This document shows, in pieces, positions 1-64,000 of a stretch of DNA of 64,000 bases. Position numbers and translations under genes: made by a program. Numbering within the stretch: the stretch's first letter is position 1; every line of letters begins with the position of its first letter. Origin of the DNA: Sphingopyxis sp. CCNWLW2 (GTDB taxonomy: Bacteria; Pseudomonadota; Alphaproteobacteria; Sphingomonadales; Sphingomonadaceae); NCBI RefSeq assembly GCF_037095755.1, contig NZ_JBAWKJ010000003.1, positions 620,001-684,000 of the forward strand, read 5' to 3'. The notes under the pieces were generated by a model. That model was not told the origin of the DNA, made no database searches, and was given only the letters and a program-made list of their open reading frames with translations.

Positions 1-69
1 GAAGGAGCGGGGGGGCAAAGAGGTCGGGCTGCGAGGCGGCCCACGATGCGGGCGTGTTGGTCTGCGCAG

Positions 70-276
70 TCACAGCGGAAAGGCGGCCTGCGCTTGCAGG
101 GATCCGACATCCGAGCGGACCAAACGGTAATTGACGCCGTCCGAGAAGCCGGGACCGCTTCCCCAGACCGCTTCCACCATTTTGACTCCATTTTCATGGC
201 CGGGATTGCGCCTTATGAGCGCACGGCGTCCACCGTCCGGGGCATCGGGATCGAAAGGGGTTGGCGCCATTTCCAT
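70..276 (-). pseudogene. Possible N-terminal fragment of an SRAP/YedK-like protein
   Basis: A short minus-strand frame of 68 codons (ATG at 276 or 270) contains the stretch FDPDAPDGGRRALIRRNPG and then a segment ending NYRLVRSD. From memory this resembles the start of one subgroup of SOS-response-associated peptidase (SRAP) proteins found in sphingomonads. Similarity stops after residue 55 or so and the frame closes, so at most this is a truncated remnant. It lies divergent to a second SRAP-like remnant at 333-439, which supports the idea of a decayed SRAP locus. The assignment rests on recall of short motifs only and could be wrong. Confidence 0.3.
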
Positions 277-332
277 ATATGGAACATAATGAGAACGAAG
301 ATGAGTCGCAATGGTCAGGGGGGCGACTGAGA

Positions 333-439
333 ATGTGCAATGATTACTGGCTGGAAGTCGACATCGCTTCGGTTGCGAAGATTTCTACAGCCTCCAGATC
401 GAGATGCTAGAGCGCACCCCCGAGGTAGCTTCGAGGTGA
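333..439 (+). pseudogene. SRAP/YedK N-terminal remnant, frameshifted
   Basis: The frame opens ATG-TGC and reads MCNDYWLEVDIASVA, the usual start of one SRAP (HMCES/YedK) subgroup, whose Cys2 crosslinks to abasic sites in single-stranded DNA. At about 376-379 one base appears to be missing. The next frame continues EDFYSLQIEMLERTPEVASR and stops at 437-439. The first frame itself stops at 408-410. No later SRAP residues follow, because the sequence passes directly into an IS66-type transposase remnant. This is therefore a broken gene, probably cut by an insertion or deletion. The catalytic Cys2 codon remains but the rest of the enzyme is absent. Confidence 0.55.
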
Positions 440-678
440 CTCACGGGCGCGGGCAAGCGGCGGGAGTGACGCCCGAAGTGAAGGTCTCGATCGTCGCGGA
501 GTGCTATCCGGGCCGTGAGGGCGTCAGTGCTGTGGCGCGCCGGCATGGGCTGGATCCTCGCAGGTTTACGCATGGCGCCGGGATTTGCACACGCAGTTCG
601 AGGCCGCGGGGTTGATCGTCTCGCCGACCGTTTGCGAGCTTGCTGAGCGTTTCGGTCAGCCATTCTTGTGGGTTTAGC
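430..678 (+). mobile_element. IS66-type transposase OrfA (TnpA) remnant
   Basis: One frame encodes VKVSIVAECYPGREGVSAVARRHGLDP, the helix-turn-helix part of IS66-family OrfA proteins. At about 556-561 the frame shifts. The continuation in the next frame (from 561) reads QVYAWRRD, then a run containing EAAGLIVSP and a stop at 676-678, as expected for the rest of OrfA. Neither OrfB/TnpB nor the large TnpC follows, and terminal inverted repeats were not found. It is a decayed insertion-sequence fragment abutting the SRAP remnant and carries no functional transposase. Confidence 0.7.
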
Positions 679-722
679 CACCGATGGCGAGGCTCCACAA
701 TAGAACTATCTGCAAACCGTCC

Positions 723-770
723 AGATCGGCCAAAAGATCGGCCAAAAGATCGGCCAAAAGATCGGCCAAT
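723..770. repeat. Four-unit 12-bp tandem repeat (AGATCGGCCAAA)
   Basis: Four contiguous copies of AGATCGGCCAAA run from 723 to 770; the last copy ends AAT instead of AAA. The core GATCGGCC occurs again at 826-833, next to a small inverted repeat CGGCC-N6-GGCCG. The tract is non-coding and sits between the IS66 remnant and the end of the minus-strand operon that follows. It could be a slippage product, an iteron-like binding array or part of a lost element end. No function can be assigned from sequence. Confidence 0.85.
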
Positions 771-922
771 TTAGGATGCTATGAGGTAGTATCTTACAGA
801 AATCGAAGATTTTTCTTCCAATCAATGATCGGCCACATTTGGCCGAAATAATCGAGCGGAGACCAGTCTGATCGGACTTTTGACGTGAACACGGTAGACG
901 AGATTGAGGCCAGATCGTCTTT

Positions 923-1363
923 TCAGCCGTAAATCATTCCCAAAAGATACCCGACCACTTTGTCGAGATCACCAAGCTCGCCGCTGGTCATTATGGCCAA
1001 CGCACTTCTACCCTCAAAAATCTCGTCCGCATTCGGCGCACGCAACCAGTCGGCCGTTCGCTCCTCGGGAAAGAGCGTTATGAGAGATCCATAGATCGAC
1101 AAAACGCAGCCGATCCTCACGATCACATCGACTGGAATCGCGACGGCCTCATGCGTTCGCACGCGGACCTTCCAATCTTCGAAGGTCGCGAGGTCATATA
1201 TGCCTAGCAGATCCATTTGCTCCTCGTCGCTCAGGCTCCACAGCTCAGCGATATTGAGGAATGTGCGCATGCCCGCCCCGCCATGTTGCATGGGATCAAC
1301 ACCGCGTTTGATGAAATAGGCCCTGGCTGCGAGTCTCGCGTCGTTCGGTTTGTCAGTGCTCAT
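923..1363 (-). CDS. MbcA/ParS/Xre-type antitoxin-like protein (DUF2384 domain)
   Basis: A protein of 146 residues when started at the ATG at 1363, which reads MSTDKPNDARLAARAYF. The C-terminal half has the DUF2384 toxin-binding pattern: an early VRIGCVLSIYGSLITLF helix, then a tail with EIFEGRSALAIMTSG, the GxSALxxMxxG signature that precedes the final helix of MbcA/ParS antitoxins. Family members neutralise RES-type NAD+-degrading toxins or other partners. No RES-domain gene lies next to it. Its start overlaps the end of the upstream unrecognised gene by 11 bp, so the two are probably co-translated and that gene is the obvious partner candidate. The antitoxin role is inference from the domain. 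Confidence 0.65.
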   Translation of the reverse strand: MSTDKPNDARLAARAYFIKRGVDPMQHGGAGMRTFLNIAELWSLSDEEQMDLLGIYDLATFEDWKVRVRTHEAVAIPVDVIVRIGCVLSIYGSLITLFPEERTADWLRAPNADEIFEGRSALAIMTSGELGDLDKVVGYLLGMIYG

Positions 1364-1820
1364 CGGGCTGCAACACATCAAAATCCACCGACGAGGTCAG
1401 CCCCTTCGGGGTCAGCCTGAATATGGGTCCGCCCGGATCATGACCGGGCATGAAATGGATAAAGCCATCGAGCAAACAGGGACGATATTCCCGGTGCCAA
1501 GTCGGCACGAGACCATCGACCCCTATGTCGAGGATTATCTTCTTCGCGCCGTCGCAGGGCCGCGAGATTCGGACGATCAGCGCGTCGCACTTCGATAAGC
1601 ACATCGCGTTCGCGACCCTAGGCCGATCGGTTCCGTTGGACGCTGTCGATGGCACGACGAGAAGGAACGCGTCGGGCGCTATCAGATATCGTGCAAACTC
1701 GGGCGGTAGGACGGGGAGCTTGCCATCCAGTTCCAGCCCGGCAGTCCGTACGATCGCAAGTGCAGCCATTAATGTCTCAGCTTCCTCGAGCCGATCTTTG
1801 GCGGTCATATATTTTTTCAT
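1353..1820 (-). CDS. Hypothetical protein, possible partner of the DUF2384 protein
   Basis: A protein of 155 residues from the ATG at 1820 (MKKYMTAKDRLEEAE). A longer TTG start at 1826 is possible. The N-terminus has a short helical stretch; the middle (PVLPPEFARYLIAPDAFLL) and the Cys-rich CLSKCDALIVRISRPC segment are followed by a region with many aromatic and proline residues. I recognise no family, and the RES-toxin motif is absent. The gene overlaps the DUF2384 gene by 11 bp and begins 134 bp after the MobA/MobL-like gene, with a strong hairpin between them. Reading this strand is preferred because the neighbouring genes here carry recognisable domains and ribosome-binding sites. Confidence 0.5.
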   Translation of the reverse strand: MKKYMTAKDRLEEAETLMAALAIVRTAGLELDGKLPVLPPEFARYLIAPDAFLLVVPSTASNGTDRPRVANAMCLSKCDALIVRISRPCDGAKKIILDIGVDGLVPTWHREYRPCLLDGFIHFMPGHDPGGPIFRLTPKGLTSSVDFDVLQPDEH

Positions 1821-1836
1821 CGTCAATCCAGTCTTC

Positions 1837-1863
1837 GCAGCGGTCGGGCTGGGCGACCGCTGC
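1837..1863. promoter_or_regulatory. Perfect 10-bp inverted repeat between operon genes
   Basis: GCAGCGGTCG at 1837-1846 and its exact complement at 1854-1863 flank a 7-nt loop. The element lies 16 bp upstream of the ATG at 1820, in the gap after the MobA/MobL-like gene. There is no T-run on the minus-strand side, so it is more likely an RNA hairpin limiting readthrough, or an operator for the downstream toxin-antitoxin-like pair, than a classical terminator. A second small palindrome (CGTCGGC-A-GCCGACG, 1934-1948) sits just past the stop of the MobA-like gene. Confidence 0.5.
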
Positions 1864-1953
1864 TTTCATCTGTTCGTACCAGCCAAAAGCTGGTTCTTCT
1901 TCTGTGAGGGGAAACTCCGGCCAACGTCCGGAGCGTCGGCAGCCGACGTCAGG

Positions 1954-2574
1954 TTATCCGCCAGCGGTGTCGGTACCGTCTCGCCGCTTCTGCCAGTCGG
2001 CCCATTCGGCAGCGATCATCGCCTTGCCTGCGTCGGCGGAAAACGGACGGACAAAGGGACCGAAGCCAAAGCATTGGAGCTCGCGGGCCATCGCCATCAG
2101 ATGGATGTGCGGCGGATTGGTCGAGCCGACCGCAACAGGCAGATGCATTGCGGCGATGACGGCGACGTTGCGTTCCCGGCACAGGCGATCGCGTGCAAAG
2201 GCGCGAACATCTTCCCAGGTCTGATGCAGGCGATCGGGATTGGGAAAGCGAAGCGTGATCATCACAAGGAGATCCTTGAGATTGTTGCACGCCTGCTCCT
2301 CATATTTTTCGCAGAGCCGTTTCGGGTCAAGAAATTCGTCACTCGCGTGCGGCGGCAACAGCACATCCCAGCGATAGCAGCTGGGCACCCAGGGTGCGGC
2401 AACGTCGGCTTTCCGACCCGGACAAAGGCGCTTGAGCACGGAGACTGGAACGGTCTGAATGGGGCCGTCCTTGATCTGCCGTCGGACGACGCCGAAGATA
2501 AAAGTTGGATCGTCGCCGCCGGGGATCGGGACGAAATCGAGATTTCCGAGGGCAGGGATCTTTTTCATCACCAT
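1954..2574 (-). CDS. Short MobA/MobL-like relaxase-family protein
   Basis: A protein of 206 residues. The start at 2574 is supported by GGAGG six bases upstream. Around residues 100-175 it follows the MobA/MobL relaxase layout: RFPNPDRLHQTWEDVRAFARD, a strand, then NPPHIHLMAMARELQCFGFG, which matches the family pattern NPHxHxxxxxRxxxxxGFG (relaxase motif III, metal-binding His residues). Full relaxases are much longer and often carry a helicase or primase part. Here only a relaxase-sized domain is present, and the catalytic Tyr cannot be placed with confidence. The start overlaps the upstream 220-residue gene by 7 bp. A role in mobilisation or a derived nicking function is inferred. Confidence 0.5.
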   Translation of the reverse strand: MVMKKIPALGNLDFVPIPGGDDPTFIFGVVRRQIKDGPIQTVPVSVLKRLCPGRKADVAAPWVPSCYRWDVLLPPHASDEFLDPKRLCEKYEEQACNNLKDLLVMITLRFPNPDRLHQTWEDVRAFARDRLCRERNVAVIAAMHLPVAVGSTNPPHIHLMAMARELQCFGFGPFVRPFSADAGKAMIAAEWADWQKRRDGTDTAGG

Positions 2575-3230
2575 GACCAGCCTCCGATCCGGTGTGAGGC
2601 CAGGTGCGCGCTCGCCCGGTCCAGTCCGGCATCGCAGTCCCAGTGGTCCGAGTAAGGCGCATGTTCTGACAGGAACAGTCCGTGGCGCATCAGCTGGATC
2701 GACGGCCCGCTACCCGGCGGCACCAACCAGCCGTCGCCGGCGAGGGTGCGGTAAAGGCGATAGTCGAGGAGCCAGCTCAGGTCAGCAGGGCCGGGCAGGG
2801 CGACGTCGACCGTCAAGTCGGGAGCCGATCCGTCGGCCGACCGCCGAAGCAACAGGACAGGACAACCCATCGCGATGGCGACGACCTCCGCCTCGCCGAG
2901 GAACAGCGGCGACTGGCTCGCGGTCGCATGGACGATGACGGCTGGCGTCTTGAGCAAAAGACTGCCGGGCAGCAGGGCTGCCGCCAATCCATGGCCGCTG
3001 CTGGTCGAACTATGCATGAGCGTGGCGACATGGTGCATGACCTTGCTGTCGGCCCGCGTCACCGCGGTGAGCGAAACACGTCCCTTCAGGACCGTGTGAA
3101 GCATTGTCGTGTGAAGAACCCCTTGTGACGACTCGCCGCCGGCGCGGGGTGGGTATTCGTCATTTGCCCGGTCGGCCAAGTTTAGCGGATCGGCTATTGT
3201 CGTAAATTGCATTGAACTGCTCATATCCAT
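2568..3230 (-). CDS. Hypothetical protein, first gene of the MobA-like operon
   Basis: A protein of 220 residues beginning MDMSSSMQF (alternative ATGs at 3224 and 3212). No clear ribosome-binding site precedes it, so the exact start is uncertain. The N-terminal 80 residues are polar with many Thr, His and Met. The centre has a hydrophobic stretch (LAAALLPGSLLLKTPAVIVHA) and a segment VAIAMGCPVLLLRRS, looking like alternating strands of a globular alpha/beta protein. The C-terminus is rich in Trp, His and Asp. I recognise no family. It heads the four-gene minus-strand unit and its stop overlaps the MobA-like start by 7 bp, so the two products are probably made together. Confidence 0.45.
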   Translation of the reverse strand: MDMSSSMQFTTIADPLNLADRANDEYPPRAGGESSQGVLHTTMLHTVLKGRVSLTAVTRADSKVMHHVATLMHSSTSSGHGLAAALLPGSLLLKTPAVIVHATASQSPLFLGEAEVVAIAMGCPVLLLRRSADGSAPDLTVDVALPGPADLSWLLDYRLYRTLAGDGWLVPPGSGPSIQLMRHGLFLSEHAPYSDHWDCDAGLDRASAHLASHRIGGWSW

Positions 3231-3765
3231 GAACCCGGTTGCCGGGGCTCGGGGCGGCAGCCCTCCTTCAGATCTCTTTCATCCTTCCAGCAGGGCCAAC
3301 CTGCGTCTTCCTCCCCCATTTCCAACGGCAGCAGCCGCCGCACGCCGTTAGCGCCACGGGTGCGTCATTGACGAAAAAGTGGTGCTCGCCTTGCTGGCAT
3401 TGGCCTCGGCGCAGCCCGACCTCGGCGAACCCGACCTATCTCAAAGCACAGGGTCACTGGCCATTCGGCCGATCCAAACCTGTCTGCCCGTACGATATCG
3501 GCAGTCCGGTCAAATGCGCCATCAAGGTTTCAGTAAGAAGCCCCCGGCACCGGAACTGCTGACCCTGTTGCTCCGGTGTCAACCTCGCCGCTGGAGCTCC
3601 TCTCATCCCAGGCGCTCCAGCGGCTCCTTCCGACAGGAACATATCCGATGAGGCTCTATTTATTGGACCGACGTCGAATTTCCAGCTCAGGTCGCGGTTT
3701 TATGCGACTGTCTTGCTGCACACGCGCAATGCAGGCAACGACCGAGATCGAGCAGGCGAGCTGGC
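3231..3765. other. Gene-free stretch of about 535 bp
   Basis: No frame in this stretch has a convincing start, ribosome-binding site or recognisable motif on either strand; the small frames present are low-complexity Arg/Pro/Ser readings. It separates the accessory minus-strand operon from the plus-strand TMEM175-like gene and must contain the operon's promoter near 3240. I see no repeat or RNA structure in it that I would defend. Confidence 0.5.
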
Positions 3766-4389
3766 GTGAGCGATAGCGACCCTACGCTGGGCGGCGATAT
3801 CGGTCGTCGCGGAATGCCGTCTGGGCGGATGGAAGCATTAACCGATGGCGTGGTTGCTATCGTCATCACGGTGATGGTCATAGAATTGCGTGTTCCCGCC
3901 GGCAATGGTTGGGTAGGCTTGGCGGCGAGTTTGCCGCTGCTCCTCGTTTACGCACTGAGCTTCGTGAACGTCGGTCTTTTTTGGAACAATCACCATCACC
4001 TGCTGCAGGCGACCGGTCGCATCGACGGGCGGGTGCTATGGGCCAATCTCTTCCATCTCTTCTGGCTCAGCCTTATTCCCTATACGATCCGCTGGCTCGA
4101 CGAGAGCGGCTTCGCCGCGCTCGCGGTGGCGGCGTACGGCGTCATCCTCGGCATGGCATCGATCGGTTATGAACTTCTCGTGCGCACGATCATCGCTTCG
4201 CATCCCGGAAATGCGGTGATCGCGCGAGCGGTCGGCCGCGATATCAAGGGCCGTGTCAGTGTCGCATCCTACGCGCTGGCGGCCGGCCTTGCCCTTGTGC
4301 ACCCCGGGATCGCCCTGGCGATCTATCTGGCCATCATTCTGCTGTGGCTCGTCCCCGACCGCAGAATGGAACGGATATTGAGCGACTGA
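3766..4389 (+). CDS. TMEM175-like (DUF1211) integral membrane protein, putative K+ channel
   Basis: A protein of 207 residues with a GTG start (an internal ATG at 3814 is an alternative). Near the first membrane segment it has RMEALTDGVVAIVITVMVIEL, matching the R-x3-(F/L)(S/T)DGV-(F/V)AI signature at the pore helix of prokaryotic TMEM175 proteins. Further hydrophobic segments follow at roughly residues 50-70, 90-107, 115-135 and 160-195, giving the expected six-helix unit, with the conserved NVGLFWNNHHHLL and LFWLSLIPY motifs. Bacterial members form tetrameric potassium-leak channels. It stands alone on the plus strand. Family membership is confident; the ion-channel role is inferred. Confidence 0.8.
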   Translation: MSDSDPTLGGDIGRRGMPSGRMEALTDGVVAIVITVMVIELRVPAGNGWVGLAASLPLLLVYALSFVNVGLFWNNHHHLLQATGRIDGRVLWANLFHLFWLSLIPYTIRWLDESGFAALAVAAYGVILGMASIGYELLVRTIIASHPGNAVIARAVGRDIKGRVSVASYALAAGLALVHPGIALAIYLAIILLWLVPDRRMERILSD

Positions 4390-4439
4390 GGGCAGTCGCC
4401 GCGGCTTGGTACATTCGCATCCACCGGTCTTGCCCCTGC

Positions 4440-4454
4440 CGCGCATTCTGCGCG
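4440..4454 (+). terminator. Possible weak terminator after the TMEM175-like gene
   Basis: CGCGCA-TTC-TGCGCG forms a 6-bp stem with a 3-nt loop, followed by CTGCTATTTTTAAC. The stem is short but the T-tract makes a rho-independent terminator plausible between the channel gene and the cytochrome b gene that starts at 4498. Confidence 0.35.
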
Positions 4455-4497
4455 CTGCTATTTTTAACTTTATTTTGGCGCGAGTGATGGACCATCG

Positions 4498-5786
4498 ATG
4501 AGCTTTCCCTGGACGAAACCCTATGAACCCGCGCATCCGCTTATGCTGTGGCTCGACCAGAAACTGCCGCTACCGCGCTTAGTCTATAACGCGACGGGCG
4601 GCGGCTATCCGGTGCCGCGGAACCTGAATTTTTTCTGGAACTTCGGCGTGTTGAACGGAGTGGCGCTGGTGATCCAGATTGTCACCGGAGTGGTGCTTGC
4701 GATGCATTATGCCGCGAATAACGGCATCGCGTTCAACTCGGTCGAGCATATCATGCGCGACGTCAACGCCGGCTGGTTGATCCGCTATATTCATATGAAC
4801 GGCGCGTCGCTGTTCTTCGCCTCGGTTTATATCCATATGTTTCGTGGACTCTATTACGGCTCATACAAGGCGCCGCGCGAAATGGCGTGGCTGATGGGAT
4901 TGGTGATCCTTCTCTTGCTGATGGCGACGGCCTTCATGGGCTATGTCCTTCCATGGGGCCAGATGAGCTTTTGGGGTGCGAAGGTCATCACCGGCCTGTT
5001 CAGCGCGATTCCGCTGGTCGGCGAGCCGATCCAGACTTGGCTGATCGGCGGCTATGCGCCCGACAATGCCACATTGAACCGCTTTTTTGCGCTCCACTAC
5101 CTGCTGCCCTTCGTGATCGCGGGCGTGGTGGTGCTGCATATCTGGGCGATCCATATTCCAGGATCGAACAATCCGACGGGAGTCGATGTCAAAGGGCCGC
5201 AGGACACAGTGCCTTTCCATCCCTTTTACACCGCCAAGGACGGCTTCGCGGTGGTGCTCACTTTGTTCGCGGGGCTTGTGTTCTTCTTTCCCAACGCGCT
5301 CGGCCATCCCGACAATTATGTCCCGGCAAATCCGCTTTCGACTCCGGCTCACATCGTCCCCGAATGGTATTTCTGGCCGTTCTATGCGATCCTTCGCGCC
5401 TTAACGGTCGACTTCATCCTCCCGGCAAAGCTGCTCGGAGTGTTGGCAATGTTCACCTCGATCTTCCTGCTATTCTTTCTGCCGTGGCTCGACACCTCGC
5501 CGGTACGGTCGGGCGCTTATCGGCCGCTGTTCCGGAAATTCTTTTGGTACGGACTGGTGCCATGCGTGCTCGTTCTCGGCTATTGCGGCGGCGCGCCGGC
5601 CGAGCAGCCCTATGTGGTGATTTCGCAGATCGCCGCCTTTACTATTTCGCTCATTTTCTGATCATCCTGCCGGTCGTCGCCAGAATCGAGAAGCCGTTGC
5701 CGCTGCCAACGTCGATCACCGCGGCGGTGCTCGGCTTTCCGGATGCCAGCCCCGCCGTCGCCGATGCCGGGTACGGCCGGGAATAA
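4498..5786 (+). pseudogene. petB: Orphan cytochrome b of the bc1 complex, frameshifted near the C-terminus
   Basis: The first 387 codons encode an almost complete cytochrome b. It has the haem-ligand histidine helices ([48 protein letters not shown]) and the Qo-site [13 protein letters not shown] motif (standard PEWY). At about 5640 the frame ends as FTISLIF-stop. In the next frame the expected ending [21 protein letters not shown] follows, finishing at 5786. Restoring one T in the TTT run near 5640 joins the two into a protein of about 429 residues, the usual length. Neither the Rieske (petA) nor the cytochrome c1 (petC) gene is adjacent, so this looks like a second, isolated copy. The frameshift may be a real mutation or a sequence error. 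Confidence 0.85.
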
Positions 5787-5835
5787 CGCGCAGCAGCCAA
5801 ACGAACCCGCGAGGTCCGACCAGTGATGCTTGCAA

Positions 5836-7122
5836 TTAGGGTCGAGCCGCAGGGAGCGTGAAGCGGAACACGGCGCCGCCCGCGGGGTGGTTCGACGCGA
5901 CCATCCGGCCTCCGTGAGCGGTGATGATCGCCTGACAGACGGCCAGTCCGATGCCCATACCGTCGGGCTTGGTGGTGAAAAAGCTGTCGAAGATTCGGCC
6001 GAGGTCTTCCTCGGCAATGCCGGCACCGTTGTCGCGGACCGAGAAGAACACATCGTCGTCAGCGGTCCCGCTGGCTAGGTCGATACGCCCTTCTGCCGTG
6101 CCGGCTTGCGCCAACGCCTGAAGGCTGTTCACGAGGAGATTCACGACCACCTGCTGGAGCTGGACGCAATCGCCGCGTACTTGCGGCAGACCAACATTGA
6201 GCGCAGTCGACAAGGAGATCGCGCGCATCTCGATGTCGTGGCGGACGAACAATAGCGCCTCTTCGACCACGGCGTTAAGATCGAGTGCAACCGGATCAGG
6301 GAGCTGTGGCGCGACCATGGTGCGAATGCGTTGAACGATCTGACTCGCGAGCCGCGCACTATCCGCGATGCGGTCGACCAACTGGCGCACCTTGGCCAGG
6401 TCCGGCTCGGTGCGCGAAAGCCAGCGCAGGCTGGTTTCGGCGTTCATCGTGATGGCGGACAGGGGCTGGTTCACCTCGTGCGCGATCGAGCTGGTGAGTT
6501 CGCCGAGTGTGGCGATCCGTGTGGCACGGCTGTAGTCCTCCCGGACCTGCCTTAGCTGAGCTTCGGTGCGCAGTCGCTCGGTGACATCTTCGAACGTAAG
6601 GAGCGTGACGTCGAGCGGCTCGGGCGGTGTCGGATATGTCACCGAGAGCTGGACGTCGCGCAGCCGGCCGTCGAAGGTCAGCAGCTTCATTATCTCGGAG
6701 TGATTGCGGCGGCGATCGAAATGCGCGGCGATTACCCGTTTAGCGGTGTCGGGAGAGGCGGCGAACAGGTAATCCACCGGCGCGATCAGGCGGTTTGCAC
6801 CATCGGCTCCGAACAACTCGACCGCCTGTCGGTTGGCATCGGTTACCCGAACGACGTTGCGTGAATGGAACATCAAGGCGGGATTGGCCGCGAGATAGGA
6901 AGTGATGTCGCTGACCCCAGCGCAGCGGAGGTCATCGAATATCGGCAGCATCGCAGTCGAATCCACCTGCACCAGTGCCCAGGGAAGATTATGGATGAGG
7001 TTGCGATAGCGCTTTTCGCTCTCGCGTAATGACCGCCGCGGACGTACATCCGCCGTGCTGCTATCCAGGGGAAGGTAGCCCGTCGGCGGCCGTCCCGCGA
7101 AATCCGGTGCAAATATAGCCAT
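5836..7122 (-). CDS. PAS-containing sensor histidine kinase, FixL-like
   Basis: A protein of 428 residues from the ATG at 7122; a start further upstream would overlap the regulator gene. Residues 35-185 form a PAS-like sensor region without haem-binding features I can verify. The H-box GELTSSIAHEVNQPLSAI places the phospho-acceptor at His215. The N-box region and the G-boxes VRDNGAGI, FFTTKPDGMGIGL and the final GGAVFRF follow, as in FixL/NtrB-type HisKA-HATPase kinases. It starts 8 bp after the FixJ-like regulator gene, so the pair is one operon. It is clearly paralogous to the kinase at 25476-27515, sharing the RYRxLxxxxPxALxQVD sensor motif and the DGR-RDV-xSVTYP segment. It is soluble; the signal sensed is unknown. 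Confidence 0.9.
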   Translation of the reverse strand: MAIFAPDFAGRPPTGYLPLDSSTADVRPRRSLRESEKRYRNLIHNLPWALVQVDSTAMLPIFDDLRCAGVSDITSYLAANPALMFHSRNVVRVTDANRQAVELFGADGANRLIAPVDYLFAASPDTAKRVIAAHFDRRRNHSEIMKLLTFDGRLRDVQLSVTYPTPPEPLDVTLLTFEDVTERLRTEAQLRQVREDYSRATRIATLGELTSSIAHEVNQPLSAITMNAETSLRWLSRTEPDLAKVRQLVDRIADSARLASQIVQRIRTMVAPQLPDPVALDLNAVVEEALLFVRHDIEMRAISLSTALNVGLPQVRGDCVQLQQVVVNLLVNSLQALAQAGTAEGRIDLASGTADDDVFFSVRDNGAGIAEEDLGRIFDSFFTTKPDGMGIGLAVCQAIITAHGGRMVASNHPAGGAVFRFTLPAARP

Positions 7123-7130
7123 AAGAAACT

Positions 7131-7820
7131 CTAGCTCCCCGCATCGCGCAGATCGGCCGGGAGCACGTCCCAAGCCCTGATGAGTTCACCGACTGTGTTG
7201 ACCGCCATTTTGCGTCTTATGCTGCCACGGTGGAGCTTCACCGTGACTTCGCTGATCCCAAGATCGTAGGCGATTTGCTTGTTCAGCCGCCCGCGTGCGA
7301 GGTGCCGCAGGACCTCGCGTTCCCGCGCGGTAAGATTTACGTAACGGTCCATTTGCCGCCTGACATTATGCGCGTCAGCCCGCAGGACTATATCGCGCTC
7401 GATCCCCGCCGTAACAGCGTCGAGCAGCGACTGGTCGCGGACGGGCTTGGTCAGGAAATCCACCGCGCCGGCCTTCATGGCCTGCACCGTCATCGCGATG
7501 TCCCCATGGCCCGTAAGGAAGACGATCGGCTTGGCGTTGCCGGTGGCGGCGAAATGTTGCTGGAGATCAAGCCCGCTCGATCCGGGCATCCGCACATCGA
7601 GCACCAGGCAACCTGGCCGATCGGGAAGCTCTGCCTCGAGCAGCTCGCGTGTCGAGCCAAAGCCGGCCGTGTCGATACCAACCGAGAACAACAGTTCCTC
7701 GATCGCGGTCCGGACCGCCGCGTCATCATCGACGATCAACACCAGCGGCCGATCCGGCGGGCCCGCTAATGCAGGGGATGCGTTCTCGGGGTCAGGGTTC
7801 AACGGCAATCCCTGGTTCAT
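7131..7820 (-). CDS. FixJ-family response regulator
   Basis: A protein of 229 residues. The ATG at 7820, with GGAG five bases upstream, is preferred over a GTG at 7826. The receiver domain (residues 27-140) has the acidic pocket IVDDD, the phospho-acceptor Asp75 in LDVRMPG, the conserved Thr in FLTGHG and the Lys in LTKPV. The C-terminal LuxR/FixJ-type helix-turn-helix (LTAREREVLRHLARGRLNKQIAYDLGISEVTVKLHR) follows. It is the upstream partner of the kinase at 5836-7122 and is nearly colinear with the regulator at 24348-24998, sharing GSTRELLE and MPGSSGLDLQQ. Targets are unknown, but nearby detoxification genes are plausible. Confidence 0.92.
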   Translation of the reverse strand: MNQGLPLNPDPENASPALAGPPDRPLVLIVDDDAAVRTAIEELLFSVGIDTAGFGSTRELLEAELPDRPGCLVLDVRMPGSSGLDLQQHFAATGNAKPIVFLTGHGDIAMTVQAMKAGAVDFLTKPVRDQSLLDAVTAGIERDIVLRADAHNVRRQMDRYVNLTAREREVLRHLARGRLNKQIAYDLGISEVTVKLHRGSIRRKMAVNTVGELIRAWDVLPADLRDAGS

Positions 7821-8064
7821 GGGCACTCCGGGTGGTTGCGGTTGGAGACGAAGCCAATCTTCTCACAGCACCGGGGCGCACGAAATCCCGAACACGGGTA
7901 TCCGCTGCCCCCCAATTTGGGGAGCGCGGTTTTGCCGGATAGGGCGGTGGTTACATCGCTCGACCGTGCCCTAGCGCGATGCGTGCAGCGATGCGGCGCG
8001 CGCGTGGCTATAATCGCCGAGGGGGCGGTCGATTAATCCGGCGCGATCAGTCGGTGGGCGTCTA

Positions 8065-8697
8065 TCACAGGGTCATGATGCCGCGCTTGAGTGCGGCGGT
8101 CACCGCGTGTGTACGATCGCGCACGTCGAGCTTTGCAAAAATGCTCTTCATGTGGGCTTTGACGGTTTCCTCCGAAATCGAGAGTTTCCAGGCCACATCC
8201 TTGTTCGCCGCACCTGCAGCGACGAGGGTGAGTATGCTGATCTCACGCTCGCTGAGCGGATCATCGGCCGCGTGGTAGGCGATCTCTTGCGCTATCTCCG
8301 GTGGAATGTGGCGGCGGCCGGCGTGCACCGCGCGGATCGTATCGAGCAGTTCCTTGCGCACCGAGGTCTTCAGCAAATAGGCTGAAGCGCCCGCTTTCAG
8401 CGCCTGTGCAGCCTGCACGTCGCCGTCGTAAGTCGTCAGGACGATGACGCGCGCATTACGCCATTCACGCCGGATGGCGGTGATCGCCTCGATGCCTCCC
8501 ATCCCGGGCATCTGCAGGTCCATTATCGTAACATCCGGGCGCAGGTTCGCGAAAGCCGCAACGGCTTCCTGGCCGTTCGAGGCCTCTCCCACCACGATCA
8601 TGTCAGGCTGGAATTCGACGATCGCGGCGATGCCATCGCGGAGCGCGGGATGATCGTCCACCGTCAAGATCCGGATTCGCTGTGATTCTCCGCTCAT
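8065..8697 (-). CDS. NarL/LuxR-family response regulator
   Basis: A protein of 210 residues. The ATG at 8697 overlaps the stop of the upstream sensor-kinase gene as ATGA, pointing to translational coupling. The receiver domain carries VDDHPALRDG, phospho-acceptor Asp60 in IMDLQMPG, and LTTYDGD with the switch Thr. Residues 145-205 form a LuxR-type helix-turn-helix (LSEREISILTLVAAGAANKDVAWKLSISEETVKAHM). It is the cognate regulator of the membrane sensor encoded at 8694-11720, the usual partner for HisKA_3 kinases. DNA targets cannot be deduced from the window. Confidence 0.93.
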   Translation of the reverse strand: MSGESQRIRILTVDDHPALRDGIAAIVEFQPDMIVVGEASNGQEAVAAFANLRPDVTIMDLQMPGMGGIEAITAIRREWRNARVIVLTTYDGDVQAAQALKAGASAYLLKTSVRKELLDTIRAVHAGRRHIPPEIAQEIAYHAADDPLSEREISILTLVAAGAANKDVAWKLSISEETVKAHMKSIFAKLDVRDRTHAVTAALKRGIMTL

Positions 8698-11600
8698 CTC
8701 GCCGACCCCAACCACCGGTTCAGGAACGCGGACCACCGCCTGCGATCATAGGAGGGTACGTAGGCGGCACCGGCGGGGATCGATAGCACGACTTCGGTGC
8801 CCGCGTTCTTGCGGCTGCTTATCGTAAGAGCGCCGCCTACTCGGAGCGCCCGCTCGCGCATTCCGGTGAGGCCGAAATGCCCTGTCGGGGCATCCCCGGC
8901 CGCCAGTCCGGCCGGAAGTCCGACACCATCGTCGTGAAGGTCGAAGCGGAGTTCGCCCGACCGGTAGCTGAGGATGGCTTCGATCCGGCGCGCCCGCGCG
9001 TGTTGAAAGGCGTTGCGAATCGCTTCTGCGGCCACATTTTCCACTTCGTCATGAACCATCGGATGCAGTTCCCTTGGATGGCCTTCGACAGTCAAGGCAA
9101 AACGAGTCGTCGAATGGGCGGCCATCTCTTCGGCGACATCGGTGATGGCTTTCGCGAGGTCCCCGCTCACGGTGCGCAGTTCGCGGACGCGGTCGCGGCC
9201 CTCAATCAGCGCTGCATCAGCCCTGTCGAGCGCCTGCTCGACGACCGGCCGAAGCGGCTGGTCTGGAGGAATGCGGTCGGCGACGGCCTGAAAGCGCAAC
9301 ACCAGCCCCTGAAACGATTGCAGCAAGGTGTCGTGCAGTTCACGAGCAATCCTCTCGCGCTCGGCAAGGCGTGCCTCCAGGGCAGCCCGTACACCCGCGG
9401 TGACCTGCCTAAGCCGGAGTGAATAGGCTATCCACAACAGGGCGCACAGCGCCAGGATCGTCAACAGCATGAACCAGTTCGATTGCAGAAATGTCGGTGG
9501 GATGGTGAACTCGAGGGTCGCACCGTCGCGGTTCCAAACGCCGTCGTTGTTCCTGGCAATAACCCGAAAGCGATAAGTACCGGGCCCCAGATTGGTATAG
9601 AAAGCCTGACGCCGTAGGCCGGGGTTTTGCCAATGCTTTTCCGCGCCTTCCAACTGATAGCGGACTAGGACCCGCTCGGGGATGGACAGGCTGAGGGCGG
9701 AAAAAGCGATTTCAATCGAAGTGGTGCCGGACGGCAGGGTCACCCGGGTCGGATCGCGGTGAATTACTCCATTTGCGCGCAACGCCGAAACAGTGACCGG
9801 TGGGGGGATTGGATTGCGCCTCAATCGAGTGGGATCGATCCAGACCGTACCGGCCGCGGTGGCGAACCACAGCCGCCCGTCGCCCCCGCGGACGACATCG
9901 CGTTTGCCCTCCCGGACGTTGTAGGCTGGCAACCCGTCGCGCGAATCGAAAATCTGCGGGTTCAAAGGACGACTAGGATCGTCGAAAGCGCGATCGAGCT
10001 CCGCCGTCAGCACACGCGTGATACCCCGTCTGCCCATGAGCCAGGTTTCGCCGTCTGGTGTCTGCGAGATTCCGGTTAGTCCAGCAACGGCAGGAACCTG
10101 TTCCGCGTCGAGGAGGCGAACGCTTTCGCCGCGAAGCCGCGCGAGGCCGAATCCCCCGCCAAGAAGAACGCCGTCCGATCCTTCGTACATCGTCCGCAGG
10201 TCGCGCAACGGCCGCGCACGGCCGATCTCGGTCTGGCGCGGAAAGTCTATCCGGCGGAGCGAACCTGTGGTGACCGAGACGAGCAAGCTGCCGTCCCTTT
10301 TCGCGATCAGCGTCTTTCTGGCCCGCGTGCCATCGCCTCCCAAAAGTGCTTGAAACGTCCAACCGGTCCCCTTCTGGCGGTAAAGGCCGCCCGAATCCGT
10401 GAGCCACAAGGCCCCGTGCCGGTCGACGGCGCAATCGTTGAAGCCCATTTCGGAGGAGGGGCGGGGGAGGTCGGTCCGCCGGTTGTCGTGAAAGCGAACC
10501 AAGCGGCGCGCCGTGACCATCCAAATGACGCCATCCGGTCCTTCGCAAAGCGCTTCCGTGTCTCCCCCCTTGTCCAGCACGACGTCCGGCATGCCCCGCG
10601 GGCGGATTCGATAGATCCGATCGGCGCCTCCGACGTAGACGCTCCCGTCGGAGGCGCCGAGCAGGACATCTCCCCAAGCGGGAATATGGCTTAGCAAAGG
10701 CTCGACGGCGACGTGCGCATCGCGAAAACGATCCAGCCCCAGCGCCGTGCCGACCCAGATATTGCCCTCGTGATCCTCCAAAACCGCAGGGGAAAGGTTA
10801 GAGGTGAGGCCGTCGCTTTCCCGAATGACGCTGACTCGCGCAGCCGCCGCGGCGGATGAAGATTCGCCGGCCGCGTCAGGAGTCAGCACGCGGAATATTC
10901 CTTCGGGTCCGGTGATGCCCCAGAGGTTCCCGTCGCGATCGAATAACGTACCGACCGCTCGCGGCGCGGGCGGCGTTGGATATAAGAACCGGCCCAAGCG
11001 CCGCGGCGCCACGGCCCGCGTTCCACCCGCGTCCGTGAGCCAGATCTGGCCGGCCGCGTCTTCGCTCAGCGCCGCATGGCCGATGGGAATGACTGTTGCT
11101 TTCCGGAACCGGTTGGTTCCTCGGGGCAGCGAATAGACTGATTGAAGGGTGGTCAGCCATAGAGTGCCGTCGCGCGCGGCGAGGATGTCGATGGGGTGCT
11201 CCTGCGGCAACCCCCAGCTTGCGCCCACCTGTCGCCAGCCCCCATTCTGATAACGCATGAGGTGAGGGAAGACGCCGCCCAGTTCGGTCCAGATCGCGCC
11301 GTCGGCGGTCTGTGCGAAGGATATCACATAGGCCCGCGCGTTCGGCACGCCGGCGTCGCGCAGTTTTCCGCCGCGATAAGTTTCAATTCCGCCGGACGAA
11401 TAACCGACCCAGACAGTGCCGTCGCGAGCGACCATGAGGGCGCTGACGGCGGTGCGGTCGTCCCGAGGCCGGGCGGGAGATATCCGCTCGAAACTGATTC
11501 CGTCGAAACGGAACAACCCGTCGCGGGCACCGATCCAAAGATAGCCATCGCGCCCCTGCGCCAGCGAAAGGATGAAGTCAGGAGCGCCATCCTCGGCCGA

Positions 11601-11720
11601 GGTCCAGCGGGTGTGGGTATATTGCGCGATGTTCCGGGTAGGATCGAGCGCCCATGCCGGTGCGAGCCCGACCAATGTGGCAAGCATGACCGCCGCCTTG
11701 AGCCACTGAGCCAACCGCAT
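8694..11720 (-). CDS. Two-component sensor kinase with periplasmic beta-propeller (Reg_prop/Y_Y_Y)
   Basis: A protein of 1008 residues. A signal peptide (MRLAQWLKAAVMLATLVGLAPAWA) is followed by about 14 repeats of the type DGxLWxGxxxGLxRF, the two-component-regulator propeller repeats, across residues 30-640. A Y_Y_Y domain at about 670-745 (VRYQLEGAEKHW, then LGPGTYRFRVIARNNDGVW), one membrane helix (about 752-770) and a HisKA_3 dimerisation domain follow. ARELHDTLLQS places the phospho-His at about 796. The HATPase ends with DDGVGLPAG and GLTGMRERA. It senses something outside the cytoplasm; the ligand is unknown. It is translationally coupled to the NarL-type regulator. A plus-strand small membrane protein gene is divergent to it. 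Confidence 0.93.
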   Translation of the reverse strand: MRLAQWLKAAVMLATLVGLAPAWALDPTRNIAQYTHTRWTSAEDGAPDFILSLAQGRDGYLWIGARDGLFRFDGISFERISPARPRDDRTAVSALMVARDGTVWVGYSSGGIETYRGGKLRDAGVPNARAYVISFAQTADGAIWTELGGVFPHLMRYQNGGWRQVGASWGLPQEHPIDILAARDGTLWLTTLQSVYSLPRGTNRFRKATVIPIGHAALSEDAAGQIWLTDAGGTRAVAPRRLGRFLYPTPPAPRAVGTLFDRDGNLWGITGPEGIFRVLTPDAAGESSSAAAAARVSVIRESDGLTSNLSPAVLEDHEGNIWVGTALGLDRFRDAHVAVEPLLSHIPAWGDVLLGASDGSVYVGGADRIYRIRPRGMPDVVLDKGGDTEALCEGPDGVIWMVTARRLVRFHDNRRTDLPRPSSEMGFNDCAVDRHGALWLTDSGGLYRQKGTGWTFQALLGGDGTRARKTLIAKRDGSLLVSVTTGSLRRIDFPRQTEIGRARPLRDLRTMYEGSDGVLLGGGFGLARLRGESVRLLDAEQVPAVAGLTGISQTPDGETWLMGRRGITRVLTAELDRAFDDPSRPLNPQIFDSRDGLPAYNVREGKRDVVRGGDGRLWFATAAGTVWIDPTRLRRNPIPPPVTVSALRANGVIHRDPTRVTLPSGTTSIEIAFSALSLSIPERVLVRYQLEGAEKHWQNPGLRRQAFYTNLGPGTYRFRVIARNNDGVWNRDGATLEFTIPPTFLQSNWFMLLTILALCALLWIAYSLRLRQVTAGVRAALEARLAERERIARELHDTLLQSFQGLVLRFQAVADRIPPDQPLRPVVEQALDRADAALIEGRDRVRELRTVSGDLAKAITDVAEEMAAHSTTRFALTVEGHPRELHPMVHDEVENVAAEAIRNAFQHARARRIEAILSYRSGELRFDLHDDGVGLPAGLAAGDAPTGHFGLTGMRERALRVGGALTISSRKNAGTEVVLSIPAGAAYVPSYDRRRWSAFLNRWLGSAR

Positions 11721-11826
11721 GGCATGCCTTTGCCCAAGCCGCCCGATCGTGCAAGCCTCGAAAGGGTGTTTGCCCCATAGCGCATATGGGGGTTCTGGTC
11801 GCCGGTTGACCCGCTACCAACAGTTC

Positions 11827-12186
11827 ATGAAGCAATTGTTTTCGGTTTATCCCGCCGGCCTTGCTGGTTTCGCGCTGCTGCTCTTGCGATGTTCCCTTGC
11901 GCTTGTTCTCACATTCTCGGCATCGGAATTTTTCGACCTTCGTTCCTGGCCGGCGCTCCTTGTTGATGGGCTGGCGATCGCTTTGGTTGCGGGCTTTGCT
12001 ACCCGGATCATCGCCGCGTCGGCGAGCGTAGCCGGTGTTCTGGTACTGGTGGCCAATGACCACGCGACGCTGATTTTTCTCGCCGGCCGATCGATCGACG
12101 CCCTCGCGCTGGCGTTGATTGGACCCGGCGCCTATTCGATTGACGCAGCGTTGTACGGGCGTGCCACGATCAACTTGCCCAGGTGA
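11827..12186 (+). CDS. Small integral membrane protein, DoxX-like
   Basis: A protein of 119 residues starting MKQLFSVYPAGLAGFALLLLRC, with four predicted membrane helices (about residues 10-30, 40-60, 64-82, 88-106). The opening AGFALLLLR and the general four-helix pattern resemble DoxX-type or YphA-like small membrane proteins. It is divergent to the beta-propeller sensor gene, and the roughly 100 bp between the two starts must hold both promoters. No catalytic residues can be named. The family assignment is tentative; membrane location is clear. Confidence 0.6.
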   Translation: MKQLFSVYPAGLAGFALLLLRCSLALVLTFSASEFFDLRSWPALLVDGLAIALVAGFATRIIAASASVAGVLVLVANDHATLIFLAGRSIDALALALIGPGAYSIDAALYGRATINLPR

Positions 12187-12357
12187 GCTTCGATCGCGGA
12201 GTTCTCCAGACCTTGCGCCGGTGAGAGCGACCGGGCTTTCCCATAGCCGCTTGGGTTCCCAATTCTCACACGCGTCCGGGACCAAGCATCTCGTTTCGGC
12301 TGTTCGTTATGTCGAAAGACGGACGAGTTCAAATCGGTCATAAAATATCGAACTAAA

Positions 12358-12377
12358 AGTTTCCTCTGTCGGAAACT
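12358..12377. promoter_or_regulatory. Upstream operator palindrome of the ArsR unit
   Basis: AGTTTCC-N6-GGAAACT is a perfect 7-bp inverted repeat. It lies 47 bp (centre to centre) upstream of a second palindrome built from the same half-site. Between the two is TTGACT (12382-12387), a good -35 candidate. The arrangement is typical of an autoregulated ArsR-type promoter with two dimer sites. Confidence 0.65.
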
Positions 12378-12402
12378 ATCCTTGACTCTCGTTGTGCTGA
12401 TG

Positions 12403-12426
12403 ATAGTTTCCTTTAGAAGAAACTAT
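12403..12426. promoter_or_regulatory. Downstream operator palindrome of the ArsR unit
   Basis: ATAGTTTC-N8-GAAACTAT is a perfect 8-bp inverted repeat ending 14 bp before the ArsR start codon. The half-site GGAAACTATC (12371-12380) recurs inverted at 12402-12411, so both palindromes are built on the same motif. Binding here would block the promoter beginning at the TTGACT box at 12382. Confidence 0.65.
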
Positions 12427-12439
12427 TGGATGCGAGACG

Positions 12440-12793
12440 ATGCACGCCCAAACTCAGGCCCTTGACCGCATGTTCCTGGCGCTAGCGGATCCCCATCGCC
12501 GCGGCATGGTCGAACATCTCAGCGTCGGGCCGGCGACGGTGAAGGAACTGGCAGCCCCTGCAGGCATGCGGCTGCCCTCGGCGGTCAAGCATCTCCAGGT
12601 GCTGGAAGCGGGTGGGATCGTGACTTCCCGAAAGGCAGGTCGGAGCCGCACCTACAGCCTCGAGGCCGGGGCATTGAGAAGGATTGGCGATTGGGCGCGC
12701 AGCCGGGAAGCGGCGTGGAACAACGCTTTCGACCGGCTTGGCGAAGCGATGCTGCAGATAGCTGAAGAAGGAACCACCCATGACGAAACATAA
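12440..12793 (+). CDS. ArsR-family winged-helix repressor
   Basis: A protein of 117 residues. The start MHAQTQALDRMFLALADPHRRGMVEHL matches the helix 1-2 region of ArsR/SmtB proteins of the non-metal group, often paired with an AHSA1/SRPBCC gene. The recognition helix is within LPSAVKHLQVLEAGGIV, and the wing is RKAGRSRTYSLE. No Cys metal-binding motif is present. The end overlaps the next gene by 14 bp. Two palindromes lie immediately upstream, so it is probably autoregulated and controls the three-gene unit it heads (ArsR, SRPBCC, hydrolase). Confidence 0.93.
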   Translation: MHAQTQALDRMFLALADPHRRGMVEHLSVGPATVKELAAPAGMRLPSAVKHLQVLEAGGIVTSRKAGRSRTYSLEAGALRRIGDWARSREAAWNNAFDRLGEAMLQIAEEGTTHDET

Positions 12794-13256
12794 GATCGAG
12801 CACAGCATGTTCGTGATCGAGCGTGACCTGCCCGGAAGTCCCAGGCACGCGTTCCGCTTCTGGTCCGAGCCCGAACTCAAGGACCGCTGGAGCGGTTGCC
12901 ACGCGGACTGGACGACACTCGAAGACCGGTTCGACTTTCGGCCCGGCGGGATGGAGATCAAGCGCTGGCGCACCCCCGAGGGCGATGAACTGACGTTCCA
13001 CGCCTTCTATCTCGATATCGTGCCCGAACAGCGGATCATCTACGCCTATGAGATGAGCTTCAAGGGCGAACGATTGTCGGCTTCGCTCGTGACGATCGAG
13101 TTCAAGTCCGTCGATAGGCGGACGCAGATGAAGTTCACGGAACAGGCCGTATTTCTGGCGGGCGGAGGCGCCGGTGAGCAGCGTGTCCTTGGGACCGAGC
13201 AAGGTTTTGACAGGCTTGCTGATGTCATGGTGCACGAGGCTTCCGATGCGGCGTGA
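12780..13256 (+). CDS. SRPBCC/AHSA1-family protein
   Basis: A protein of 158 residues with the AHSA1 layout: an N-terminal strand (SMFVIERDLPGSPRHAFRFWSEPELKDRW), a mid-domain FDFRPGGMEIKRWRTPEG and a C-terminal FTEQAVFLAGGGAGEQRVLGTEQGFDRL. These proteins form a START-like hydrophobic cavity and are very often cotranscribed with an ArsR repressor, as here (14-bp overlap). The ligand is unknown. The last codons overlap the start of the secreted hydrolase gene by 11 bp. Confidence 0.9.
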   Translation: MTKHKIEHSMFVIERDLPGSPRHAFRFWSEPELKDRWSGCHADWTTLEDRFDFRPGGMEIKRWRTPEGDELTFHAFYLDIVPEQRIIYAYEMSFKGERLSASLVTIEFKSVDRRTQMKFTEQAVFLAGGGAGEQRVLGTEQGFDRLADVMVHEASDAA

Positions 13257-14157
13257 CCTTGTCGCTGTTCGACGTGCGCCGGGGCCTTGGTATGTCGCCC
13301 GGCCAATTTATCGCGCCGCCGCTCTTTGTCTCCTGTTTGTCCTTTCGGCCGCAGTCGCCAGCGCCCAGCCTGCTGGCGGGAAGAGCGGATATGCCGAGAT
13401 CGGCGCGCTCAAGATGTACTATGAAGTGCATGGCGAGGGGGCGCCTTTGCTGATTCTGCACGGGGGCGGATCCACCGTTGGGACAAGCTTCGGCGCCATC
13501 CTGCCAGAGCTTGCGAAAGCGCATATGGTCCTGGCGCCCGAACAGCAGGGGCATGGCCATACCGCCGATCTCGACCGGCCACTATCCTACCGGCAAATGG
13601 CCGACGATACCGCTGCACTCTTCAAGCGGCTGGGTCTTCGTCAAGTCGATGTGCTGGGCTTCAGCAATGGCGGAGGCGTTGCGATCGAGCTGGCGATCCG
13701 GCATCCCGAGCTGGTTCACCGGCTCGTTCTGGGCTCGGTCTATTATCGCCGCGACGATATTCGTCCCGAGTTGCTGCGCTCCTTTGAGACCGCTAACGCG
13801 CAAAGCATGCCCGAAATCTATAGAAAGGCCTATCTTGCGGTAGCGCCCAATCCCGACGACCTCCCCAGGCTGACGCCGAAGCTGATGCACAACCTGCTGT
13901 CGTTCGAAGGATGGAGCGAGGCGGAGCTGGGCTCGATCCAAGCGCCAACCATGATCCTGCAAGGTAATTATGATGTGGCTCCGCTCGAGCATATTGCGGC
14001 GATGGCTCGCATCATTCCGGGCGCGCAAGTCGTCGTTCTGCCGGGAGGCCACGGCGCCTATTTGGGTGAAGCGATGGCGGCCATCCCCGGAAGCCGCCTC
14101 CCCACATATGCGACGGGCATTATACTCGAGTTTCTGAACGGAGGAGCGCCCCGATGA
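13246..14157 (+). CDS. Exported alpha/beta hydrolase
   Basis: A protein of 303 residues from the ATG at 13246, which overlaps the SRPBCC gene by 11 bp. A basic N-terminus and hydrophobic stretch (AAALCLLFVLSAAVASAQP) indicate export. The fold has an oxyanion-hole HGGG (about residues 72-75), a nucleophile elbow GFSNGG with Ser140, an acidic residue near NYDVAP and a His in GGHGAY. Similar proteins are annotated as haloperoxidase- or esterase-like hydrolases; the substrate is unknown. It is the third gene of the ArsR-controlled unit and so is probably induced when the repressor releases. Confidence 0.85.
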   Translation: MRRDLVAVRRAPGPWYVARPIYRAAALCLLFVLSAAVASAQPAGGKSGYAEIGALKMYYEVHGEGAPLLILHGGGSTVGTSFGAILPELAKAHMVLAPEQQGHGHTADLDRPLSYRQMADDTAALFKRLGLRQVDVLGFSNGGGVAIELAIRHPELVHRLVLGSVYYRRDDIRPELLRSFETANAQSMPEIYRKAYLAVAPNPDDLPRLTPKLMHNLLSFEGWSEAELGSIQAPTMILQGNYDVAPLEHIAAMARIIPGAQVVVLPGGHGAYLGEAMAAIPGSRLPTYATGIILEFLNGGAPR

Positions 14158-14585
14158 CATGGGTCAGAAAGGCCGCGGAGAAGGCTTCTCCTGATTGTAT
14201 GTAATGGCCGAAAAATGGGAGCCGGACAGGTGGGATGCTCGTCTGCCAATTCGTTGGCCATGGGGGGAAACCGGAAAAATCCCCATGTTCATCATCTCCG
14301 TCGGGTCCGATTAACACGGCTCCTTCAGTATCCGCTGCCTTGACGGCGGGGTCGTGCGCGGATCCGGGATCGGGAAGGAGGCGATCCGTCGCGCTCGGTT
14401 CTTTTGAGCGATCCGGCCGCATCGGTGTAAGATGCAAGATATGACGGTTTTCTTGTACCGAGCGGGGAGCAAAGCCCCATGGTACAGAGGCTTTCGCATG
14501 TCTCAGGTCTGCACTCCGCTGCGGACCTTCGATAGTTCTCCAGACATCGGACGCGATTGGCGTCGTTATCTGGAAGGCAAAAGCC
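14158..14585. other. Intergenic region of about 430 bp with a GGTACA inverted pair
   Basis: No convincing gene is seen on either strand. At 14453-14487 an imperfect inverted repeat has outer arms TTGTACC and GGTACAG and inner arms GGGG and CCCC. It could be a hairpin or a pair of regulator half-sites. The GGTACA half-site also occurs upstream of the MocR and GNAT genes farther on. The promoter of the NmrA-like gene at 14586 must lie here. Confidence 0.45.
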
Positions 14586-15347
14586 ATGAAGATCGTCGTG
14601 ATCGGGGGGACCGGGCTCATCGGTTCGAAAGTTGTTACCAAGCTCGAAGAGCGCGGGCATCAGGCGATTGCCGCGGCGCCCAACACCGGCGTCAACACCA
14701 TTACCGGCGAAGGGCTTGCTGATGCGCTGACCGGCGCGCAGGTAGTCGTCGATCTCGCCAACTCGCCATCGTTCGATGATCAGTCTGCGATGGACTTCTT
14801 CCAGACCGCGGGCCGGAATATCGCCGCAGCCGAAAAGACGGCGGGCGTCGGCCTGCATATCGCGCTGTCGGTCGTGGGCACCGACAAGCTGCAGGACAGC
14901 GGCTATTTTCGCGCCAAGCTGGCGCAAGAAAATATCATCCGCGACAGCGGCATTCCCTATACGATCCTGCACGCCACCCAGTTCATGGAATTTTTGCGCG
15001 GTATCGCCCAATCGTCGATGATCGACGGCGAGGTCCGCCTGTCGGATGCCTTCATCCAGCCGATGGCGGCCGAGGATGTCGCCGACGCGGTGGTAGCTGC
15101 GGCGCTCTCCGAACCGGCGAACCGCATCATCGAAATCGGCGGGCCCGAGAAATTCCGCCTGTCCGAGATCGTCGCGACGGTGCTCGCATATGACAAGGAC
15201 CCGCACCCCGTCACGGTGGATTCCGAGGCGCGCTACTTCGGGGTCAAGCTGGCGGAGGATTCCTTGATCCCCGGTGAGGGCGTGAAGCTCGGCGCCACGC
15301 GCTTCGACTGGTGGCTCGCCAATGTGCCGCCGCCGCCGAAGAAATAA
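14586..15347 (+). CDS. NmrA-like NAD(P)-binding oxidoreductase (atypical SDR)
   Basis: A protein of 253 residues. The N-terminal Rossmann motif IGGTGLIGSKVV (GxxGxxG) binds NAD(P). The rest follows NmrA/SDR_a5-type proteins: VVDLANSPSF, the LSVVGTDKL strand, YFRAKLAQENIIRDSGIPYTILHATQFMEF and a late EIGGPE segment. The active-site Tyr-x3-Lys is YFRAK, so enzymatic activity is possible. It starts a plus-strand run that continues with a membrane protein, AhpD-like protein, GST and a hydrolase-OsmC fusion. The substrate is unknown; quinones or similar redox-active compounds are reasonable. Confidence 0.88.
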   Translation: MKIVVIGGTGLIGSKVVTKLEERGHQAIAAAPNTGVNTITGEGLADALTGAQVVVDLANSPSFDDQSAMDFFQTAGRNIAAAEKTAGVGLHIALSVVGTDKLQDSGYFRAKLAQENIIRDSGIPYTILHATQFMEFLRGIAQSSMIDGEVRLSDAFIQPMAAEDVADAVVAAALSEPANRIIEIGGPEKFRLSEIVATVLAYDKDPHPVTVDSEARYFGVKLAEDSLIPGEGVKLGATRFDWWLANVPPPPKK

Positions 15348-15375
15348 GCGTCCACACCATCGAAGGAGCTTCGCC

Positions 15376-15792
15376 ATGTTCAAGCAGATCAGTCTCGGCC
15401 TGGCCGTCATTCTCGGTATCGGGGCCGAAGCAAATGGGCTTTACATGCTCTATTCGCCCGCGGGTTGGTATTTCGCGGTGCCGGGCGTCACAACGACCGG
15501 TCCTTTCAACCAGCATTTCATCCGTGACATCGGCCTGATCTTCCTTTTCATGGGGACGGCTTTCCTTGTCGGCGCCTTCCGGCCGCAATATCGGGTCTTG
15601 CTGTGGGCGACCGCCACGCTGTGGCTCTGGGGCCACGCGCTGTTTCATTTCTGGGAGGTCGCGGTCGGCATCTGCGGACCCGAGGTCCTGGCTCGCGACT
15701 TTCCCGCCGTCACGCTTCCCGCAATCCTCGGCACTCTGCTGACGGCCTGGGCCGTCGCGGACGCCCGGCGTACCCGCGCGCAGCCTGCCTGA
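15376..15792 (+). CDS. Small four-helix membrane protein
   Basis: A protein of 138 residues from the ATG at 15376 with GAAGGAG just upstream (15362-15368). Four hydrophobic segments (about residues 5-22, 48-66, 74-94, 110-128) make it an integral membrane protein; the Phe/Trp/His cluster ATLWLWGHALFHFWEV sits in the third. I do not recognise a named family with certainty. It lies 28 bp after the NmrA-like gene and 33 bp before the AhpD-like gene, so it is almost surely in their operon. Confidence 0.75.
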   Translation: MFKQISLGLAVILGIGAEANGLYMLYSPAGWYFAVPGVTTTGPFNQHFIRDIGLIFLFMGTAFLVGAFRPQYRVLLWATATLWLWGHALFHFWEVAVGICGPEVLARDFPAVTLPAILGTLLTAWAVADARRTRAQPA

Positions 15793-15825
15793 ACGATTCT
15801 ACCCCACCGAAAGTGAAGGAGACGA

Positions 15826-16293
15826 ATGATGACCCCGCGTATGAATATTTTCCAAGCTGCCCCCGACGCCATGAAGGCCATGCTCGCCGTCGAAGCCAGC
15901 TTTGAAACTTCGGGCCTCGAACATGGCCTGATCGAACTGGTGAAGCTGCGCGCGTCGCAGATCAACGGCTGCGCTTTCTGCATCCACATGCACGTCAAGG
16001 ACGCGGTCAAGCATGGCGAGAATGACATGCGCATCCACCTGCTCAGCGCCTGGCGCCATTCACCGGTCTTTACCGACCGCGAACGCGCGGCGCTCAACTG
16101 GACCGAAGTACTGACGCGTGTCGCCAAGTCGCATGCCCCTGATGCTGACTTTGAACTGCTCAAGGCGCACTTCAGCGACAAGGAGATCGCCTATCTGACC
16201 GTTGTGATCGGCGCGATCAACTTCTGGAATCAGGTGCAGATCGGTCTTCGTATGATCCATCCGGCTGAAGAAGCTGCCGCCATCGCGGCCTGA
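15826..16293 (+). CDS. AhpD-like carboxymuconolactone decarboxylase-family protein
   Basis: A protein of 155 residues. The motif NGCAFCIHMH has Cys49, Cys52 and His56, the E-x-C-x2-C-x3-H redox centre of AhpD-type alkylhydroperoxidases, preceded by the family signature LIELVKLRASQI. The C-terminal INFWNQVQIGLR helix is also typical. AhpD homologues reduce peroxides or peroxidatic partners. It follows the membrane protein within one operon and is preceded by AAGGAG. A strong terminator lies downstream, so the operon probably ends here. Confidence 0.93.
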   Translation: MMTPRMNIFQAAPDAMKAMLAVEASFETSGLEHGLIELVKLRASQINGCAFCIHMHVKDAVKHGENDMRIHLLSAWRHSPVFTDRERAALNWTEVLTRVAKSHAPDADFELLKAHFSDKEIAYLTVVIGAINFWNQVQIGLRMIHPAEEAAAIAA

Positions 16294-16343
16294 TGAACCC
16301 CACGGGATTCGAAGCCGCCGACCCTCCCGCTTCGATCCCGACT

Positions 16344-16385
16344 GTCGCTGGAGCGCTGCCCCCTCTTCCGCCGCGCTCCAGCGAC
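16344..16385 (+). terminator. Rho-independent terminator after the AhpD-like gene
   Basis: GTCGCTGGAGCG (16344-16355) pairs perfectly with CGCTCCAGCGAC (16374-16385) around an 18-nt loop and is followed directly by TCCTTTTTC. The 12-bp stem plus T-run is a clear intrinsic terminator. It separates the NmrA/AhpD operon from the GST gene, whose start is 22 bp further on, so part of the GST transcript may arise from readthrough. Confidence 0.75.
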
Positions 16386-16407
16386 TCCTTTTTCAGGGAA
16401 TTGCACC

Positions 16408-16992
16408 ATGAAGCTCTATTATTGCCCCGGGGCATGCAGTCTCGCTGCCCACATCGCGCTCGCCGAAGCTGGCGACCCGTTCGACAGCGAAAGCGTCAAT
16501 CTCAAGACGAAGATCACCGCAAGCGGCATGGATTTCAACGGCGTGACGCGAAAGGGCTATGTCCCGGCGCTGCGTCTCAACGATGGCGAGTTGGTGACCG
16601 AGAATATCGCGGTGCTCGACTATATCGCCGGACGATATCCCGTCTTCGGCGTCGAAGGGCCGCTTGGCCGCACGCGGCTGCTCGAAGCGCTCGCTTACAT
16701 CTCGACCGAGATCCACAAGAGCTTCAAGCCCTTCTGGCACAATGGTACCGACGAGCAAAAGGCGGTGGCCAGCGCCTATATCACCGCGCGCATGCGCTAT
16801 CTCGCCGACACGATCGGCGGCGATTATCTGTTCGGCGATCGACCGAGCGTCGCCGATTTCTATATCCTTGTGATGGCCCTGTGGGCTGGGCGCTTCGGCG
16901 TCGAAGTGCCGGCGCCGCTGGCGGCGCTTGCCGAGCGACTCAAAATGCGTCCGGCCGTGCAGGCGACACTCAAGGCCGAAGGCATGGCTTGA
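16408..16992 (+). CDS. Glutathione S-transferase
   Basis: A protein of 194 residues. The thioredoxin-like N-domain opens MKLYYCPGACSLAAHIALAEAG, the beta-class GST pattern with Cys10 and Ser11 near the glutathione thiol. It has the cis-Pro loop GYVPALRL and the glutathione-binding LVTENIAVLDYI. The helical C-domain contains FGDRPSVADFYILVM with the conserved N-cap Asp. It conjugates or reduces electrophiles with glutathione. It sits between the AhpD terminator and the hydrolase-OsmC fusion, consistent with an oxidant-detoxification cluster. Confidence 0.93.
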   Translation: MKLYYCPGACSLAAHIALAEAGDPFDSESVNLKTKITASGMDFNGVTRKGYVPALRLNDGELVTENIAVLDYIAGRYPVFGVEGPLGRTRLLEALAYISTEIHKSFKPFWHNGTDEQKAVASAYITARMRYLADTIGGDYLFGDRPSVADFYILVMALWAGRFGVEVPAPLAALAERLKMRPAVQATLKAEGMA

Positions 16993-17052
16993 TCCATGCT
17001 CTGCAAACCAGGCGAAGAGTATTAGAACAGACGCCCAGTCAGGAGAGCCATC

Positions 17053-18246
17053 ATGCCGACGCGCCCCTTTGATTTTCCCAATGCCGCGGGCGATACGCTG
17101 TCGGGCCGGCTCGAGCTTCCAGTCGGACCCGTGCGTGCGTGGGCGCTGTTCGCGCACTGCTTCACCTGCGGTAAAGACAACAAAGCGGCGGTACGCATTG
17201 CGCGGCGGCTTGCGGGTGCGGGCGTCGGCGTGTTGCGTTTCGACTTCACTGGTCTCGGGCGCAGCGAAGGCGATTTCGCCGCGACGGGTTTCGCGCACAA
17301 TGTCGAGGATCTGGTTGCCGCGGCGGGTGCGATGGCGGCGCTGGACATGTCGCCGATGCTGCTCGTCGGACACAGCTTCGGCGGCGCGGCGGTCGTTGCG
17401 GCCGCCGGCTCGCTGCCCGGCGTGCGCGCGGTCGCTACGATCGCGGCACCTTTCGAGATCGATCATGTGCTGGCCCAGTTCGATCCCGACGCGCTCGCGC
17501 GGATCGAGCTTGAAGGGAAGGGGATGGTATCGATCGGCGGCCGCCCGTTCGCGGTCGGGCGCGAACTTGTCCGGAATCTGCGCGATCAGGAACAGGGGGG
17601 ACGGCTTGCGGCGCTGAAGCGCCCGCTGTTGCTGCTCCACTCGCCGACCGATCAGGTCGTCGGCATCGACAATGTGACGAGCATATATCTTGCCGCCAAA
17701 CATCCCAAGAGCTTCGTCTCGCTGGACGGTGCCGACCATCTGCTGAGCAGGGCTGGCGATGCCGATTTCGCCGCCGACATGATCGCATCGTGGGCCGCAC
17801 GCTATCTGCCCGAACCGCTTCCTACCGCGCTCAGCCGTTTCGATGCCGAAGCGGAAGAGACGGGCCTCGGCAAGTTCCAGCTTGCGATGCGCGCCGGCAA
17901 GGCGAGTTTCATTGTGGACGAACCCGAAAGTCTCGGCGGCCTTGGCTCGGGACCGACGCCCTTCAATCTCCTGTCCGCCGCGCTTGCCGCTTGCACGACG
18001 ATGACGCTGCGCCTCTATGCATCGCGCAAGGGCTGGCCCATCGAGCGCATCCGCACCGGAGTCGCACACCGCAAGGAAACGGGCACGGAAAGACCCGATG
18101 TTTTCAGTCGAAGTGTCGAGATCGAGGGCAACCTTGATTCCGCGCAGCACGCCGAACTGATCTCGGTCGCCGACCGCTGCCCCGTCCATCGCACGCTCGA
18201 AACCGGGTCGCGTTTCGATCCGACCGAAGCCGGCTGGGACGTCTGA
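17053..18246 (+). CDS. Bifunctional alpha/beta hydrolase-OsmC family protein
   Basis: A protein of 397 residues with two domains. Residues 1-255 are a serine hydrolase with nucleophile Ser108 in GHSFGG, Asp200 in HSPTDQVV and His229 in DGADHLL. Residues 270-397 are an OsmC/Ohr-type domain with the peroxidatic pair Cys314 (LAACTTMTLR) and Cys376 (ADRCPVHRTLE). The fusion is known in proteobacteria; the OsmC part reduces organic hydroperoxides, while the hydrolase substrate is unknown. A short linker (LPEPLPTALSRFDAEAEET) joins the parts. It lies 60 bp after the GST gene with AGGAG upstream. Confidence 0.93.
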   Translation: MPTRPFDFPNAAGDTLSGRLELPVGPVRAWALFAHCFTCGKDNKAAVRIARRLAGAGVGVLRFDFTGLGRSEGDFAATGFAHNVEDLVAAAGAMAALDMSPMLLVGHSFGGAAVVAAAGSLPGVRAVATIAAPFEIDHVLAQFDPDALARIELEGKGMVSIGGRPFAVGRELVRNLRDQEQGGRLAALKRPLLLLHSPTDQVVGIDNVTSIYLAAKHPKSFVSLDGADHLLSRAGDADFAADMIASWAARYLPEPLPTALSRFDAEAEETGLGKFQLAMRAGKASFIVDEPESLGGLGSGPTPFNLLSAALAACTTMTLRLYASRKGWPIERIRTGVAHRKETGTERPDVFSRSVEIEGNLDSAQHAELISVADRCPVHRTLETGSRFDPTEAGWDV

Positions 18247-18273
18247 TCTGATCCTGCGGGACGCTGTCCGGCC

Positions 18274-18696
18274 TCAGCCATCGCGATGGATGCGGACGAT
18301 CGTCTCCTCATGGACCATATCGTCGTACCAGACGGCGAGGACCGATCGCAGCAACACCTCATTCGTCGCTTCGGCGAAGAGGGTGAGCGAGGCGTGGAGC
18401 TTGTCGGCATCGGCTTCGCCGAATACTTCGCGTGCGCTGCTGCGCACGAGGCGAAAGAGCGTTTCGACGCATTCGCGGTAGCGGTTGCCGATCGGGGGGA
18501 AGGCGAGATAGGCGCGCGCCGCATCGAGCTCGGGGAGCGCGAAGCCATTGCCATCGTCGGCCGCGCTCGCCAGGCGCGGGAAGATATGATCCATATAGGG
18601 CGTGCACATCGCGCCCCGCCGCAGGATGTCGATCGCGTCGTCATAGGTGTCGGCCTGCGCCGCCACGAAGCGCTCAAGGTCATATTCATCGATCAT
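18274..18696 (-). CDS. DUF1810-family protein
   Basis: A protein of 140 residues beginning MIDEYDLERFVAAQADTYDDAIDILRRG, the hallmark start of DUF1810, followed by the family's LDAARAYLAFPPIGNRYRECVETLFRL core. In typical members the segment MWFIFPQ follows the repeat-like opening; here it is MDHIFPRL, a divergence worth noting. Function is unknown for the family. It lies 9 bp downstream of the GNAT gene on the minus strand, so the two form an operon. It converges with the hydrolase-OsmC gene. Confidence 0.8.
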   Translation of the reverse strand: MIDEYDLERFVAAQADTYDDAIDILRRGAMCTPYMDHIFPRLASAADDGNGFALPELDAARAYLAFPPIGNRYRECVETLFRLVRSSAREVFGEADADKLHASLTLFAEATNEVLLRSVLAVWYDDMVHEETIVRIHRDG

Positions 18697-18705
18697 GGCA
18701 CGGAC

Positions 18706-18990
18706 TCACCCCGCCACGACGTCGGCGTATTCGGGATGCTGCCGAAAAAAATTGACCATGAACTGGCAACGCAACACCGCCTTTCTGCCCGTCCGTCGCA
18801 TCAGCTGGAAAGCGCCGGTCGCGAGTTGTGTCGCGATGCCAAGGCCCCAGAATTCGGCAGGCACTTCGGTGTGGATCAGCACGAGCCGTCCTTCATCGTC
18901 GACGCGATAAAAGGCGGCTGCGGTCGATCCATCGGGCAGGTCGAGCTCGAAAGAGCGCTTTTCGACATTGTCGATCACTTCGGCGTCCAT
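18706..18990 (-). CDS. Short GNAT-type N-acetyltransferase (YjdJ-like)
   Basis: A protein of 94 residues from the ATG at 18990, preceded by AAGGGG at a good distance. It matches the small single-domain acetyltransferase family: FYRVDDEGRLVLIHTEVPAEFWGLGIATQLATGAFQLMRRTGRKAVLRCQF. The family's acetyl-CoA loop is normally GxGIAxxL, here LGIATQLA. The end FFRQHPEYADVV is the usual C-terminus. The substrate is unknown. A GGTACAAT box (19074-19081, reverse orientation) lies upstream and matches one in front of the MocR gene, hinting at shared control. Confidence 0.85.
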   Translation of the reverse strand: MDAEVIDNVEKRSFELDLPDGSTAAAFYRVDDEGRLVLIHTEVPAEFWGLGIATQLATGAFQLMRRTGRKAVLRCQFMVNFFRQHPEYADVVAG

Positions 18991-19086
18991 GACTGTTCCC
19001 CTTGCGGAATGAGAGACTGGGATCAGCTTAGGCGCGGGGCAGAGCGGCAACAGACCCAAGGGTTGAGGATATGATTGTACCGTTTG

Positions 19087-19746
19087 TTAAACGGCCTCGG
19101 CGTGCGTCGGCAGGCTGCAATCGTTCCACGCCTCGGCGACCAGGGCCAGCTCTCGCCTGGCCCGCTTCAGCGCAGCTTCGCGTTCGCTCGCCCGCGCGAA
19201 CTGCAGCGGCTGCGCGTCGACAAATCGGGGTTCGGCGACACCGATGAAGCCGAAAGCAGCGCGCAGCGAAGGCGTGAGCGCATCCATATCGGCGAAGGGC
19301 GTTCCGGGACGCAGGTCGACGCCGCGGGTGGTGATGAACAAAGTCTTTCGGCCGCCGAGCTGCCCGACGTAGCGACCATCTTCGGTCGCGACATAGGTCA
19401 TTCCCCCGCGTACCACCGTATCAACGAACGCCTTGAACGACGCGGGCATCGTCCAGTTGTGCATCGGCATCGCAAAGAGCAGCGCGTCGGCGTCAAGCAG
19501 CCGCCGGCACAGCGTATCCGAGGGCGCTAGCGCGGCTTCCATGTCCGCTGTTCGCTCCTCTTCCGGCGTGTAGGTTGCGGTCGTGAAGGTTTCGGTGATC
19601 GCCGGCATCGGCTCGGCCGCGAGGTCGAGATAGTCGATTGTCAGCGCGGGGATGCGGAAGCGGAGCTGTTCAACGAAGAAGCGCGACAGCGTCCGCGAGT
19701 TTGAGGTCTCGGATTTCGGGCTGGCGTCGACATGCATCAGTTTCAC
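19087..19746 (-). CDS. azoR: FMN-dependent NADH-azoreductase
   Basis: A protein of 219 residues. The N-terminal flavodoxin-like motif MHVDASPKSETSNSRTLSRFF binds FMN phosphate. MPMHNWTMPASFKAFVDTVVRGGMTY is the diagnostic FMN-ring segment of AzoR (usual PMYNFxxPxxLKxxxDxxxRxGxTF). GRKTLFITTRGVD follows. AzoR enzymes reduce quinones and azo compounds by two-electron transfer and protect against thiol-reactive quinones. It starts 12 bp after the stop of the MocR-type regulator on the same strand, so the two are cotranscribed. Confidence 0.92.
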   Translation of the reverse strand: MKLMHVDASPKSETSNSRTLSRFFVEQLRFRIPALTIDYLDLAAEPMPAITETFTTATYTPEEERTADMEAALAPSDTLCRRLLDADALLFAMPMHNWTMPASFKAFVDTVVRGGMTYVATEDGRYVGQLGGRKTLFITTRGVDLRPGTPFADMDALTPSLRAAFGFIGVAEPRFVDAQPLQFARASEREAALKRARRELALVAEAWNDCSLPTHAEAV

Positions 19747-19758
19747 GGCATTTCTCCC

Positions 19759-21210
19759 TCAGGCTGCTTTGGCTTCAACCGGCGAAGCCACCGGATTGTC
19801 GATCAGCGTGGCGAGCACGTCGCACGCCTTGTCGAGCAACGACTTGCGCAAATTGGTCACGCAGAGAACGAGTCCCGCCTGTGCTTCGGCCGGCCGGCTG
19901 TGCCAGATCGACAGCGGCGCAGGAGCAATCCCGAATTCGGGCGCGCGCTTCGCCAGCGCGACATCGTCGTAGCCGCGCGGCAGGTGCGCGATCACCGCGA
20001 GCCCCGCAAAGGCGTCGACCGCGATCCTGGGATCGATCCGCGCGTGCAGATCGTCGCGGCGTTGGCGATACAGGTCTTTCATGTGCCGCAGATGGCGCAG
20101 GAAATGGCCGTCGGCGAGAAAGTCGGTGAGCGCGAGCTGGGTCGTGACATTCGGTGCGGGGTTGAGATAGCCTGCGACCTCACCAAAGCGTGCGGCCAGC
20201 GCCAGCGGCGCGACGACGAAACCTAGGCCGAGCGCGGGGCTGATCGTCTTGCCGAAGGTGCCGATATGGATCACCCGTCCGGCGGGATCGTCGGCCGCCA
20301 TTGCCGGAGCCGCGCGCCCGCCGAGCTGCAATTCGCTCAGATAATCATCCTCGATAATCCACGCGTCCTCGCGCGCCGCCCAGGCGAGCAGTGCGACCCG
20401 GCGTTCGGGCGACAGGGTAACACCGGTTGGCGCCTGCTGTCCCGGGGTGACGATGGCGAGTGCGGCATCGGGGGCGGCGCGAACGCCATGGTCGACGCGA
20501 ATTCCCTTGGCGTCGACCGGCACTGGAATCGGCTTCAGTCCAGCTATTTCGAGCGCGCTGCGGGCCACCGGATAGCAAGGGTCCTCGACCCACGCCGACC
20601 GCCCGTGCACGCCCAGCGCGAGCAGAGTGAGGCAGAGGCCGTTCTTGTAACCCGTGGTGAGAAGGATTTGGTCGGGGTGGCAACATATGCCGCGCGTGAT
20701 CGCGAGTTGCGCCGCAATCTGTGCGCGAAGTTCTGGCTCCCCGCGCGGGTCGGTCGGTCCGACCGGCGCCATCGCATTGGCGCGCACCGCCCGAGTGCGC
20801 AGACGCGCCCAAAGCTTGGCCGGAAAGGCATCCTGCGCCGGGGCGCCCATCTGAAAGGGGAGGGGTTGCAGCGAAAAGCCGCGCTCGAGATCCTGTAACG
20901 GACGCGCAATCTCGATCTGTTTCACCGCGATTGGCCGCGGACCCCGGCGCTCGGCGACGCGCGTCCCCGCGGCGCCGGCCGAATAGACGAGAAACTCGTC
21001 GGCGAGCGCTTCATACGCGGCTTTCACCGTCCCCCGCGAAACGCCGAGCTGTGCGGCGAGATCGAGCCATGAAGGCAGCCGCGCGCCGGGCCGCAACCGG
21101 CCCTCGGTGATCGCAGCCCGCAACGTCGCGCTGATCTGGGCGGTAATCGGTGTCGAATGCGAACGATCGATCGCGAAGGCGATCCGTCCGGGATCCCATG
21201 GTGCATTCAT
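19759..21210 (-). CDS. MocR/GabR-type PLP-dependent transcriptional regulator
   Basis: A protein of 483 residues. Residues 15-80 form a GntR winged helix (ITAQISATLRAAITEGRLRPGARLPSWLDLAAQLGVSRGTVKAAYEAL). The rest is an aminotransferase-like fold with ILLTTGYKNGLCLTLLAL, VTPGQQAPTGVTLS, IIEDDYLSEL and the PLP-lysine region HIGTFGKTISPALGLGF. MocR regulators use PLP or an aldimine as effector. It is divergent to the CDGSH protein and cotranscribed with azoR. GGTAC-type boxes at 21223, 21305 and 21381 fill the divergent promoter and are candidate operators. Confidence 0.93.
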   Translation of the reverse strand: MNAPWDPGRIAFAIDRSHSTPITAQISATLRAAITEGRLRPGARLPSWLDLAAQLGVSRGTVKAAYEALADEFLVYSAGAAGTRVAERRGPRPIAVKQIEIARPLQDLERGFSLQPLPFQMGAPAQDAFPAKLWARLRTRAVRANAMAPVGPTDPRGEPELRAQIAAQLAITRGICCHPDQILLTTGYKNGLCLTLLALGVHGRSAWVEDPCYPVARSALEIAGLKPIPVPVDAKGIRVDHGVRAAPDAALAIVTPGQQAPTGVTLSPERRVALLAWAAREDAWIIEDDYLSELQLGGRAAPAMAADDPAGRVIHIGTFGKTISPALGLGFVVAPLALAARFGEVAGYLNPAPNVTTQLALTDFLADGHFLRHLRHMKDLYRQRRDDLHARIDPRIAVDAFAGLAVIAHLPRGYDDVALAKRAPEFGIAPAPLSIWHSRPAEAQAGLVLCVTNLRKSLLDKACDVLATLIDNPVASPVEAKAA

Positions 21211-21222
21211 CTCATCACCTCA

Positions 21223-21388
21223 TGGTACTGTTAAAAGCCTCTCGATGACGCTGAAGCTATGCCCGTCGTTGGGGTGCTGTCGAGGCGGGGGCGACCTATC
21301 CAAAGGTACAGTATGCGCTGCCCCGCTGGCTAGGTCGGGTGCGGCTTATCCGGGCAATCCGGACGCCCGGCGGATTATTTGGTACAAT
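21223..21388. promoter_or_regulatory. Divergent promoter with three GGTAC-type boxes
   Basis: GGTACTGT occurs at 21224-21231, GGTACAGT at 21305-21312 and GGTACAAT at 21381-21388. The first lies just upstream of the MocR start codon and the last about 95 bp before the CDGSH gene. The 8-mer GGTACAAT also occurs, reversed, at 19074-19081 upstream of the GNAT gene. Repeated half-sites in a MocR promoter fit the direct-repeat binding typical of that family, but the 6-bp core is short enough that chance copies are expected elsewhere. Confidence 0.4.
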
Positions 21389-21482
21389 CGGCTTGTCAGC
21401 TCTCGTGTCTAACCGGCGGCGCTCGATGGCCTATTCTGACGCTGCATTGATCGCTTGGCGATCGTGCAAGGAGGGTCAGGAA

Positions 21483-23417
21483 ATGGACGACGTCAAGACG
21501 GCCGTGAGCCGCGAAAAGCTTTTGCACGCGCTCTACGAAGCTGCCGAACTCGAACAGAATCTGATGTGCACCTATCTCTATGCCGCCTTCAGCCTGAAGG
21601 ATGGCGAAGGGGAGGGGCTGAGTGCGGCGGAAGGCGAGGCGATCGCACGCTGGCGCCGCGCGATCCTCGACGTCGCGGTCGATGAGATGAGCCATTTGGT
21701 CGCAGTGTGGAATATAACGTCTGCTCTGGGCGGGGCGCCGCGGTTCGGACGCACCAACTTTCCGATCGATGCTGGTTATCTGCCCGCCGGGATTGTGGTC
21801 AAGCTCGCGCCCTTCAGTGCGGAGGTGATCCAGCATTTCATCTTCCTTGAACGCCCCGAAACATCGGCCGAACCCGACGGCGACGGCTTTGCGGTCGCCG
21901 ACCCACCAAGCCGGACGCCCGTAGCGCCGCGGCTGACCCCGGCAGGTTATGATTATGCCACGATTGGCATCTTCTATCAGACAATCGAGGCCGACCTCCG
22001 CGCGCTGGTGGATGCGATCGGGGAGAAGGCGGTCTTCTGCGGCGATCCGGCGCTGCAATTGTCGTCGGCTGAGGTCAATCTCGCCGGCGCGCGGGCCGTC
22101 ACCGATCTCAACAGCGCGCTTGCCGCGTTGACCGAAATTATCGTCGAAGGGGAGGGGGCTCCGTCGGACCTCGAGACGTCGCATTTTCATCGTTTCCTGA
22201 CGGTGCGCGCCGAGATGCAGCAGCTTTCCGTCACCAATCCGGGCTTTGTCGCGGCGCACCCGGCAGCGGTCAACCCGGTGCTGCGCAAGCCGCCACGGCC
22301 CGAAGGCCGCGTCTGGCTGGAAAATGCCGATGCCATTGCCGCGGTGGATTTGGCGAACGCCATCTATGCGCTCTCTCTTCGGCTGCTCGCGGGGGCTTTT
22401 GCGTTGCCGCGTGCGAATCCCGACAAGGCGCTCTACACCGGCTGCGCGATCGGCTTGATGCACGCGCTGACCGCGATCGCCGAGCGCGCCGCGCGCCTGC
22501 CCGCGGGGCCGTCGAACCCCGGATGCAACGCGGGTGTTTCCTTTACCGCTTTGCGCGAGGCCGCATCGCTTCCGCAAGGGACGAGCGCGCGCCGGCTTTA
22601 CATCGAACGCGTCGAGGAACTGGGCGCCGTTGCGGCGGCGATGGATACCGCTGATCCACGGTGCGACCGCGCGGCGCGGATTTTGCTGAAGCAGGCGGAC
22701 CGGCTACGCAGTGCGCCCCTGGCGGCGACGGCATTGTCGCCCATTCCGCCTTCCGGTGCTCCCGTTTCGCAAGCTGCGCCGGCCGGATCCGGCGACCAGG
22801 CGGAAGGCAAGGATGTCACAGTCAATTTCGACGGCCGGCGCTGTATCCATGCACGCGTCTGCGTCACGCAGGCGCCTGCGACATTCCTTGCGGGGGTTGA
22901 AGGGGCGTGGATCACGCCCGACGAAACCGATGTCGATCAACTATGCAGCGTCATTCGCCAATGCCCGTCGGGAGCGCTGAGCTATCAGCGCCGCGACGGC
23001 AAGACCGAACCCGTGCCGCCCGTTAACCTGATCGGCCTCCGCGAAAATGGCCCATATGCGGTGCGCGCGGACATGGTTCTCGATGGCGCGCGCGCCGGGT
23101 TTCGCGCTACGCTCTGCCGCTGCGGCGCGTCGAAGAACAAACCCTTCTGCGACAAGTCGCACAAATATATCGGTTTCGAGGCGACGGGCGAACCGCCGGG
23201 CAAGGACACGCCGAAACTCGCTTTCCGCGATGGTCCGCTCGCGATCGATCCCGAACTCGACGGGCCGCTGCAGGTGCGCGGCAATCTGGAGATCGTCAGT
23301 GGAACGGGGCGAGCGATCGCTTGCGTCGAAACGGCACGCCTGTGCCGATGTGGCGGCAGCGGCAACAAGCCGTTCTGCGACGGTACGCACCGCAAGATCG
23401 GTTTTCGCAGCGAATGA
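21483..23417 (+). CDS. Multidomain Fe protein: ferritin-like + Fer4_19 + two CDGSH domains
   Basis: A protein of 644 residues from the ATG at 21483, preceded by GGAGGG. Residues 10-220 are a ferritin-like domain of the iminophenylpyruvate dimer synthase (VioB-like) type, with E22/E24 and E68-x2-H71 as di-iron ligands. Residues 443-505 are a divergent monocluster ferredoxin domain (Cys454, 460, 488, 494 ending CPSGAL). CDGSH 1 has Cys545, 547, 556 and His560; CDGSH 2 has Cys621, 623, 632 and His636 (CxC-x2-S-x3-P-x-C-D-x2-H). All cluster ligands are intact. It is divergent to the MocR gene and 31 bp before an SDR gene. Electron transfer to or from the ferritin-like centre is inferred. Confidence 0.9.
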   Translation: MDDVKTAVSREKLLHALYEAAELEQNLMCTYLYAAFSLKDGEGEGLSAAEGEAIARWRRAILDVAVDEMSHLVAVWNITSALGGAPRFGRTNFPIDAGYLPAGIVVKLAPFSAEVIQHFIFLERPETSAEPDGDGFAVADPPSRTPVAPRLTPAGYDYATIGIFYQTIEADLRALVDAIGEKAVFCGDPALQLSSAEVNLAGARAVTDLNSALAALTEIIVEGEGAPSDLETSHFHRFLTVRAEMQQLSVTNPGFVAAHPAAVNPVLRKPPRPEGRVWLENADAIAAVDLANAIYALSLRLLAGAFALPRANPDKALYTGCAIGLMHALTAIAERAARLPAGPSNPGCNAGVSFTALREAASLPQGTSARRLYIERVEELGAVAAAMDTADPRCDRAARILLKQADRLRSAPLAATALSPIPPSGAPVSQAAPAGSGDQAEGKDVTVNFDGRRCIHARVCVTQAPATFLAGVEGAWITPDETDVDQLCSVIRQCPSGALSYQRRDGKTEPVPPVNLIGLRENGPYAVRADMVLDGARAGFRATLCRCGASKNKPFCDKSHKYIGFEATGEPPGKDTPKLAFRDGPLAIDPELDGPLQVRGNLEIVSGTGRAIACVETARLCRCGGSGNKPFCDGTHRKIGFRSE

Positions 23418-23448
23418 ACATCAAAATCCCCCAGAAAGAAGGTAGCCA

Positions 23449-24198
23449 ATGAATAGTTTGCAAGGAAAAGTCGCGGTGATCACCGGCGGTAACAGCGGCA
23501 TCGGTTTGGCCGCAGCGAAGCTCTTCGCGCAGGAAGGCGCAACGGTTGCGATTACCGGACGCCGTCAACAGGTCATCGACGATGCGGTGCGCGAAATCGG
23601 TGCGTCGGCGATCGGTATCCAGGGCGATGTCGCCGACCCTGAGCATCATAGCCATGTCGCCGAGATCGTTCGGGATCGTTTCGGTCACGCCGACATCTAT
23701 ATGGCGAATGCCGGGATCAATACGATCACGCCTTCACACGATGTTTCGGAACAGGAATATGACGTGCAATTCGCGGTCAACGCGCGCGGCACCTTCTTCG
23801 GCGTCCAGAAAATCGCACCGATCCTTCGCGACGGCGGTTCGATCATCCTCGTCGGCTCGCTTGCGAGCGACAAGGTGCTCGACGGCCATGCTGTCTATGC
23901 AGGCACCAAGGCGGCAATCGGCGCGTTCGCGCGCAATTGGGCGCTCGAGTTCAAGCATCGTGCCATCCGCGTCAACATGCTGAGCCCCGGACCGACCGAA
24001 ACCGCGATTCTCGAAAAGCTGGGGGTCGCGCCCAAAGATCGCGGCGCGTTTATCGACATGATGGCAGGCGCGATTCCGCTCGGGCGCCTCGGTCAGCCGG
24101 ATGAACTTGCGCAGGCGGCACTTTTCCTCGCCTCTAATACCAGCAGTTTCATCACCGGCATCAACCTGCGCGTCGATGGCGGTATGGCGCTGCTTTGA
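23449..24198 (+). CDS. SDR-family oxidoreductase (paralogue of the one at 47.8 kb)
   Basis: A protein of 249 residues with the classical SDR features: TGGNSGIGLA (cofactor loop), NAGIN, catalytic Ser in ILVGSLAS, and YAGTKAA with the Tyr-x3-Lys pair, ending TGINLRVDGGMALL. It catalyses NAD(P)-dependent carbonyl or alcohol oxidoreduction on an unknown substrate. It lies 31 bp after the CDGSH gene with AAGAAGG upstream and is probably cotranscribed. It is strikingly similar over its whole length to the SDR at 47791-48540. Confidence 0.93.
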   Translation: MNSLQGKVAVITGGNSGIGLAAAKLFAQEGATVAITGRRQQVIDDAVREIGASAIGIQGDVADPEHHSHVAEIVRDRFGHADIYMANAGINTITPSHDVSEQEYDVQFAVNARGTFFGVQKIAPILRDGGSIILVGSLASDKVLDGHAVYAGTKAAIGAFARNWALEFKHRAIRVNMLSPGPTETAILEKLGVAPKDRGAFIDMMAGAIPLGRLGQPDELAQAALFLASNTSSFITGINLRVDGGMALL

Positions 24199-24347
24199 CG
24201 GACAGGTTAGAACCGCGCGGCAGGGGCGATAGCCCTTGCCTCGCGAAACATCGATTTGTACGACTTCATTCCACGCAGCGTGGCGCGCTTCCGGCGCGGT
24301 CCGCCCGTGCAAAACCCTGCTTCTTCTCTAACTTCAGAGGTTCGGCC

Positions 24348-24998
24348 ATGAGCAGCAATGTTGCCAGCGAAGAAGCGCCCGTCGTCCTGATCGTCGATGA
24401 CGATGTCGAGGTGCGAACCGCAATCAGCGAGTTGATGTTTTCGGTCGGCATGGAAGCTGCCTGTTATGGATCGACCCGTGAACTGCTGGAATCCCCGCTG
24501 CTCGAAAGAGCGGGCTGCCTGGTCCTCGACGTACGCATGCCCGGATCGAGCGGGCTAGATCTCCAGCAATATCTGACGGGTTCGGGTGTCGAAAAGCCGA
24601 TCGTCTTCCTGACCGGGCATGGTGACATTCCGATGTCGGTGCAGGCGATGAAGGCTGGCGCGATCGACTTTCTTACCAAGCCGGTCCGCGATCAGACCCT
24701 GCTCGACGCCGTCGTGTCGGGGATCGAGCGCGACAATGCGCAGCGCGCGAGCGCGCGCATTGTGCAGCAGCATGTCGAACGCTTTGCGACGCTGACGCCC
24801 CGCGAAAGCCAGGTTATGCGCGAAGTCGCGCGGGGCCGGCTCAACAAGCAGATCGCCTATGACCTCGGTATCACGGAGATCACGGTGAAGCTTCACCGCA
24901 GCAATGTGATGCGGAAAATGCAGGCGGCATCGGTCGGCGAGCTCATTCGCGCGTGGGAGAAATTGCCTGTCGCTTTACGCGAAACCGGCGCAGCCTAG
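24348..24998 (+). CDS. FixJ-family response regulator (second copy)
   Basis: A protein of 216 residues from the ATG at 24348. The receiver has VLIVDDDVEVRTAI, phospho-acceptor Asp61 in LDVRMPGSSGLDLQQ, FLTGHGD and LTKPVRDQ. The C-terminal helix-turn-helix reads LTPRESQVMREVARGRLNKQIAYDLGITEITVKLHR. It is a clear paralogue of the regulator at 7131-7820. It leads a set with a stand-alone receiver and a PAS kinase on the same strand, the likely phosphodonor. Targets are unknown but stress genes flank it on both sides. Confidence 0.92.
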   Translation: MSSNVASEEAPVVLIVDDDVEVRTAISELMFSVGMEAACYGSTRELLESPLLERAGCLVLDVRMPGSSGLDLQQYLTGSGVEKPIVFLTGHGDIPMSVQAMKAGAIDFLTKPVRDQTLLDAVVSGIERDNAQRASARIVQQHVERFATLTPRESQVMREVARGRLNKQIAYDLGITEITVKLHRSNVMRKMQAASVGELIRAWEKLPVALRETGAA

Positions 24999-25083
24999 CC
25001 TTTGGTATGGTTACAATGCGTCGCCAGCTACGCGAGAGAGATATTTTTGACCCGTCCGGTCGCGTGAAAGAGGGCCTCGCCGC

Positions 25084-25479
25084 TTGCCCAATACCCCCCT
25101 CGTCGCAGTCGTTGATGACGATGATTCCATCCGCGAAGCGCTGTGTGATCTGTTGATGGTTTCGGGCCTCGCCTGCCATTCGTTTGGCGATGCCGATGCC
25201 TTTCTCGCAGACTACGCACCTGGCATCTATGATTGCCTGATCACCGATGTCCGCATGCCCGGGATGAGCGGGATCGACATGCTGGAAAGCTTGCGGTCGC
25301 GCGGATCGGGCCTGCCCACGATTGTCCTAACGTCGGTTGTCGATCCGCGCGAACACGAGCGGGCAACCTGCCTGGGTATTCACGCCTGGCTTACCAAGCC
25401 TGCTGCCGGCGCGGTGTTGCTGGCGCAGCTGAAATCAGCGATTGCGAGCGACGTCTGGCCTGAGAGGCCGCAGTCATGA
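25084..25479 (+). CDS. Stand-alone receiver-domain protein
   Basis: A protein of 131 residues with a TTG start (an upstream start is not apparent). It is only a receiver domain: AVVDDDDSIREAL, phospho-acceptor Asp55 in CLITDVRMPGMSG, the switch Ser/Thr in VLTSVVD and the Lys in WLTKPA. No output domain follows, so it may act as a phosphate sink or an allosteric partner of the adjacent kinase. Its stop overlaps the kinase start as ATGA, giving tight translational coupling. Confidence 0.88.
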   Translation: MPNTPLVAVVDDDDSIREALCDLLMVSGLACHSFGDADAFLADYAPGIYDCLITDVRMPGMSGIDMLESLRSRGSGLPTIVLTSVVDPREHERATCLGIHAWLTKPAAGAVLLAQLKSAIASDVWPERPQS

Positions 25480-27515
25480 CGCAGGCAACGCCCGGTGGCG
25501 GAGTGCTGCCGGCGCATGCGCCGGATATCGCCGATTTTGCATCCGAAAGCGTGATTATCTTCGATGCCGGCGGGACGATCCAATATTGGAACCCCGCGTC
25601 GGAGGCACTGTATGGCTGGCCGCCACTTGCGATGATCGGCCGCGGTATCGGTCACCTCTCGGCGCGAAGTGCCAATGAGCATGAATATTGGCGGCTGCTG
25701 CTTCAGGAGGGAACGTGGCAGGGCCTCGTCAGCCGGCGCACGCCATCGGGATCGCATGTCGCGGTCGACATCCGGCAATATGTGCGTTTTCACAGCGATG
25801 GGACGCCGCGCGACATTATAGAATATGGACGGCAATCGCTTGGCGAGGGCGCGGAAGCGGGCGGTGACTGGCACATCCCCGACCGGTTGATGGCAGCGAG
25901 TTGGGAGATCGACATCACTGGGGCGCAGGCGCTGATCGCTTCGCTGGCAGAGCAGCGGCAGGGAGCGCTGCGCGGCGCACCGGGCCAGTTGAACGCGGCT
26001 TATCTCGAGCTGGTACAGGCCACGCGGATCATCAACGTCAACGAGCGGACCGCACGCCTCGTCGGCGGCAATCGCGGCCGGGCCTTGATGATCGGCCAGT
26101 CAGTCGCCGGCTTCTGGCCGCTCGACAGTCGTGCCATATTGGGCGAACTGATCGTCGACGCGGTGACGACGGGGACGAAGGACGCGACCCACCGCCGGCA
26201 GCTGGCATCCGACGGCATCTTGCGCGATCCGCTGGTAACGGTGTGGCGTGCCGATGATCCGACCCGGCTTTATATTGCGGTAAACGGGACTGCGGACGAC
26301 GACCGCTCCTACCTCTATCTGCGTGCGAGCGAGGCGCGCTACCGCAAACTTGTCCATTATATGCCTGTCGCCCTTTGGCAGGTCGATGCCAGCCATATGG
26401 GGAAAATATACGCTGAAATCCGTGCCACGGGCGTTGAGGATTTCGCCGCCTACCTCGCTGCGCATCCCGAACTTGTCGAGCGCGCGGCGAACACTGTGCC
26501 CGTCACTGACGTCAACCGCGCCGCGGTGCAGATGTTCGGCGGCGCCAGCGCGATCGATCTCCTCCGGCCAGTGGGATATCTGTTCGCTGAAAACCCAGCG
26601 TCGCTGCGGAACGTGATGATCGGCCGCTTCAACGGCCAGCCGAACCACAGCGAACTTACCAGGGTTCGCACCTTCGACGGGCGGGTGCGCGACGTGCGGA
26701 TGTCGGTGACCTATCCCAATGCCGCGGGAGAACTCGACGTCACGATCTTCAGTTTCGAAGATGTCACCGAGCAGCTGCGGGTGGAGGCCCAACTGCGGCA
26801 GCTTCAGGCTGATTTCACGCATGCCGCGCGCCTGTCTACATTGGGTGAATTCACCACTTCGATCGCGCACGAAGTGAATCAGCCGCTCGCCGCAATCGTC
26901 ACCAATGCCGAAACAAGCCTGCGCTGGCTGTCGCGTTCCGATCCCAATATCGAAAAGGTTCAGGAACTGACGACGCGCATTACCGCGAGCGCGCGGCGCG
27001 CGAACGATATCGTCCAGCGTATCCGCGGCATGGCGGCAAAGCGGCAACCCGAACGGGTCCCGATTGACCTCAACGATGTGGTCCAGGAATCGCTGCTCTT
27101 CTTGCGCCACGAGGTTGAATCACGATCGATCCGCATCACCACCGATTTCGCAAAACGATTGCCCAAGGTGGTCGCCGACCGGATCGAACTGCAGCAGGTG
27201 CTCGTGAACCTGTTGATCAACAGCGTTCAGGCGCTCGAAGCGCAGGGTGAGGACGAGCGCGAAATCATCCTGACGACGCGTCTCGACGGCGCAATGTTGA
27301 TCTTTAGGCTTCGCGATAGCGGACCTGGTATCCCCGCCGACGATCTCGGCAGGATCTTTGAAAGCTTTTTCACCACCAAGGACAGCGGGATGGGGATCGG
27401 ACTCGCCATCTGCCGATCGATCATCGGTGAACTGGGTGGATCGATTGCCGTCTCCAATCATCCAGGCGGCGGCGCGCAATTCGACCTCGCCATTCCGGTC
27501 CCCGCAGCCGCCTGA
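25476..27515 (+). CDS. Multi-PAS sensor histidine kinase, FixL-like (second copy)
   Basis: A protein of 679 residues. A first PAS domain lies at about 15-120 (IIFDAGGTIQYWNPASEALYGW), a divergent second region at about 140-270, and a third PAS at about 285-430 that closely matches the sensor of the kinase at 5836-7122. The H-box GEFTTSIAHEVNQPLAAI gives His465, with HATPase boxes LRDSGPGIP, FFTTKDSGMGIGL and GGGAQFDL. It is soluble. Compared with the paralogue it has about 250 extra N-terminal residues holding additional sensor domains. It is coupled to the receiver protein by an ATGA overlap. Confidence 0.92.
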   Translation: MTQATPGGGVLPAHAPDIADFASESVIIFDAGGTIQYWNPASEALYGWPPLAMIGRGIGHLSARSANEHEYWRLLLQEGTWQGLVSRRTPSGSHVAVDIRQYVRFHSDGTPRDIIEYGRQSLGEGAEAGGDWHIPDRLMAASWEIDITGAQALIASLAEQRQGALRGAPGQLNAAYLELVQATRIINVNERTARLVGGNRGRALMIGQSVAGFWPLDSRAILGELIVDAVTTGTKDATHRRQLASDGILRDPLVTVWRADDPTRLYIAVNGTADDDRSYLYLRASEARYRKLVHYMPVALWQVDASHMGKIYAEIRATGVEDFAAYLAAHPELVERAANTVPVTDVNRAAVQMFGGASAIDLLRPVGYLFAENPASLRNVMIGRFNGQPNHSELTRVRTFDGRVRDVRMSVTYPNAAGELDVTIFSFEDVTEQLRVEAQLRQLQADFTHAARLSTLGEFTTSIAHEVNQPLAAIVTNAETSLRWLSRSDPNIEKVQELTTRITASARRANDIVQRIRGMAAKRQPERVPIDLNDVVQESLLFLRHEVESRSIRITTDFAKRLPKVVADRIELQQVLVNLLINSVQALEAQGEDEREIILTTRLDGAMLIFRLRDSGPGIPADDLGRIFESFFTTKDSGMGIGLAICRSIIGELGGSIAVSNHPGGGAQFDLAIPVPAAA

Positions 27516-27693
27516 CTTCGCTCGAAGGGACTGTGGAATGGCTCGTAAGGCCTTCTGCGCCCGCGCCTCACCAGCGGCGGCCGTGTAAAATAGACCATCC
27601 ACCGCGTCGTCAGGCCGATGCGGCGCCGCAGGTCTGCGGATGGCGAAGACCCAGACAACCCTATGCTTTGGGTGGAGCCTCGCGCGACCCTGG

Positions 27694-27707
27694 TGTGGCC
27701 GGCCACA
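27694..27707. promoter_or_regulatory. 14-bp perfect palindrome upstream of an exported hydrolase gene
   Basis: TGTGGCCGGCCACA is fully self-complementary and lies about 80 bp before the hydrolase ATG at 27780, in the 264-bp gap after the kinase gene. The octamer ATGCTTTG occurs at 27663-27670 and again at 27706-27713, flanking it. A regulator site is plausible, perhaps for the upstream FixJ-like protein, but GC-rich palindromes also arise by chance in this DNA. Confidence 0.35.
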
Positions 27708-27779
27708 TGCTTTGACCCGATAGGCCAGCTGGCCTCGTCGGTTCATGCTGGTGGTCATCAACAGCCAAGGAGGATTACC

Positions 27780-28559
27780 ATGTATCGCTCTGTACGTTCG
27801 GCGGCACTTGCCGCTCTGCTTTTTTCGGGCCCCGCTCACGCGCGAGTCGAAACAGCGGCCGCCAAGCCGACCATCGTTCTCGTTCACGGCGCCTTCGCCG
27901 ATTCGTCGGGATGGAAGGACGTTATCGCGCAGCTCGAAGAGCATGGCTATCCGGTGATTGCCGCGGCGAATCCGCTGCGCAGCGTCGCTGGCGATGCCGA
28001 TATCATTGGCTCGATCGTACAATCGATCGAGGGGCGCGTTATCCTTGTCGGGCACAGCTATGGTGGCGCCGTCATCTCCGAAGCAGCGACGAACCGCCCC
28101 AATGTCAAAGCGCTCGTCTATGTCGCGGGCTTCCTGCCCGAACCGGGCGAGTCGAGCTTGACGCTGTCGGCCAAATTCCCCGGCAGCACACTCGGGGAGG
28201 CGCTGAATCCCGTAAAGCTGTCCGATGGCTCGACCGACCTTTACATCCAGACGACAAAATTCCGCGCACAATTCGCCGCCGACGTGCCCGAAGCCCAGGC
28301 AGCCCTGATGGCGGCAACCCAGCGGCCGGTCGCGCAGGAAGCGCTGACCGAGCCCTCGCGGACGGCTACGTGGAAAAAGCTGCCGAGCTACGTCATCTAT
28401 GGGTCGGCTGACCGGAACATTCCGGCCGAAACAATGCGTTTCATGGCCAATCGAGCGCATGCGCGCAAAACAGTTATGATCGAAAACGGATCGCATGCCC
28501 TGATGGTGTCTCATCCCCGTGAAGTCGCGTCGCTTATCGAGGAAGCTGCGGCTGAATGA
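27780..28559 (+). CDS. Exported alpha/beta hydrolase
   Basis: A protein of 259 residues from the ATG at 27780 with AAGGAGG upstream. The start MYRSVRSAALAALLFSGPAHA is a signal peptide. The body has HGAFADSSGW (oxyanion), the nucleophile Ser93 in GHSYGG, Asp in YGSADRNIP and His in NGSHALMVSHP, the catalytic triad of the EstC-like group of hydrolases. It is likely a periplasmic esterase-like enzyme of unknown substrate. It follows the second FixLJ-like set on the same strand. Confidence 0.88.
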   Translation: MYRSVRSAALAALLFSGPAHARVETAAAKPTIVLVHGAFADSSGWKDVIAQLEEHGYPVIAAANPLRSVAGDADIIGSIVQSIEGRVILVGHSYGGAVISEAATNRPNVKALVYVAGFLPEPGESSLTLSAKFPGSTLGEALNPVKLSDGSTDLYIQTTKFRAQFAADVPEAQAALMAATQRPVAQEALTEPSRTATWKKLPSYVIYGSADRNIPAETMRFMANRAHARKTVMIENGSHALMVSHPREVASLIEEAAAE

Positions 28560-28667
28560 TCCGTCTGCGCCAGTTTTTGGGACATCAAAACGGATAGGCG
28601 GCTTTCAAGTTTTTCGGCTGCGATGCTATTCTTGCGGCACAGCTGAGGCCGGCTCAAGGAACATGTT

Positions 28668-29717
28668 ATGGTCAGTATCTCATCCGAACCGTTTGACCAG
28701 AACCGGCGGGGATTCTTGCGAGGAGGTGCGCTGATCGCCGCCACCGCCCTAGGGGGCGTGGCTCAGGCCCGAACGACCAGCGCATCGCGTGGAGCCACAT
28801 TACCGACATCGTCATCCTTCGGGCCGGTCAGGCAAGTCGATGCAGGAGTCCTCAGCATCGGCTATGTCGAGGTGGGGCCGGCGTCGGGCCTTCCGATCCT
28901 CCTGTTCCACGGTTGGCCATATGCAATCGACGCCTTTGCCGAGGTGGCGCCGCTGCTTGCGGCGAGGGGCTATCGAGTCATCGTTCCGCATCTGCGTGGG
29001 CACGGCACCACGCTGTTCCGGTCCGACGCAACGCCCCGCAACGCGCAGCAGGCTGCGCTCGCGACCGACGGGATCGCACTGATGGATGCATTGGATATTG
29101 AGAAAGCGGTCGTTGCGGGCTTTGACTGGGGCGCGCGCACCGCCAATATTATGGCTGCGCTCTGGCCCGAACGCTGTATGGCGCTGGTCTCGGTCAGCGG
29201 CTATTTGATCGGAAGCCAGGCAGCGAGCGCCAAGCCGTTGCCGCCCGCGGCCGAACTGCAATGGTGGTATCAATTTTATTTCGCCACCGAGCGCGGCAAA
29301 GCCGGCTATGCAGCGAATACCAACGACTTCAACAAGCAGATCTGGAAGCTCGCCTCGCCGGAATGGAAGTTCGACGACGCGACGTTCGATCGCTCGGCAG
29401 CGGCATTCGCCAATCCGGATCATGTCGATATCGTCATCCACAACTATCGCTGGCGGCTCGGTCTCGCGGACGGCGAACCGCAATATGATGCCGTCGAGGC
29501 AAAGCTGGCGGCTGCGCCCCCGGTGACTATCCCCGCGATCACGATGGAGGGCGATGCCAATGGCGCGCCGCATCCGAATCCGGAGCAATATCGCGCGAAG
29601 TTCACCGGTCCCTATGCCCATCGCCTGATCACCGGCGGCATCGGGCACAATTTGCCGCAGGAAGCGCCGGCCGCATTTGCGCAGGCGGTGCTCGACGTCA
29701 CAAAGCTTGCAGGATGA
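28668..29717 (+). CDS. Tat-exported epoxide-hydrolase-like alpha/beta hydrolase
   Basis: A protein of 349 residues. The N-terminus has NRRGFLRGGALIAATALGG, a twin-arginine signal (Arg13-Arg14) followed by a hydrophobic stretch and AQA cleavage site. The core carries HGWPY (HGxP motif), the nucleophile elbow GFDWGAR with Asp153 and a late His in GGIGHNLPQE. An Asp nucleophile in GxDWG fits epoxide hydrolase or haloalkane dehalogenase chemistry. The Tat signal suggests folding in the cytoplasm before export. It lies 108 bp after the previous hydrolase. Confidence 0.88.
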   Translation: MVSISSEPFDQNRRGFLRGGALIAATALGGVAQARTTSASRGATLPTSSSFGPVRQVDAGVLSIGYVEVGPASGLPILLFHGWPYAIDAFAEVAPLLAARGYRVIVPHLRGHGTTLFRSDATPRNAQQAALATDGIALMDALDIEKAVVAGFDWGARTANIMAALWPERCMALVSVSGYLIGSQAASAKPLPPAAELQWWYQFYFATERGKAGYAANTNDFNKQIWKLASPEWKFDDATFDRSAAAFANPDHVDIVIHNYRWRLGLADGEPQYDAVEAKLAAAPPVTIPAITMEGDANGAPHPNPEQYRAKFTGPYAHRLITGGIGHNLPQEAPAAFAQAVLDVTKLAG

Positions 29718-29872
29718 GCGGGATGAAGATCGGCGCCTTCGGAGTAGAACCTATCTCGAAGCACAGGTCCACCTGCTCCTTGAATCGCCCAATCCTGTCG
29801 GCCCGCACGATACCGGCAGCCGACTAGACGTGCGACCAAAGTCTCCCCACGAACGAAGAAAAGGAGACTGGC

Positions 29873-30790
29873 GTGACCCTCGAGACTGTCATAAAATCTG
29901 ACGGACCTGCCCGCGACGAGCTGGTGCCGTCCCGGTATGCACTGCAGGTCGGCGACATCGACGTGCTGGTGATCAGCGATGGTGTGTTGCCGATCCCGGC
30001 GCATGTGCTGGCGCACAATGTCGAACCGAATGTCCTCGACACTTGGCTGGACGAGCAGTTCCTGCCGCGCGAAGTGGCCGAGTGGCCGCTGAACGTTCTC
30101 GTTGTACGCAGCGGCGACCAGACGATCCTCGTCGATGCGGGACTGGGCATGGACCCGAACCTCAAGCTGGAAAAGGCCGGACGTTTGGTGCAGCGGCTGG
30201 AAGCGGCCGGGATACCGCTTGAATCGATCACCGACGTGGTGGTGACCCATATGCACATGGATCACATCGGCGGACTGATCATCGACGGTACGCACGAGCG
30301 CATGCGCGCGGATTTGCGCGTTCATGTCGCGGCCGCGGAGGTGGAATTCTGGAAGAACCCCGACTTCTCGCGGACTGCCATGCCAGACGGCTTTCCCGAT
30401 GCGCTGCGCGGCGCAGCGAACCGGTTCATGGCGCAATATGAGAGCCAGATCCAAACCTTCGAGAAGGAAGCCCAGGTAGCGCCGGGCGTGGTCGCGCAGC
30501 TGACTGGAGGCCACACGCCCGGGCATTGCATGGTCCGCGTCGCGTCGGGCGGCGAACAGCTGACCTTCGTCGGCGACGCCATCTTCCAACCCGGCTTTGA
30601 TCAGCCCGGCTGGTATAATGGCTTCGAGCATGATCCCGAAGAATCCGAGCGCGTCCGCATCAATCTGCTGCGCGAATTCGCCGAGACCCGTGAGCCCTTC
30701 GTCGCGACGCACCTGCCGTTTCCGTCGATCTATCATGTGGCGGTTGCAGGCGACGCCTTCCGGGCCGTGCCCGCGGTCTGGGACTATTGA
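29873..30790 (+). CDS. MBL-fold metallohydrolase
   Basis: A protein of 305 residues with a GTG start preceded by AAGGAG. The metal motif VVVTHMHMDHIGG supplies His126, His128, Asp130 and His131. The second-shell His residues are in GGHTPGHC and HLPFPS, and FVGDAIF carries the bridging Asp. This is the standard metallo-beta-lactamase fold, subgroup similar to quorum-quenching lactonases and related hydrolases, with no signal peptide. Substrate specificity cannot be read from sequence. It ends the plus-strand run before a strong hairpin. Confidence 0.9.
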   Translation: MTLETVIKSDGPARDELVPSRYALQVGDIDVLVISDGVLPIPAHVLAHNVEPNVLDTWLDEQFLPREVAEWPLNVLVVRSGDQTILVDAGLGMDPNLKLEKAGRLVQRLEAAGIPLESITDVVVTHMHMDHIGGLIIDGTHERMRADLRVHVAAAEVEFWKNPDFSRTAMPDGFPDALRGAANRFMAQYESQIQTFEKEAQVAPGVVAQLTGGHTPGHCMVRVASGGEQLTFVGDAIFQPGFDQPGWYNGFEHDPEESERVRINLLREFAETREPFVATHLPFPSIYHVAVAGDAFRAVPAVWDY

Positions 30791-30854
30791 CCGCCGACCG
30801 CGCGGAAGCGGCGTAATTTTATAGAGGTCGCCGGCAGATCTCTCTCATAAAGTG

Positions 30855-30887
30855 ACGGCCATGATCCAGATAATGGACCATGGCCGT
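30855..30887 (+). terminator. Hairpin terminator after the MBL-fold gene
   Basis: ACGGCCATG pairs with CATGGCCGT; inside it TCCA pairs with TGGA around a 5-nt loop (GATAA), giving 13 pairs with one mismatch, followed by TTTC. It lies 65 bp past the stop codon, in the gap between this plus-strand run and the convergent minus-strand gene ending at 30995, so it could terminate in both directions. Confidence 0.55.
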
Positions 30888-30994
30888 TTCGTTGTGGCGG
30901 TTTTAGCTTGGGAAGGCGAACAGTGTCGCGTTGCAGGCGATGAGCTTAAAGCCCCCCGACGATCTCCTGATCGGCAGGAGGCAAAGCCGGTCAG

Positions 30995-31948
30995 CTATCT
31001 TGGAAGCGCTATTCCAATATTCTTAAGATGGCCCGGATTCTCTCGCAGTCGTGCCTGGATGTCATGTTCCAATGACCGGCCAGCAAGCCATAGCGCGAGG
31101 TTGCGCACATATTGGCGGATCGATCTCTGCGCATCGACGGAACCGGCAAGCGAATGGCCAGGCTTCTCGCTGACGAACGTGGGACAGCCCATCTCCGGAT
31201 CCCAATTATAGTCGGCGAAATGATGGAAAGTGGACTGCGCGACCGCCGGACCGCCGTTCGCCGACGGCTCGAACGCGACGGCGAGATTGAAATCCTTGCC
31301 GCTCGCCTGGCTCAATCCCGTCGCTATGACGCGCGCCGACGTCTCGCCTTCGGGAACGCCGACCGCGCCCTCGTGCGGATGGGCCGGCAGATAATGCAAC
31401 AAGCCGTCGGCCGCCCACGGATCGCTAAGCAGGATATGCGGCGGATCGGCGATCGTGATCGTCTGAAAATCTCCGTTCGCGCCCGAATGATAGTTCGGCC
31501 ACAGAATATAATCGGTTTCCCGGTCGTCCGGGATATGGCGGCTTGTATCTGGCTCCGGACGGGTGCTGTGGAAAAAATGCGCGTTTCCGACACCGCTCAG
31601 CGTGCAGACCGAATTACCCAGATCCATATGATCGCGCGTCACGAGCAAGCCGCGGCCATTCTCCCTGAAGCGGCTGATCGCCGCGCAGTCCTCGTTGGTC
31701 AGGCCGTCACCGGTATCGACCGCGAAAAGCCAGAGTTCGTCGAAGTCGGATTGGTCGATTTTCGACAGAACCGGATCAGGAGCGCCGGGCGCAGTGCGGT
31801 CCCGGGCGGTCACAGCGCACAACGGCCAACCGTCATCGTCGGTGAGGTCCGACAGATAGTCGCGCAACAGTGAGAAGCGCCCGATATTCCAGTCATCCTC
31901 GATCGACGGGATGGTGGTCTGAAGCAGGATGCGAATGGGGGAGGACAA
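30995..31948 (-). CDS. Uncharacterised protein of about 320 residues
   Basis: The start at 31948 (TTG, with AAAGGA seven bases upstream) gives 317 residues; a TTG at 31969 would give 324. The opening SSPIRILLQTTIPSIEDDWNIGRFSLLRDYL and segments such as FDELWLFAVDTGDGLTNEDCAAISRFRENGRGLLVTRDHMDLG suggest a class I glutamine-amidotransferase-like (ThuA-like) fold: a strand, a helix, then the GRGLLVTRDH elbow. No catalytic Cys-His pair is obvious. I cannot name a family. There is no signal peptide. It lies downstream of the STN-type TonB receptor on the same strand, with a 95-bp gap, so it may share that transcript. Confidence 0.6.
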   Translation of the reverse strand: MSSPIRILLQTTIPSIEDDWNIGRFSLLRDYLSDLTDDDGWPLCAVTARDRTAPGAPDPVLSKIDQSDFDELWLFAVDTGDGLTNEDCAAISRFRENGRGLLVTRDHMDLGNSVCTLSGVGNAHFFHSTRPEPDTSRHIPDDRETDYILWPNYHSGANGDFQTITIADPPHILLSDPWAADGLLHYLPAHPHEGAVGVPEGETSARVIATGLSQASGKDFNLAVAFEPSANGGPAVAQSTFHHFADYNWDPEMGCPTFVSEKPGHSLAGSVDAQRSIRQYVRNLALWLAGRSLEHDIQARLRENPGHLKNIGIALPR

Positions 31949-32064
31949 TGTTTTTCCTTTGGCTGACAAGATTCGTCCAGCCCTAAATTACCCGCATCGG
32001 TTTGCTTATTCAGACCCAAGAATGTGCCAATATGCTGTACCATCCGCATGTCGCCGAAATTCGG

Positions 32065-34419
32065 CTAGCGTCCTTCCATCCTGATGCCGAGGCTGAACCG
32101 GCGGGGCGTTTGCGGAACGAAAAGATCCGATGCGCCCGGTTGCGCGAGCGACCCGAGCGCGAAGCGATTTCCGGCGGCGTTGAAAAGATTGGCGACGCCC
32201 AGCTGGAGTTCGGCGCTGCCAAGCTTCCACGACGCGTCGAGATCGACGTCGGTAAAGCCGCCCTGCCATCGCGCGAGTTCGGGGCCGATGCCCAGTTGTG
32301 ACCGGCCGGTCCGACGTAGCGTCGCCGAAAAGCGATAGGGGTGCTTCGCGTCCGCGGAACTGGCGTATCGGACGGCCAGCCGGGCGTTGATGTCGGGAAT
32401 GTTGGGCAGGCGTCCTTCGGGAACGATGATATGGCTTGGCTTTGTGGTCGTGACGAGTGCTCGGTTCATCGTGATGCCGGCATTCAGTGTAAGTCGTTCG
32501 GACAGGCGCCATTGCGCCGTCGTCTCGACCGTAAACGTCTTCGCATCGCCGATATTCGCGGTCGTAAGATAGCCGGCAGGGTCGATGATATCCGCCTGCA
32601 CGTTGCGCCAGCGACCCACCGACAAGCTGAGCCCTCCCGTCAGCGGCCGGTCGTCGCTTGCAGGGCGGCGGACCGCCACCTCCCACGCGGCATAGCGATC
32701 ACCCGACAGGACAATGAAGCCGGCAGATGATGCCGCTGCGGTCGGAGGGCGATAGCTTGCGGCATAACGGACAAGAAACTGGACGTCGCCAGGCAGCGCC
32801 AGAAGTGCCGACGCGCCGGGAAGGACTTTCCAGCCCTCGTCGTTCCAGTTGAAAAGCGACCCGGAAGAGTTCGCGCCCGATATGTGGAGGCCATGCCCGC
32901 GCCATCGCGCCGCGCGTCCGCCGATCGAGAGGGCGAGGGACCCAATTGCCTTCGACGCTTCACCGAACAGGATATATTCGCGTATCGATGCCGCGGTGTT
33001 CGTTTCGAACGGCGGCTCATCCCGATAGTGCAGCGCGGATGAAAAGCGGGTTCTGCTGTCGACGACCGAGCCGCCGATAAGCCAGCCGCTTCCTCCCGAT
33101 CCCGAGCGGCCGACTCGTATCTCGGCCGAAGCCACGTTCGATATCTCGCGCCGGGTTAGAGCCAGCGTGTCAGGAAGGGGGGCGCTCGCGTCGAAAATAT
33201 CGTGCAGGCGCGTATGCGAACGCGAGAGGTTCGCGGCGATATCGAGCCCGTGTTGCTCTCCGCGGAGCGTGACCGACACCAGCCGGAAACGGTTGGAGTA
33301 AGGCTGTGCAATAGTGGTCGCCCGCGCGAGGCGGTCGAGGCGGCGATCGACATAAGCTGCATCCCGTCCCTCGATATCCTGCCAGACGCCGAGAATATCT
33401 GTGCGCCAAGAGCCGTTAGGCGCGACACCCAGGGAGATTCGACCCCCCGATATGTCGAGCAGATTGCTATTCGTGGCGCCCCGCGTGAGATCGTCGATAT
33501 AGCCGCCTTCGCGCACCCGATAGCCGACGAGACGGACGGCCCCGTCGCTCCACCCGAGTGGCAGATTCAGCATTGCTGCGGCTTCCGTGCCCGGCGTCCC
33601 GCCGTTGATAGCCGACGTGGACAGCGTGGCTTGTAACTGCATGCGGTCGGGATCGGGCCGGTTGGGCTCGATCCGTATGATTCCGCCGAGCGAACCAGCT
33701 CCATAAAGCGTCCCCTGCGGTCCGAGCAGAATTTCGGTACGGGCGATATCATAAAGGCGCAGATCGGGGTCGGGACCCGAATAGTTGAGACGCGCTTCGC
33801 CAAGATATTGCCCGACTGTCGCCTGCGTGCGCCCGCTAAAGCTCGAATCGCCGACTCCCCGCAGGAATAGTTTGTCGCGCCCGGGGCCCAGATGGGTCGA
33901 GCTGAGCGACGTTCCGGCGCGTTCGATCGCTTCGGTGCCGCGAAATTCGGCATGGATCAGGTCGCTCGCGTCGATGGTCTGGACGCTGCCCTGATAATGC
34001 GATCGGCTCGTCTGGCGCTTGCTTGCCGTGACAACGATCTCGGCCTTGGGCAGAGGCGACTGAATTTTCGGCGCGGGAAGGGAGAGCTGCCCCGCGGCGC
34101 GTTGCGGGCGGCCGCGGGGCGCCAGGATAAGGCGGAAATTGGAAGGATCGAGGACCACCACGTCGATGCCAAGGCCTCGTACCATCCTGCGGAGGGCCTG
34201 TTCGGCCGTCATCCGGCCACGGACCTTGCCTATTTTTAAATTGGCGATCGCGGGATCCGCCAGAGCGATGCTCGACCGGGTTTGGGCACCCAGCGCGCGT
34301 AGCCCGGCTTTCAGCGTTCCCGCGCGAATGTCGACCGGCACAGCCTCGCGCGCGTGCGCTGGATTGGCCAGCACGAGGACGGCTCCCGCAGCGACGACAA
34401 TGCCGAAACCATCCCTCAT
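32065..34419 (-). CDS. TonB-dependent receptor with N-terminal STN signalling domain
   Basis: A protein of 784 residues from the ATG at 34419, whose ATGA overlap with the FecR stop makes it the likelier start (an ATG at 34440 also exists). A signal sequence is followed by an STN domain at about residues 28-100 (VDIRAGTLKAGLRALGAQT, KVRGRMTAEQALRRMVRGLGI), a plug starting EIVVTASKRQT and containing LGPQGTLYGAGSLGGII, and a beta-barrel ending RFSLGIRMEGR. The STN domain marks receptors that signal to a FecR anti-sigma factor, and that gene is directly upstream. The ligand is unknown; iron siderophores or other large molecules are typical. Confidence 0.92.
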   Translation of the reverse strand: MRDGFGIVVAAGAVLVLANPAHAREAVPVDIRAGTLKAGLRALGAQTRSSIALADPAIANLKIGKVRGRMTAEQALRRMVRGLGIDVVVLDPSNFRLILAPRGRPQRAAGQLSLPAPKIQSPLPKAEIVVTASKRQTSRSHYQGSVQTIDASDLIHAEFRGTEAIERAGTSLSSTHLGPGRDKLFLRGVGDSSFSGRTQATVGQYLGEARLNYSGPDPDLRLYDIARTEILLGPQGTLYGAGSLGGIIRIEPNRPDPDRMQLQATLSTSAINGGTPGTEAAAMLNLPLGWSDGAVRLVGYRVREGGYIDDLTRGATNSNLLDISGGRISLGVAPNGSWRTDILGVWQDIEGRDAAYVDRRLDRLARATTIAQPYSNRFRLVSVTLRGEQHGLDIAANLSRSHTRLHDIFDASAPLPDTLALTRREISNVASAEIRVGRSGSGGSGWLIGGSVVDSRTRFSSALHYRDEPPFETNTAASIREYILFGEASKAIGSLALSIGGRAARWRGHGLHISGANSSGSLFNWNDEGWKVLPGASALLALPGDVQFLVRYAASYRPPTAAASSAGFIVLSGDRYAAWEVAVRRPASDDRPLTGGLSLSVGRWRNVQADIIDPAGYLTTANIGDAKTFTVETTAQWRLSERLTLNAGITMNRALVTTTKPSHIIVPEGRLPNIPDINARLAVRYASSADAKHPYRFSATLRRTGRSQLGIGPELARWQGGFTDVDLDASWKLGSAELQLGVANLFNAAGNRFALGSLAQPGASDLFVPQTPRRFSLGIRMEGR

Positions 34420-35351
34420 TTTCCCGGCGAAAGTGTCCACCCATCACCGTCGCGGCGCACGTCGATTCCGAGCAGTGGTCCCAACCGCGCCATGCTGCCT
34501 TCAACGTCAAGGTCGAGCTGGATGGTCGCGCTGATCCGCAGATTCGCCGCTGCCGGTGAAGCTGAAACAGGGATACCAAGCTCGCGTGAAAGATCGGCTG
34601 CGACAGTGTGTAGTGGTGCATTGTCGTAATCGAGCCTGGGAGTCGCCCATCGGCCGATCGCGTCCGTCGCGACCGAACTGCGAACTATTCGATCGCCTGT
34701 TGCAACAAGTCGCTCGCCCGGCCGCAGCTCGGCTCGACTTTTCCCGCTCTGAAATGCGATGGCCCCTTCAGCGACCGCGACTTCGGTCCTATCGCCTTGC
34801 CGGTTGACGATGAAACGCGTTCCCAAATTTTGGACCATGCCGCCGTTAAAGGTGACGCGAAACCGCGTGCGCGGATCGTGAGCGACGTCGAATAGCGCCT
34901 CGCCGGTGACGAGTTCGGCCGAGCGAGGCAAGTCGCGGTCGAGTCGCATCCGGGTCGCGCCGTTCAGGACGATCTGGCTGCCGTCGGCGAGCGATATATG
35001 TTTTCGCTGCCCTTCCCGGGTCACGACCTCATACGCCCCGTCGGGGCGGAGCGTGAAAAAGGCGAGAACGGCAAGTGCGGCCGCGGCGCCAGACGCGAAC
35101 CAGCCGGTCCGGCGCCATCGCTTCGGCAGGTCTTCGTCCGCATCGGCATCGGACACGAATAGCGGCGGATCGGCCGCCAGATCGTCGCCCAATGCAGCGT
35201 CGAGCGCCGCGAGCCGCTGGTAGAGAGCTGCGTGCGATACATCGGCTTCGAGCCAGTCGGTGAATGCTTCCCAATCGTCGAACAGGGGATCGCGCTGGCG
35301 GGCGAGCCAGTCGATTGCGGCGTTCCGCGAACCGGGCCCATGTTCAGCCAT
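34416..35351 (-). CDS. FecR-family anti-sigma / signal transducer
   Basis: A protein of 311 residues from the ATG at 35351, where AAGG lies nine bases upstream; an ATG at 35360 is possible. The N-terminal cytoplasmic part has AIDWLARQRDPLFDDWEAFTDWLEAD, the FecR anti-sigma signature. A single membrane helix (GWFASGAAAALAVLAFFTL) and a periplasmic FecR domain follow (YEVVTREGQRKHISLADGSQIVLNGATRM, then LVTGEALFDVAHD). The C-terminus is an STN-like DUF4974 segment. It inhibits or activates the ECF sigma factor encoded just upstream when the receptor is occupied. It overlaps the sigma gene by 8 bp. Confidence 0.93.
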   Translation of the reverse strand: MAEHGPGSRNAAIDWLARQRDPLFDDWEAFTDWLEADVSHAALYQRLAALDAALGDDLAADPPLFVSDADADEDLPKRWRRTGWFASGAAAALAVLAFFTLRPDGAYEVVTREGQRKHISLADGSQIVLNGATRMRLDRDLPRSAELVTGEALFDVAHDPRTRFRVTFNGGMVQNLGTRFIVNRQGDRTEVAVAEGAIAFQSGKSRAELRPGERLVATGDRIVRSSVATDAIGRWATPRLDYDNAPLHTVAADLSRELGIPVSASPAAANLRISATIQLDLDVEGSMARLGPLLGIDVRRDGDGWTLSPGK

Positions 35352-35889
35352 TGTCTTCATCCTTCAACGCTGCAATCGCCCGATAGGCGCGTTGAATATC
35401 CTTTTCCACCGCGCTCAGGCTGATGTGATAGCGTTCGGCAATGACGCGCTGGCTCAAGCCATCGACCCGAAAAAGAAAAAAGATTTCCTGCACGCGGGTA
35501 CCGCATGCCGCGAGACGGGTTCGGGCGCGGGCGACTTCCTCCTTTGCGGCTAGGTCTACCTCGGCGGCGCTCGCGACGCCGACCAGATGCGCCTCTCCCC
35601 AGGCTTCGTCGCGTGCCATATTTCGGGCGTCGGCCCGATAATCATTGAGCATTAGGTTGTTCGCTGCACGAAACAGATAGCTGAGCGGGTCCATGATCGG
35701 TCCGGTCGGCTTCGACGCGATCCGAACCCAGAGCTCCTGTACAAGGTCTTCGGCACGAGCCCCGGCACCGCGAGCGCGCAGGAAACGCAGCAGCCGATCG
35801 CGGTGCGCCAGATAGACGGCTTCGAGACCCGTGGGAAGCGCGGCGGCTGCGTTGATTATTGTCTGCTCGGTCACGGCTTGCGCGCCCAT
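35344..35889 (-). CDS. ECF RNA polymerase sigma factor, FecI-type
   Basis: A protein of 181 residues with region 2 (YLAHRDRLLRFLRARGAGARAEDLVQELWVRI, then PLSYLFRAANNLMLNDYRA) and region 4 (TRVQEIFFLFRVDGLSQRVIAERYHISLSAVEKDIQRAYRAI), the layout of FecI-like sigma factors. It sits directly after the TIGR03032 gene (one base between) and overlaps FecR by 8 bp, so sigma, FecR and receptor form a signal cascade. It presumably directs transcription of its own operon or of the receptor. Confidence 0.93.
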   Translation of the reverse strand: MGAQAVTEQTIINAAAALPTGLEAVYLAHRDRLLRFLRARGAGARAEDLVQELWVRIASKPTGPIMDPLSYLFRAANNLMLNDYRADARNMARDEAWGEAHLVGVASAAEVDLAAKEEVARARTRLAACGTRVQEIFFLFRVDGLSQRVIAERYHISLSAVEKDIQRAYRAIAALKDEDNG

Positions 35890-35890
35890 C

Positions 35891-36958
35891 TCAGATCGGT
35901 TCGCCGAATGCGCGAATGGCGAGGACGGGCAGTGGATCGAAGGTGAGCATCCGGTCCGCTTGCGCGCTGCGCGGGGCGACGGCCGAGGGACAGAGAATTT
36001 CCGGCATCACGGCAATGTCGAAAAGCTCGCTCTGTGGCCCGTGAAAACGCAGCCATTCTATAATGTTCCCGCTCACAAGCTCGATCACCATCACCCCGCA
36101 CCATGGGGCGGCGCGGCCTATGCTGATACGCTCGTCGATTGGCAAGCCCGTGAATGATTGCTCGCGTGGTTTCGATAGAGTTACGAGCGCATGGCCGTTG
36201 TGGATCGCGAGGCCGCGCAGGAAACCGGGGCAGAAAGCGACGTCCCGGCGCTCGCCGGTGTCGAGGTTCAGACGGACGATCTGGCCGCGTCCGCTCTCGA
36301 GGAAAAAAAGGTCGCGTCCGACCAGCCGCGGCGAATGCGGCATCGATAGCCCGTCGGCTATGGTCGCGCCCGTCGCGACATCGATAATCAGCCCGCCGTC
36401 GCTGCGCTGATCGCGCCAGCCGCCCACGATGTCGCTGCGCCCCGCCGCGGTGACGAAAACGGGCTCACCATCGACGCCGAAGGCTACGCCGTTAAGGTGG
36501 CAACGATCCTCGGGGGTAAGACGGCTGATGAACTCGGGTTTCCAGAGCGGACGGAAACTGTGCCGGATGCTGGGTGTGGCGAGACAGGAGTAGGCGGTGT
36601 TTACGAAGACGATCTGCCCGCCGCGGTGCACACCCATTTCGTGGATATCGAGGTCGCCGGTAATCTGCGCATTGCGGGGAACGAAGACTGCATCATGGCC
36701 TGCGTCGTCCTGTTCGCCCGGCGGCAGGATATTTTCCAGCCGCCATATCTCACGCTGGCCGGCGAGATAGAGCCGCCCGGGGCGCCAGGCGAGCCCCATG
36801 GCACGGTCGAAGGCGGAGCGGCTGACTGCCACTGCGCCTTCGGAATCCGACCCCACCAGAATCAAAAGCCCTGTCTGATAGGATGTGCAAGCGAAGCTGA
36901 GCCGGTTGTCTCGCAGCCAACCGGCCAGCCCGCGCGATGCGGATATGTCGTCGGTCAA
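35891..36958 (-). CDS. TIGR03032 family protein
   Basis: A protein of 355 residues with a TTG start preceded by GAGG. The N-terminus GLAGWLRDNRLSFACTSYQTGLLILVGSD matches the TIGR03032 opening (WLxxxxxSLAxTTYQxGKLxLxG). FDRAMGLAW, REIWRLENILPPGEQDDAGHDAVFVPRNAQITGDLDIHEMGV and the repeated GxDLFFLESGRGQIVRL blade-like segments suggest a beta-propeller. TIGR03032 has no known function. It has no signal peptide. Placed between an autotransporter and an ECF sigma gene, it is an odd neighbour for both; a role in maturation or regulation of the surface protein is possible. Confidence 0.85.
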   Translation of the reverse strand: MTDDISASRGLAGWLRDNRLSFACTSYQTGLLILVGSDSEGAVAVSRSAFDRAMGLAWRPGRLYLAGQREIWRLENILPPGEQDDAGHDAVFVPRNAQITGDLDIHEMGVHRGGQIVFVNTAYSCLATPSIRHSFRPLWKPEFISRLTPEDRCHLNGVAFGVDGEPVFVTAAGRSDIVGGWRDQRSDGGLIIDVATGATIADGLSMPHSPRLVGRDLFFLESGRGQIVRLNLDTGERRDVAFCPGFLRGLAIHNGHALVTLSKPREQSFTGLPIDERISIGRAAPWCGVMVIELVSGNIIEWLRFHGPQSELFDIAVMPEILCPSAVAPRSAQADRMLTFDPLPVLAIRAFGEPI

Positions 36959-36986
36959 ATCCGAATCCTCGATCGCATGCGCGTCA

Positions 36987-39900
36987 TCAGAAACCGATCC
37001 GGAAACCGACGCGACCGGTCAGCCCGTCATAGCCGCTGCCGATTTCCCCCTGGCCCTCCGCGTAAGCTTCGAAGCCGTCGGCGGTGCGATAGGACAGACC
37101 AACACGTCCTTCGCCGAATGTTCCGAGGCGGTCGCCCTCGATCCGCTGGCTCTCGCCGGCGGTCACGGTCAGGCCATAATCGTCGCCGAAGATCCGAACC
37201 GCGTTGCCGCTGGCGTAGAGGGTCAACGCGCCGCCGTTCGCGAACTGGGTCGTGCCGCCGAACCGGGCACCGATGCGCGCCTTGACCTGCTTCGACTTTT
37301 CAAACTCAAGCCGCTGGGTCGCGGTGCCGAGGCTGTCGATGTCGGTGGCCGACCAGGCCAGGCCGACGGTCGGTTCGACGAACATGCCCGTGCTGCCGAA
37401 ACGCATCCCGACTTCGCCGTCGACGCCCCAGGTCGAGCCGCCGATGTCCTGCGTCGATGCGAAAGCCGAGGTCTCGAGTTCGACGTCGTGATGGTCATAT
37501 TTGACGAGCAGGTTCGCAAAGAGCCGCTCGCCGACATAATTTGCATAGATGCCGACATTGGCGGTCGACAGCTCGATCCGCTCGCCGCTGTCGCGATAGC
37601 GCAGCTTCGACGTGGCGTAACCGCCGGTCAGGCCGAAACGCAGCGCGCCGGTTTCGCCGCCGCTTCCGAACAGGTCGTAGCCGATCTGGCCGCCCCGCAG
37701 CGTCTGACGATAGTCGAGGTCGATCGCATCGTCGCCGTCGGCCGTGGACCAGTCGCGCGTCGCGCGGCCGCCCTGCAGTGAGCCCCACAGGCGTGAAACC
37801 GCACCGAGATCGCCCATCAGCGCGTCGCGGCGCGACAGGCCCTGCGTGCGCCACAAGTCGGCGCTCGCGTCCCACATATGATCGGCGGCCCGCAGCGCGC
37901 CGAGCTGGCGGAATGCCCCGGCGCCTGCGCGGCCGACAAGGCTGTAGCTTCCGCTCGCCGCATCATAGGTCAGCGCATAACGGACGAGGCCGATATCGCG
38001 CGTCGCCTCGGCGAGCGTGAAGGTGTCGGCAGCCGATTTGCCTTCGACTTCGACAAGCAGGACGCCCTTGGCCCCCGTAATCTTTGCCTCGGTGGGATCG
38101 GCGGAGAGTGCGATAGCGGTCGACCCCGATGCCGAACCTTCGATCACGAGGCGGTCCGATGCGCGGCCGGCGCCGTCGATGTCGAGATGCACTACCGCAT
38201 CGTCCTCGCCGACATAGTCGCCGGCGATCGTCAGCACGTCGCCCGTCTTCTCGTTCCCGAGATCGATCACGCCGCTGTTCTCGAACCGCTCGAGGCCGTC
38301 GAGGCGGAGGTCGCCGCCCGCGCGAACGACGCCGCTGTTGCGCAGCACGTCGGTGCCGCTGCCGAAATCGCTATCTTTGGTGACGATGAAGACCCCGGCA
38401 TTGTCGAACAGATCGTCTCCGCTGGAAAAGCGGATTCCGCCGGTAATCGTGCCTCGGTTTTCGAGCGTGATCGTTCCATTCTCGACCCGAACTGCAAAGC
38501 CGTCGACTGCCTCGATCGTGCCGCGGTTGATGACGTGCGCGTCGCCGGCGAAGGTCGGGAAATTTGCCGGGGGGGCTGCAAAGGCGGCAATGCCGATCCC
38601 CCCGCCCGCCGTTTCGTCGCCGGGATTGGGGCAGGGGTTCGGCGATCCGTCGCCCAGATCGGGCAGTGCGCAGCGCGCGCCGACCGCGTCGATTACCAGA
38701 CCGTCCTGACCGCCGAAAACGTGCGCGCTTGCGCCAATGTCGATTGAAACATTTTTGCCCCGAGCCACCACCGCGCTGGCGATTTGCGAGCGGATGTTGC
38801 CGCGCAGATCGAGTGCGACGTCCTCGATCATATCGGTATCGATCGCCGGTCCCGACACGGCGCTGACATTGCCCGCGAGAATAGAGGCGTTGCCGAGGCC
38901 GCGCGCGCTGATGCCCATCGCCCCATCGCCGCTGACGGCGACATTGGCGGCGCGGATGTCGATGTCGCCCCCCAGGGAAACGGGGTTATCCGGAGATGGT
39001 CCCGAGTAGAAGGAGACGAAGCGGGTGCGGGCCTGAATTCCGTGCGAACCTGCGCCCTCGGTCACGATATTCTGCGCTTCGATCGAAACCTCGCCGTCCT
39101 CGCCGATTGCGCGAATCCCGATCGCCCTGTCGCCGGAGGTCGCGACGTCGCCGATCGCCCGGATTACGGAGGCCGCGTAGCGACTGGTGATCCAGAACGC
39201 GTCCGCATTGGCCCCTTCGGTCGATATCTTTCCGCTCGTTAGAACAAGATTCTCGCCGCCCGTCGTCGAACTCAATATGCCTGCCGACCAGTCACCCTTT
39301 GTCATCAAGGCGCCGAGCACGCGAATATCGTTTTCTTCCCCCGTCGCCATGATGGCGTAGGACGTGTCGCCGGCCGTAGTGACCTCGCCGGCAATGATGC
39401 TCGCCTTGCCTTTCAGGGCCGAAACTGCGATCGCGTGCGCAACTTGGCCATCGGTGGAGATGTCCGTGACGCGAACATTGGCATTACCCGCGGTAGATGC
39501 CGCCTCGGCGCCCCGCGCGAAATCGCCTTTGACATGAATCGAACCTGCCTCGGCAATTGCGTTGCCGAATCCCGATATGGCAACGATACCGGCGCCATTC
39601 TCGGCGGTGAGCGATCCGACTTTTACGAACGCGTTCCCGTCATTAGACGCCGCTACGATACCGCCGCTGCCTTCACCCTTGAACGTTGCGGTTCCCACCG
39701 AAACATAGGCCGTTCCGGCAGCCGAGGCGTTGACGCCGCTGCTCCCCGTCCCTTTGATGTCGAGGTCGCCTATCTCGATCATTCCGACACCCTGACTGTT
39801 CAGGACAATACCGCTGTTGTAATTGCCGGACAGATTGATCCGGCCGACCGAGATCGCCGTCACGCCATGGATCGATTGCCCTTCATATTCGATGCCGCTG

Positions 39901-40565
39901 GTGACATTGGCGCCCCAGATATAGTCGCCTTGGCCCTCGATCGTATCGACGACGATATTCGTATCGCCGCCCGAAACGACCTTGATCCCGTCCGATGCAA
40001 AACCGTTGGTCGAGATAGTTCCGGCATTGATGGATACGTTGCCGGGACCACCCTGTTCGACGACGATACCGTTCGAGTGATCGCCGACCGTATGGACCGA
40101 CCCGACGTTGATCGAGGTCGATCCGAACGGGGTCGCGGCGGTAATTCCCGCAGCCACTTCGCCGGGAGTGACAACTTCGGTCGAGACGCTCGCAAGGTCG
40201 ATCACGATGTCGCCGTCGGCTTCGACGGCGGCTCCGGTCGCGTCGCGGGTGGAGATCGACGTCCCGGAGCCGTTGATGGCGACTGTGCCGCCCGTCCCGA
40301 ACCCGGAAATGGCGATGATGCCGGCTTCGCCGACGGCAGGGGTCAATACCAGACCATCCTCAAGATCCAGGATGATATTCCCTGGTGCGTCATATCGGAT
40401 GCCCTCGGGATATGCCGCTCCGTCCGACGGGCAGAAGACTTGCCCATCGATCAACGGTCCGCAGGCGTTTTGCTGTTGGGCCGCGGCCGAATTCGCCCAC
40501 AGCAGCGTCGCAAGTGCCCCGATGCTGGCGGTCGCAAGATTGCGGCGTGTGCGGCTGGAAATCAT
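36987..40565 (-). CDS. Autotransporter (type Va) with beta-helical passenger and C-terminal barrel
   Basis: A protein of 1192 residues. The signal peptide MISSRTRRNLATASIGALATLLWANSAAAQ is followed by about 850 residues of Gly/Ala/Ser/Asn-rich repeats of the type GxAxxGIxAxxxGxxxVxVGxITTxG, typical of a right-handed beta-helix. The barrel (about residues 890-1192) has the usual start WDASADLWRTQGLSRRDALMGDL and the end VGFRIGF with terminal Phe. It is a surface-exposed or secreted protein, probably an adhesin. It heads the minus-strand module with TIGR03032, ECF sigma, FecR and a TonB receptor. A TTCAGC-GCGA-GCTGAA inverted repeat (40585-40600) lies 20 bp upstream. Confidence 0.9.
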   Translation of the reverse strand: MISSRTRRNLATASIGALATLLWANSAAAQQQNACGPLIDGQVFCPSDGAAYPEGIRYDAPGNIILDLEDGLVLTPAVGEAGIIAISGFGTGGTVAINGSGTSISTRDATGAAVEADGDIVIDLASVSTEVVTPGEVAAGITAATPFGSTSINVGSVHTVGDHSNGIVVEQGGPGNVSINAGTISTNGFASDGIKVVSGGDTNIVVDTIEGQGDYIWGANVTSGIEYEGQSIHGVTAISVGRINLSGNYNSGIVLNSQGVGMIEIGDLDIKGTGSSGVNASAAGTAYVSVGTATFKGEGSGGIVAASNDGNAFVKVGSLTAENGAGIVAISGFGNAIAEAGSIHVKGDFARGAEAASTAGNANVRVTDISTDGQVAHAIAVSALKGKASIIAGEVTTAGDTSYAIMATGEENDIRVLGALMTKGDWSAGILSSTTGGENLVLTSGKISTEGANADAFWITSRYAASVIRAIGDVATSGDRAIGIRAIGEDGEVSIEAQNIVTEGAGSHGIQARTRFVSFYSGPSPDNPVSLGGDIDIRAANVAVSGDGAMGISARGLGNASILAGNVSAVSGPAIDTDMIEDVALDLRGNIRSQIASAVVARGKNVSIDIGASAHVFGGQDGLVIDAVGARCALPDLGDGSPNPCPNPGDETAGGGIGIAAFAAPPANFPTFAGDAHVINRGTIEAVDGFAVRVENGTITLENRGTITGGIRFSSGDDLFDNAGVFIVTKDSDFGSGTDVLRNSGVVRAGGDLRLDGLERFENSGVIDLGNEKTGDVLTIAGDYVGEDDAVVHLDIDGAGRASDRLVIEGSASGSTAIALSADPTEAKITGAKGVLLVEVEGKSAADTFTLAEATRDIGLVRYALTYDAASGSYSLVGRAGAGAFRQLGALRAADHMWDASADLWRTQGLSRRDALMGDLGAVSRLWGSLQGGRATRDWSTADGDDAIDLDYRQTLRGGQIGYDLFGSGGETGALRFGLTGGYATSKLRYRDSGERIELSTANVGIYANYVGERLFANLLVKYDHHDVELETSAFASTQDIGGSTWGVDGEVGMRFGSTGMFVEPTVGLAWSATDIDSLGTATQRLEFEKSKQVKARIGARFGGTTQFANGGALTLYASGNAVRIFGDDYGLTVTAGESQRIEGDRLGTFGEGRVGLSYRTADGFEAYAEGQGEIGSGYDGLTGRVGFRIGF

Positions 40566-40874
40566 CTCTCATCCCTTTCTGTATTTCAGCGCGAGCTGAA
40601 GGTTCGAAAGGGAGACACCGCCGCTTGTGCGCACCCGCATATGAGCTGAAATATTTTTCGGCGGCGGTCGAAGGTTGACGCTCTGCCGGGGTGCGATGCA
40701 CCGCGCCGTCTATAAGCATGCGACCAAAGGATAGGTCGGTTCGATCCTTGGCACGATGCACAAGCGGGTCTTCAAAACGCAATATGCACATGTCCGGTCC
40801 TCGCGTCGGGGATTTGGATATTGCGGTAACGTCGGCCAGTCAGGGGATATCATATGGCGATTTTGGAAGACTTC
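40566..40874. other. Divergent promoter region of about 310 bp
   Basis: No gene is seen. The region carries the promoters of the autotransporter (minus strand) and the Tat-exported hydrolase (plus strand). An inverted repeat TTCAGC-N4-GCTGAA lies at 40585-40600, and GAGCTGAA recurs near 40642, so a dimeric regulator could bind here. No ECF-type promoter consensus can be named with certainty. Confidence 0.4.
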
Positions 40875-41825
40875 ATGCTCAACCGCCGGTCATTTGTCGC
40901 CGCTGGTGGCGCGGTGGCGATCGCGAGCAGTCTCAACTGGCCGAGCTCGGCCCTCGGCGCACCTCTCCCTTCCGCAAATCAAGGAGCACATCCGATGAAT
41001 TTCATTACCGCAGCCGAAGGCGTGCAGATTTTCTACAAGGATTGGGGGCCGCGCGACGCGCAGCCGCTCGTCTTCCATCACGGCTGGCCGCTGACCGCCG
41101 ACGAATGGGACAACCAGCTCCTCTTCTTCCTGGCGCAAGGATACCGCGTGATCGCGCACGACCGGCGCGGCCATGGCCGCTCGACCCAGACCGATACCGG
41201 AAACGACATGGACACCTATGCCGCCGATGTCGCGGCGCTGGTTGCGGCACTGGACCTTAAGGGCGCGGTGCATATCGGCCATTCGACCGGCGGCGGCGAA
41301 GCCGCGCATTATGCTGCGCGCGCCAAACCGGGCACGGTTTCGAAACTGGTCCTCGTCGGCGCCGTGCCGCCGGTGATGGTCAAGAAGGCGAGCAACCCGG
41401 GTGGTCTGCCCATCGAGGTGTTCGACGGGTTCCGCAAGGCGCTCGCCGCCGATCGCTCGCAATTCTACATCGATGTCGCCTCGGGCCCCTTCTATGGCTT
41501 CAACCGCGACGGCGCGAAAGTCAGCAAGGGTCTGATTCAGAACTGGTGGCGTCAGGGTATGGTCGGCAGTGCCAAGGCGCATTACGACTGCATCAAGGCC
41601 TTCTCCGAAACCGACTTCACCGATGATCTGAAGAAGATCGAGGTGCCGACGCTCGTCATGCACGGGACCGACGACCAGGTGGTTCCCTATGCGGATTCGG
41701 CGCCGCTTTCCGTCAAGCTGCTCTCGAAGGGCGTGCTCAAAACCTACGAGGGCTATCCGCACGGCATGGCGGCGACGAATGCCGACGAAATCAACAAGGA
41801 CATGCTGGCCTTCATTCGCGGGTAG
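40875..41825 (+). CDS. Tat-exported cofactor-free haloperoxidase-like hydrolase
   Basis: A protein of 316 residues from the ATG at 40875, with GGAAG upstream (an ATG at 40854 is possible). The signal MLNRRSFVAAGGAVAIASSL has the twin-arginine motif. The mature part starts FITAAEGVQIFYKDWGPRDAQPLVFHHGWPL, typical of non-haem chloroperoxidases (perhydrolases), with nucleophile Ser137 in GHSTGGGE, Asp in HGTDDQVVP and His in YPHGMAAT. These enzymes make peracids from carboxylic acids and peroxide in vitro. Export by Tat is unusual for the family. A strong hairpin follows the stop. Confidence 0.9.
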   Translation: MLNRRSFVAAGGAVAIASSLNWPSSALGAPLPSANQGAHPMNFITAAEGVQIFYKDWGPRDAQPLVFHHGWPLTADEWDNQLLFFLAQGYRVIAHDRRGHGRSTQTDTGNDMDTYAADVAALVAALDLKGAVHIGHSTGGGEAAHYAARAKPGTVSKLVLVGAVPPVMVKKASNPGGLPIEVFDGFRKALAADRSQFYIDVASGPFYGFNRDGAKVSKGLIQNWWRQGMVGSAKAHYDCIKAFSETDFTDDLKKIEVPTLVMHGTDDQVVPYADSAPLSVKLLSKGVLKTYEGYPHGMAATNADEINKDMLAFIRG

Positions 41826-41830
41826 CGGCC

Positions 41831-41863
41831 CGGCCGGGGCGGGCAGCGTTGCCGCCCCGGCCG
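41831..41863 (+). terminator. GC-rich 12-bp hairpin after the haloperoxidase-like gene
   Basis: CGGCCGGGGCGG (41831-41842) pairs perfectly with CCGCCCCGGCCG (41852-41863) over a 9-nt loop, starting 5 bp past the stop codon. No T-run follows, so termination may be incomplete, but the stem is very stable and could also protect the 3' end of the mRNA. Confidence 0.5.
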
Positions 41864-41963
41864 AACCCCACTCTTCCAAGATCGAACGCCCGTCCAGTTC
41901 GTTCTCCATCGAAAACCTGCGGCCTTGGCCGCTACATTGGATGAAACGCCTGTCGGAGGACAT

Positions 41964-42662
41964 ATGGGACAGTTTATTGATATCGATCTCGAAGGTGGGT
42001 CGATGCGGGCATTCGTCGAACATCCGGCATCCGGAAGCGGCCCGGCCGTGGTGGTTCTGCATGAGGTTTTCGGCGTCAACGACGACATGCGCGCGAGCTG
42101 TGTGGAACTCGCGCGGCAGGGCTTCGTGGCCGTGGTTCCCGAACTCTTCTGGCGACAGGAACGCGGCGTGGAGATGTCCCATTGGACACCCGCCGAAGTG
42201 GATAAAGCAATTGCGCTTTATGAAGCTTACGACCGAGATCAGGGTGCAAAGGACATCGCTCGCGTCATGCAATTCGCGTCGGCGCTTTCGAGCACCACCG
42301 GAAAGGTCGGCCTTTTAGGCTATTGTCTCGGAGGTCTTATGGCTTTTCTGGTAAGCGCGCGCCATGGCGCGGACGCCGCCGTCGCCTATTATCCGGGGGC
42401 CGCTGAAAATTATGTCTCGGAAACACGCAACATCCGGACGCCCCTGATGATTCACCTCGGTGAGGAGGATGAATATATTTCCAAAGACGCGCAGAGAGCG
42501 ATCAGGGAAGCGGTGGCCGAGAACCCCGCGGTGATGGTTCACAGCTATGCTGGCTGCGCCCACGCCTTCGCCCGGCACACGGGCACGCGCTATGACGCCG
42601 GCGCCGCTGCACTGGCCAACGGGCGAACCTGGCAGTTCCTGAAGACCAATTTGATCGGCTAG
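41964..42662 (+). CDS. Dienelactone hydrolase family protein
   Basis: A protein of 232 residues from the ATG at 41964 with CGGAGGA upstream. The fold follows dienelactone hydrolase: VVVLHEVFGVNDDMRASC (Glu36 in the active-site loop), nucleophile Cys121 in GYCLGG, and the Asp/His pair in GEEDEYI and AGCAHAFAR. A Cys-Asp-His triad is intact. In ring-cleavage pathways DLH opens dienelactones; here its neighbours are stress and hydrolase genes, so the substrate is uncertain. It stands 102 bp before the catalase. Confidence 0.9.
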   Translation: MGQFIDIDLEGGSMRAFVEHPASGSGPAVVVLHEVFGVNDDMRASCVELARQGFVAVVPELFWRQERGVEMSHWTPAEVDKAIALYEAYDRDQGAKDIARVMQFASALSSTTGKVGLLGYCLGGLMAFLVSARHGADAAVAYYPGAAENYVSETRNIRTPLMIHLGEEDEYISKDAQRAIREAVAENPAVMVHSYAGCAHAFARHTGTRYDAGAAALANGRTWQFLKTNLIG

Positions 42663-42763
42663 CCTTGAGCTTCGGTCGCCGCTGCGTCGCCCCGTGAATC
42701 GCCGGGCCGCCGCCGCCAAGCCGCGAGGCGGCAACGCTCGTCGCTCCATCCATGGAAAAGATC

Positions 42764-44212
42764 ATGACTGACACCAACCGCCGCATGACACTCGCCAATG
42801 GCGCGCCCGTCGCTGATAATCTGAACATCAAGACCGCTGGCCCGCGCGGTCCTGCCCTCCTCGAAGACATCTGGCTCATCGAAAAGCTCGCGCATTTCGA
42901 CCGCGAGGTGATCCCCGAACGGCGGATGCACGCCAAGGGCTGGGGCGCCTATGGCAGCTTCACTGTTACCCACGACATCACGCGTTATACCAAGGCGAAG
43001 ATATTCTCCGGCATCGGCAAGAAGACCGATCTCTTCATGCGCTTCTCGACTGTCGCCGGCGAGCGCGGCGCCGCCGATGCCGAACGCGACATTCGCGGCT
43101 TCGCGATCAAATTCTACACCGAGGAAGGCAATTGGGACGTGGTCGGCAACAACACGCCGGTCTTCTTTTTCCGCGACCCGCTGCGCTTCCCCGACCTCAA
43201 CCATGCGATCAAGCGCGACCCGCGCACTGGCCTCCGCTCGGCCGACAGCAATTGGGATTTCTGGACCCTGCTGCCCGAGGCGTTGCACCAGGTGACGATC
43301 GTGATGTCCGATCGCGGCATCCCCAAAAGCCTGCGCCACATGCACGGCTTCGGCAGCCATACCTATTCGATGATCAACGCGGAGAATGAACGCGTGTGGG
43401 TCAAATTTCATTTCCGTACGCAACAGGGCATCGAGAATCTGAGCGATGCGGAAGCCGCGGCGCTGATCGCAGACGACCGCGAAAGCCACGGCCGCGACCT
43501 GCTCGATGCCATCGACGGCGGCAATTTCCCCAAATGGACCTTGTTGATCCAGGTGATGACCGAGGAGCAAGCGCGCGTCCACAAGCACAACCCGTTCGAT
43601 CTCACCAAGGTCTGGCCGAAGGGCGATTATCCGCTGATCGAGGTCGGCGAGATGGAATTGAACCGCTATCCCGACAATTTCTTTGCCGAGGTCGAGCAGG
43701 CAGCATTCTCACCGTCGAACATTGTGCCGGGGATCGGCTTCTCGCCCGACAAGATGCTGCAGGCGCGGCTCTTTTCCTATCCCGATGCCGCGCGCTACCG
43801 GCTCGGGGTCAATCACAGCCATATCCCGGTCAATGCGCCGCGCTGCCCCTATCACAGCTATCATCGCGACGGCCCGATGCGCACCGATGGCAATCTTGGC
43901 GGCACGCCGAGCTATTGGCCGAATAGCAAGGGCGAATGGATGGGCGATGACCCCGCGCTCGCCGAACCGCCGCTCACGCTCGAAGGCGCGGCGGCACACT
44001 GGGACCACCGCGTCGAGGAGGATCATTATGAGCAGCCGGGCGACCTGTTCCGGCTGATGTCGCCCGAACAGCAGCAACTGCTTTTCGACAACACCGCCCG
44101 CGCGATGGGCGATGCGCGCGACGAAGTGAAGCGGCGTCATGTCGAAAACTGCACTCGCGCCGATCCCGCCTATGGAGCGGGCGTCGCGAAAGCCCTCGGG
44201 CTTTGGTTCTAG
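42764..44212 (+). CDS. katA: Monofunctional haem catalase
   Basis: A protein of 482 residues from the ATG at 42764 with GGAAAAG upstream (an ATG at 42752 would add four residues). It is a small-subunit clade 3 catalase: catalytic His56 in [14 protein letters not shown], the Asn in [13 protein letters not shown], and the proximal Tyr in [15 protein letters not shown]. The C-terminal extension of large catalases is absent. It decomposes hydrogen peroxide in the cytoplasm. It sits amid hydrolases and peroxide-related genes, which fits a role in oxidant defence. No upstream OxyR box could be named. Confidence 0.95.
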
Positions 44213-44297
44213 AAAGGCGACACCTCTTGAAGACCGCGGTCTAAACGCTCGCGTCTTAGGGTTGCGGCCTGACACCCGTCGCCAATCGACATAAGCA

Positions 44298-45434
44298 TTA
44301 CCGGAATTGTCGAAACGCCTTCCGAACCTCCTCGACAAAGATTTTCGGCTGCTCCCAGGCGGCGAAGTGGCCCCCGCGTTCGACCGTGTTCCAGTAGAAC
44401 AGATTCGTCCACTCTCGCTCGGCCCAGATGCGTGGAGCACGGTAAAATTCGCCGGGAAAGATCGTCGCCGCCATTGGCAGATCGATCTGGCCGGCGGAAT
44501 AGCCGCCAAAGCCGGTGCGAAAGACTTCCCAATAATATCGCGCGGACGAAGTGCCCGTGTTCGTGAACCAGTAGAGCGAGATGTTGTCGAGGATCGCATC
44601 GAACGCCACCGGCGGTCCTTCGTGACCGTCATTGCCCGACCAAGCATCAATCTTCTCGAACATCCATGCCGCTTGTGCGACCGGTGAATCAGCCAAGCCA
44701 TAGCCGAGCGTCTGAGGCCTCGTTCCCTGAAGGTTCGCATAGGCGGTGCCATCACTTTGAAAATCCGCCATGCTGGTGAGCGCGTGCCTTTCTTCGTCGC
44801 TTGGATCGACCGGATCAACCGCCGGAAAGACGAGCGGTAAATTCACATGCGCGGCAGCAAGGCCTGCCGGGCGAAGCTGGGCCAGGCGGTGGGTGATCAG
44901 GGACCCCCAATCGCCTCCTTGAGCGACCCAATGCGTGTATCCGAGCTTTCTCATCAAAACGCCCCACGCGCTTGCGGTGCGTTCAGCATTCCATCCGGCG
45001 ACGGTCGGATGCTGCGAAAATCCGTAACCCGGTATCGACGGAATAACGACGTTAAAGGCATCTGCGGCGTTTCCTCCATATGCCTCGGGGTCGATCAGCG
45101 GACCGATACTGTCGAGAAACTCAATTACCGAACCCGGCCAGCCATGCGTCAGTATGCCCGGGAGCGCGCCTGCCCGTGGCGACCGGACGTGGATGAAATG
45201 GATGTCTAGGTCGTCAATTTTCGCGTGAAACTGGGGATGTTGGTTTATGCGCTCCTCAAAGCGCCGCCAGTTATGGCGATACCGCCAATGATCGATTAGT
45301 TGGCGGGCGGTTTCGAGTTGCACCCCCTGACTCTTGTTATCAACGACTTCGCGGTCCGGCCACCGGGTCAAGGCAAGCCGAGCTTTCAAGTCGGTGATTG
45401 CGTTTTGCGGTATCTGCACTTTGAACGGGGTCAT
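44298..45434 (-). CDS. Epoxide hydrolase (EHN domain type)
   Basis: A protein of 378 residues. The N-terminal EHN domain has FKVQIPQNAITDLKARLALTRWP, followed by the lid-linked FEERINQHPQFHAKIDDLDIHFIH. The hydrolase core has THGWPGSV (HGWPG motif), the nucleophile Asp175 in QGGDWGSLI, the ring-opening Tyr in IPSIPGYGFSQHP, and the late His in RGGHFAAWEQP. This is a microsomal-type epoxide hydrolase. It is transcribed away from a divergent 200-bp region and faces the catalase gene, with no obvious terminator in between. Confidence 0.93.
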   Translation of the reverse strand: MTPFKVQIPQNAITDLKARLALTRWPDREVVDNKSQGVQLETARQLIDHWRYRHNWRRFEERINQHPQFHAKIDDLDIHFIHVRSPRAGALPGILTHGWPGSVIEFLDSIGPLIDPEAYGGNAADAFNVVIPSIPGYGFSQHPTVAGWNAERTASAWGVLMRKLGYTHWVAQGGDWGSLITHRLAQLRPAGLAAAHVNLPLVFPAVDPVDPSDEERHALTSMADFQSDGTAYANLQGTRPQTLGYGLADSPVAQAAWMFEKIDAWSGNDGHEGPPVAFDAILDNISLYWFTNTGTSSARYYWEVFRTGFGGYSAGQIDLPMAATIFPGEFYRAPRIWAEREWTNLFYWNTVERGGHFAAWEQPKIFVEEVRKAFRQFR

Positions 45435-45623
45435 GGAATGTCTCCTTCAAATTTCGCCCGGGATGCGCTGGCCATGTCGGAGGCTCCATCCTTTGCCGGT
45501 CGTCAGAATGAGGAGGGAGCGCTGAGTTCACCCAGGGAACGGGGCATCGTGCGGGCGCTCGGCCTTGGGTTATGCCCTCTCTCTCCGGCGGCTGGGGCGG
45601 TCGCACTCCGCTCCCAATGCGCA

Positions 45624-46577
45624 TCATCCAACCAGTCGTTCGCTAAGGATCCAAAGACGGTCCGCGAGTTCGGGATCGCTCGCCCACGGCTTCACGCCCC
45701 GCGTCGCCCCCTCCGCGGCAACGGGCGCGATATCGCAATCTTCGCAATAAACGCCGCCAACTCCCTCAAGTTGGGTGCTGACCGCACACCAAAGCTGGGT
45801 CGCGGCACCTTGGGGCACACTCTTCCGGTCGTTCGCCGGATCGATGATGGCGGCGCCGCTGTCGGCCATGATATTGTGTCGGAGGAGAGTTTCCGACGGT
45901 GTATGGCGCATGAGTCCGGTCAGAATAGCTCCGGGGTGAAGCGAGAAAGCCCGGATCCCACGGTCCCGATAACGTGCGTCGAGGGCGACCGCGAACAGGG
46001 CGTTAGCGGTCTTCGACTGACCATAGGCGACCGACGCGTCATAGGGACGTTTCACGAAGGCGGGGTCGTCGAAATCCATCGCACCGTGGAAATGGCCGCG
46101 GGACGAGACGGACACGACCCGCGCACTTCCCGAATTTTGGAGCGCCGGGAGCAATTGCTGCACCAATCGAAAATGGCCGAGGTGATTCACCGCGAACTGA
46201 CCTTCATTACCGTCAGCATCGCGGAACAGGGGTGGGATCATAATCCCGGCGCTATTGATCAAGATGTCGAGGGGCGCGCCTGACACCAGAAAATCCATGG
46301 CAAACCGGTCGACGGATGTGCGATCGAGTAGGTCCATCGGCGCGACGGTGAGCCGTGGTATCGAGGCGGTTTGCGCGAGCGCCTTCGGGACGTCTCGAGC
46401 CGGCACGATGACATGGGCACCCGCTTCCGCTAACACCCTGGCGCTTTCCAGCCCAAGCCCCGAATAGCCGCCAGTAATTATCGCGGTCTTTCCCGAAAGA
46501 TCGACTCCCTCCATGATCTGCTGGGCTGTCGTGAAGGCGTTAAAACCGGAATTGAGGGGATGCTGAATGGTCGGCAT
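45624..46577 (-). CDS. SDR-family oxidoreductase, WWOX/retinol-dehydrogenase type
   Basis: A protein of 317 residues. SGKTAIITGGYSGLGLESARVLAEAGAHVIVPAR has the NADP-binding loop (TGGYSGLGLE), LINSAGIMIPP the NAG-like motif, and RVVSVSSRGHFHG the catalytic Ser. YGQSKTANALFAV has the Tyr-x3-Lys pair, and LHPGAILTGLMRH the product side. The long C-terminus is typical of the WW-domain-oxidoreductase-like group. Substrate is unknown. Between it and the epoxide hydrolase start there is a 189-bp gap on the same strand, so cotranscription is possible but unproven. Confidence 0.9.
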   Translation of the reverse strand: MPTIQHPLNSGFNAFTTAQQIMEGVDLSGKTAIITGGYSGLGLESARVLAEAGAHVIVPARDVPKALAQTASIPRLTVAPMDLLDRTSVDRFAMDFLVSGAPLDILINSAGIMIPPLFRDADGNEGQFAVNHLGHFRLVQQLLPALQNSGSARVVSVSSRGHFHGAMDFDDPAFVKRPYDASVAYGQSKTANALFAVALDARYRDRGIRAFSLHPGAILTGLMRHTPSETLLRHNIMADSGAAIIDPANDRKSVPQGAATQLWCAVSTQLEGVGGVYCEDCDIAPVAAEGATRGVKPWASDPELADRLWILSERLVG

Positions 46578-46795
46578 GAAGGGCTCCTGGATCGAACGTG
46601 AGGTACGTCGGATGAGATCGAAGCCGAAAGGTAAGGCGAAGCGGCCTTGGAATTAGGTGCGAGAGTTGATGGTTTGAATGTACCAAGAGGCCGGAGCTGA
46701 ACTGGAACAGGCGACAGCCTCATCATTCTGTGGCCCCGAGTGCGGATCGGCCTGGGCGCGGCGCATCCATCGGCGTCCTGATGTCCTCTTGGACG

Positions 46796-47692
46796 TCAGC
46801 CCTTCGCCGTGTGCGGTGCCAACGCCATCGCGATGAAGTCGTTGAACAGACGGACGCGCAGCGGCGGAAATCTGCCAAAAGCATGAAGCGTCTGCACCGG
46901 AACCGGCGCGAGCGGCATCGCTGGCAATATCTCGACGAGCCGCCCCGTCGCCAGGTCTTCCGCCACGGCGGCGCGCAGCAATTGTGCTATCCCGATCCCG
47001 TTCAGTGCTGCAATTCGCATCGCCTGACCGGAATCCGTATCAAGGACGCTGCCCGTATCCAATCTTGAGCCATCGGCGAAAATGATCGGTGAGGCGCGGG
47101 ATCCCAACAAATAGCGGATATGTGCGGCTTCGGCGATATCTTCGACCGAAGCCTGCGCCCCGCTGCGTTCAAGATATGCAGGGGATGCTACGAGGATGAG
47201 TGACAGTTTGCCGAGCGAGCGAGCGATCCAGTCGACCGCATTCACTTCGCCAGCGCGCAGCGCCACATCAAAACCTTCGCGAACGAGGTCGACATGACGA
47301 TCCGTGATGCTGATTTCCAGCGCGATGTCGGGATAAAGCGAGACAAAGTCCCGCGTCAGCGCATCAACAAGGATCGGGCCCAATATTCCGGGCAGGCTGA
47401 TCCGCAGCCGTCCGCGCGCGCTGCCCGCGTCTCCGAGCACTTCGTCAGCATCCTCAAGCGCCTGAAGCAACGGCGCGATACGCTCGTAATAAGCAGCGCC
47501 GTCCGCCGTTAGCGACAACGACCGCGTCGATCTGAGGAACAACTTCATCCCGAGTTGGCGTTCGAGCCGTTCCACGCTTTTTGATATCGCAGAGGGCGTC
47601 GATCCGGCCAGCCGGGCCGCGGCACTGAAAGATCCGGCTTCGACGGCGCGGACGAAGGCCAGCAGGCCTGTGGCGTGCTCAAGAGATTTCAT
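46796..47692 (-). CDS. LysR-family transcriptional regulator
   Basis: A protein of 298 residues. The N-terminal helix-turn-helix reads LLAFVRAVEAGSFSAAARLAGSTPSAISKSVERLERQLGMKLFLRSTRSL, typical of LysR proteins. The effector-binding domain follows with RLRISLPGILGPILV and the strand EISITDRHVDLVREGFDVALRAG. It is divergent to the SDR gene at 47791. An inverted repeat CAAAGG-N7-CCTTTG (47707-47725) in the 98-bp gap is the candidate LysR box. It likely controls that SDR and itself. Confidence 0.93.
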   Translation of the reverse strand: MKSLEHATGLLAFVRAVEAGSFSAAARLAGSTPSAISKSVERLERQLGMKLFLRSTRSLSLTADGAAYYERIAPLLQALEDADEVLGDAGSARGRLRISLPGILGPILVDALTRDFVSLYPDIALEISITDRHVDLVREGFDVALRAGEVNAVDWIARSLGKLSLILVASPAYLERSGAQASVEDIAEAAHIRYLLGSRASPIIFADGSRLDTGSVLDTDSGQAMRIAALNGIGIAQLLRAAVAEDLATGRLVEILPAMPLAPVPVQTLHAFGRFPPLRVRLFNDFIAMALAPHTAKG

Positions 47693-47706
47693 TCGAGAGT
47701 TTTTGG

Positions 47707-47725
47707 CAAAGGTGATGTGCCTTTG
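47707..47725. promoter_or_regulatory. Candidate LysR box between regulator and SDR genes
   Basis: CAAAGG and CCTTTG form a 6-bp inverted repeat separated by 7 bp, within the divergent promoter between the LysR gene (start 47692) and the SDR gene (start 47791). The size fits the T-N11-A type recognition site. It is 14 bp upstream of the LysR start codon, which suggests negative autoregulation. Confidence 0.5.
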
Positions 47726-47790
47726 TCCACCCTTATTTGCCTCTCTGGAACCGCCATATCGCGTCCATCTGCAATGAAAAGGTAATGACC

Positions 47791-48540
47791 ATGTCTCGTT
47801 TAAAAGGAAAGGTGGCGGTGATCACCGGCGGAAACAGCGGCATTGGCCTCGCGACCGCGAAGCTTTTTGCCGAAGAAGGCGCGCAGGTGGTGATCACCGG
47901 CCGCCGCAAGCAGGTAGTCGATGACGCCGTGCGCGAAATAGGCGCCGGCGCGATCGGCATCCAGGGTGATTCCGCCGATCCCGCGCATCATCGGCTGCTG
48001 GCCGATTTCGTCCGCGAACGCTTCGACGGCGCCGATATCTATATCGCCAACGCCGGCGTGATCACGATCACGGACTCGCACAATGTGTCCGAGGCCGAAT
48101 ATGACACGCAATTCGCGATCAACGCGCGCGGCACCTTTTTCGGGGTGCAGAGCATGGCCTCCGTCCTGCGCGACGGCGGATCGATCATCTGCCTCGGGTC
48201 GCTCGCGAGCGACAAGGTGCTCGACGGCCATCCCGTCTATGCCGGGACCAAAGCCGCGATCGGCGCTTTCGCGCGGAGCTGGGCGCTCGATTTCAAGGCG
48301 CGCGGTATCCGCGTCAACATGCTGAGCCCCGGACCGACCGATACGGCGATCATCGAAAAGCTCGGCATCGCACCCGAGGATATCGAAGGTTTCGAAGCGA
48401 TGATGGCGGGCGCCATTCCGCTTGGCCGGTTCGGTCGTCCCGAAGAACTCGCACAGGCCGCACTTTTCCTCGCGTCGGACGCGAGCAGTTTCATCACCGG
48501 CATCAACCTGCGCGTCGACGGCGGAATGGCACTGATCTGA
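47791..48540 (+). CDS. SDR-family oxidoreductase (paralogue of the one at 23.4 kb)
   Basis: A protein of 249 residues from the ATG at 47791, chosen because it aligns with the paralogue's start. The motifs match the 23.4-kb copy almost residue for residue: TGGNSGIGLA, the GRRKQVVDDAVREIGAGAI segment, catalytic Ser in CLGSLAS, YAGTKAA and the end TGINLRVDGGMALI. Such close similarity within 25 kb points to duplication or to selection for two copies. It is divergent to a LysR regulator and leads an operon with a SnoaL-like gene and an outer-membrane protein. Confidence 0.93.
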   Translation: MSRLKGKVAVITGGNSGIGLATAKLFAEEGAQVVITGRRKQVVDDAVREIGAGAIGIQGDSADPAHHRLLADFVRERFDGADIYIANAGVITITDSHNVSEAEYDTQFAINARGTFFGVQSMASVLRDGGSIICLGSLASDKVLDGHPVYAGTKAAIGAFARSWALDFKARGIRVNMLSPGPTDTAIIEKLGIAPEDIEGFEAMMAGAIPLGRFGRPEELAQAALFLASDASSFITGINLRVDGGMALI

Positions 48541-48571
48541 CTCCGCATCTCCCCAAATGAAAGGAAATACC

Positions 48572-48997
48572 ATGACCAAATCTACCATCGACCCCGCGAT
48601 CGATACGCTGATCCATGACGTCGTTCATGTCGGCAGCGCCTATGACATCGAGGGCATGGAACAGCTGTACACGGCCGACCAGAGCTTTCTGGTGCTTGGC
48701 AGCAATGGCGAGGTCACGCGGGTCAGCCGCACCGACTCATTGGCCGAATTCCGTTCGCGCCGCGACGCCGGCGAACCGCCGCTGTCGACCGAACATCGGG
48801 TGCTTCACGTCGAACAACAGGGCGATCATGCGACCGCGATCCTTTATCGCCGCATGAGCCCCGAAGCGCCTGCTGCAATGTACGAACTGCGGCTGCGTAA
48901 GGACAGCGGCCGCTGGATGGTCGCGGGTGAAACCGTGACTCCCTGGCCCGGCGGCATCGACGGGAACTTCCTGCCCAAACGCCGGCAAGCCGCCTGA
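48572..48997 (+). CDS. SnoaL/NTF2-like (DUF4440-type) protein
   Basis: A protein of 141 residues from the ATG at 48572, preceded by AAAGGA. The DUF4440/SnoaL-like cone fold can be seen: helix DTLIHDVVHVGSAYDIEGMEQLYTADQSFLVLGSNGEV, then strands LSTEHRVLHVEQQGDHATAILYRRM and MYELRLRKDSGRWMVAGE, with the typical W near the end. These proteins bind small hydrophobic molecules or act as isomerases; the activity here is unknown. It lies 31 bp after the SDR gene in the same orientation. Confidence 0.85.
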   Translation: MTKSTIDPAIDTLIHDVVHVGSAYDIEGMEQLYTADQSFLVLGSNGEVTRVSRTDSLAEFRSRRDAGEPPLSTEHRVLHVEQQGDHATAILYRRMSPEAPAAMYELRLRKDSGRWMVAGETVTPWPGGIDGNFLPKRRQAA

Positions 48998-49036
48998 GGA
49001 TCATCTTCTCCCCCCACACTGACCAAAGGATTTACG

Positions 49037-49645
49037 ATGAAATATCTTCTTATACCCCTTGCGCTCGGTCTTGCTGCGACGAGCTACGCGCAACCCGCAG
49101 CAGCTCAGTCCTTCGAAGGTCCATATGTCGGGGCTCAGGCCGGCTGGACCCAGAACAAGCTTGGTCAACTCGACACCGATGTTGGCACGGCACAGGTCGA
49201 TCGGTCGCGCGACGCAGCCACAGCGGGCATATTCTTCGGCTATAATATCGAGCCGGTCCACCGGATCGTCGTTTCTGCGGAAGGGGCGGTCAATTTCGGC
49301 TTCGATGACGGCGTCGCCCGGTCTCAGAAGGATGCGATGGCCAGCATAAATCCGGAATATGGTTTCGATCTGGGCGTTCGTGCGGGCTATCTCGTCACCG
49401 ATAAAACACTCGTTTACGCGCGCGGCGGTTATGAAAATGTCCGCGCGTCAGCCCGCCTCCTCGACCTAGAGGGGCCGCGTAGCGGCAAGGATAATTTCGA
49501 CGGCTGGACGATCGGTGGCGGCGTAGAGCGGTTCGTTACCGATCGCATCTCCGCGCGCATCGAATATCGCTACAGTGACCTCGGTGGCAGCGGATCCAAG
49601 TTCGAGCGGCATCAGGCGCTCGCCGGCGTCGCCTGGCATTTCTAA
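49037..49645 (+). CDS. Small outer-membrane beta-barrel protein (Omp25/OmpA-like barrel)
   Basis: A protein of 202 residues. The signal peptide MKYLLIPLALGLAATSYAQPAAAQ precedes a mature protein starting SFEGPYVGAQAGWTQNKLG, the typical eight-strand barrel opening of alphaproteobacterial Omp25/Omp31-like proteins. Alternating strands (GYNIEPVHRIVVSAEGAVNFGFD, LVTDKTLVYARGGYENV, ERFVTDRISARIEYRYSDLG) end with the terminal aromatic residue in WHF. There is no OmpA peptidoglycan-binding domain. It is the last gene before a strong terminator and is probably cotranscribed with the SDR and SnoaL-like genes. Confidence 0.88.
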   Translation: MKYLLIPLALGLAATSYAQPAAAQSFEGPYVGAQAGWTQNKLGQLDTDVGTAQVDRSRDAATAGIFFGYNIEPVHRIVVSAEGAVNFGFDDGVARSQKDAMASINPEYGFDLGVRAGYLVTDKTLVYARGGYENVRASARLLDLEGPRSGKDNFDGWTIGGGVERFVTDRISARIEYRYSDLGGSGSKFERHQALAGVAWHF

Positions 49646-49662
49646 GCGCGTCCGGCGATTTC

Positions 49663-49693
49663 CGATCGAGGCAAGCCTGTCTTGCCTCGATCG
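49663..49693 (+). terminator. Strong hairpin terminator after the outer-membrane protein gene
   Basis: CGATCGAGGCAAG (49663-49675) pairs perfectly with CTTGCCTCGATCG (49681-49693) around a 5-nt loop (CCTGT). The 13-bp stem starts 18 bp past the stop codon. No T-run follows directly, but the stem strength and position make a terminator likely. Confidence 0.65.
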
Positions 49694-49921
49694 ATCCGCG
49701 CGGATAACCAAGCCGTGCCGAACTTGGCGGCAATCCGGCAACGGATAGGGCGGCTACGCGGGTTTACTCAGCCATCAGCTTTCGTGGTGTAAATCATGTG
49801 TAATGACGCCGCCATTCGTCGCAATGTTCTGCTAACGTTCCAAATCGTCGCCGACACGAAAAATCCAAGATTATCCGTGGTTTTCCATCTTTCACTAACT
49901 ATCGAAATACCTGTTCTGTTG

Positions 49922-49977
49922 GACTGTAAATCTGCCCGGGTTTCCGTACGCTGGTTCGAATCCAGCCCTGTCCACCA
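49922..49977 (+). other. Truncated tRNA-Tyr (3' part only): attachment-site relic
   Basis: The anticodon loop CTGTAAA (GUA anticodon), long variable arm, T-arm GCTGGTTCGAATCCAGC, acceptor 3' strand CCTGTCC, discriminator A and CCA at 49975-49977 match tRNA-Tyr. The 5' acceptor strand, D-arm and 5' side of the anticodon stem are absent: the preceding bases do not contain GGACAGG. So this is the 3' half only, the part that integrative elements duplicate when they insert into a tRNA 3' end. An integrase N-terminal stub follows within 100 bp. Confidence 0.85.
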
Positions 49978-50028
49978 CCGCCCCAAAGGGCGCTGAAAAC
50001 CCTAGAAAACATAGGTTTCTGACCTTCC

Positions 50029-50051
50029 GTTGCTACACAAAGTTGCTACAC
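50029..50051. repeat. Direct repeat GTTGCTACAC near the attachment site
   Basis: GTTGCTACAC occurs at 50029-50038 and again at 50042-50051 with three bases between, right after the tRNA-Tyr fragment and just before the integrase stub. Such short repeats beside an integrase gene may be arm-type binding sites or part of its promoter. The function is inference from position only. Confidence 0.4.
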
Positions 50052-50057
50052 GGAGGC

Positions 50058-50228
50058 ATGGAAGCTGTGTTCAATTTATCCCGCAGAAAAGGGTCCGCGA
50101 AGTGGCAGGTTCGGAAGCGTTGGCCGACTGACGTTGCCAGAATCCTCCCCGGTGAGTTCAATATGTCCACCGGAGAGAAGGACAAGAAGGCCGCGCAGGG
50201 GATGCTCCCAGTGATCGCGGCGGCATAG
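50058..50228 (+). pseudogene. Tyrosine recombinase (phage/ICE integrase) N-terminal stub
   Basis: From the ATG at 50058 (GGAGG six bases upstream), 56 codons read NLSRRKGSAKWQVRKRWP, then VARILPGEF and STGEKDKKAA, the usual opening of integrase N-terminal domains (R-K-G-S-x-x-Y-x-x-RRxP-x-DL, then ILPGEFxxSTGxxDxKEA). The frame then stops (TAG at 50226-50228). No core-binding or catalytic domain with the R-H-R-Y residues follows; the next gene is a convergent hydrolase. It is a truncated integrase at an element edge. Confidence 0.75.
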
Positions 50229-50260
50229 CGGGCTGACCGGGCGATGCGGAGGCCGGATTA

Positions 50261-51139
50261 TCAGGCATGATGCTCCTTGTGCAGGGCATGTCTGGAAAAG
50301 GCGATGATGGCATCGTTGAAGATATCGTTGCGGTCGCCCGCGACCATGTGACCCGCGCCGGCGATATCGGCGACCTCGAGCCGGGGGAGCCGGCGGCGAA
50401 ACGCCGCGATGCTGGCATCGCTCACGACATCGCTCGACAGGCCGCGAACGAGCAGGACGGGAAGGTCGGGGAGGGTGGCCAGTGTTTCGGCGGCTTCCGG
50501 CAAGGCGCCGAGTGAGTCCGACCGCTGCCTGTCCAGCATCCGCGGATCCCAATGCCAGTAGAGCCGCCCGTCGTCGCGGCGGCGGAGATTCTTCATCAAG
50601 CCGCTCGTATCGCGCGTCCGGGGCCGGTGCGGATTATAGGCATCGACCGCGGCGGCGGCTTCCTCGACCGAGGCGAAGCCGCTCCGGTGACTGTGCATGA
50701 AGGAGAGGACGCGCTCGATACCGCGGGGCTCGGGTTCAGGGGCGATATCGACCAGCACCAGTCCCGCGGGTCGCAAGCCCTTATGGATAGCGTGAATCGC
50801 GGTTGCGCCGCCGAGCGAGGCGCCGACGAGGATGAACGGGACGTGCAGGAGGCTGGCCACAGCCTTCAGATCATTGGCCCGGTCGCCGATGAAATAGGCA
50901 CCATCGGGCGACCAGTCGCTGTCGCCATGCCCGCGCGCGTCGAAGTTCAGGGTTTGCAATCCCTCGGAGCGCAGGCGCTCCACCGCGCGGCTCCAGCTAT
51001 GCCGCGTCTGACCCCCGCCATGGAGCAGGATCACTGCCGGGGCGCCTGCCGGACCGCCATGATCGACGACGAGGTCGAGACCGTCCGCCGAGCGAATGAT
51101 GCGCTGTTGCAACGGTAGTATATGCTGGACGTCGGTCAT
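50261..51139 (-). CDS. Alpha/beta hydrolase downstream of a Rieske oxygenase
   Basis: A protein of 292 residues. Features: LHGGGQTRHSW (oxyanion region), the nucleophile Ser in VGASLGGATAI, Asp in VRGLSSDVVSDAS and His in GAGHMVAGDR, giving a Ser-Asp-His hydrolase in the MhpC/esterase style. Its start overlaps the oxygenase stop as ATGA, so the two are translationally coupled and likely act in one pathway: ring hydroxylation followed by ester or C-C bond hydrolysis. The exact substrate is unknown. Confidence 0.88.
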   Translation of the reverse strand: MTDVQHILPLQQRIIRSADGLDLVVDHGGPAGAPAVILLHGGGQTRHSWSRAVERLRSEGLQTLNFDARGHGDSDWSPDGAYFIGDRANDLKAVASLLHVPFILVGASLGGATAIHAIHKGLRPAGLVLVDIAPEPEPRGIERVLSFMHSHRSGFASVEEAAAAVDAYNPHRPRTRDTSGLMKNLRRRDDGRLYWHWDPRMLDRQRSDSLGALPEAAETLATLPDLPVLLVRGLSSDVVSDASIAAFRRRLPRLEVADIAGAGHMVAGDRNDIFNDAIIAFSRHALHKEHHA

Positions 51140-52302
51140 GCGGGTTTCCTTGTGGTGGCGGTGTCGAGATGCTCCATCACCGTTTGATTGAACCGGTCGA
51201 GCGCCCCCTCGAACCGTCCGAACAGGAAATGATCGTTCGCGCCTGAAGCCAGCCCGGCGTGAATGCCTTCGCCGATCCTAATGTCTTCCTCCAGCGTCTT
51301 GATGGTGATCGCGTGGTTGCGCTGCCAATGGCCGTCGCCTTTCCCTTCGCCCGGTTCGCTGCCGGTCGGGGCGAGCGTTGCGAGGCGAAGACTGGTGCGG
51401 CCGGGCGCGAGCGGCTCCTGCCTGATCCAGACCACATGATCCTGCTGGACGAGCAACTGCGTCGTCGGAAACAGCGTGTAGACGAGGTTGGCATGGTCGC
51501 GCATCCGCCAGCCATCGCGCGAGGTATCGGTGAGCGCCGCCACGCCGGTGCGCGGCAGGACCGAGCGCAGATGCGGCCCCAACGCACGATAACCGGAGAG
51601 ATTGTCCTCGAAATAGGGGCCGATGGTGTCGCGATGCGCGACACGGAAGTGATAGGATTCGATTCCGCCTTCGATCAGGAGCTTCCAGTTGGCGTTGCAG
51701 ACCATGCGGTCCTCGGCCGCGATCGTCATTGCCGCCATCCCCAGCGCGTCGAGCTCGTCCGCGAGCGGCGCGAAATAGCCGTCGAAGTCGAAGCCGCCTC
51801 CGGCATCTCCCGCCACCCAGACGAAACCGAAGGCTTCATGCACCGGCAGCGGCTTCAGGCCGATACCCGTCTTGTCGATCCCGCCGAAGCCGCTCTCGAA
51901 ATGGGGGGCGCCGACAAGCGGGCCCGAATTGGCATAGGTCCAGCCGTGATAGGGACAGGTGAAGCGATGCGCGCAACCCGATGCGGCCTCGACCAACCTT
52001 GCACCGCGGTGGCGGCAGACGTTGAGAAAAGCATGCGCCGCGCCCTGCCTGTCGCGCGTCAGCAGGACGGGAAGGCCGTGGACGTCGCAGCGCAGGAAGG
52101 CGCCGGGGCCAGCGAGCTCGCTGACATGCGCCGCGGCCTGAGGCAGGCGGCGCATGATCGCTTCGCGCTCGCGGGTGAAGCGTGTTTCGTCAAGATATTG
52201 TTCGACGGGGCTCTGCGCGACGGTCTCGTCGAGGAAAAAGCTTCGGGTCGCGGCGAGCGACCGCAATTCATCGATGAGTTCAAGTTCGACCCCGCGGTCC
52301 AT
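51136..52302 (-). CDS. Aromatic ring-hydroxylating oxygenase, large (alpha) subunit
   Basis: A protein of 388 residues. The Rieske [2Fe-2S] centre is formed by Cys96-x-His98 (NVCRHRGARLV) and Cys116-x2-His119 (FTCPYHGWTY). The mononuclear iron site is in NWKLLIEGGIESYHFRVAHRD, with the two His of the facial triad. The N-terminal region is typical of Rieske oxygenases that act without a small subunit. No ferredoxin, reductase or beta-subunit gene is adjacent, so electron-transfer partners must be elsewhere. A divergent TetR gene and two TACCG-type palindromes lie at its promoter. Confidence 0.92.
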   Translation of the reverse strand: MDRGVELELIDELRSLAATRSFFLDETVAQSPVEQYLDETRFTREREAIMRRLPQAAAHVSELAGPGAFLRCDVHGLPVLLTRDRQGAAHAFLNVCRHRGARLVEAASGCAHRFTCPYHGWTYANSGPLVGAPHFESGFGGIDKTGIGLKPLPVHEAFGFVWVAGDAGGGFDFDGYFAPLADELDALGMAAMTIAAEDRMVCNANWKLLIEGGIESYHFRVAHRDTIGPYFEDNLSGYRALGPHLRSVLPRTGVAALTDTSRDGWRMRDHANLVYTLFPTTQLLVQQDHVVWIRQEPLAPGRTSLRLATLAPTGSEPGEGKGDGHWQRNHAITIKTLEEDIRIGEGIHAGLASGANDHFLFGRFEGALDRFNQTVMEHLDTATTRKPA

Positions 52303-52313
52303 GCGAATCCCCT

Positions 52314-52349
52314 TACCGGTTGGTAGGGACGTTGACTTACCGATCGGTA
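52314..52349. promoter_or_regulatory. Two TetR-type palindromes in the divergent promoter
   Basis: TACCGGTTGGTA (52314-52325) and TACCGATCGGTA (52338-52349; the latter a perfect 12-bp palindrome) have centres 24 bp apart. They lie between the start of the Rieske oxygenase (52302, minus) and the TetR gene (52368, plus). The spacing and symmetry fit cooperative TetR-dimer binding that shuts off both promoters. The TTGACT box at 52332-52337 lies between them. Confidence 0.7.
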
Positions 52350-52367
52350 GGCGTCAAGTCATGGCGC

Positions 52368-52988
52368 ATGGCTACGGCTTTCAAAACCTCCGCTTCCACC
52401 CGCGACCGCATGATTGAGGAAGCGCGCGCGCTATTCGCGGAGCGCGGCTTCTACGGAGTCAGCATCGCCCAGATCGCGGCGGAGCTTGGCCTGACGAAGC
52501 AGGCGCTGCTCCATCATTTCGGAACCAAGGAACGGCTCTATGGGCTGGTGCTGGAACAGATCGCGGTCGAGCTGGCCGGTCTGAAGGCTTCATCGGAACC
52601 GGGAGCCGACGCGGCCTGGCAGTTGCAGGACTGGCTCGTCGCGATGATTTCCGACACGCCGCCGCGGATCGAGCGGTCGCGACTTTTGATGCGCGAAATC
52701 CTCGACAATCAGGTCCGGGCTGAACGCGCCGGATCCTGGTATCTCAAGCCGTTTCTGGGCGAGCTTGTAACGATGCTTCGCGGCGTGCCGGGCTGGTCGG
52801 GCGCTTCGGACGCCCAATTGCGCGCCACCGTGGTTCAACTGCTCGGCGCGGTCAATTATCATGCCGTGTCCGGCCCGACCTTTCGGGGCATCTTTGGCAC
52901 GGAGGCCGCGCAGGCCATGAACGACATATTCGCATCGCAGTTGCGGCATATGGTGCATGCCGTGCTGGCAGCAGGACCGGAGGCGTAG
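52368..52988 (+). CDS. TetR/AcrR-family regulator
   Basis: A protein of 206 residues from the ATG at 52368, placing the start after the operators. The helix-turn-helix is TRDRMIEEARALFAERGFYGVSIAQIAAELGLTKQALLHHFGTKERLYGLV, the standard TetR pattern. The C-terminal effector domain continues to LRHMVHAVL. It is divergent to the Rieske oxygenase and faces palindromes at 52314-52349. It likely represses the oxygenase-hydrolase pair and itself, released by the pathway substrate. It converges on the TonB receptor gene with a strong hairpin between. Confidence 0.93.
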   Translation: MATAFKTSASTRDRMIEEARALFAERGFYGVSIAQIAAELGLTKQALLHHFGTKERLYGLVLEQIAVELAGLKASSEPGADAAWQLQDWLVAMISDTPPRIERSRLLMREILDNQVRAERAGSWYLKPFLGELVTMLRGVPGWSGASDAQLRATVVQLLGAVNYHAVSGPTFRGIFGTEAAQAMNDIFASQLRHMVHAVLAAGPEA

Positions 52989-52989
52989 A

Positions 52990-53025
52990 CGCTGCGGCAC
53001 GGCATCACTGTACCGTGCCGCAGCG
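52990..53025. terminator. Bidirectional hairpin terminator between TetR and TonB-receptor genes
   Basis: CGCTGCGGCACGG pairs perfectly with CCGTGCCGCAGCG across a 10-nt loop. It begins 1 bp past the TetR stop and ends 6 bp before the receptor's stop, so the two convergent genes share it. The 13-bp GC-rich stem would halt transcription from either side. Confidence 0.65.
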
Positions 53026-53031
53026 ATCGCT

Positions 53032-55386
<2,355 letters not shown>

Positions 55387-55452
55387 ATTTCCCTCCCAGG
55401 ATGATCTATTGGTGATCTTTGATCGAAGGCTATCGGCGCTCGGGCGGCGATA

Positions 55453-55469
55453 TTTCACATTTCGTGACA
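55453..55469. promoter_or_regulatory. 17-bp shared motif upstream of the TonB-receptor gene
   Basis: TTTCACATTTCGTGACA lies 67 bp upstream of the receptor ATG at 55386. The identical 17 bases occur at 61795-61811, 50 bp upstream of the first catabolic gene and 47 bp before the AraC gene. After both copies the next bases have three variable positions and then TTTT and GCA in register. Same orientation relative to the minus-strand genes suggests one activator, most likely the AraC-type protein. Confidence 0.7.
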
Positions 55470-55487
55470 GGTTTTTTGCAATGCGCG

Positions 55488-56486
55488 TCACATGGGCACG
55501 AGCGCGAGCCAGCCGAGCACCATCGCGGCGAGCAGCACCGTCTCGCCGACCATCAGCGCGACGGGCTTCCAGCCGACCTGCACCAGATCGCCGAGCCGGG
55601 TCTTCATGCCGATCGCGGCGATCGCGGTGACGAGGCACCAGTGAGACAGCCGGCTTCCGGTTTCGGTCACCGCTGTGGGCAGGGGGATCAGGCTGTTCAG
55701 CGCGACCAGCGCGACAAAGGCGACGACGAACCAGGGCAACGACGGCGGGCGTTCGCCGCCCGCTGCGCCGGCTTCGCGGCGGCTGATCTGCCCGGCGACG
55801 AGGATGACGGGCAGCAGCATCGCGACGCGCAGCAGCTTGACGATCGTCGCGGTGTCACCGGCATCGGGCGAGATGGCGTAACCGGCACCGACGACCTGCG
55901 CGACGTCATGGATCGTCGCACCGATGAAGACGCCGGCGGCATGATCGTCGAGCCCGAGCGCCCGCGTGATCAGCGGGTAGAGGACCATCGCGGACGTCGA
56001 CAGCGCCGACACGCCGATGACGGTGAACAGCGTTGCCTGTTCCTTCTTCGGGTTCGGCGGCAGCGCGGCGGACAGGGCCATCGCCGCCGAGGCGCCGCAG
56101 ATCGCGGTCGCGCCGCCCGACAGGAAACCGAACAGCGGGTTGAACCCCATCGCGCGTGCCGCGAGGGTCGAGATCAGGATCGTCGCGCCGACGAGCGTCA
56201 CGACCATCACCACCGGCCCCCAGCCGAGCGCCGAAACCTGGTCCCAGCCGATGCGGAAACCGAGCAGCGCGACGCCGATCCGCATCAGCCCCTTGGCGGC
56301 GAAATCGATCCCCGCCTGTCCGCGCGGCGCCTCGGTCACGAAGTTGAGCGCCATGCCGAGCAGTAGCGCATAGAGCATGACCGGCGCGTCATAATGTTCG
56401 GAGAGGAAGGTCGCGGTCGCGGCGACGACGAGCGCGACGGCGAGGCCCGGCGCCGGGGCAGCGGCGCGCGCAGCGAATGATGGCAT
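55488..56486 (-). CDS. YeiH/TauZ-type putative sulfate exporter (PSE family)
   Basis: A protein of 332 residues with about ten hydrophobic segments. FLSEHYDAPVMLYALLLGMALNFV, GIDFAAKGLMRIGVALLGFRI, the central LSGGATAICGASAAMALSAALPP and GVFIGATIHDVAQVVGAGYAIS are the family signatures (UPF0324/YeiH). The PSE family includes TauZ from taurine-degrading Paracoccus, proposed to export sulfate. Next to a TauD-type dioxygenase this suggests disposal of oxidised sulfur, but transport has been shown for few members. It starts 11 bp after the MFS gene. Confidence 0.9.
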   Translation of the reverse strand: MPSFAARAAAPAPGLAVALVVAATATFLSEHYDAPVMLYALLLGMALNFVTEAPRGQAGIDFAAKGLMRIGVALLGFRIGWDQVSALGWGPVVMVVTLVGATILISTLAARAMGFNPLFGFLSGGATAICGASAAMALSAALPPNPKKEQATLFTVIGVSALSTSAMVLYPLITRALGLDDHAAGVFIGATIHDVAQVVGAGYAISPDAGDTATIVKLLRVAMLLPVILVAGQISRREAGAAGGERPPSLPWFVVAFVALVALNSLIPLPTAVTETGSRLSHWCLVTAIAAIGMKTRLGDLVQVGWKPVALMVGETVLLAAMVLGWLALVPM

Positions 56487-56497
56487 GATGCTGGTTC

Positions 56498-57808
56498 CTA
56501 GGGTTGGGAGGCGACCGTATCGAGGTCGGCGAGATAGCTGCGCCGCGCGGCGAGGAAGAGCAGCGCGGCGATGACGGCCGCGATCGGCAGGAAGCGCAGC
56601 GCGTCGAGCAGGCCGATCGTATCGGCGATGCGCCCGGTCAGGATCGGCCCCGGCGCGAGTCCGAGCAGATTATGCGCGAGCGTCAGCGTTGCGAAGGCCG
56701 AACCGTGGAGCGCGGCGGGGGTGAGGTTCGCGACCATCGCGCCCGCGGGCCCGGTCGTCCCGGCGACGAAGAACATCGCGATGCCGAGCAGGACAAGCTG
56801 GGGCAGTCCCGGCGGCAGCATCAGCGCGACGGTGAGTGCGATCGCGCTACCGAAGCCATAGCCCGAGGCAAGCAGGATTTTGCGGTCGGGCCGGCCCTGC
56901 GCGGCGCGGTCGCTCGCCATGCCGCACAGCACCATGCCGCAGCCGCAGATGAGCAGGAACAGCGCGGCCATGCGTCCGGCCGCATCGACGGGCATCGCAT
57001 AATAGCGGTTGAAATAGCTTGGAAGCCACGCGGGGAGCGCCCCCGCAGCGAAGAGCTGAACGCCGCTTGCGCAATAAGCGAGCCGCACGCTGCGGTTGGC
57101 GAAGAGCGCGCGGAGCGAGGTGCGCGGCGCGGGCTCCGATGTATCTGCGGTGCGCGCGGTCGATCCGGCGATCTCGGCGATCCGCTTTTCGCGGACGACC
57201 AACGGATAAGCGACGGCGAGCAACAGTCCGCCGAGCCCGATCACGGCAAAGGCGGCGCGCCAGCCGTGGCTCGCCGCGATCTCGCCGCCGATTGCGACGC
57301 CGAGCACCTGCCCGAACAACCCGCCCGCCATGAAGGCGGCCGAGAGCGTCGCGCGCAACCGCTGCGGAAAGACGCTGATGACGACCGCGATGCCGACGCT
57401 GCCATAAGCCGCTTCGCCGACGCCGACCATGATCCGTCCGATAAGCATCTGATGATAGCTCGCGGCGACCGCGCAGAAGAGGGTGGCGAGGCTCCACAGC
57501 GCCGCCATCAACGCGAGGCTGCGCACACGGCCCCAGCGGTCGGCGGCGAGCGACAGCGGGAAGGTCAGCAGCCCGACCATCAGCGCGACGACGCCCGACA
57601 GGAGCCCGAGTTCGGCGTCGCTCAACGCCCATTCGGCCTTGAGCAGCGGGAAGACCGCGTTCAGCACCTGCCGCGCCATATAGTCGGAGATCAAGAGCCC
57701 GAAGCTCAGCGCGAAGACGATCCAGCCATAGAGCGTCGTGTCGCGCGGTCCGCCGGCCGCAATGCCGCCGTTCGCCGTGGGTGCCATTACCGCCATGCCC
57801 GTCTCCAA
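56498..57808 (-). CDS. MFS transporter
   Basis: A protein of 436 residues with 12 predicted helices. The loop between helices 2 and 3 carries SLAADRWGRVRS, the MFS motif D/G-x3-DRxGRR, and the start LYGWIVFALSFGLLISDYMARQVLNAVFP resembles Spinster-like and related organic-anion MFS carriers. RIMVGVGEAAYGS in helix 4 has the MFS R-x-G-x-GE pattern. The substrate is unknown. It starts 33 bp after the CMD-like gene and ends 11 bp before the exporter gene, so it is within the operon and likely moves the substrate or a product over the inner membrane. Confidence 0.9.
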   Translation of the reverse strand: METGMAVMAPTANGGIAAGGPRDTTLYGWIVFALSFGLLISDYMARQVLNAVFPLLKAEWALSDAELGLLSGVVALMVGLLTFPLSLAADRWGRVRSLALMAALWSLATLFCAVAASYHQMLIGRIMVGVGEAAYGSVGIAVVISVFPQRLRATLSAAFMAGGLFGQVLGVAIGGEIAASHGWRAAFAVIGLGGLLLAVAYPLVVREKRIAEIAGSTARTADTSEPAPRTSLRALFANRSVRLAYCASGVQLFAAGALPAWLPSYFNRYYAMPVDAAGRMAALFLLICGCGMVLCGMASDRAAQGRPDRKILLASGYGFGSAIALTVALMLPPGLPQLVLLGIAMFFVAGTTGPAGAMVANLTPAALHGSAFATLTLAHNLLGLAPGPILTGRIADTIGLLDALRFLPIAAVIAALLFLAARRSYLADLDTVASQP

Positions 57809-57841
57809 TCCGTTGTCGGGAAGCCGGTGGGCGCGATCATG

Positions 57842-58225
57842 TCAATCCTGCGCCGCGCCGGGCATCGCCAGCCCGCGCGCCTTCATTTCTTGAACAAGCA
57901 TCGGCGCGCCGAGCGCGACCGAATGCAGTCCGAGCACCGCGACGGCTTCGAGCACCGCCATCACTTCCTCGGGCGTCGCGCCCTTGTCGAGCGCGGCGGC
58001 GATGTGGCGGCGCGTGCCCGGTGCGTACATATGCGTGCAGGAGGCATCGACCGCGATTGCCAGAAATTCATAAATCTTCGGATCGAGCACCCCGCGCCGC
58101 AGCGGCAACGTGCCCGCAGCGAGGAAGGTTTCGAGCCATTCGGGATCGAGCGCCGCCATCTCGTCCCACGCGGCGTTCCACTGGCCGCCGGCGCGCATAG
58201 CATCGCTGACGGGGGTGGCGCTCAT
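57842..58225 (-). CDS. Carboxymuconolactone decarboxylase-like protein
   Basis: A protein of 127 residues from the ATG at 58225, overlapping the upstream hydrolase gene as ATGA. The CMD helix pair is seen as DPKIYEFLAIAVDASCTHMYAPGTRRHIAAALDKGATPEEVMAVLEAVAVLGLHS, with Cys63 and His65/74, but only one Cys is present, so it lacks the AhpD C-x2-C pair. It may be a lactone-isomerising or structural member of the family. It belongs to the catabolic operon between a small hydrolase and the MFS gene. Confidence 0.85.
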   Translation of the reverse strand: MSATPVSDAMRAGGQWNAAWDEMAALDPEWLETFLAAGTLPLRRGVLDPKIYEFLAIAVDASCTHMYAPGTRRHIAAALDKGATPEEVMAVLEAVAVLGLHSVALGAPMLVQEMKARGLAMPGAAQD

Positions 58226-58809
58226 CGCACCGCGCTCCGGGCATGATCGTCGAGCCGATCGAGCAGTCCGAACACCTCGGGCCACGGTCCATAGCCCGCC
58301 GCCGGATTGAGGTGCCCGACCTCGCCCGCGTCGTGCAGCGTCGCGCCCCACGCGTCGGCGAAGCTCGTAACCCGATCGAACGCCGCGAGCGGATCGTTGC
58401 GGCTCGCGACGACGAGCGCCGGGAAGGGCAGGGGCTTGCGCGGGATCGGCAGCCAGCCGCCTTCCTTGAGCGCGCCCGGTTCGGGATAGCCCGCGGGCAG
58501 CGGATTTTCGATGTCGGCGGGGGCGACGAGCAGCGCCGCGCGGATCGTCCGCGTTGGCGCGAGCGCCCAATGCACCGTCGTCAGGCACCCGGCGCTATGC
58601 GCGACGATCACCACCTCGCCGGTTATGGCACGGAGCGCGGCGTCGAGTGCCGCGACTTGCCCCGCGCGGCTGAGCCTGTCGGCGGCGAGCGGTGCGACCG
58701 TCACCGCGCCGGGGATCGCCCGCGCGGCATGGGTCTGCCAATGATCCTCGACATGATCCCGAAGCCCGGGAACGAAGAGGATTGTCGTCTCGCCGCCGAA
58801 AGCCATCAC
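58222..58809 (-). CDS. RBBP9/YdeN-type small alpha/beta hydrolase
   Basis: A protein of 195 residues. The fold is short: ILFVPGLRDHVEDHWQTHAARAIP (the W-Q motif after G-x-xx-HW), the nucleophile Ser in VIVAHSAGCLTTVHWA, Asp in SRNDPLAAF and His in GEVGHLNPAAGYGPW, matching RBBP9/YdeN serine hydrolases. It is coupled with the CMD gene by ATGA and starts 12 bp after the BKACE gene. It may hydrolyse an ester or thioester intermediate; the substrate is unknown. Confidence 0.88.
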   Translation of the reverse strand: MMAFGGETTILFVPGLRDHVEDHWQTHAARAIPGAVTVAPLAADRLSRAGQVAALDAALRAITGEVVIVAHSAGCLTTVHWALAPTRTIRAALLVAPADIENPLPAGYPEPGALKEGGWLPIPRKPLPFPALVVASRNDPLAAFDRVTSFADAWGATLHDAGEVGHLNPAAGYGPWPEVFGLLDRLDDHARSAVR

Positions 58810-58821
58810 CGCTCTCCCGCC

Positions 58822-59886
58822 TCAGGCCGCGTAGCGCAGCGGCAGCGCGCGCTGGCCGGGCTGGCGGTTGGGCGCCATGCCGAGCTTGGCGAGCGTTTCC
58901 TCGACCGAATTATATTGCACGCCAATCTTGTAGATCTCGCGCGCTTCCTTCGCGGTCGCGACCTCGCGGCCGAGTTCCTTCGCGATGCGGACGATCTGCT
59001 CGATCCCCTGCACCGACGTCATCTTGTTGCCGTGCTGGTCGTAAAGCGTGTCCTCGATGCCGCAGCGGACATGCTGGCCGAGGCACATCGCCATGACGTT
59101 GACCGGCAGCACATGGCGCATCAGCGTTTCGAGCGTGACGGTCGACCCGTCGGGCGCGCGGCGGATGAACTCCATGAAATTATTGGGGTTCGGCCCGTCG
59201 AAGCCGCCGCCGATGCCAACCCATGTCAGGTTCAGCGGCCCCTTGTACAGCCCGCGGCGGACGAGCCGCTCGACCGTTTCCATGTCGGGCATGCAGGTCA
59301 GCTGGAAATGCGGCTGGATGCCCGCCGCGGTCAGCCGGCGCAGATGCTCCTCGACCCACTGCGGACCCGCGGGCACCACCATCTCGCGATACGCCTGATA
59401 CAGCGCGGGATTGGCGAGCGAGGTCTGACCATATTCCTCGTCGGTCATCAGATCCATGATGTTCATCTGGGTCGTGTTGACCGCGATCGTCACCTGGTCG
59501 GGCGCGGGCTTCAAGTCGGCAAGCATGTGACGGACCTCGTCCGACAGCCACTTCGCTTCGGCCCCGTCCTCGTCGCTTTCGGGGGCGAAGGAGATCGAGC
59601 CGCCGACCTGGATGATCATGTCGGGCACGCGCTCGCGCACCCCGGCGATCAGCTCGTTGAATTTCGACAGTCGCTTGCACCCCGAGCCATCCTCTTCGCG
59701 GACGTGGAGGTGGAGCACGGTGGCGCCGGCGTTGTAGCAATCGACCGCCTTCTGGATATGCTCTTCCATCGTAAGCGGAATATCCTCGGGGAAATCGTCG
59801 GGATGCCATTCGGGGCCGTAGGGCGCGACGGTGATGACCAATTTGTCCTGCGTTTCGGGAAGCAGGCTGTCGTCGAGAAATTGCAT
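58822..59886 (-). CDS. BKACE family protein (beta-keto acid cleavage enzyme, DUF849)
   Basis: A protein of 354 residues. The TIM-barrel has LVITVAPYGPEWHPDD, ATVLHLHVREEDGSG (His59 and His61 as zinc ligands), a mid-barrel QVTIAVNTTQMN and the late strand NVMAMCLGQHVRCGIEDTLY, all signatures of the DUF849/BKACE family. These zinc enzymes condense a beta-keto acid with acetyl-CoA to give acetoacetate and a CoA ester; substrates differ between subgroups. Its length exceeds the usual 270-310 residues. It lies 20 bp after the dioxygenase gene and 12 bp before the small hydrolase. Confidence 0.9.
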   Translation of the reverse strand: MQFLDDSLLPETQDKLVITVAPYGPEWHPDDFPEDIPLTMEEHIQKAVDCYNAGATVLHLHVREEDGSGCKRLSKFNELIAGVRERVPDMIIQVGGSISFAPESDEDGAEAKWLSDEVRHMLADLKPAPDQVTIAVNTTQMNIMDLMTDEEYGQTSLANPALYQAYREMVVPAGPQWVEEHLRRLTAAGIQPHFQLTCMPDMETVERLVRRGLYKGPLNLTWVGIGGGFDGPNPNNFMEFIRRAPDGSTVTLETLMRHVLPVNVMAMCLGQHVRCGIEDTLYDQHGNKMTSVQGIEQIVRIAKELGREVATAKEAREIYKIGVQYNSVEETLAKLGMAPNRQPGQRALPLRYAA

Positions 59887-59906
59887 TGTCTCTCTCCTTT
59901 TCGTTA

Positions 59907-60755
59907 TCAGTAGGGGCGGTCGCCGACGATGCCCGCGCGCTCCATGCGGCGGATCGTGGGCGGGTAATCCATGACGGCGTAATGCTGGGTCGAGCGGTTA
60001 TCCCAGATCGCGACGCTGTTCGGCTGCCAGCGCCAGCGGACCTGATATTCGGGGATCGCGGCGCGGCCGATCAGCCAGGCGAGGAGCTGGCTGGCCCCGG
60101 GCGCATAATCCTGACCGTAGCGGACGTTTTCGGCGGTGTGGAAATTGGTGAAGTGCGTCGTGAAGCCGTTGACGAACAGGATCTTCTCGCCCGTCTCGGG
60201 ATGGGTGCGGACGACCGGATGCTCGGCGTCGGGAAAGCGTGCCTTCAACGCGTGGCGCTGTTCTTCGCTCATCCGTGCGCCGAAGCTCGCCTCGATCGAA
60301 TGGCGTGCCTTCAGGGGCGCGATGGTCGCCTTCACAGGATCGGGCAGGTCGGCATAGGCTTTCGCCATATTGGCCCACATCGTGTCGCCGCCGACGGGCG
60401 GACAGGCGACGCAGCGCAGCACCGCGCCCATCGGCGGCGCGTCGCGCCAGGTCGCGTCGCAATGCCAGCTATTCTCATAATAATCGGGCGGCGAGGTCTC
60501 GTCCTTGTAGATCTGCACCAGCCCCGGATGCTCGGGATCGCTGCCGACCACCGGATGATCCTCGAGCGCGCCGAAGCGGCTGGCGAAGGCGACATGGTCG
60601 GCGCGGGCGATGTCCTGATCGCGCAGGAACAGGACCTTATGTTCGAGCAGTGCGGCGCGGATTTCGGCGAACAGATCGTCGCTGCGGGCCGCTTCGGCAA
60701 GGTCGATGCCGCGGACTTCGGCGCCGATATGCGTGGTGAGCTTTTCGATCTTCAT
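59907..60755 (-). CDS. TauD/TfdA-family alpha-ketoglutarate-dependent dioxygenase
   Basis: A protein of 282 residues. The iron site is His98-x-Asp100 (NSWHCDATWRD) plus His258 in WDNRSTQHYAV, and Arg269 in PTIRRMERAG for 2-oxoglutarate. FLRDQDIARADHVAFASRFG and PVVGGDTMWANM are typical of the TauD, TfdA and AtsK branch. TauD releases sulfite from taurine and AtsK splits alkyl sulfates. The specific substrate is unknown, but the sulfate-type exporter in the same operon favours an organosulfur compound. It starts 12 bp after the oxidoreductase gene. Confidence 0.93.
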   Translation of the reverse strand: MKIEKLTTHIGAEVRGIDLAEAARSDDLFAEIRAALLEHKVLFLRDQDIARADHVAFASRFGALEDHPVVGSDPEHPGLVQIYKDETSPPDYYENSWHCDATWRDAPPMGAVLRCVACPPVGGDTMWANMAKAYADLPDPVKATIAPLKARHSIEASFGARMSEEQRHALKARFPDAEHPVVRTHPETGEKILFVNGFTTHFTNFHTAENVRYGQDYAPGASQLLAWLIGRAAIPEYQVRWRWQPNSVAIWDNRSTQHYAVMDYPPTIRRMERAGIVGDRPY

Positions 60756-60767
60756 CGTCCCTCTCCC

Positions 60768-61745
60768 TCAGAGCACGAAGATGGATGATCCTATCGTCTG
60801 GCCGGCTTCGAGTTCGCGATGCGCGGCGACGCAGTCGTCAAGGGCGTAGCGCTGGCCGATTTCGACCTTGACGCGGCCCGCGGCCAGATGGCCGAACCAC
60901 AGGTCCGACAGTTCGGCGCGCTCGGCGGGGTCGGCATAATAGTCGGCGAAGCCGGGGCGGGTGAAATAGACCGACCCCTGCATCAGAAGCTGAAACGCAT
61001 CGACCGGCGGGAAAGGCCCCGACGCGGTGCCGCAGGCGACGAACACGCCGCGCCGCTTGAGCGACTTGAGCGAGCCCTCGAACGTGTCCTTGCCGACGCT
61101 GTCGAACACCGTCGTCACGCCTTCGCCATCGGTCAATTCCTTGACCCGCGCCGCCACATCCTCGCGGCGGTAGAAGATGATCTCGTCGCAGCCGAGCGAG
61201 AGCGCCTTTTCGGCTTTCGCCTCGCTCGACACGGTGCCGATGACGCGCAGCCCCATCAGCTTGGCAAGCTGTACCGCGAGCAGCCCGACCCCGCCCGCCG
61301 CGGCGTGGAGCAGGATCGTGTCGCCGGCCTTCATCCGCGGATTGGTCTTCGCGAGCCAATAGGTCGCCGACAGGCCGCGCATCGTCGACGCGGCGGCGTC
61401 CTCGAACGAAATGACATCGGGCAGCTTGAACAGCGGCGCGGCGGGCATGATGCGCGCCTCGCTATAGGCGCCGAGCGGGCTGCCGTTATAGGCGACGCGG
61501 TCGCCGGGCGCGAAATCGGTGACGCCGTCGCCGACGGCCTCGATCACGCCCGCGCCCTCGACGCCGATTCCGGCGGGAAGCTGCGCGGGATAATAGCCCG
61601 AGCGGAAATAGGTGTCGGCGAAGTTGCAGCCGACGGCGGCGTGGCGAATGCGGACCTCGCCCGGATCGGGGTCGCCGACCGCGACATCCTCGACCCGGAG
61701 CACTTCGGGTCCACCGGCTTCATAAAAACGAACGGCTTTGGCCAT
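60768..61745 (-). CDS. NADPH:quinone oxidoreductase / zinc-free alcohol-dehydrogenase family
   Basis: A protein of 325 residues. MAKAVRFYEAGGPEVLRVEDV and GCNFADTYFRSGYYPAQLPAGIGVEGAGVIEAVG are typical of the QOR family without zinc ligands. The cofactor motif is ILLHAAAGGVGLLAVQLAKLMG (AAxGGVG), followed by TVSSEAKAEKALSLGCDEII. It reduces quinones or unsaturated carbonyls with NADPH. It is the first gene of the seven-gene minus-strand operon, and the 17-bp motif lies 50 bp upstream. Confidence 0.92.
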   Translation of the reverse strand: MAKAVRFYEAGGPEVLRVEDVAVGDPDPGEVRIRHAAVGCNFADTYFRSGYYPAQLPAGIGVEGAGVIEAVGDGVTDFAPGDRVAYNGSPLGAYSEARIMPAAPLFKLPDVISFEDAAASTMRGLSATYWLAKTNPRMKAGDTILLHAAAGGVGLLAVQLAKLMGLRVIGTVSSEAKAEKALSLGCDEIIFYRREDVAARVKELTDGEGVTTVFDSVGKDTFEGSLKSLKRRGVFVACGTASGPFPPVDAFQLLMQGSVYFTRPGFADYYADPAERAELSDLWFGHLAAGRVKVEIGQRYALDDCVAAHRELEAGQTIGSSIFVL

Positions 61746-61794
61746 CTCTCACTCTCCCATTACGATGGGGGGTAGAGCAGTGCCCGCTTGCACT

Positions 61795-61811
61795 TTTCAC
61801 ATTTCGTGACA
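61795..61811. promoter_or_regulatory. 17-bp shared motif in the AraC / catabolic-operon divergent promoter
   Basis: TTTCACATTTCGTGACA, identical to 55453-55469. It lies 50 bp upstream of the quinone oxidoreductase start (61745, minus) and 47 bp upstream of the AraC GTG (61858, plus). AraC proteins commonly bind such sites of about 17-20 bp and activate the neighbouring operon. Position and perfect conservation over 6.3 kb make it the best candidate operator in the window. Confidence 0.72.
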
Positions 61812-61857
61812 TAATTTTGGCATTAGACGCCAACGGGCGCGATCAGAGGAGAGAAGC

Positions 61858-62895
61858 GTGGCCGAACTCGTCCGCGTTGCGGCGCTGACCGGCTATTTTC
61901 CGGCGATGCGGGGGCTGGGCGCCGACCCGCGGCCCTTGCTGCGCGAATGCGGATTGTCGCCTGAACTGTTCGCGAATCCCGAACAATTGATCTCGGCGCG
62001 AGCGACCATGCGCCTTCTGGAACGCAGCGCCGAAGTGACAGGGTGTGAGACGCTCGGCCTTCGCATGGCCGGGGAGCGCGCGCTCGCCAATCTCGGCGTC
62101 GCCAGCCTGTTGATCGCGCACCAGCCGACGCTCCGCCTGGCGCTTCAGGCGATCACCGAATTTCGCAACCAGATCAACTCGACGCTCGTCCTGCATGTCG
62201 AGCCTTTCGGTGAGGAGGTCGTGCTACGCGAAGATTTTGCGCTGAGCAGCCCCGAGCCGCATCGCCAGTCATCCGATCTCGCGCTGGGCGTTCTCGTGCG
62301 CCTCTGCGCGAGCGTGCTGGGCGACAATTGGTCGCCGCTCTCGGTGTGCTTCTCGCGCGGCAAGCCGCGGGCGTCAGAAATGCAGGTCTATCGGCGGCTG
62401 TTCCATTGCGATGTTACGTTCGATTGCGAGTTCAACGGCCTTGTCATCGCCGCAGCCGATCTGGACCGGCCCGCGGCGCGCGCCGATTCCGCGCTTGCCG
62501 GTCATGCCCGCGAGCTGATCTCGTCGGTGATGAACCCCGCGATGCGCACGGCTGCACAGGAGGTTGAGCAGTTGATCATGCTCTTGCTGCCTTCGGGACG
62601 CGCCACGGTCCAATATTGTGCCGAATCGATGGGAACAACTGTGCGCACGCTGCAACGAATGCTCGACGCCGACGGGACGAGCTTCAGCGATCTCCTCAAC
62701 CGTGCGCGAATGCAACTTTCTGCGCAATATCTCGCCAATCCGCGCACGCGGATCACCGATGTTGCCGAGATGCTCGGCTATGGATCGATCGGCGCCTATA
62801 CCCGCTGGCATGGCCAGATATTCGGCGTGTCGCCGCGCCAATGGCGCCTTTCGGCGATCCAGAGGCAGCCCACACCATCCGCTTCTGGTAACTAG
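61858..62895 (+). CDS. AraC-family transcriptional regulator (OruR/ArgR-like N-domain)
   Basis: A protein of 345 residues with a GTG start preceded by GAGGAGA. The N-terminal region (VAALTGYFPAMRGLGADPRPLLRECGLSPELFANPEQLISARA) matches the arabinose-binding-like domain of OruR/ArgR-type AraC regulators. The C-terminal HTH pair has GRATVQYCAESMGTTVRTLQRMLDADG and the second helix-turn-helix ITDVAEMLGYGSIGAYTRWHGQIFGVSPRQWR. It is divergent to the catabolic operon with the 17-bp motif in between. It is the likely activator of that operon and of the TonB receptor gene. Confidence 0.93.
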   Translation: MAELVRVAALTGYFPAMRGLGADPRPLLRECGLSPELFANPEQLISARATMRLLERSAEVTGCETLGLRMAGERALANLGVASLLIAHQPTLRLALQAITEFRNQINSTLVLHVEPFGEEVVLREDFALSSPEPHRQSSDLALGVLVRLCASVLGDNWSPLSVCFSRGKPRASEMQVYRRLFHCDVTFDCEFNGLVIAAADLDRPAARADSALAGHARELISSVMNPAMRTAAQEVEQLIMLLLPSGRATVQYCAESMGTTVRTLQRMLDADGTSFSDLLNRARMQLSAQYLANPRTRITDVAEMLGYGSIGAYTRWHGQIFGVSPRQWRLSAIQRQPTPSASGN

Positions 62896-62945
62896 GCGCC
62901 GGGATTCATTGCCGAGTGCAATGAGTCTAGCGTCCGGGGTTCCTG

Positions 62946-64000
62946 TCAGTGCGCAAGTTCGAGGATCTGCCCCTCCGACGTCAGTCTTGCGCGAAGCTTG
63001 TCATAGTCGACATCCTGCACGGCGATCCGGTCGTCGATCGCGATCGATGACGCTGCGGCCGCGGACTGGCCGAGGATCATAAACACCGGCTCCATTCGGA
63101 TCGAGCCATAGGCAATATGCGACGCCGACAGCGCGACTGGGACCAGCAGGTTCGTGGCTTCGCGCTTTTTCGGCACGATCGCGTCGTAGCTGATCGGATA
63201 GGCGCGGCCGGGGCTGATCTCGATATTGCCCTCGTTGCGGGCGAAGCCGCGCGCGTCGACGATCCGCTGCACATTATGCGAATCCATGTTGTACGAGCCC
63301 ATGCCGACGGGCCGCGGCGTCGGCTTGGCGCCGCGCAAATGCGGTTCGGTCATCACGAAGTCGGAGACCATGCGGCGCGCTTCGCGCACATACATTTCGC
63401 GCGGCCAGTGACCGGTGCTGGCAAACTCGTCCTTGCAGAGGCCCCATTTCGACATTTCCGCGCGGGTCTCGGCGGGCACGCCGGGGTCGTTCGCCATGAA
63501 CCACAGCAGCCCCTGCTGATAGGTCGTGTGCTCGCGCGCGATCGCGGCGCGATCGGCATCGCTGCCCTCGGGATAACCATAGTTCATCCCGATATTATCG
63601 AACGAGAAGGCGCCGAAATTATTCGTGTCGGTCTTGCCGTTGGGGATGCGGTCGAACTTGCGGAAATAGTCGCGGTGGCCGGCGTCCATATAGCGCTGGA
63701 GCAATATATACTGGCTCGCGTCATAACCTGCGGGCTTGGGGAAGGGCACGCGGTTCGCCGGCACGTCGGTCAGGCACATGCGATAGGTATAGGCCTGGAT
63801 CTTGCGGTCGGCGGTGCCGTCGCGTGCCGGGCGTTCGGCGCTGATCCGCGGCACCAGCCCGCTCGAGGGATCGCCGGGCAAGCGATACGGGTCGATTTCG
63901 AGCGTGAACTGGTGGTTGGTGGTGTTCGCGAGCTGGACGCCGTTGAGCGTCTCGCCATAGGTCGCGTTGCTCTCACGCCCGACGGTAAAGCTGATGCCCG
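62946..64000 (-). CDS. FAD-dependent oxidoreductase, C-terminal part (runs off the window)
   Basis: About 350 residues are present and the frame stays open to the window edge, so the N-terminal FAD-binding GxGxxG part is outside. The visible part contains HQFTLEIDPYRLPGDPSSGLVP, TYRMCLTDVPANRVPFPKPAGYD, GRAYPISYDAIVPKKREATNLLVPVALSASHIAYGSIRMEPVFMILGQSAAAA, the typical C-terminus of the PF12831 (FAD_oxidored) family often found with glycoside or uronate breakdown. The motif RMEPVFMILGQSAA holds the family's final FAD-contact strand. The stop at 62946 is convergent to the AraC gene, 50 bp away. Confidence 0.8.
   Translation of the reverse strand, partial: GISFTVGRESNATYGETLNGVQLANTTNHQFTLEIDPYRLPGDPSSGLVPRISAERPARDGTADRKIQAYTYRMCLTDVPANRVPFPKPAGYDASQYILLQRYMDAGHRDYFRKFDRIPNGKTDTNNFGAFSFDNIGMNYGYPEGSDADRAAIAREHTTYQQGLLWFMANDPGVPAETRAEMSKWGLCKDEFASTGHWPREMYVREARRMVSDFVMTEPHLRGAKPTPRPVGMGSYNMDSHNVQRIVDARGFARNEGNIEISPGRAYPISYDAIVPKKREATNLLVPVALSASHIAYGSIRMEPVFMILGQSAAAASSIAIDDRIAVQDVDYDKLRARLTSEGQILELAH

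Follow-up and report, generated by a model that had tools for sequence, protein, structure and literature searches.

The question raised by this locus is why the gene of a surface autotransporter (AT) lies in one minus-strand array with the genes of a FecIR-type receptor-sigma cascade, a kind of signalling known mainly from iron uptake. The array was explored within a stretch of 64,000 nucleotides of Sphingopyxis sp. CCNWLW2, hereafter the window, and compared with related loci elsewhere. The evidence presented below indicates, with a probability that we put at roughly 80%, that the array forms a cell-surface signalling (CSS) unit whose dedicated role is to turn on an autotransporter.

Organization of the gene array

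The array comprises five minus-strand genes in the order AT, TIGR03032, ECF sigma factor, FecR and TonB-dependent receptor (TBDT), with coordinates matching those of the preliminary description to the base. Coordinates and translations also reproduce exactly its strand and junctions, namely 28 bp between AT and TIGR03032, 1 bp between TIGR03032 and ECF, an 8-bp overlap of ECF with FecR and a 4-bp ATGA overlap of FecR with TBDT. The first gene (36987..40565, minus strand) encodes a type Va AT of 1192 aa, with a signal peptide (recognized by eye), a repetitive passenger, an autochaperone and a C-terminal barrel with a terminal GFRIGF on a single polypeptide; the barrel matches TIGR01414 at residues 773-1192 (E 1.5e-38), and AC_1 is matched with an E of 3.9e-10. 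Pfam found no passenger domain, and a search of solved structures with the AT returned nothing at E<=0.01; the beta-helical character previously attributed to the passenger is presumptive. The second gene (35891..36958, minus strand, TTG start) encodes a TIGR03032/DUF4915 protein of 355 aa, scoring 385.9 bits for a curated cut-off of 251.5; Sphingopyxis fribergensis has a TIGR03032 protein with 91% identity.

The remaining three genes, all on the minus strand, exhibit the features of FecIR-type CSS. The ECF sigma factor (35344..35889, 181 aa) contains regions 2 and 4, as reflected by sigma70_r2, r4_2 and TIGR02937 and by PF04542 and PF08281 over cut-off, the FecR-type anti-sigma factor (34416..35351, ATG at 35351, 311 aa) shows PF04773 (E 2e-19) with an N-terminal DUF4880 (PF16220, E 3.6e-6), and the TBDT (32065..34419, ATG at 34419, 784 aa) displays a plug and a TonB barrel. 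The latter had been described as an STN-type receptor. For this N-terminal signalling domain the single protein stays under the Pfam cut-off (13.9 vs 28.4 bits) and 4 of 13 receptor kin give a match at E<=0.01, whereas the profile built from the 13 kin finds solved structures of the HasR and FecA signalling domains (2m5j, 1zzv, 2d1u), so that the receptor is assigned such a domain through the group profile.

Recurrence of the gene set and linkage of its signalling clade to autotransporters

The five-gene set was found in ten loci of eight genomes, the window included and some loci being cut or damaged, and it adopts three orders. That of the window is shared by L157, L162 and L039; L057 and L158-L161 display the order ECF-FecR-TBDT-AT-TIGR03032, the fetched stretches of L158 and L161 starting within the gene set; and in L070 the order TIGR03032-ECF-FecR-TBDT is accompanied by a divergent AT. 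This recurrence suggests that the array is more than a chance arrangement, and the co-occurrence of TIGR03032 and AT with FecIR genes elsewhere, on which the preliminary description had staked its proposal, is indeed observed. The TIGR03032 gene is, nonetheless, absent from L171/L225 and L177 and broken in L162, the other genes of the set being retained. It is thus an optional extra of the set, and its earlier placement within the cascade is not sustained.

In phylogenetic trees, the ECF, FecR and TBDT of the window, together with those of its own paralogue L171, branch apart from the other FecIR systems of the genome, of which seven were included for FecR and ECF and three for TBDT, the four most distant own receptors having been left out; in a further, quick FecR tree, L070 and L172 lie on long branches. 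An AT is present in 32/40 sampled clade loci, a linkage that applies to the tight group of 40 loci at >=269 bits, against 0/17 other FecR loci, of which, by the clade profile, 14 are clearly FecR-type, L218 and L224 score weakly and L223 gives no match. The eight clade loci with no AT are L183, L190, L194, L208-L211 and L213; neither control locus L220, which lies above the broad cut (202.6 bits), nor L247, the sole match outside the family, contains one. Within Sphingomonadaceae, matches of the FecR profile at the broad cut extend to 134 of 298 genomes and 51 of 96 genera, the tighter level that the AT sample covers comprising ~94 genomes, counted by eye. A FecIR clade common in a large environmental family is, in this manner, tied to surface autotransporters.

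A putative promoter motif upstream of the autotransporter

A putative ECF-type promoter, GCGG-N17-TGTC, is recognized by motif evidence 48 nt upstream of the AT start (40614..40638, minus strand). The relaxed consensus RMGG-N17-YGTY, a fitted one because the motif was first spotted by eye in the same sequences, and hence examined against other spacings, shuffles and a matched AT set, occurs upstream of the AT in 37/37 usable loci at a spacing of 17, in 0-7 of the 37 at other spacings from 10 to 24, and in mononucleotide shuffles with a mean of 1.5 and a maximum of 7. The strict form appears in 29 of these 37 regions (dinucleotide shuffles: mean 0.12, maximum 2). Among matched controls, the ATs of TIGR03032 loci without FecIR, the motif was found in 1/18; since these 18 had been cut at the longest-ORF start and not at a chosen signal peptide, they were rescanned with 180 coding bases added, yielding 2/18. 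By motif, an ECF-type promoter of the kind expected before a target gene would therefore precede the AT.

The usable loci derive from 42 AT upstream regions, of which L177, L178, L182, L191 and L202 were left out for uncertain start codons, L195 (a 322-aa AT piece) and L171 (the same gene as L225) having been left out earlier, and the start or region was chosen by hand for L039, L057 and L159. Among the omitted loci, L177, L178, L191, L195 and L202 carry the motif, and matches exist in L182, where the AT start is uncertain. Motif discovery was confined to intergenic sequence, a first run having converged on the end of the receptor coding sequence.

Genome-wide, the strict form shows 21 sites, 18 inside ORFs and three intergenic, two of which precede the two ATs of the genome that are linked to this signalling clade while the third (L244) has no clear target gene. 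The TIGR03032-led operon of L070 has its own motif site facing the operon. Within 200 nt upstream of the signalling genes, the relaxed motif with a YGTC ending is found before FecR in 24/40 loci, a frequency partly due to the coding sequence of the sigma gene, before ECF in 6 and before TBDT in 3. Paralogous units of one genome differ in their boxes (GCGGGT/TGTC vs AAGGCT/CGTC), which, under the tentative reading given below, may mean that a receptor governs no AT but that of its own unit.

A conserved hairpin (40569..40615, minus strand), in which CCCTTTC pairs with the AT Shine-Dalgarno sequence GAAAGGG, overlaps the putative -10 element. Its folding z values range from -3.2 to -3.5 in the window, L162 and L157, and no signal appears in L039. 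Rfam gave no match over 30000-42000, and scans for sigma-70 promoters and terminators over 30800-41200 stayed at chance level.

The TIGR03032 protein and alternative readings of the array

No signal peptide was seen by eye in the TIGR03032 protein, which is probably cytosolic. Its structural model (pLDDT 93.8) is predicted to be a beta-propeller, with six blades by the best fold matches, and a sequence search of solved structures returned nothing under E 0.3. The family is large (7,915 of 8,000 scored candidates at E<=0.001), and neither TIGR03032 nor DUF4915 was found mentioned in the literature searched. Across 84 sequences there are 37 invariant residues, many of them polar, and on the predicted fold the conserved polar ones would be placed like an active site. 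Elsewhere, TIGR03032 adjoins either ATs or RTX proteins of giant size, and GT41 glycosyltransferases are at times present as well, so that an orphan family gains a consistent context, that of large exported repeat proteins, together with a predicted fold.

This context brings forward the possibility that TIGR03032, together with a glycosyltransferase, aids the cytoplasmic glycosylation of the AT passenger, as HMW1C does for HMW1; TibC is another enzyme name from adhesin glycosylation. GT41 adjoins or is fused to TIGR03032 in two cyanobacteria (L041, L042) and adjoins it in L133, L135, L137 and L138, with RTX-rich giants in three of these last four stretches, counts that are lower bounds since Pfam was applied to a subset of the neighbours in the 39 + 20 TIGR03032 stretches. 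The family also has members fused to GT2 and GNAT domains, and these, like the invariant polar residues, point in the same direction. The genome of the window, however, has no GT41 match, and GT41 as an obligatory partner was rejected for sphingomonads, being found in 1/32 TIGR03032-positive and 1/32 negative hand-chosen genomes. Considering also that the predicted propeller is no glycosyltransferase fold, and that the AT frame stays open where TIGR03032 is absent (L177) or disrupted (L162), we regard glycosylation as unlikely.

Nutrient capture, in place of adhesion, deserves more weight, as a possible reading held at clearly less than even odds: the passenger would bind or free the ligand of the receptor, and the TBDT would both import and report it, with the same sigma control and a different output. 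It is favoured by the joint travel of AT and TBDT in one CSS clade, by the resemblance of the TBDT group to siderophore receptors (pesticin receptor, E 4.2e-29) and by the Hxu operon discussed below. On the other hand, two unlike AT sorts adjoin the receptor clade, differing even in their barrels, which were the parts compared and whose two profiles match separate proteins; a swapped output fits this better than a ligand-specific partner. As for an unrelated AT-TIGR03032 pair having landed by an ordinary iron-uptake FecIR-TBDT operon, this reading is favoured by the frequency of AT-TIGR03032 pairs lacking FecIR in the family: among 39 TIGR03032 stretches an AT adjoins in 15 and the FecIR set in only 2 (L057, L070). 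The occurrence of the set in ten loci and three orders, the association of the clade with ATs and the motif before the AT nevertheless make mere chance highly improbable.

Proposed mechanism

Control of the AT by a CSS cascade, the central proposal of the preliminary description, thus finds strong comparative support in recurrence, the AT-linked clade and the ECF-type motif, once TIGR03032 is set apart from the cascade. Onto these observations a sequence of events may be mapped by analogy with known CSS systems. The TBDT would bind an outside ligand, its STN domain would act on FecR in the periplasm, and FecR would release or activate the ECF sigma factor, which would recognize RMGG-N17-YGTY before the AT and allow its transcription. 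As the AT heads the window array, transcription from this promoter would run on into TIGR03032 and the ECF, FecR and TBDT genes, with positive feedback. The passenger may serve adhesion or ligand capture. TIGR03032 is probably a cytosolic accessory and may, as a guess, act on the AT precursor before export. The same pairing in related genomes, together with a switch-like signal before the AT, suggests that production of this surface protein is probably restricted to times when the sensor has been activated, and the sharpness of the motif renders the link between signalling and AT directly testable.

More tentatively, and with less than even confidence, these systems may constitute a Sphingomonadaceae-wide CSS class for AT switching, having its own promoter code (RMGG-N17-YGTY), interchangeable outputs (AT1, or AT2 with or without TIGR03032) and receptors each serving only their own AT; TIGR03032 would then be a novel propeller enzyme of the cytosol, acting to modify large repeat proteins ahead of their export. 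No AT-linked FecIR class was found in the literature searched.

Comparison with known systems

Systems of the FecI-FecR-FecA type (ferric citrate, FoxA/FoxR, PupB/PupR) share with the window an ECF sigma factor, a FecR anti-sigma factor and a TBDT with signalling domain in adjacent genes. Their usual output is, as indicated in the available parts of PMC9249621 and PMC11637429, which do not mention autotransporters, the transporter itself, whereas the usual neighbour of the window clade is an AT with its own ECF-type promoter motif.

The HMW1C and AAH/TibC systems resemble the array in having a companion gene by a large adhesin and a cytoplasmic modification before export (PMC5422565 treats HMW1C in its text, and AIDA-I and AAH figure in titles of its reference list), and differ in that the TIGR03032 of the window is a predicted propeller and not a glycosyltransferase fold. 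In Haemophilus influenzae, the available part of PMC5422565 describes HxuA-HxuB-HxuC as one operon of a secreted surface protein and a TBDT; it differs in using two-partner secretion, and that part of the source names no sigma/anti-sigma pair. HxuA probably releases heme, which then becomes available to the TonB-dependent HxuC.

Closest is PUMA3 (VreA/VreI/VreR) of Pseudomonas aeruginosa, in which a FecIR-like sigma/anti-sigma pair also drives a large secreted protein, PdtA/PdtB being under VreI/VreR according to the available parts of PMC7035377 and PMC5422565. Its output is a two-partner secretion system (TpsA with a separate TpsB), while that of the window is a one-piece AT; VreA, as described in the parts available, lacks the receptor barrel and is dispensable for activation, while the receptor of the window is a complete TBDT, and phosphate/PhoB control of PUMA3 is a further difference. 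The earlier statement that no described counterpart exists was, in view of the control of PdtA by VreI/VreR (PMC7035377, in its available part), too strong: the kind of system is already known, with VreI/PdtA as its nearest representative.

Organization of the array and its flanks

The preliminary description had placed five genes on the minus strand of the window (32065–40565), with two junctions as gaps (28 and 1 bp) and two as overlaps (8 and 4 bp), and this layout proved exact. In searches with Pfam and NCBIfam profiles, the autotransporter (AT) matches TIGR01414 and AC_1, the propeller-like product matches TIGR03032/DUF4915, and the signalling genes encode an ECF sigma factor, a FecR with DUF4880, and a TonB-dependent receptor (TBDT) with plug and barrel. 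The N-terminal signalling domain (STN) of this receptor, taken as a single protein, stays below the Pfam cut-off; a profile built from 13 kin matches the solved HasR and FecA signalling domains. A promoter scan of the minus strand found no sigma-70-like promoter inside the array, and terminator-like sites appeared only at chance level.

An ORF of 324 aa on the same strand (30995–31969), 95 bp downstream of the TBDT gene and with 0 matches in Pfam or NCBIfam, could be a sixth gene of the array. A gene whose product ends in PAVWDY, with the look by eye of a metallo-beta-lactamase-fold hydrolase, lies at 29873–30790 of the plus strand, and recurs at 4084–5001 of locus L162 and 9532–10461 of locus L158; it borders clusters of both order A and order B (see below), and its site is possibly a landing site common to them. 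A further ECF-FecR-TBDT set, of a different clade, starts ~0.6 kb past the right end of the window (L169, own-genome C3:684001–693000).

Recurrence of the gene set

TIGR03032 is present in 37 of 298 Sphingomonadaceae genomes (34 over the cut-off) and in 11 of 80 genomes of the genus, that of the window counted, the nearest protein being that of Sphingopyxis fribergensis (91%). Reading the neighbourhoods of these family and genus genes retrieved the set, complete or mostly so, at ten loci spread over eight genomes, the window being one of the ten. The arrangement AT-TIGR03032-ECF-FecR-TBDT, called order A, is that of the window, L157, L162 and L039 (S. desiccabilis); order B, ECF-FecR-TBDT-AT-TIGR03032, is that of L057, L159, L160, L158 and L161, the fetched stretches of the last two starting within the set; in order C (L070) the AT diverges from the other four genes.

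The own-genome paralogous system L225 reads AT-ECF-FecR-TBDT and lacks TIGR03032, so the regular partner of the signalling genes is the AT, with TIGR03032 as an optional addition. L177 likewise joins a window-type AT to ECF, FecR and TBDT genes without it. At L162, TIGR03032 (9057–9591) is broken, approximately residues 62–253 being gone, and lies beside signalling genes and an AT that is open and 90% identical; the same genome retains a complete TIGR03032 in a second cluster, L161. In other bacteria (L133, L135, L137, L138, L041, L042), TIGR03032 adjoins GT41 TPR glycosyltransferases or is itself fused to GT41, GNAT or GT2 domains, and RTX-rich giants also occur in three of the four stretches L133, L135, L137 and L138. 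TIGR03032 with glycosyltransferase company is possibly a general module for large exported proteins.

Linkage of a signalling clade to autotransporters

Orders A, B and C group with the own-genome system L171/L225 in ECF, FecR and TBDT trees, apart from the remaining own FecIR systems (seven for ECF and FecR, three for TBDT); some of the trees lack the incompletely fetched loci L158 and L161. A FecR profile of this clade, which carries selection bias because all ten source loci are AT-linked, has matches at E<=1e-45 in 134 of the 298 Sphingomonadaceae genomes, representing 51 of 96 genera. At E<=1e-60 over 337 genomes drawn from the class, it matches three: the own genome, one more of the family, and L247 outside it, whose 20 kb contain no AT.

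An AT is present in 32 of 40 sampled loci matched by the profile, one per genome and all of at least 269 bits, 20 being from the top of the list, where any second locus in a genome and certain loci on short contigs were passed over, and 20 lower, to about 1e-80. At 31 of these 32 loci the AT is of type AT1 (at L195 a 322-aa piece), Pfam confirming six of the nine AT1 proteins tested; the remaining one, L177, has the different barrel of the window type, AT2. This label requires three changes on a quick tree, and AT2 may have a single origin. Around other FecR genes, no AT was found in 17 stretches (seven from the own genome, ten from four others), a control whose own-genome stretches span 9–12 kb as against up to 20 kb, and in which three of the ten non-own loci show a weak FecR match or none. 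Since all sampled loci reach 269 bits, and one control, L220, would itself pass the broad E<=1e-45 cut, the AT link holds for a tight group of about 94 of 298 genomes (best E-values <=3e-79, counted by eye), with ~40 weaker-match genomes outside the AT sample.

A conserved promoter-like motif

A repeated pattern was noticed upstream of AT genes and tested afterwards. RMGG-N17-YGTY occurs in 37 of 37 usable AT upstream regions, the very sequences on which the consensus was fitted; the same boxes at spacings of 10–16 and 18–24 occur in only 0–7, and mononucleotide shuffles average 1.5 hits, with 7 at most. The stricter RMGGBT-N15-YGTC is found in 29 of 37 (other spacings 0–4; dinucleotide shuffles, mean 0.12). 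The best control is a matched set of 18 ATs from TIGR03032 loci without adjoining FecIR, where the motif appears once, or twice when the scan extends over 180 coding bases to allow for start codons that are uncertain; within the last 110 nt, it is found in 0 of 18 control ATs versus 36 of 37 clade ATs.

Across the own genome, the strict pattern ending in YGTCT occurs 21 times versus 72 for a backward control pattern. Eighteen sites lie within ORFs and three are intergenic: one 48 nt before the ATG of the window AT, one before the L225 AT, and an unexplained one at L244 1501–1526 (C3:55378–55403), between genes that look catalase-like and TetR-like by eye. L070 has two outward-facing sites, before the AT and before TIGR03032.

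Promoter-like matches are also frequent between ECF and FecR: of the 40 clade loci L175–L214, 24 have one within the 200 nt preceding FecR, whereas the corresponding numbers are 6 for ECF and 3 for TBDT. In part this is because the last codons of the sigma gene spell the motif. Some of the pre-FecR matches are thus sigma coding sequence, and others may be a second ECF promoter.

A hairpin at 40569–40615 of the minus strand, kept in the window, L162 and L157, would cover the AT Shine-Dalgarno. Its 5' arm overlaps the putative -10 or sits just past it, so that the full stem might form on read-through transcripts only; the hairpin is perhaps a guard against leaky expression.

Proposed mechanism and known systems

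The gene set, its recurrence, the clade, its AT linkage and the motif are computational observations, and the steps joining them are modelled on the FecIR paradigm, as presented in PMC11637429. A ligand would engage the TBDT, the STN would act on FecR, and the ECF sigma factor would be freed to read RMGG-N17-YGTY, so that the AT is produced; in the case of the window, that transcript would also carry TIGR03032 and the signalling genes, which would close a positive loop. PMC11637429 also argues that the signalling domain is already on the anti-sigma factor before induction. The passenger may be an adhesin, or else a ligand catcher like HxuA, as described in PMC5422565.

The preliminary description knew of no described counterpart, which goes too far. 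FecIR systems linked with autotransporters as a class were not found in a limited open-literature search. Control of a large secreted protein by cell-surface signalling is already known, VreI/VreR acting on PdtA; according to PMC7035377, that system differs in its two-partner secretion, its receptor without a barrel, and its control by phosphate.
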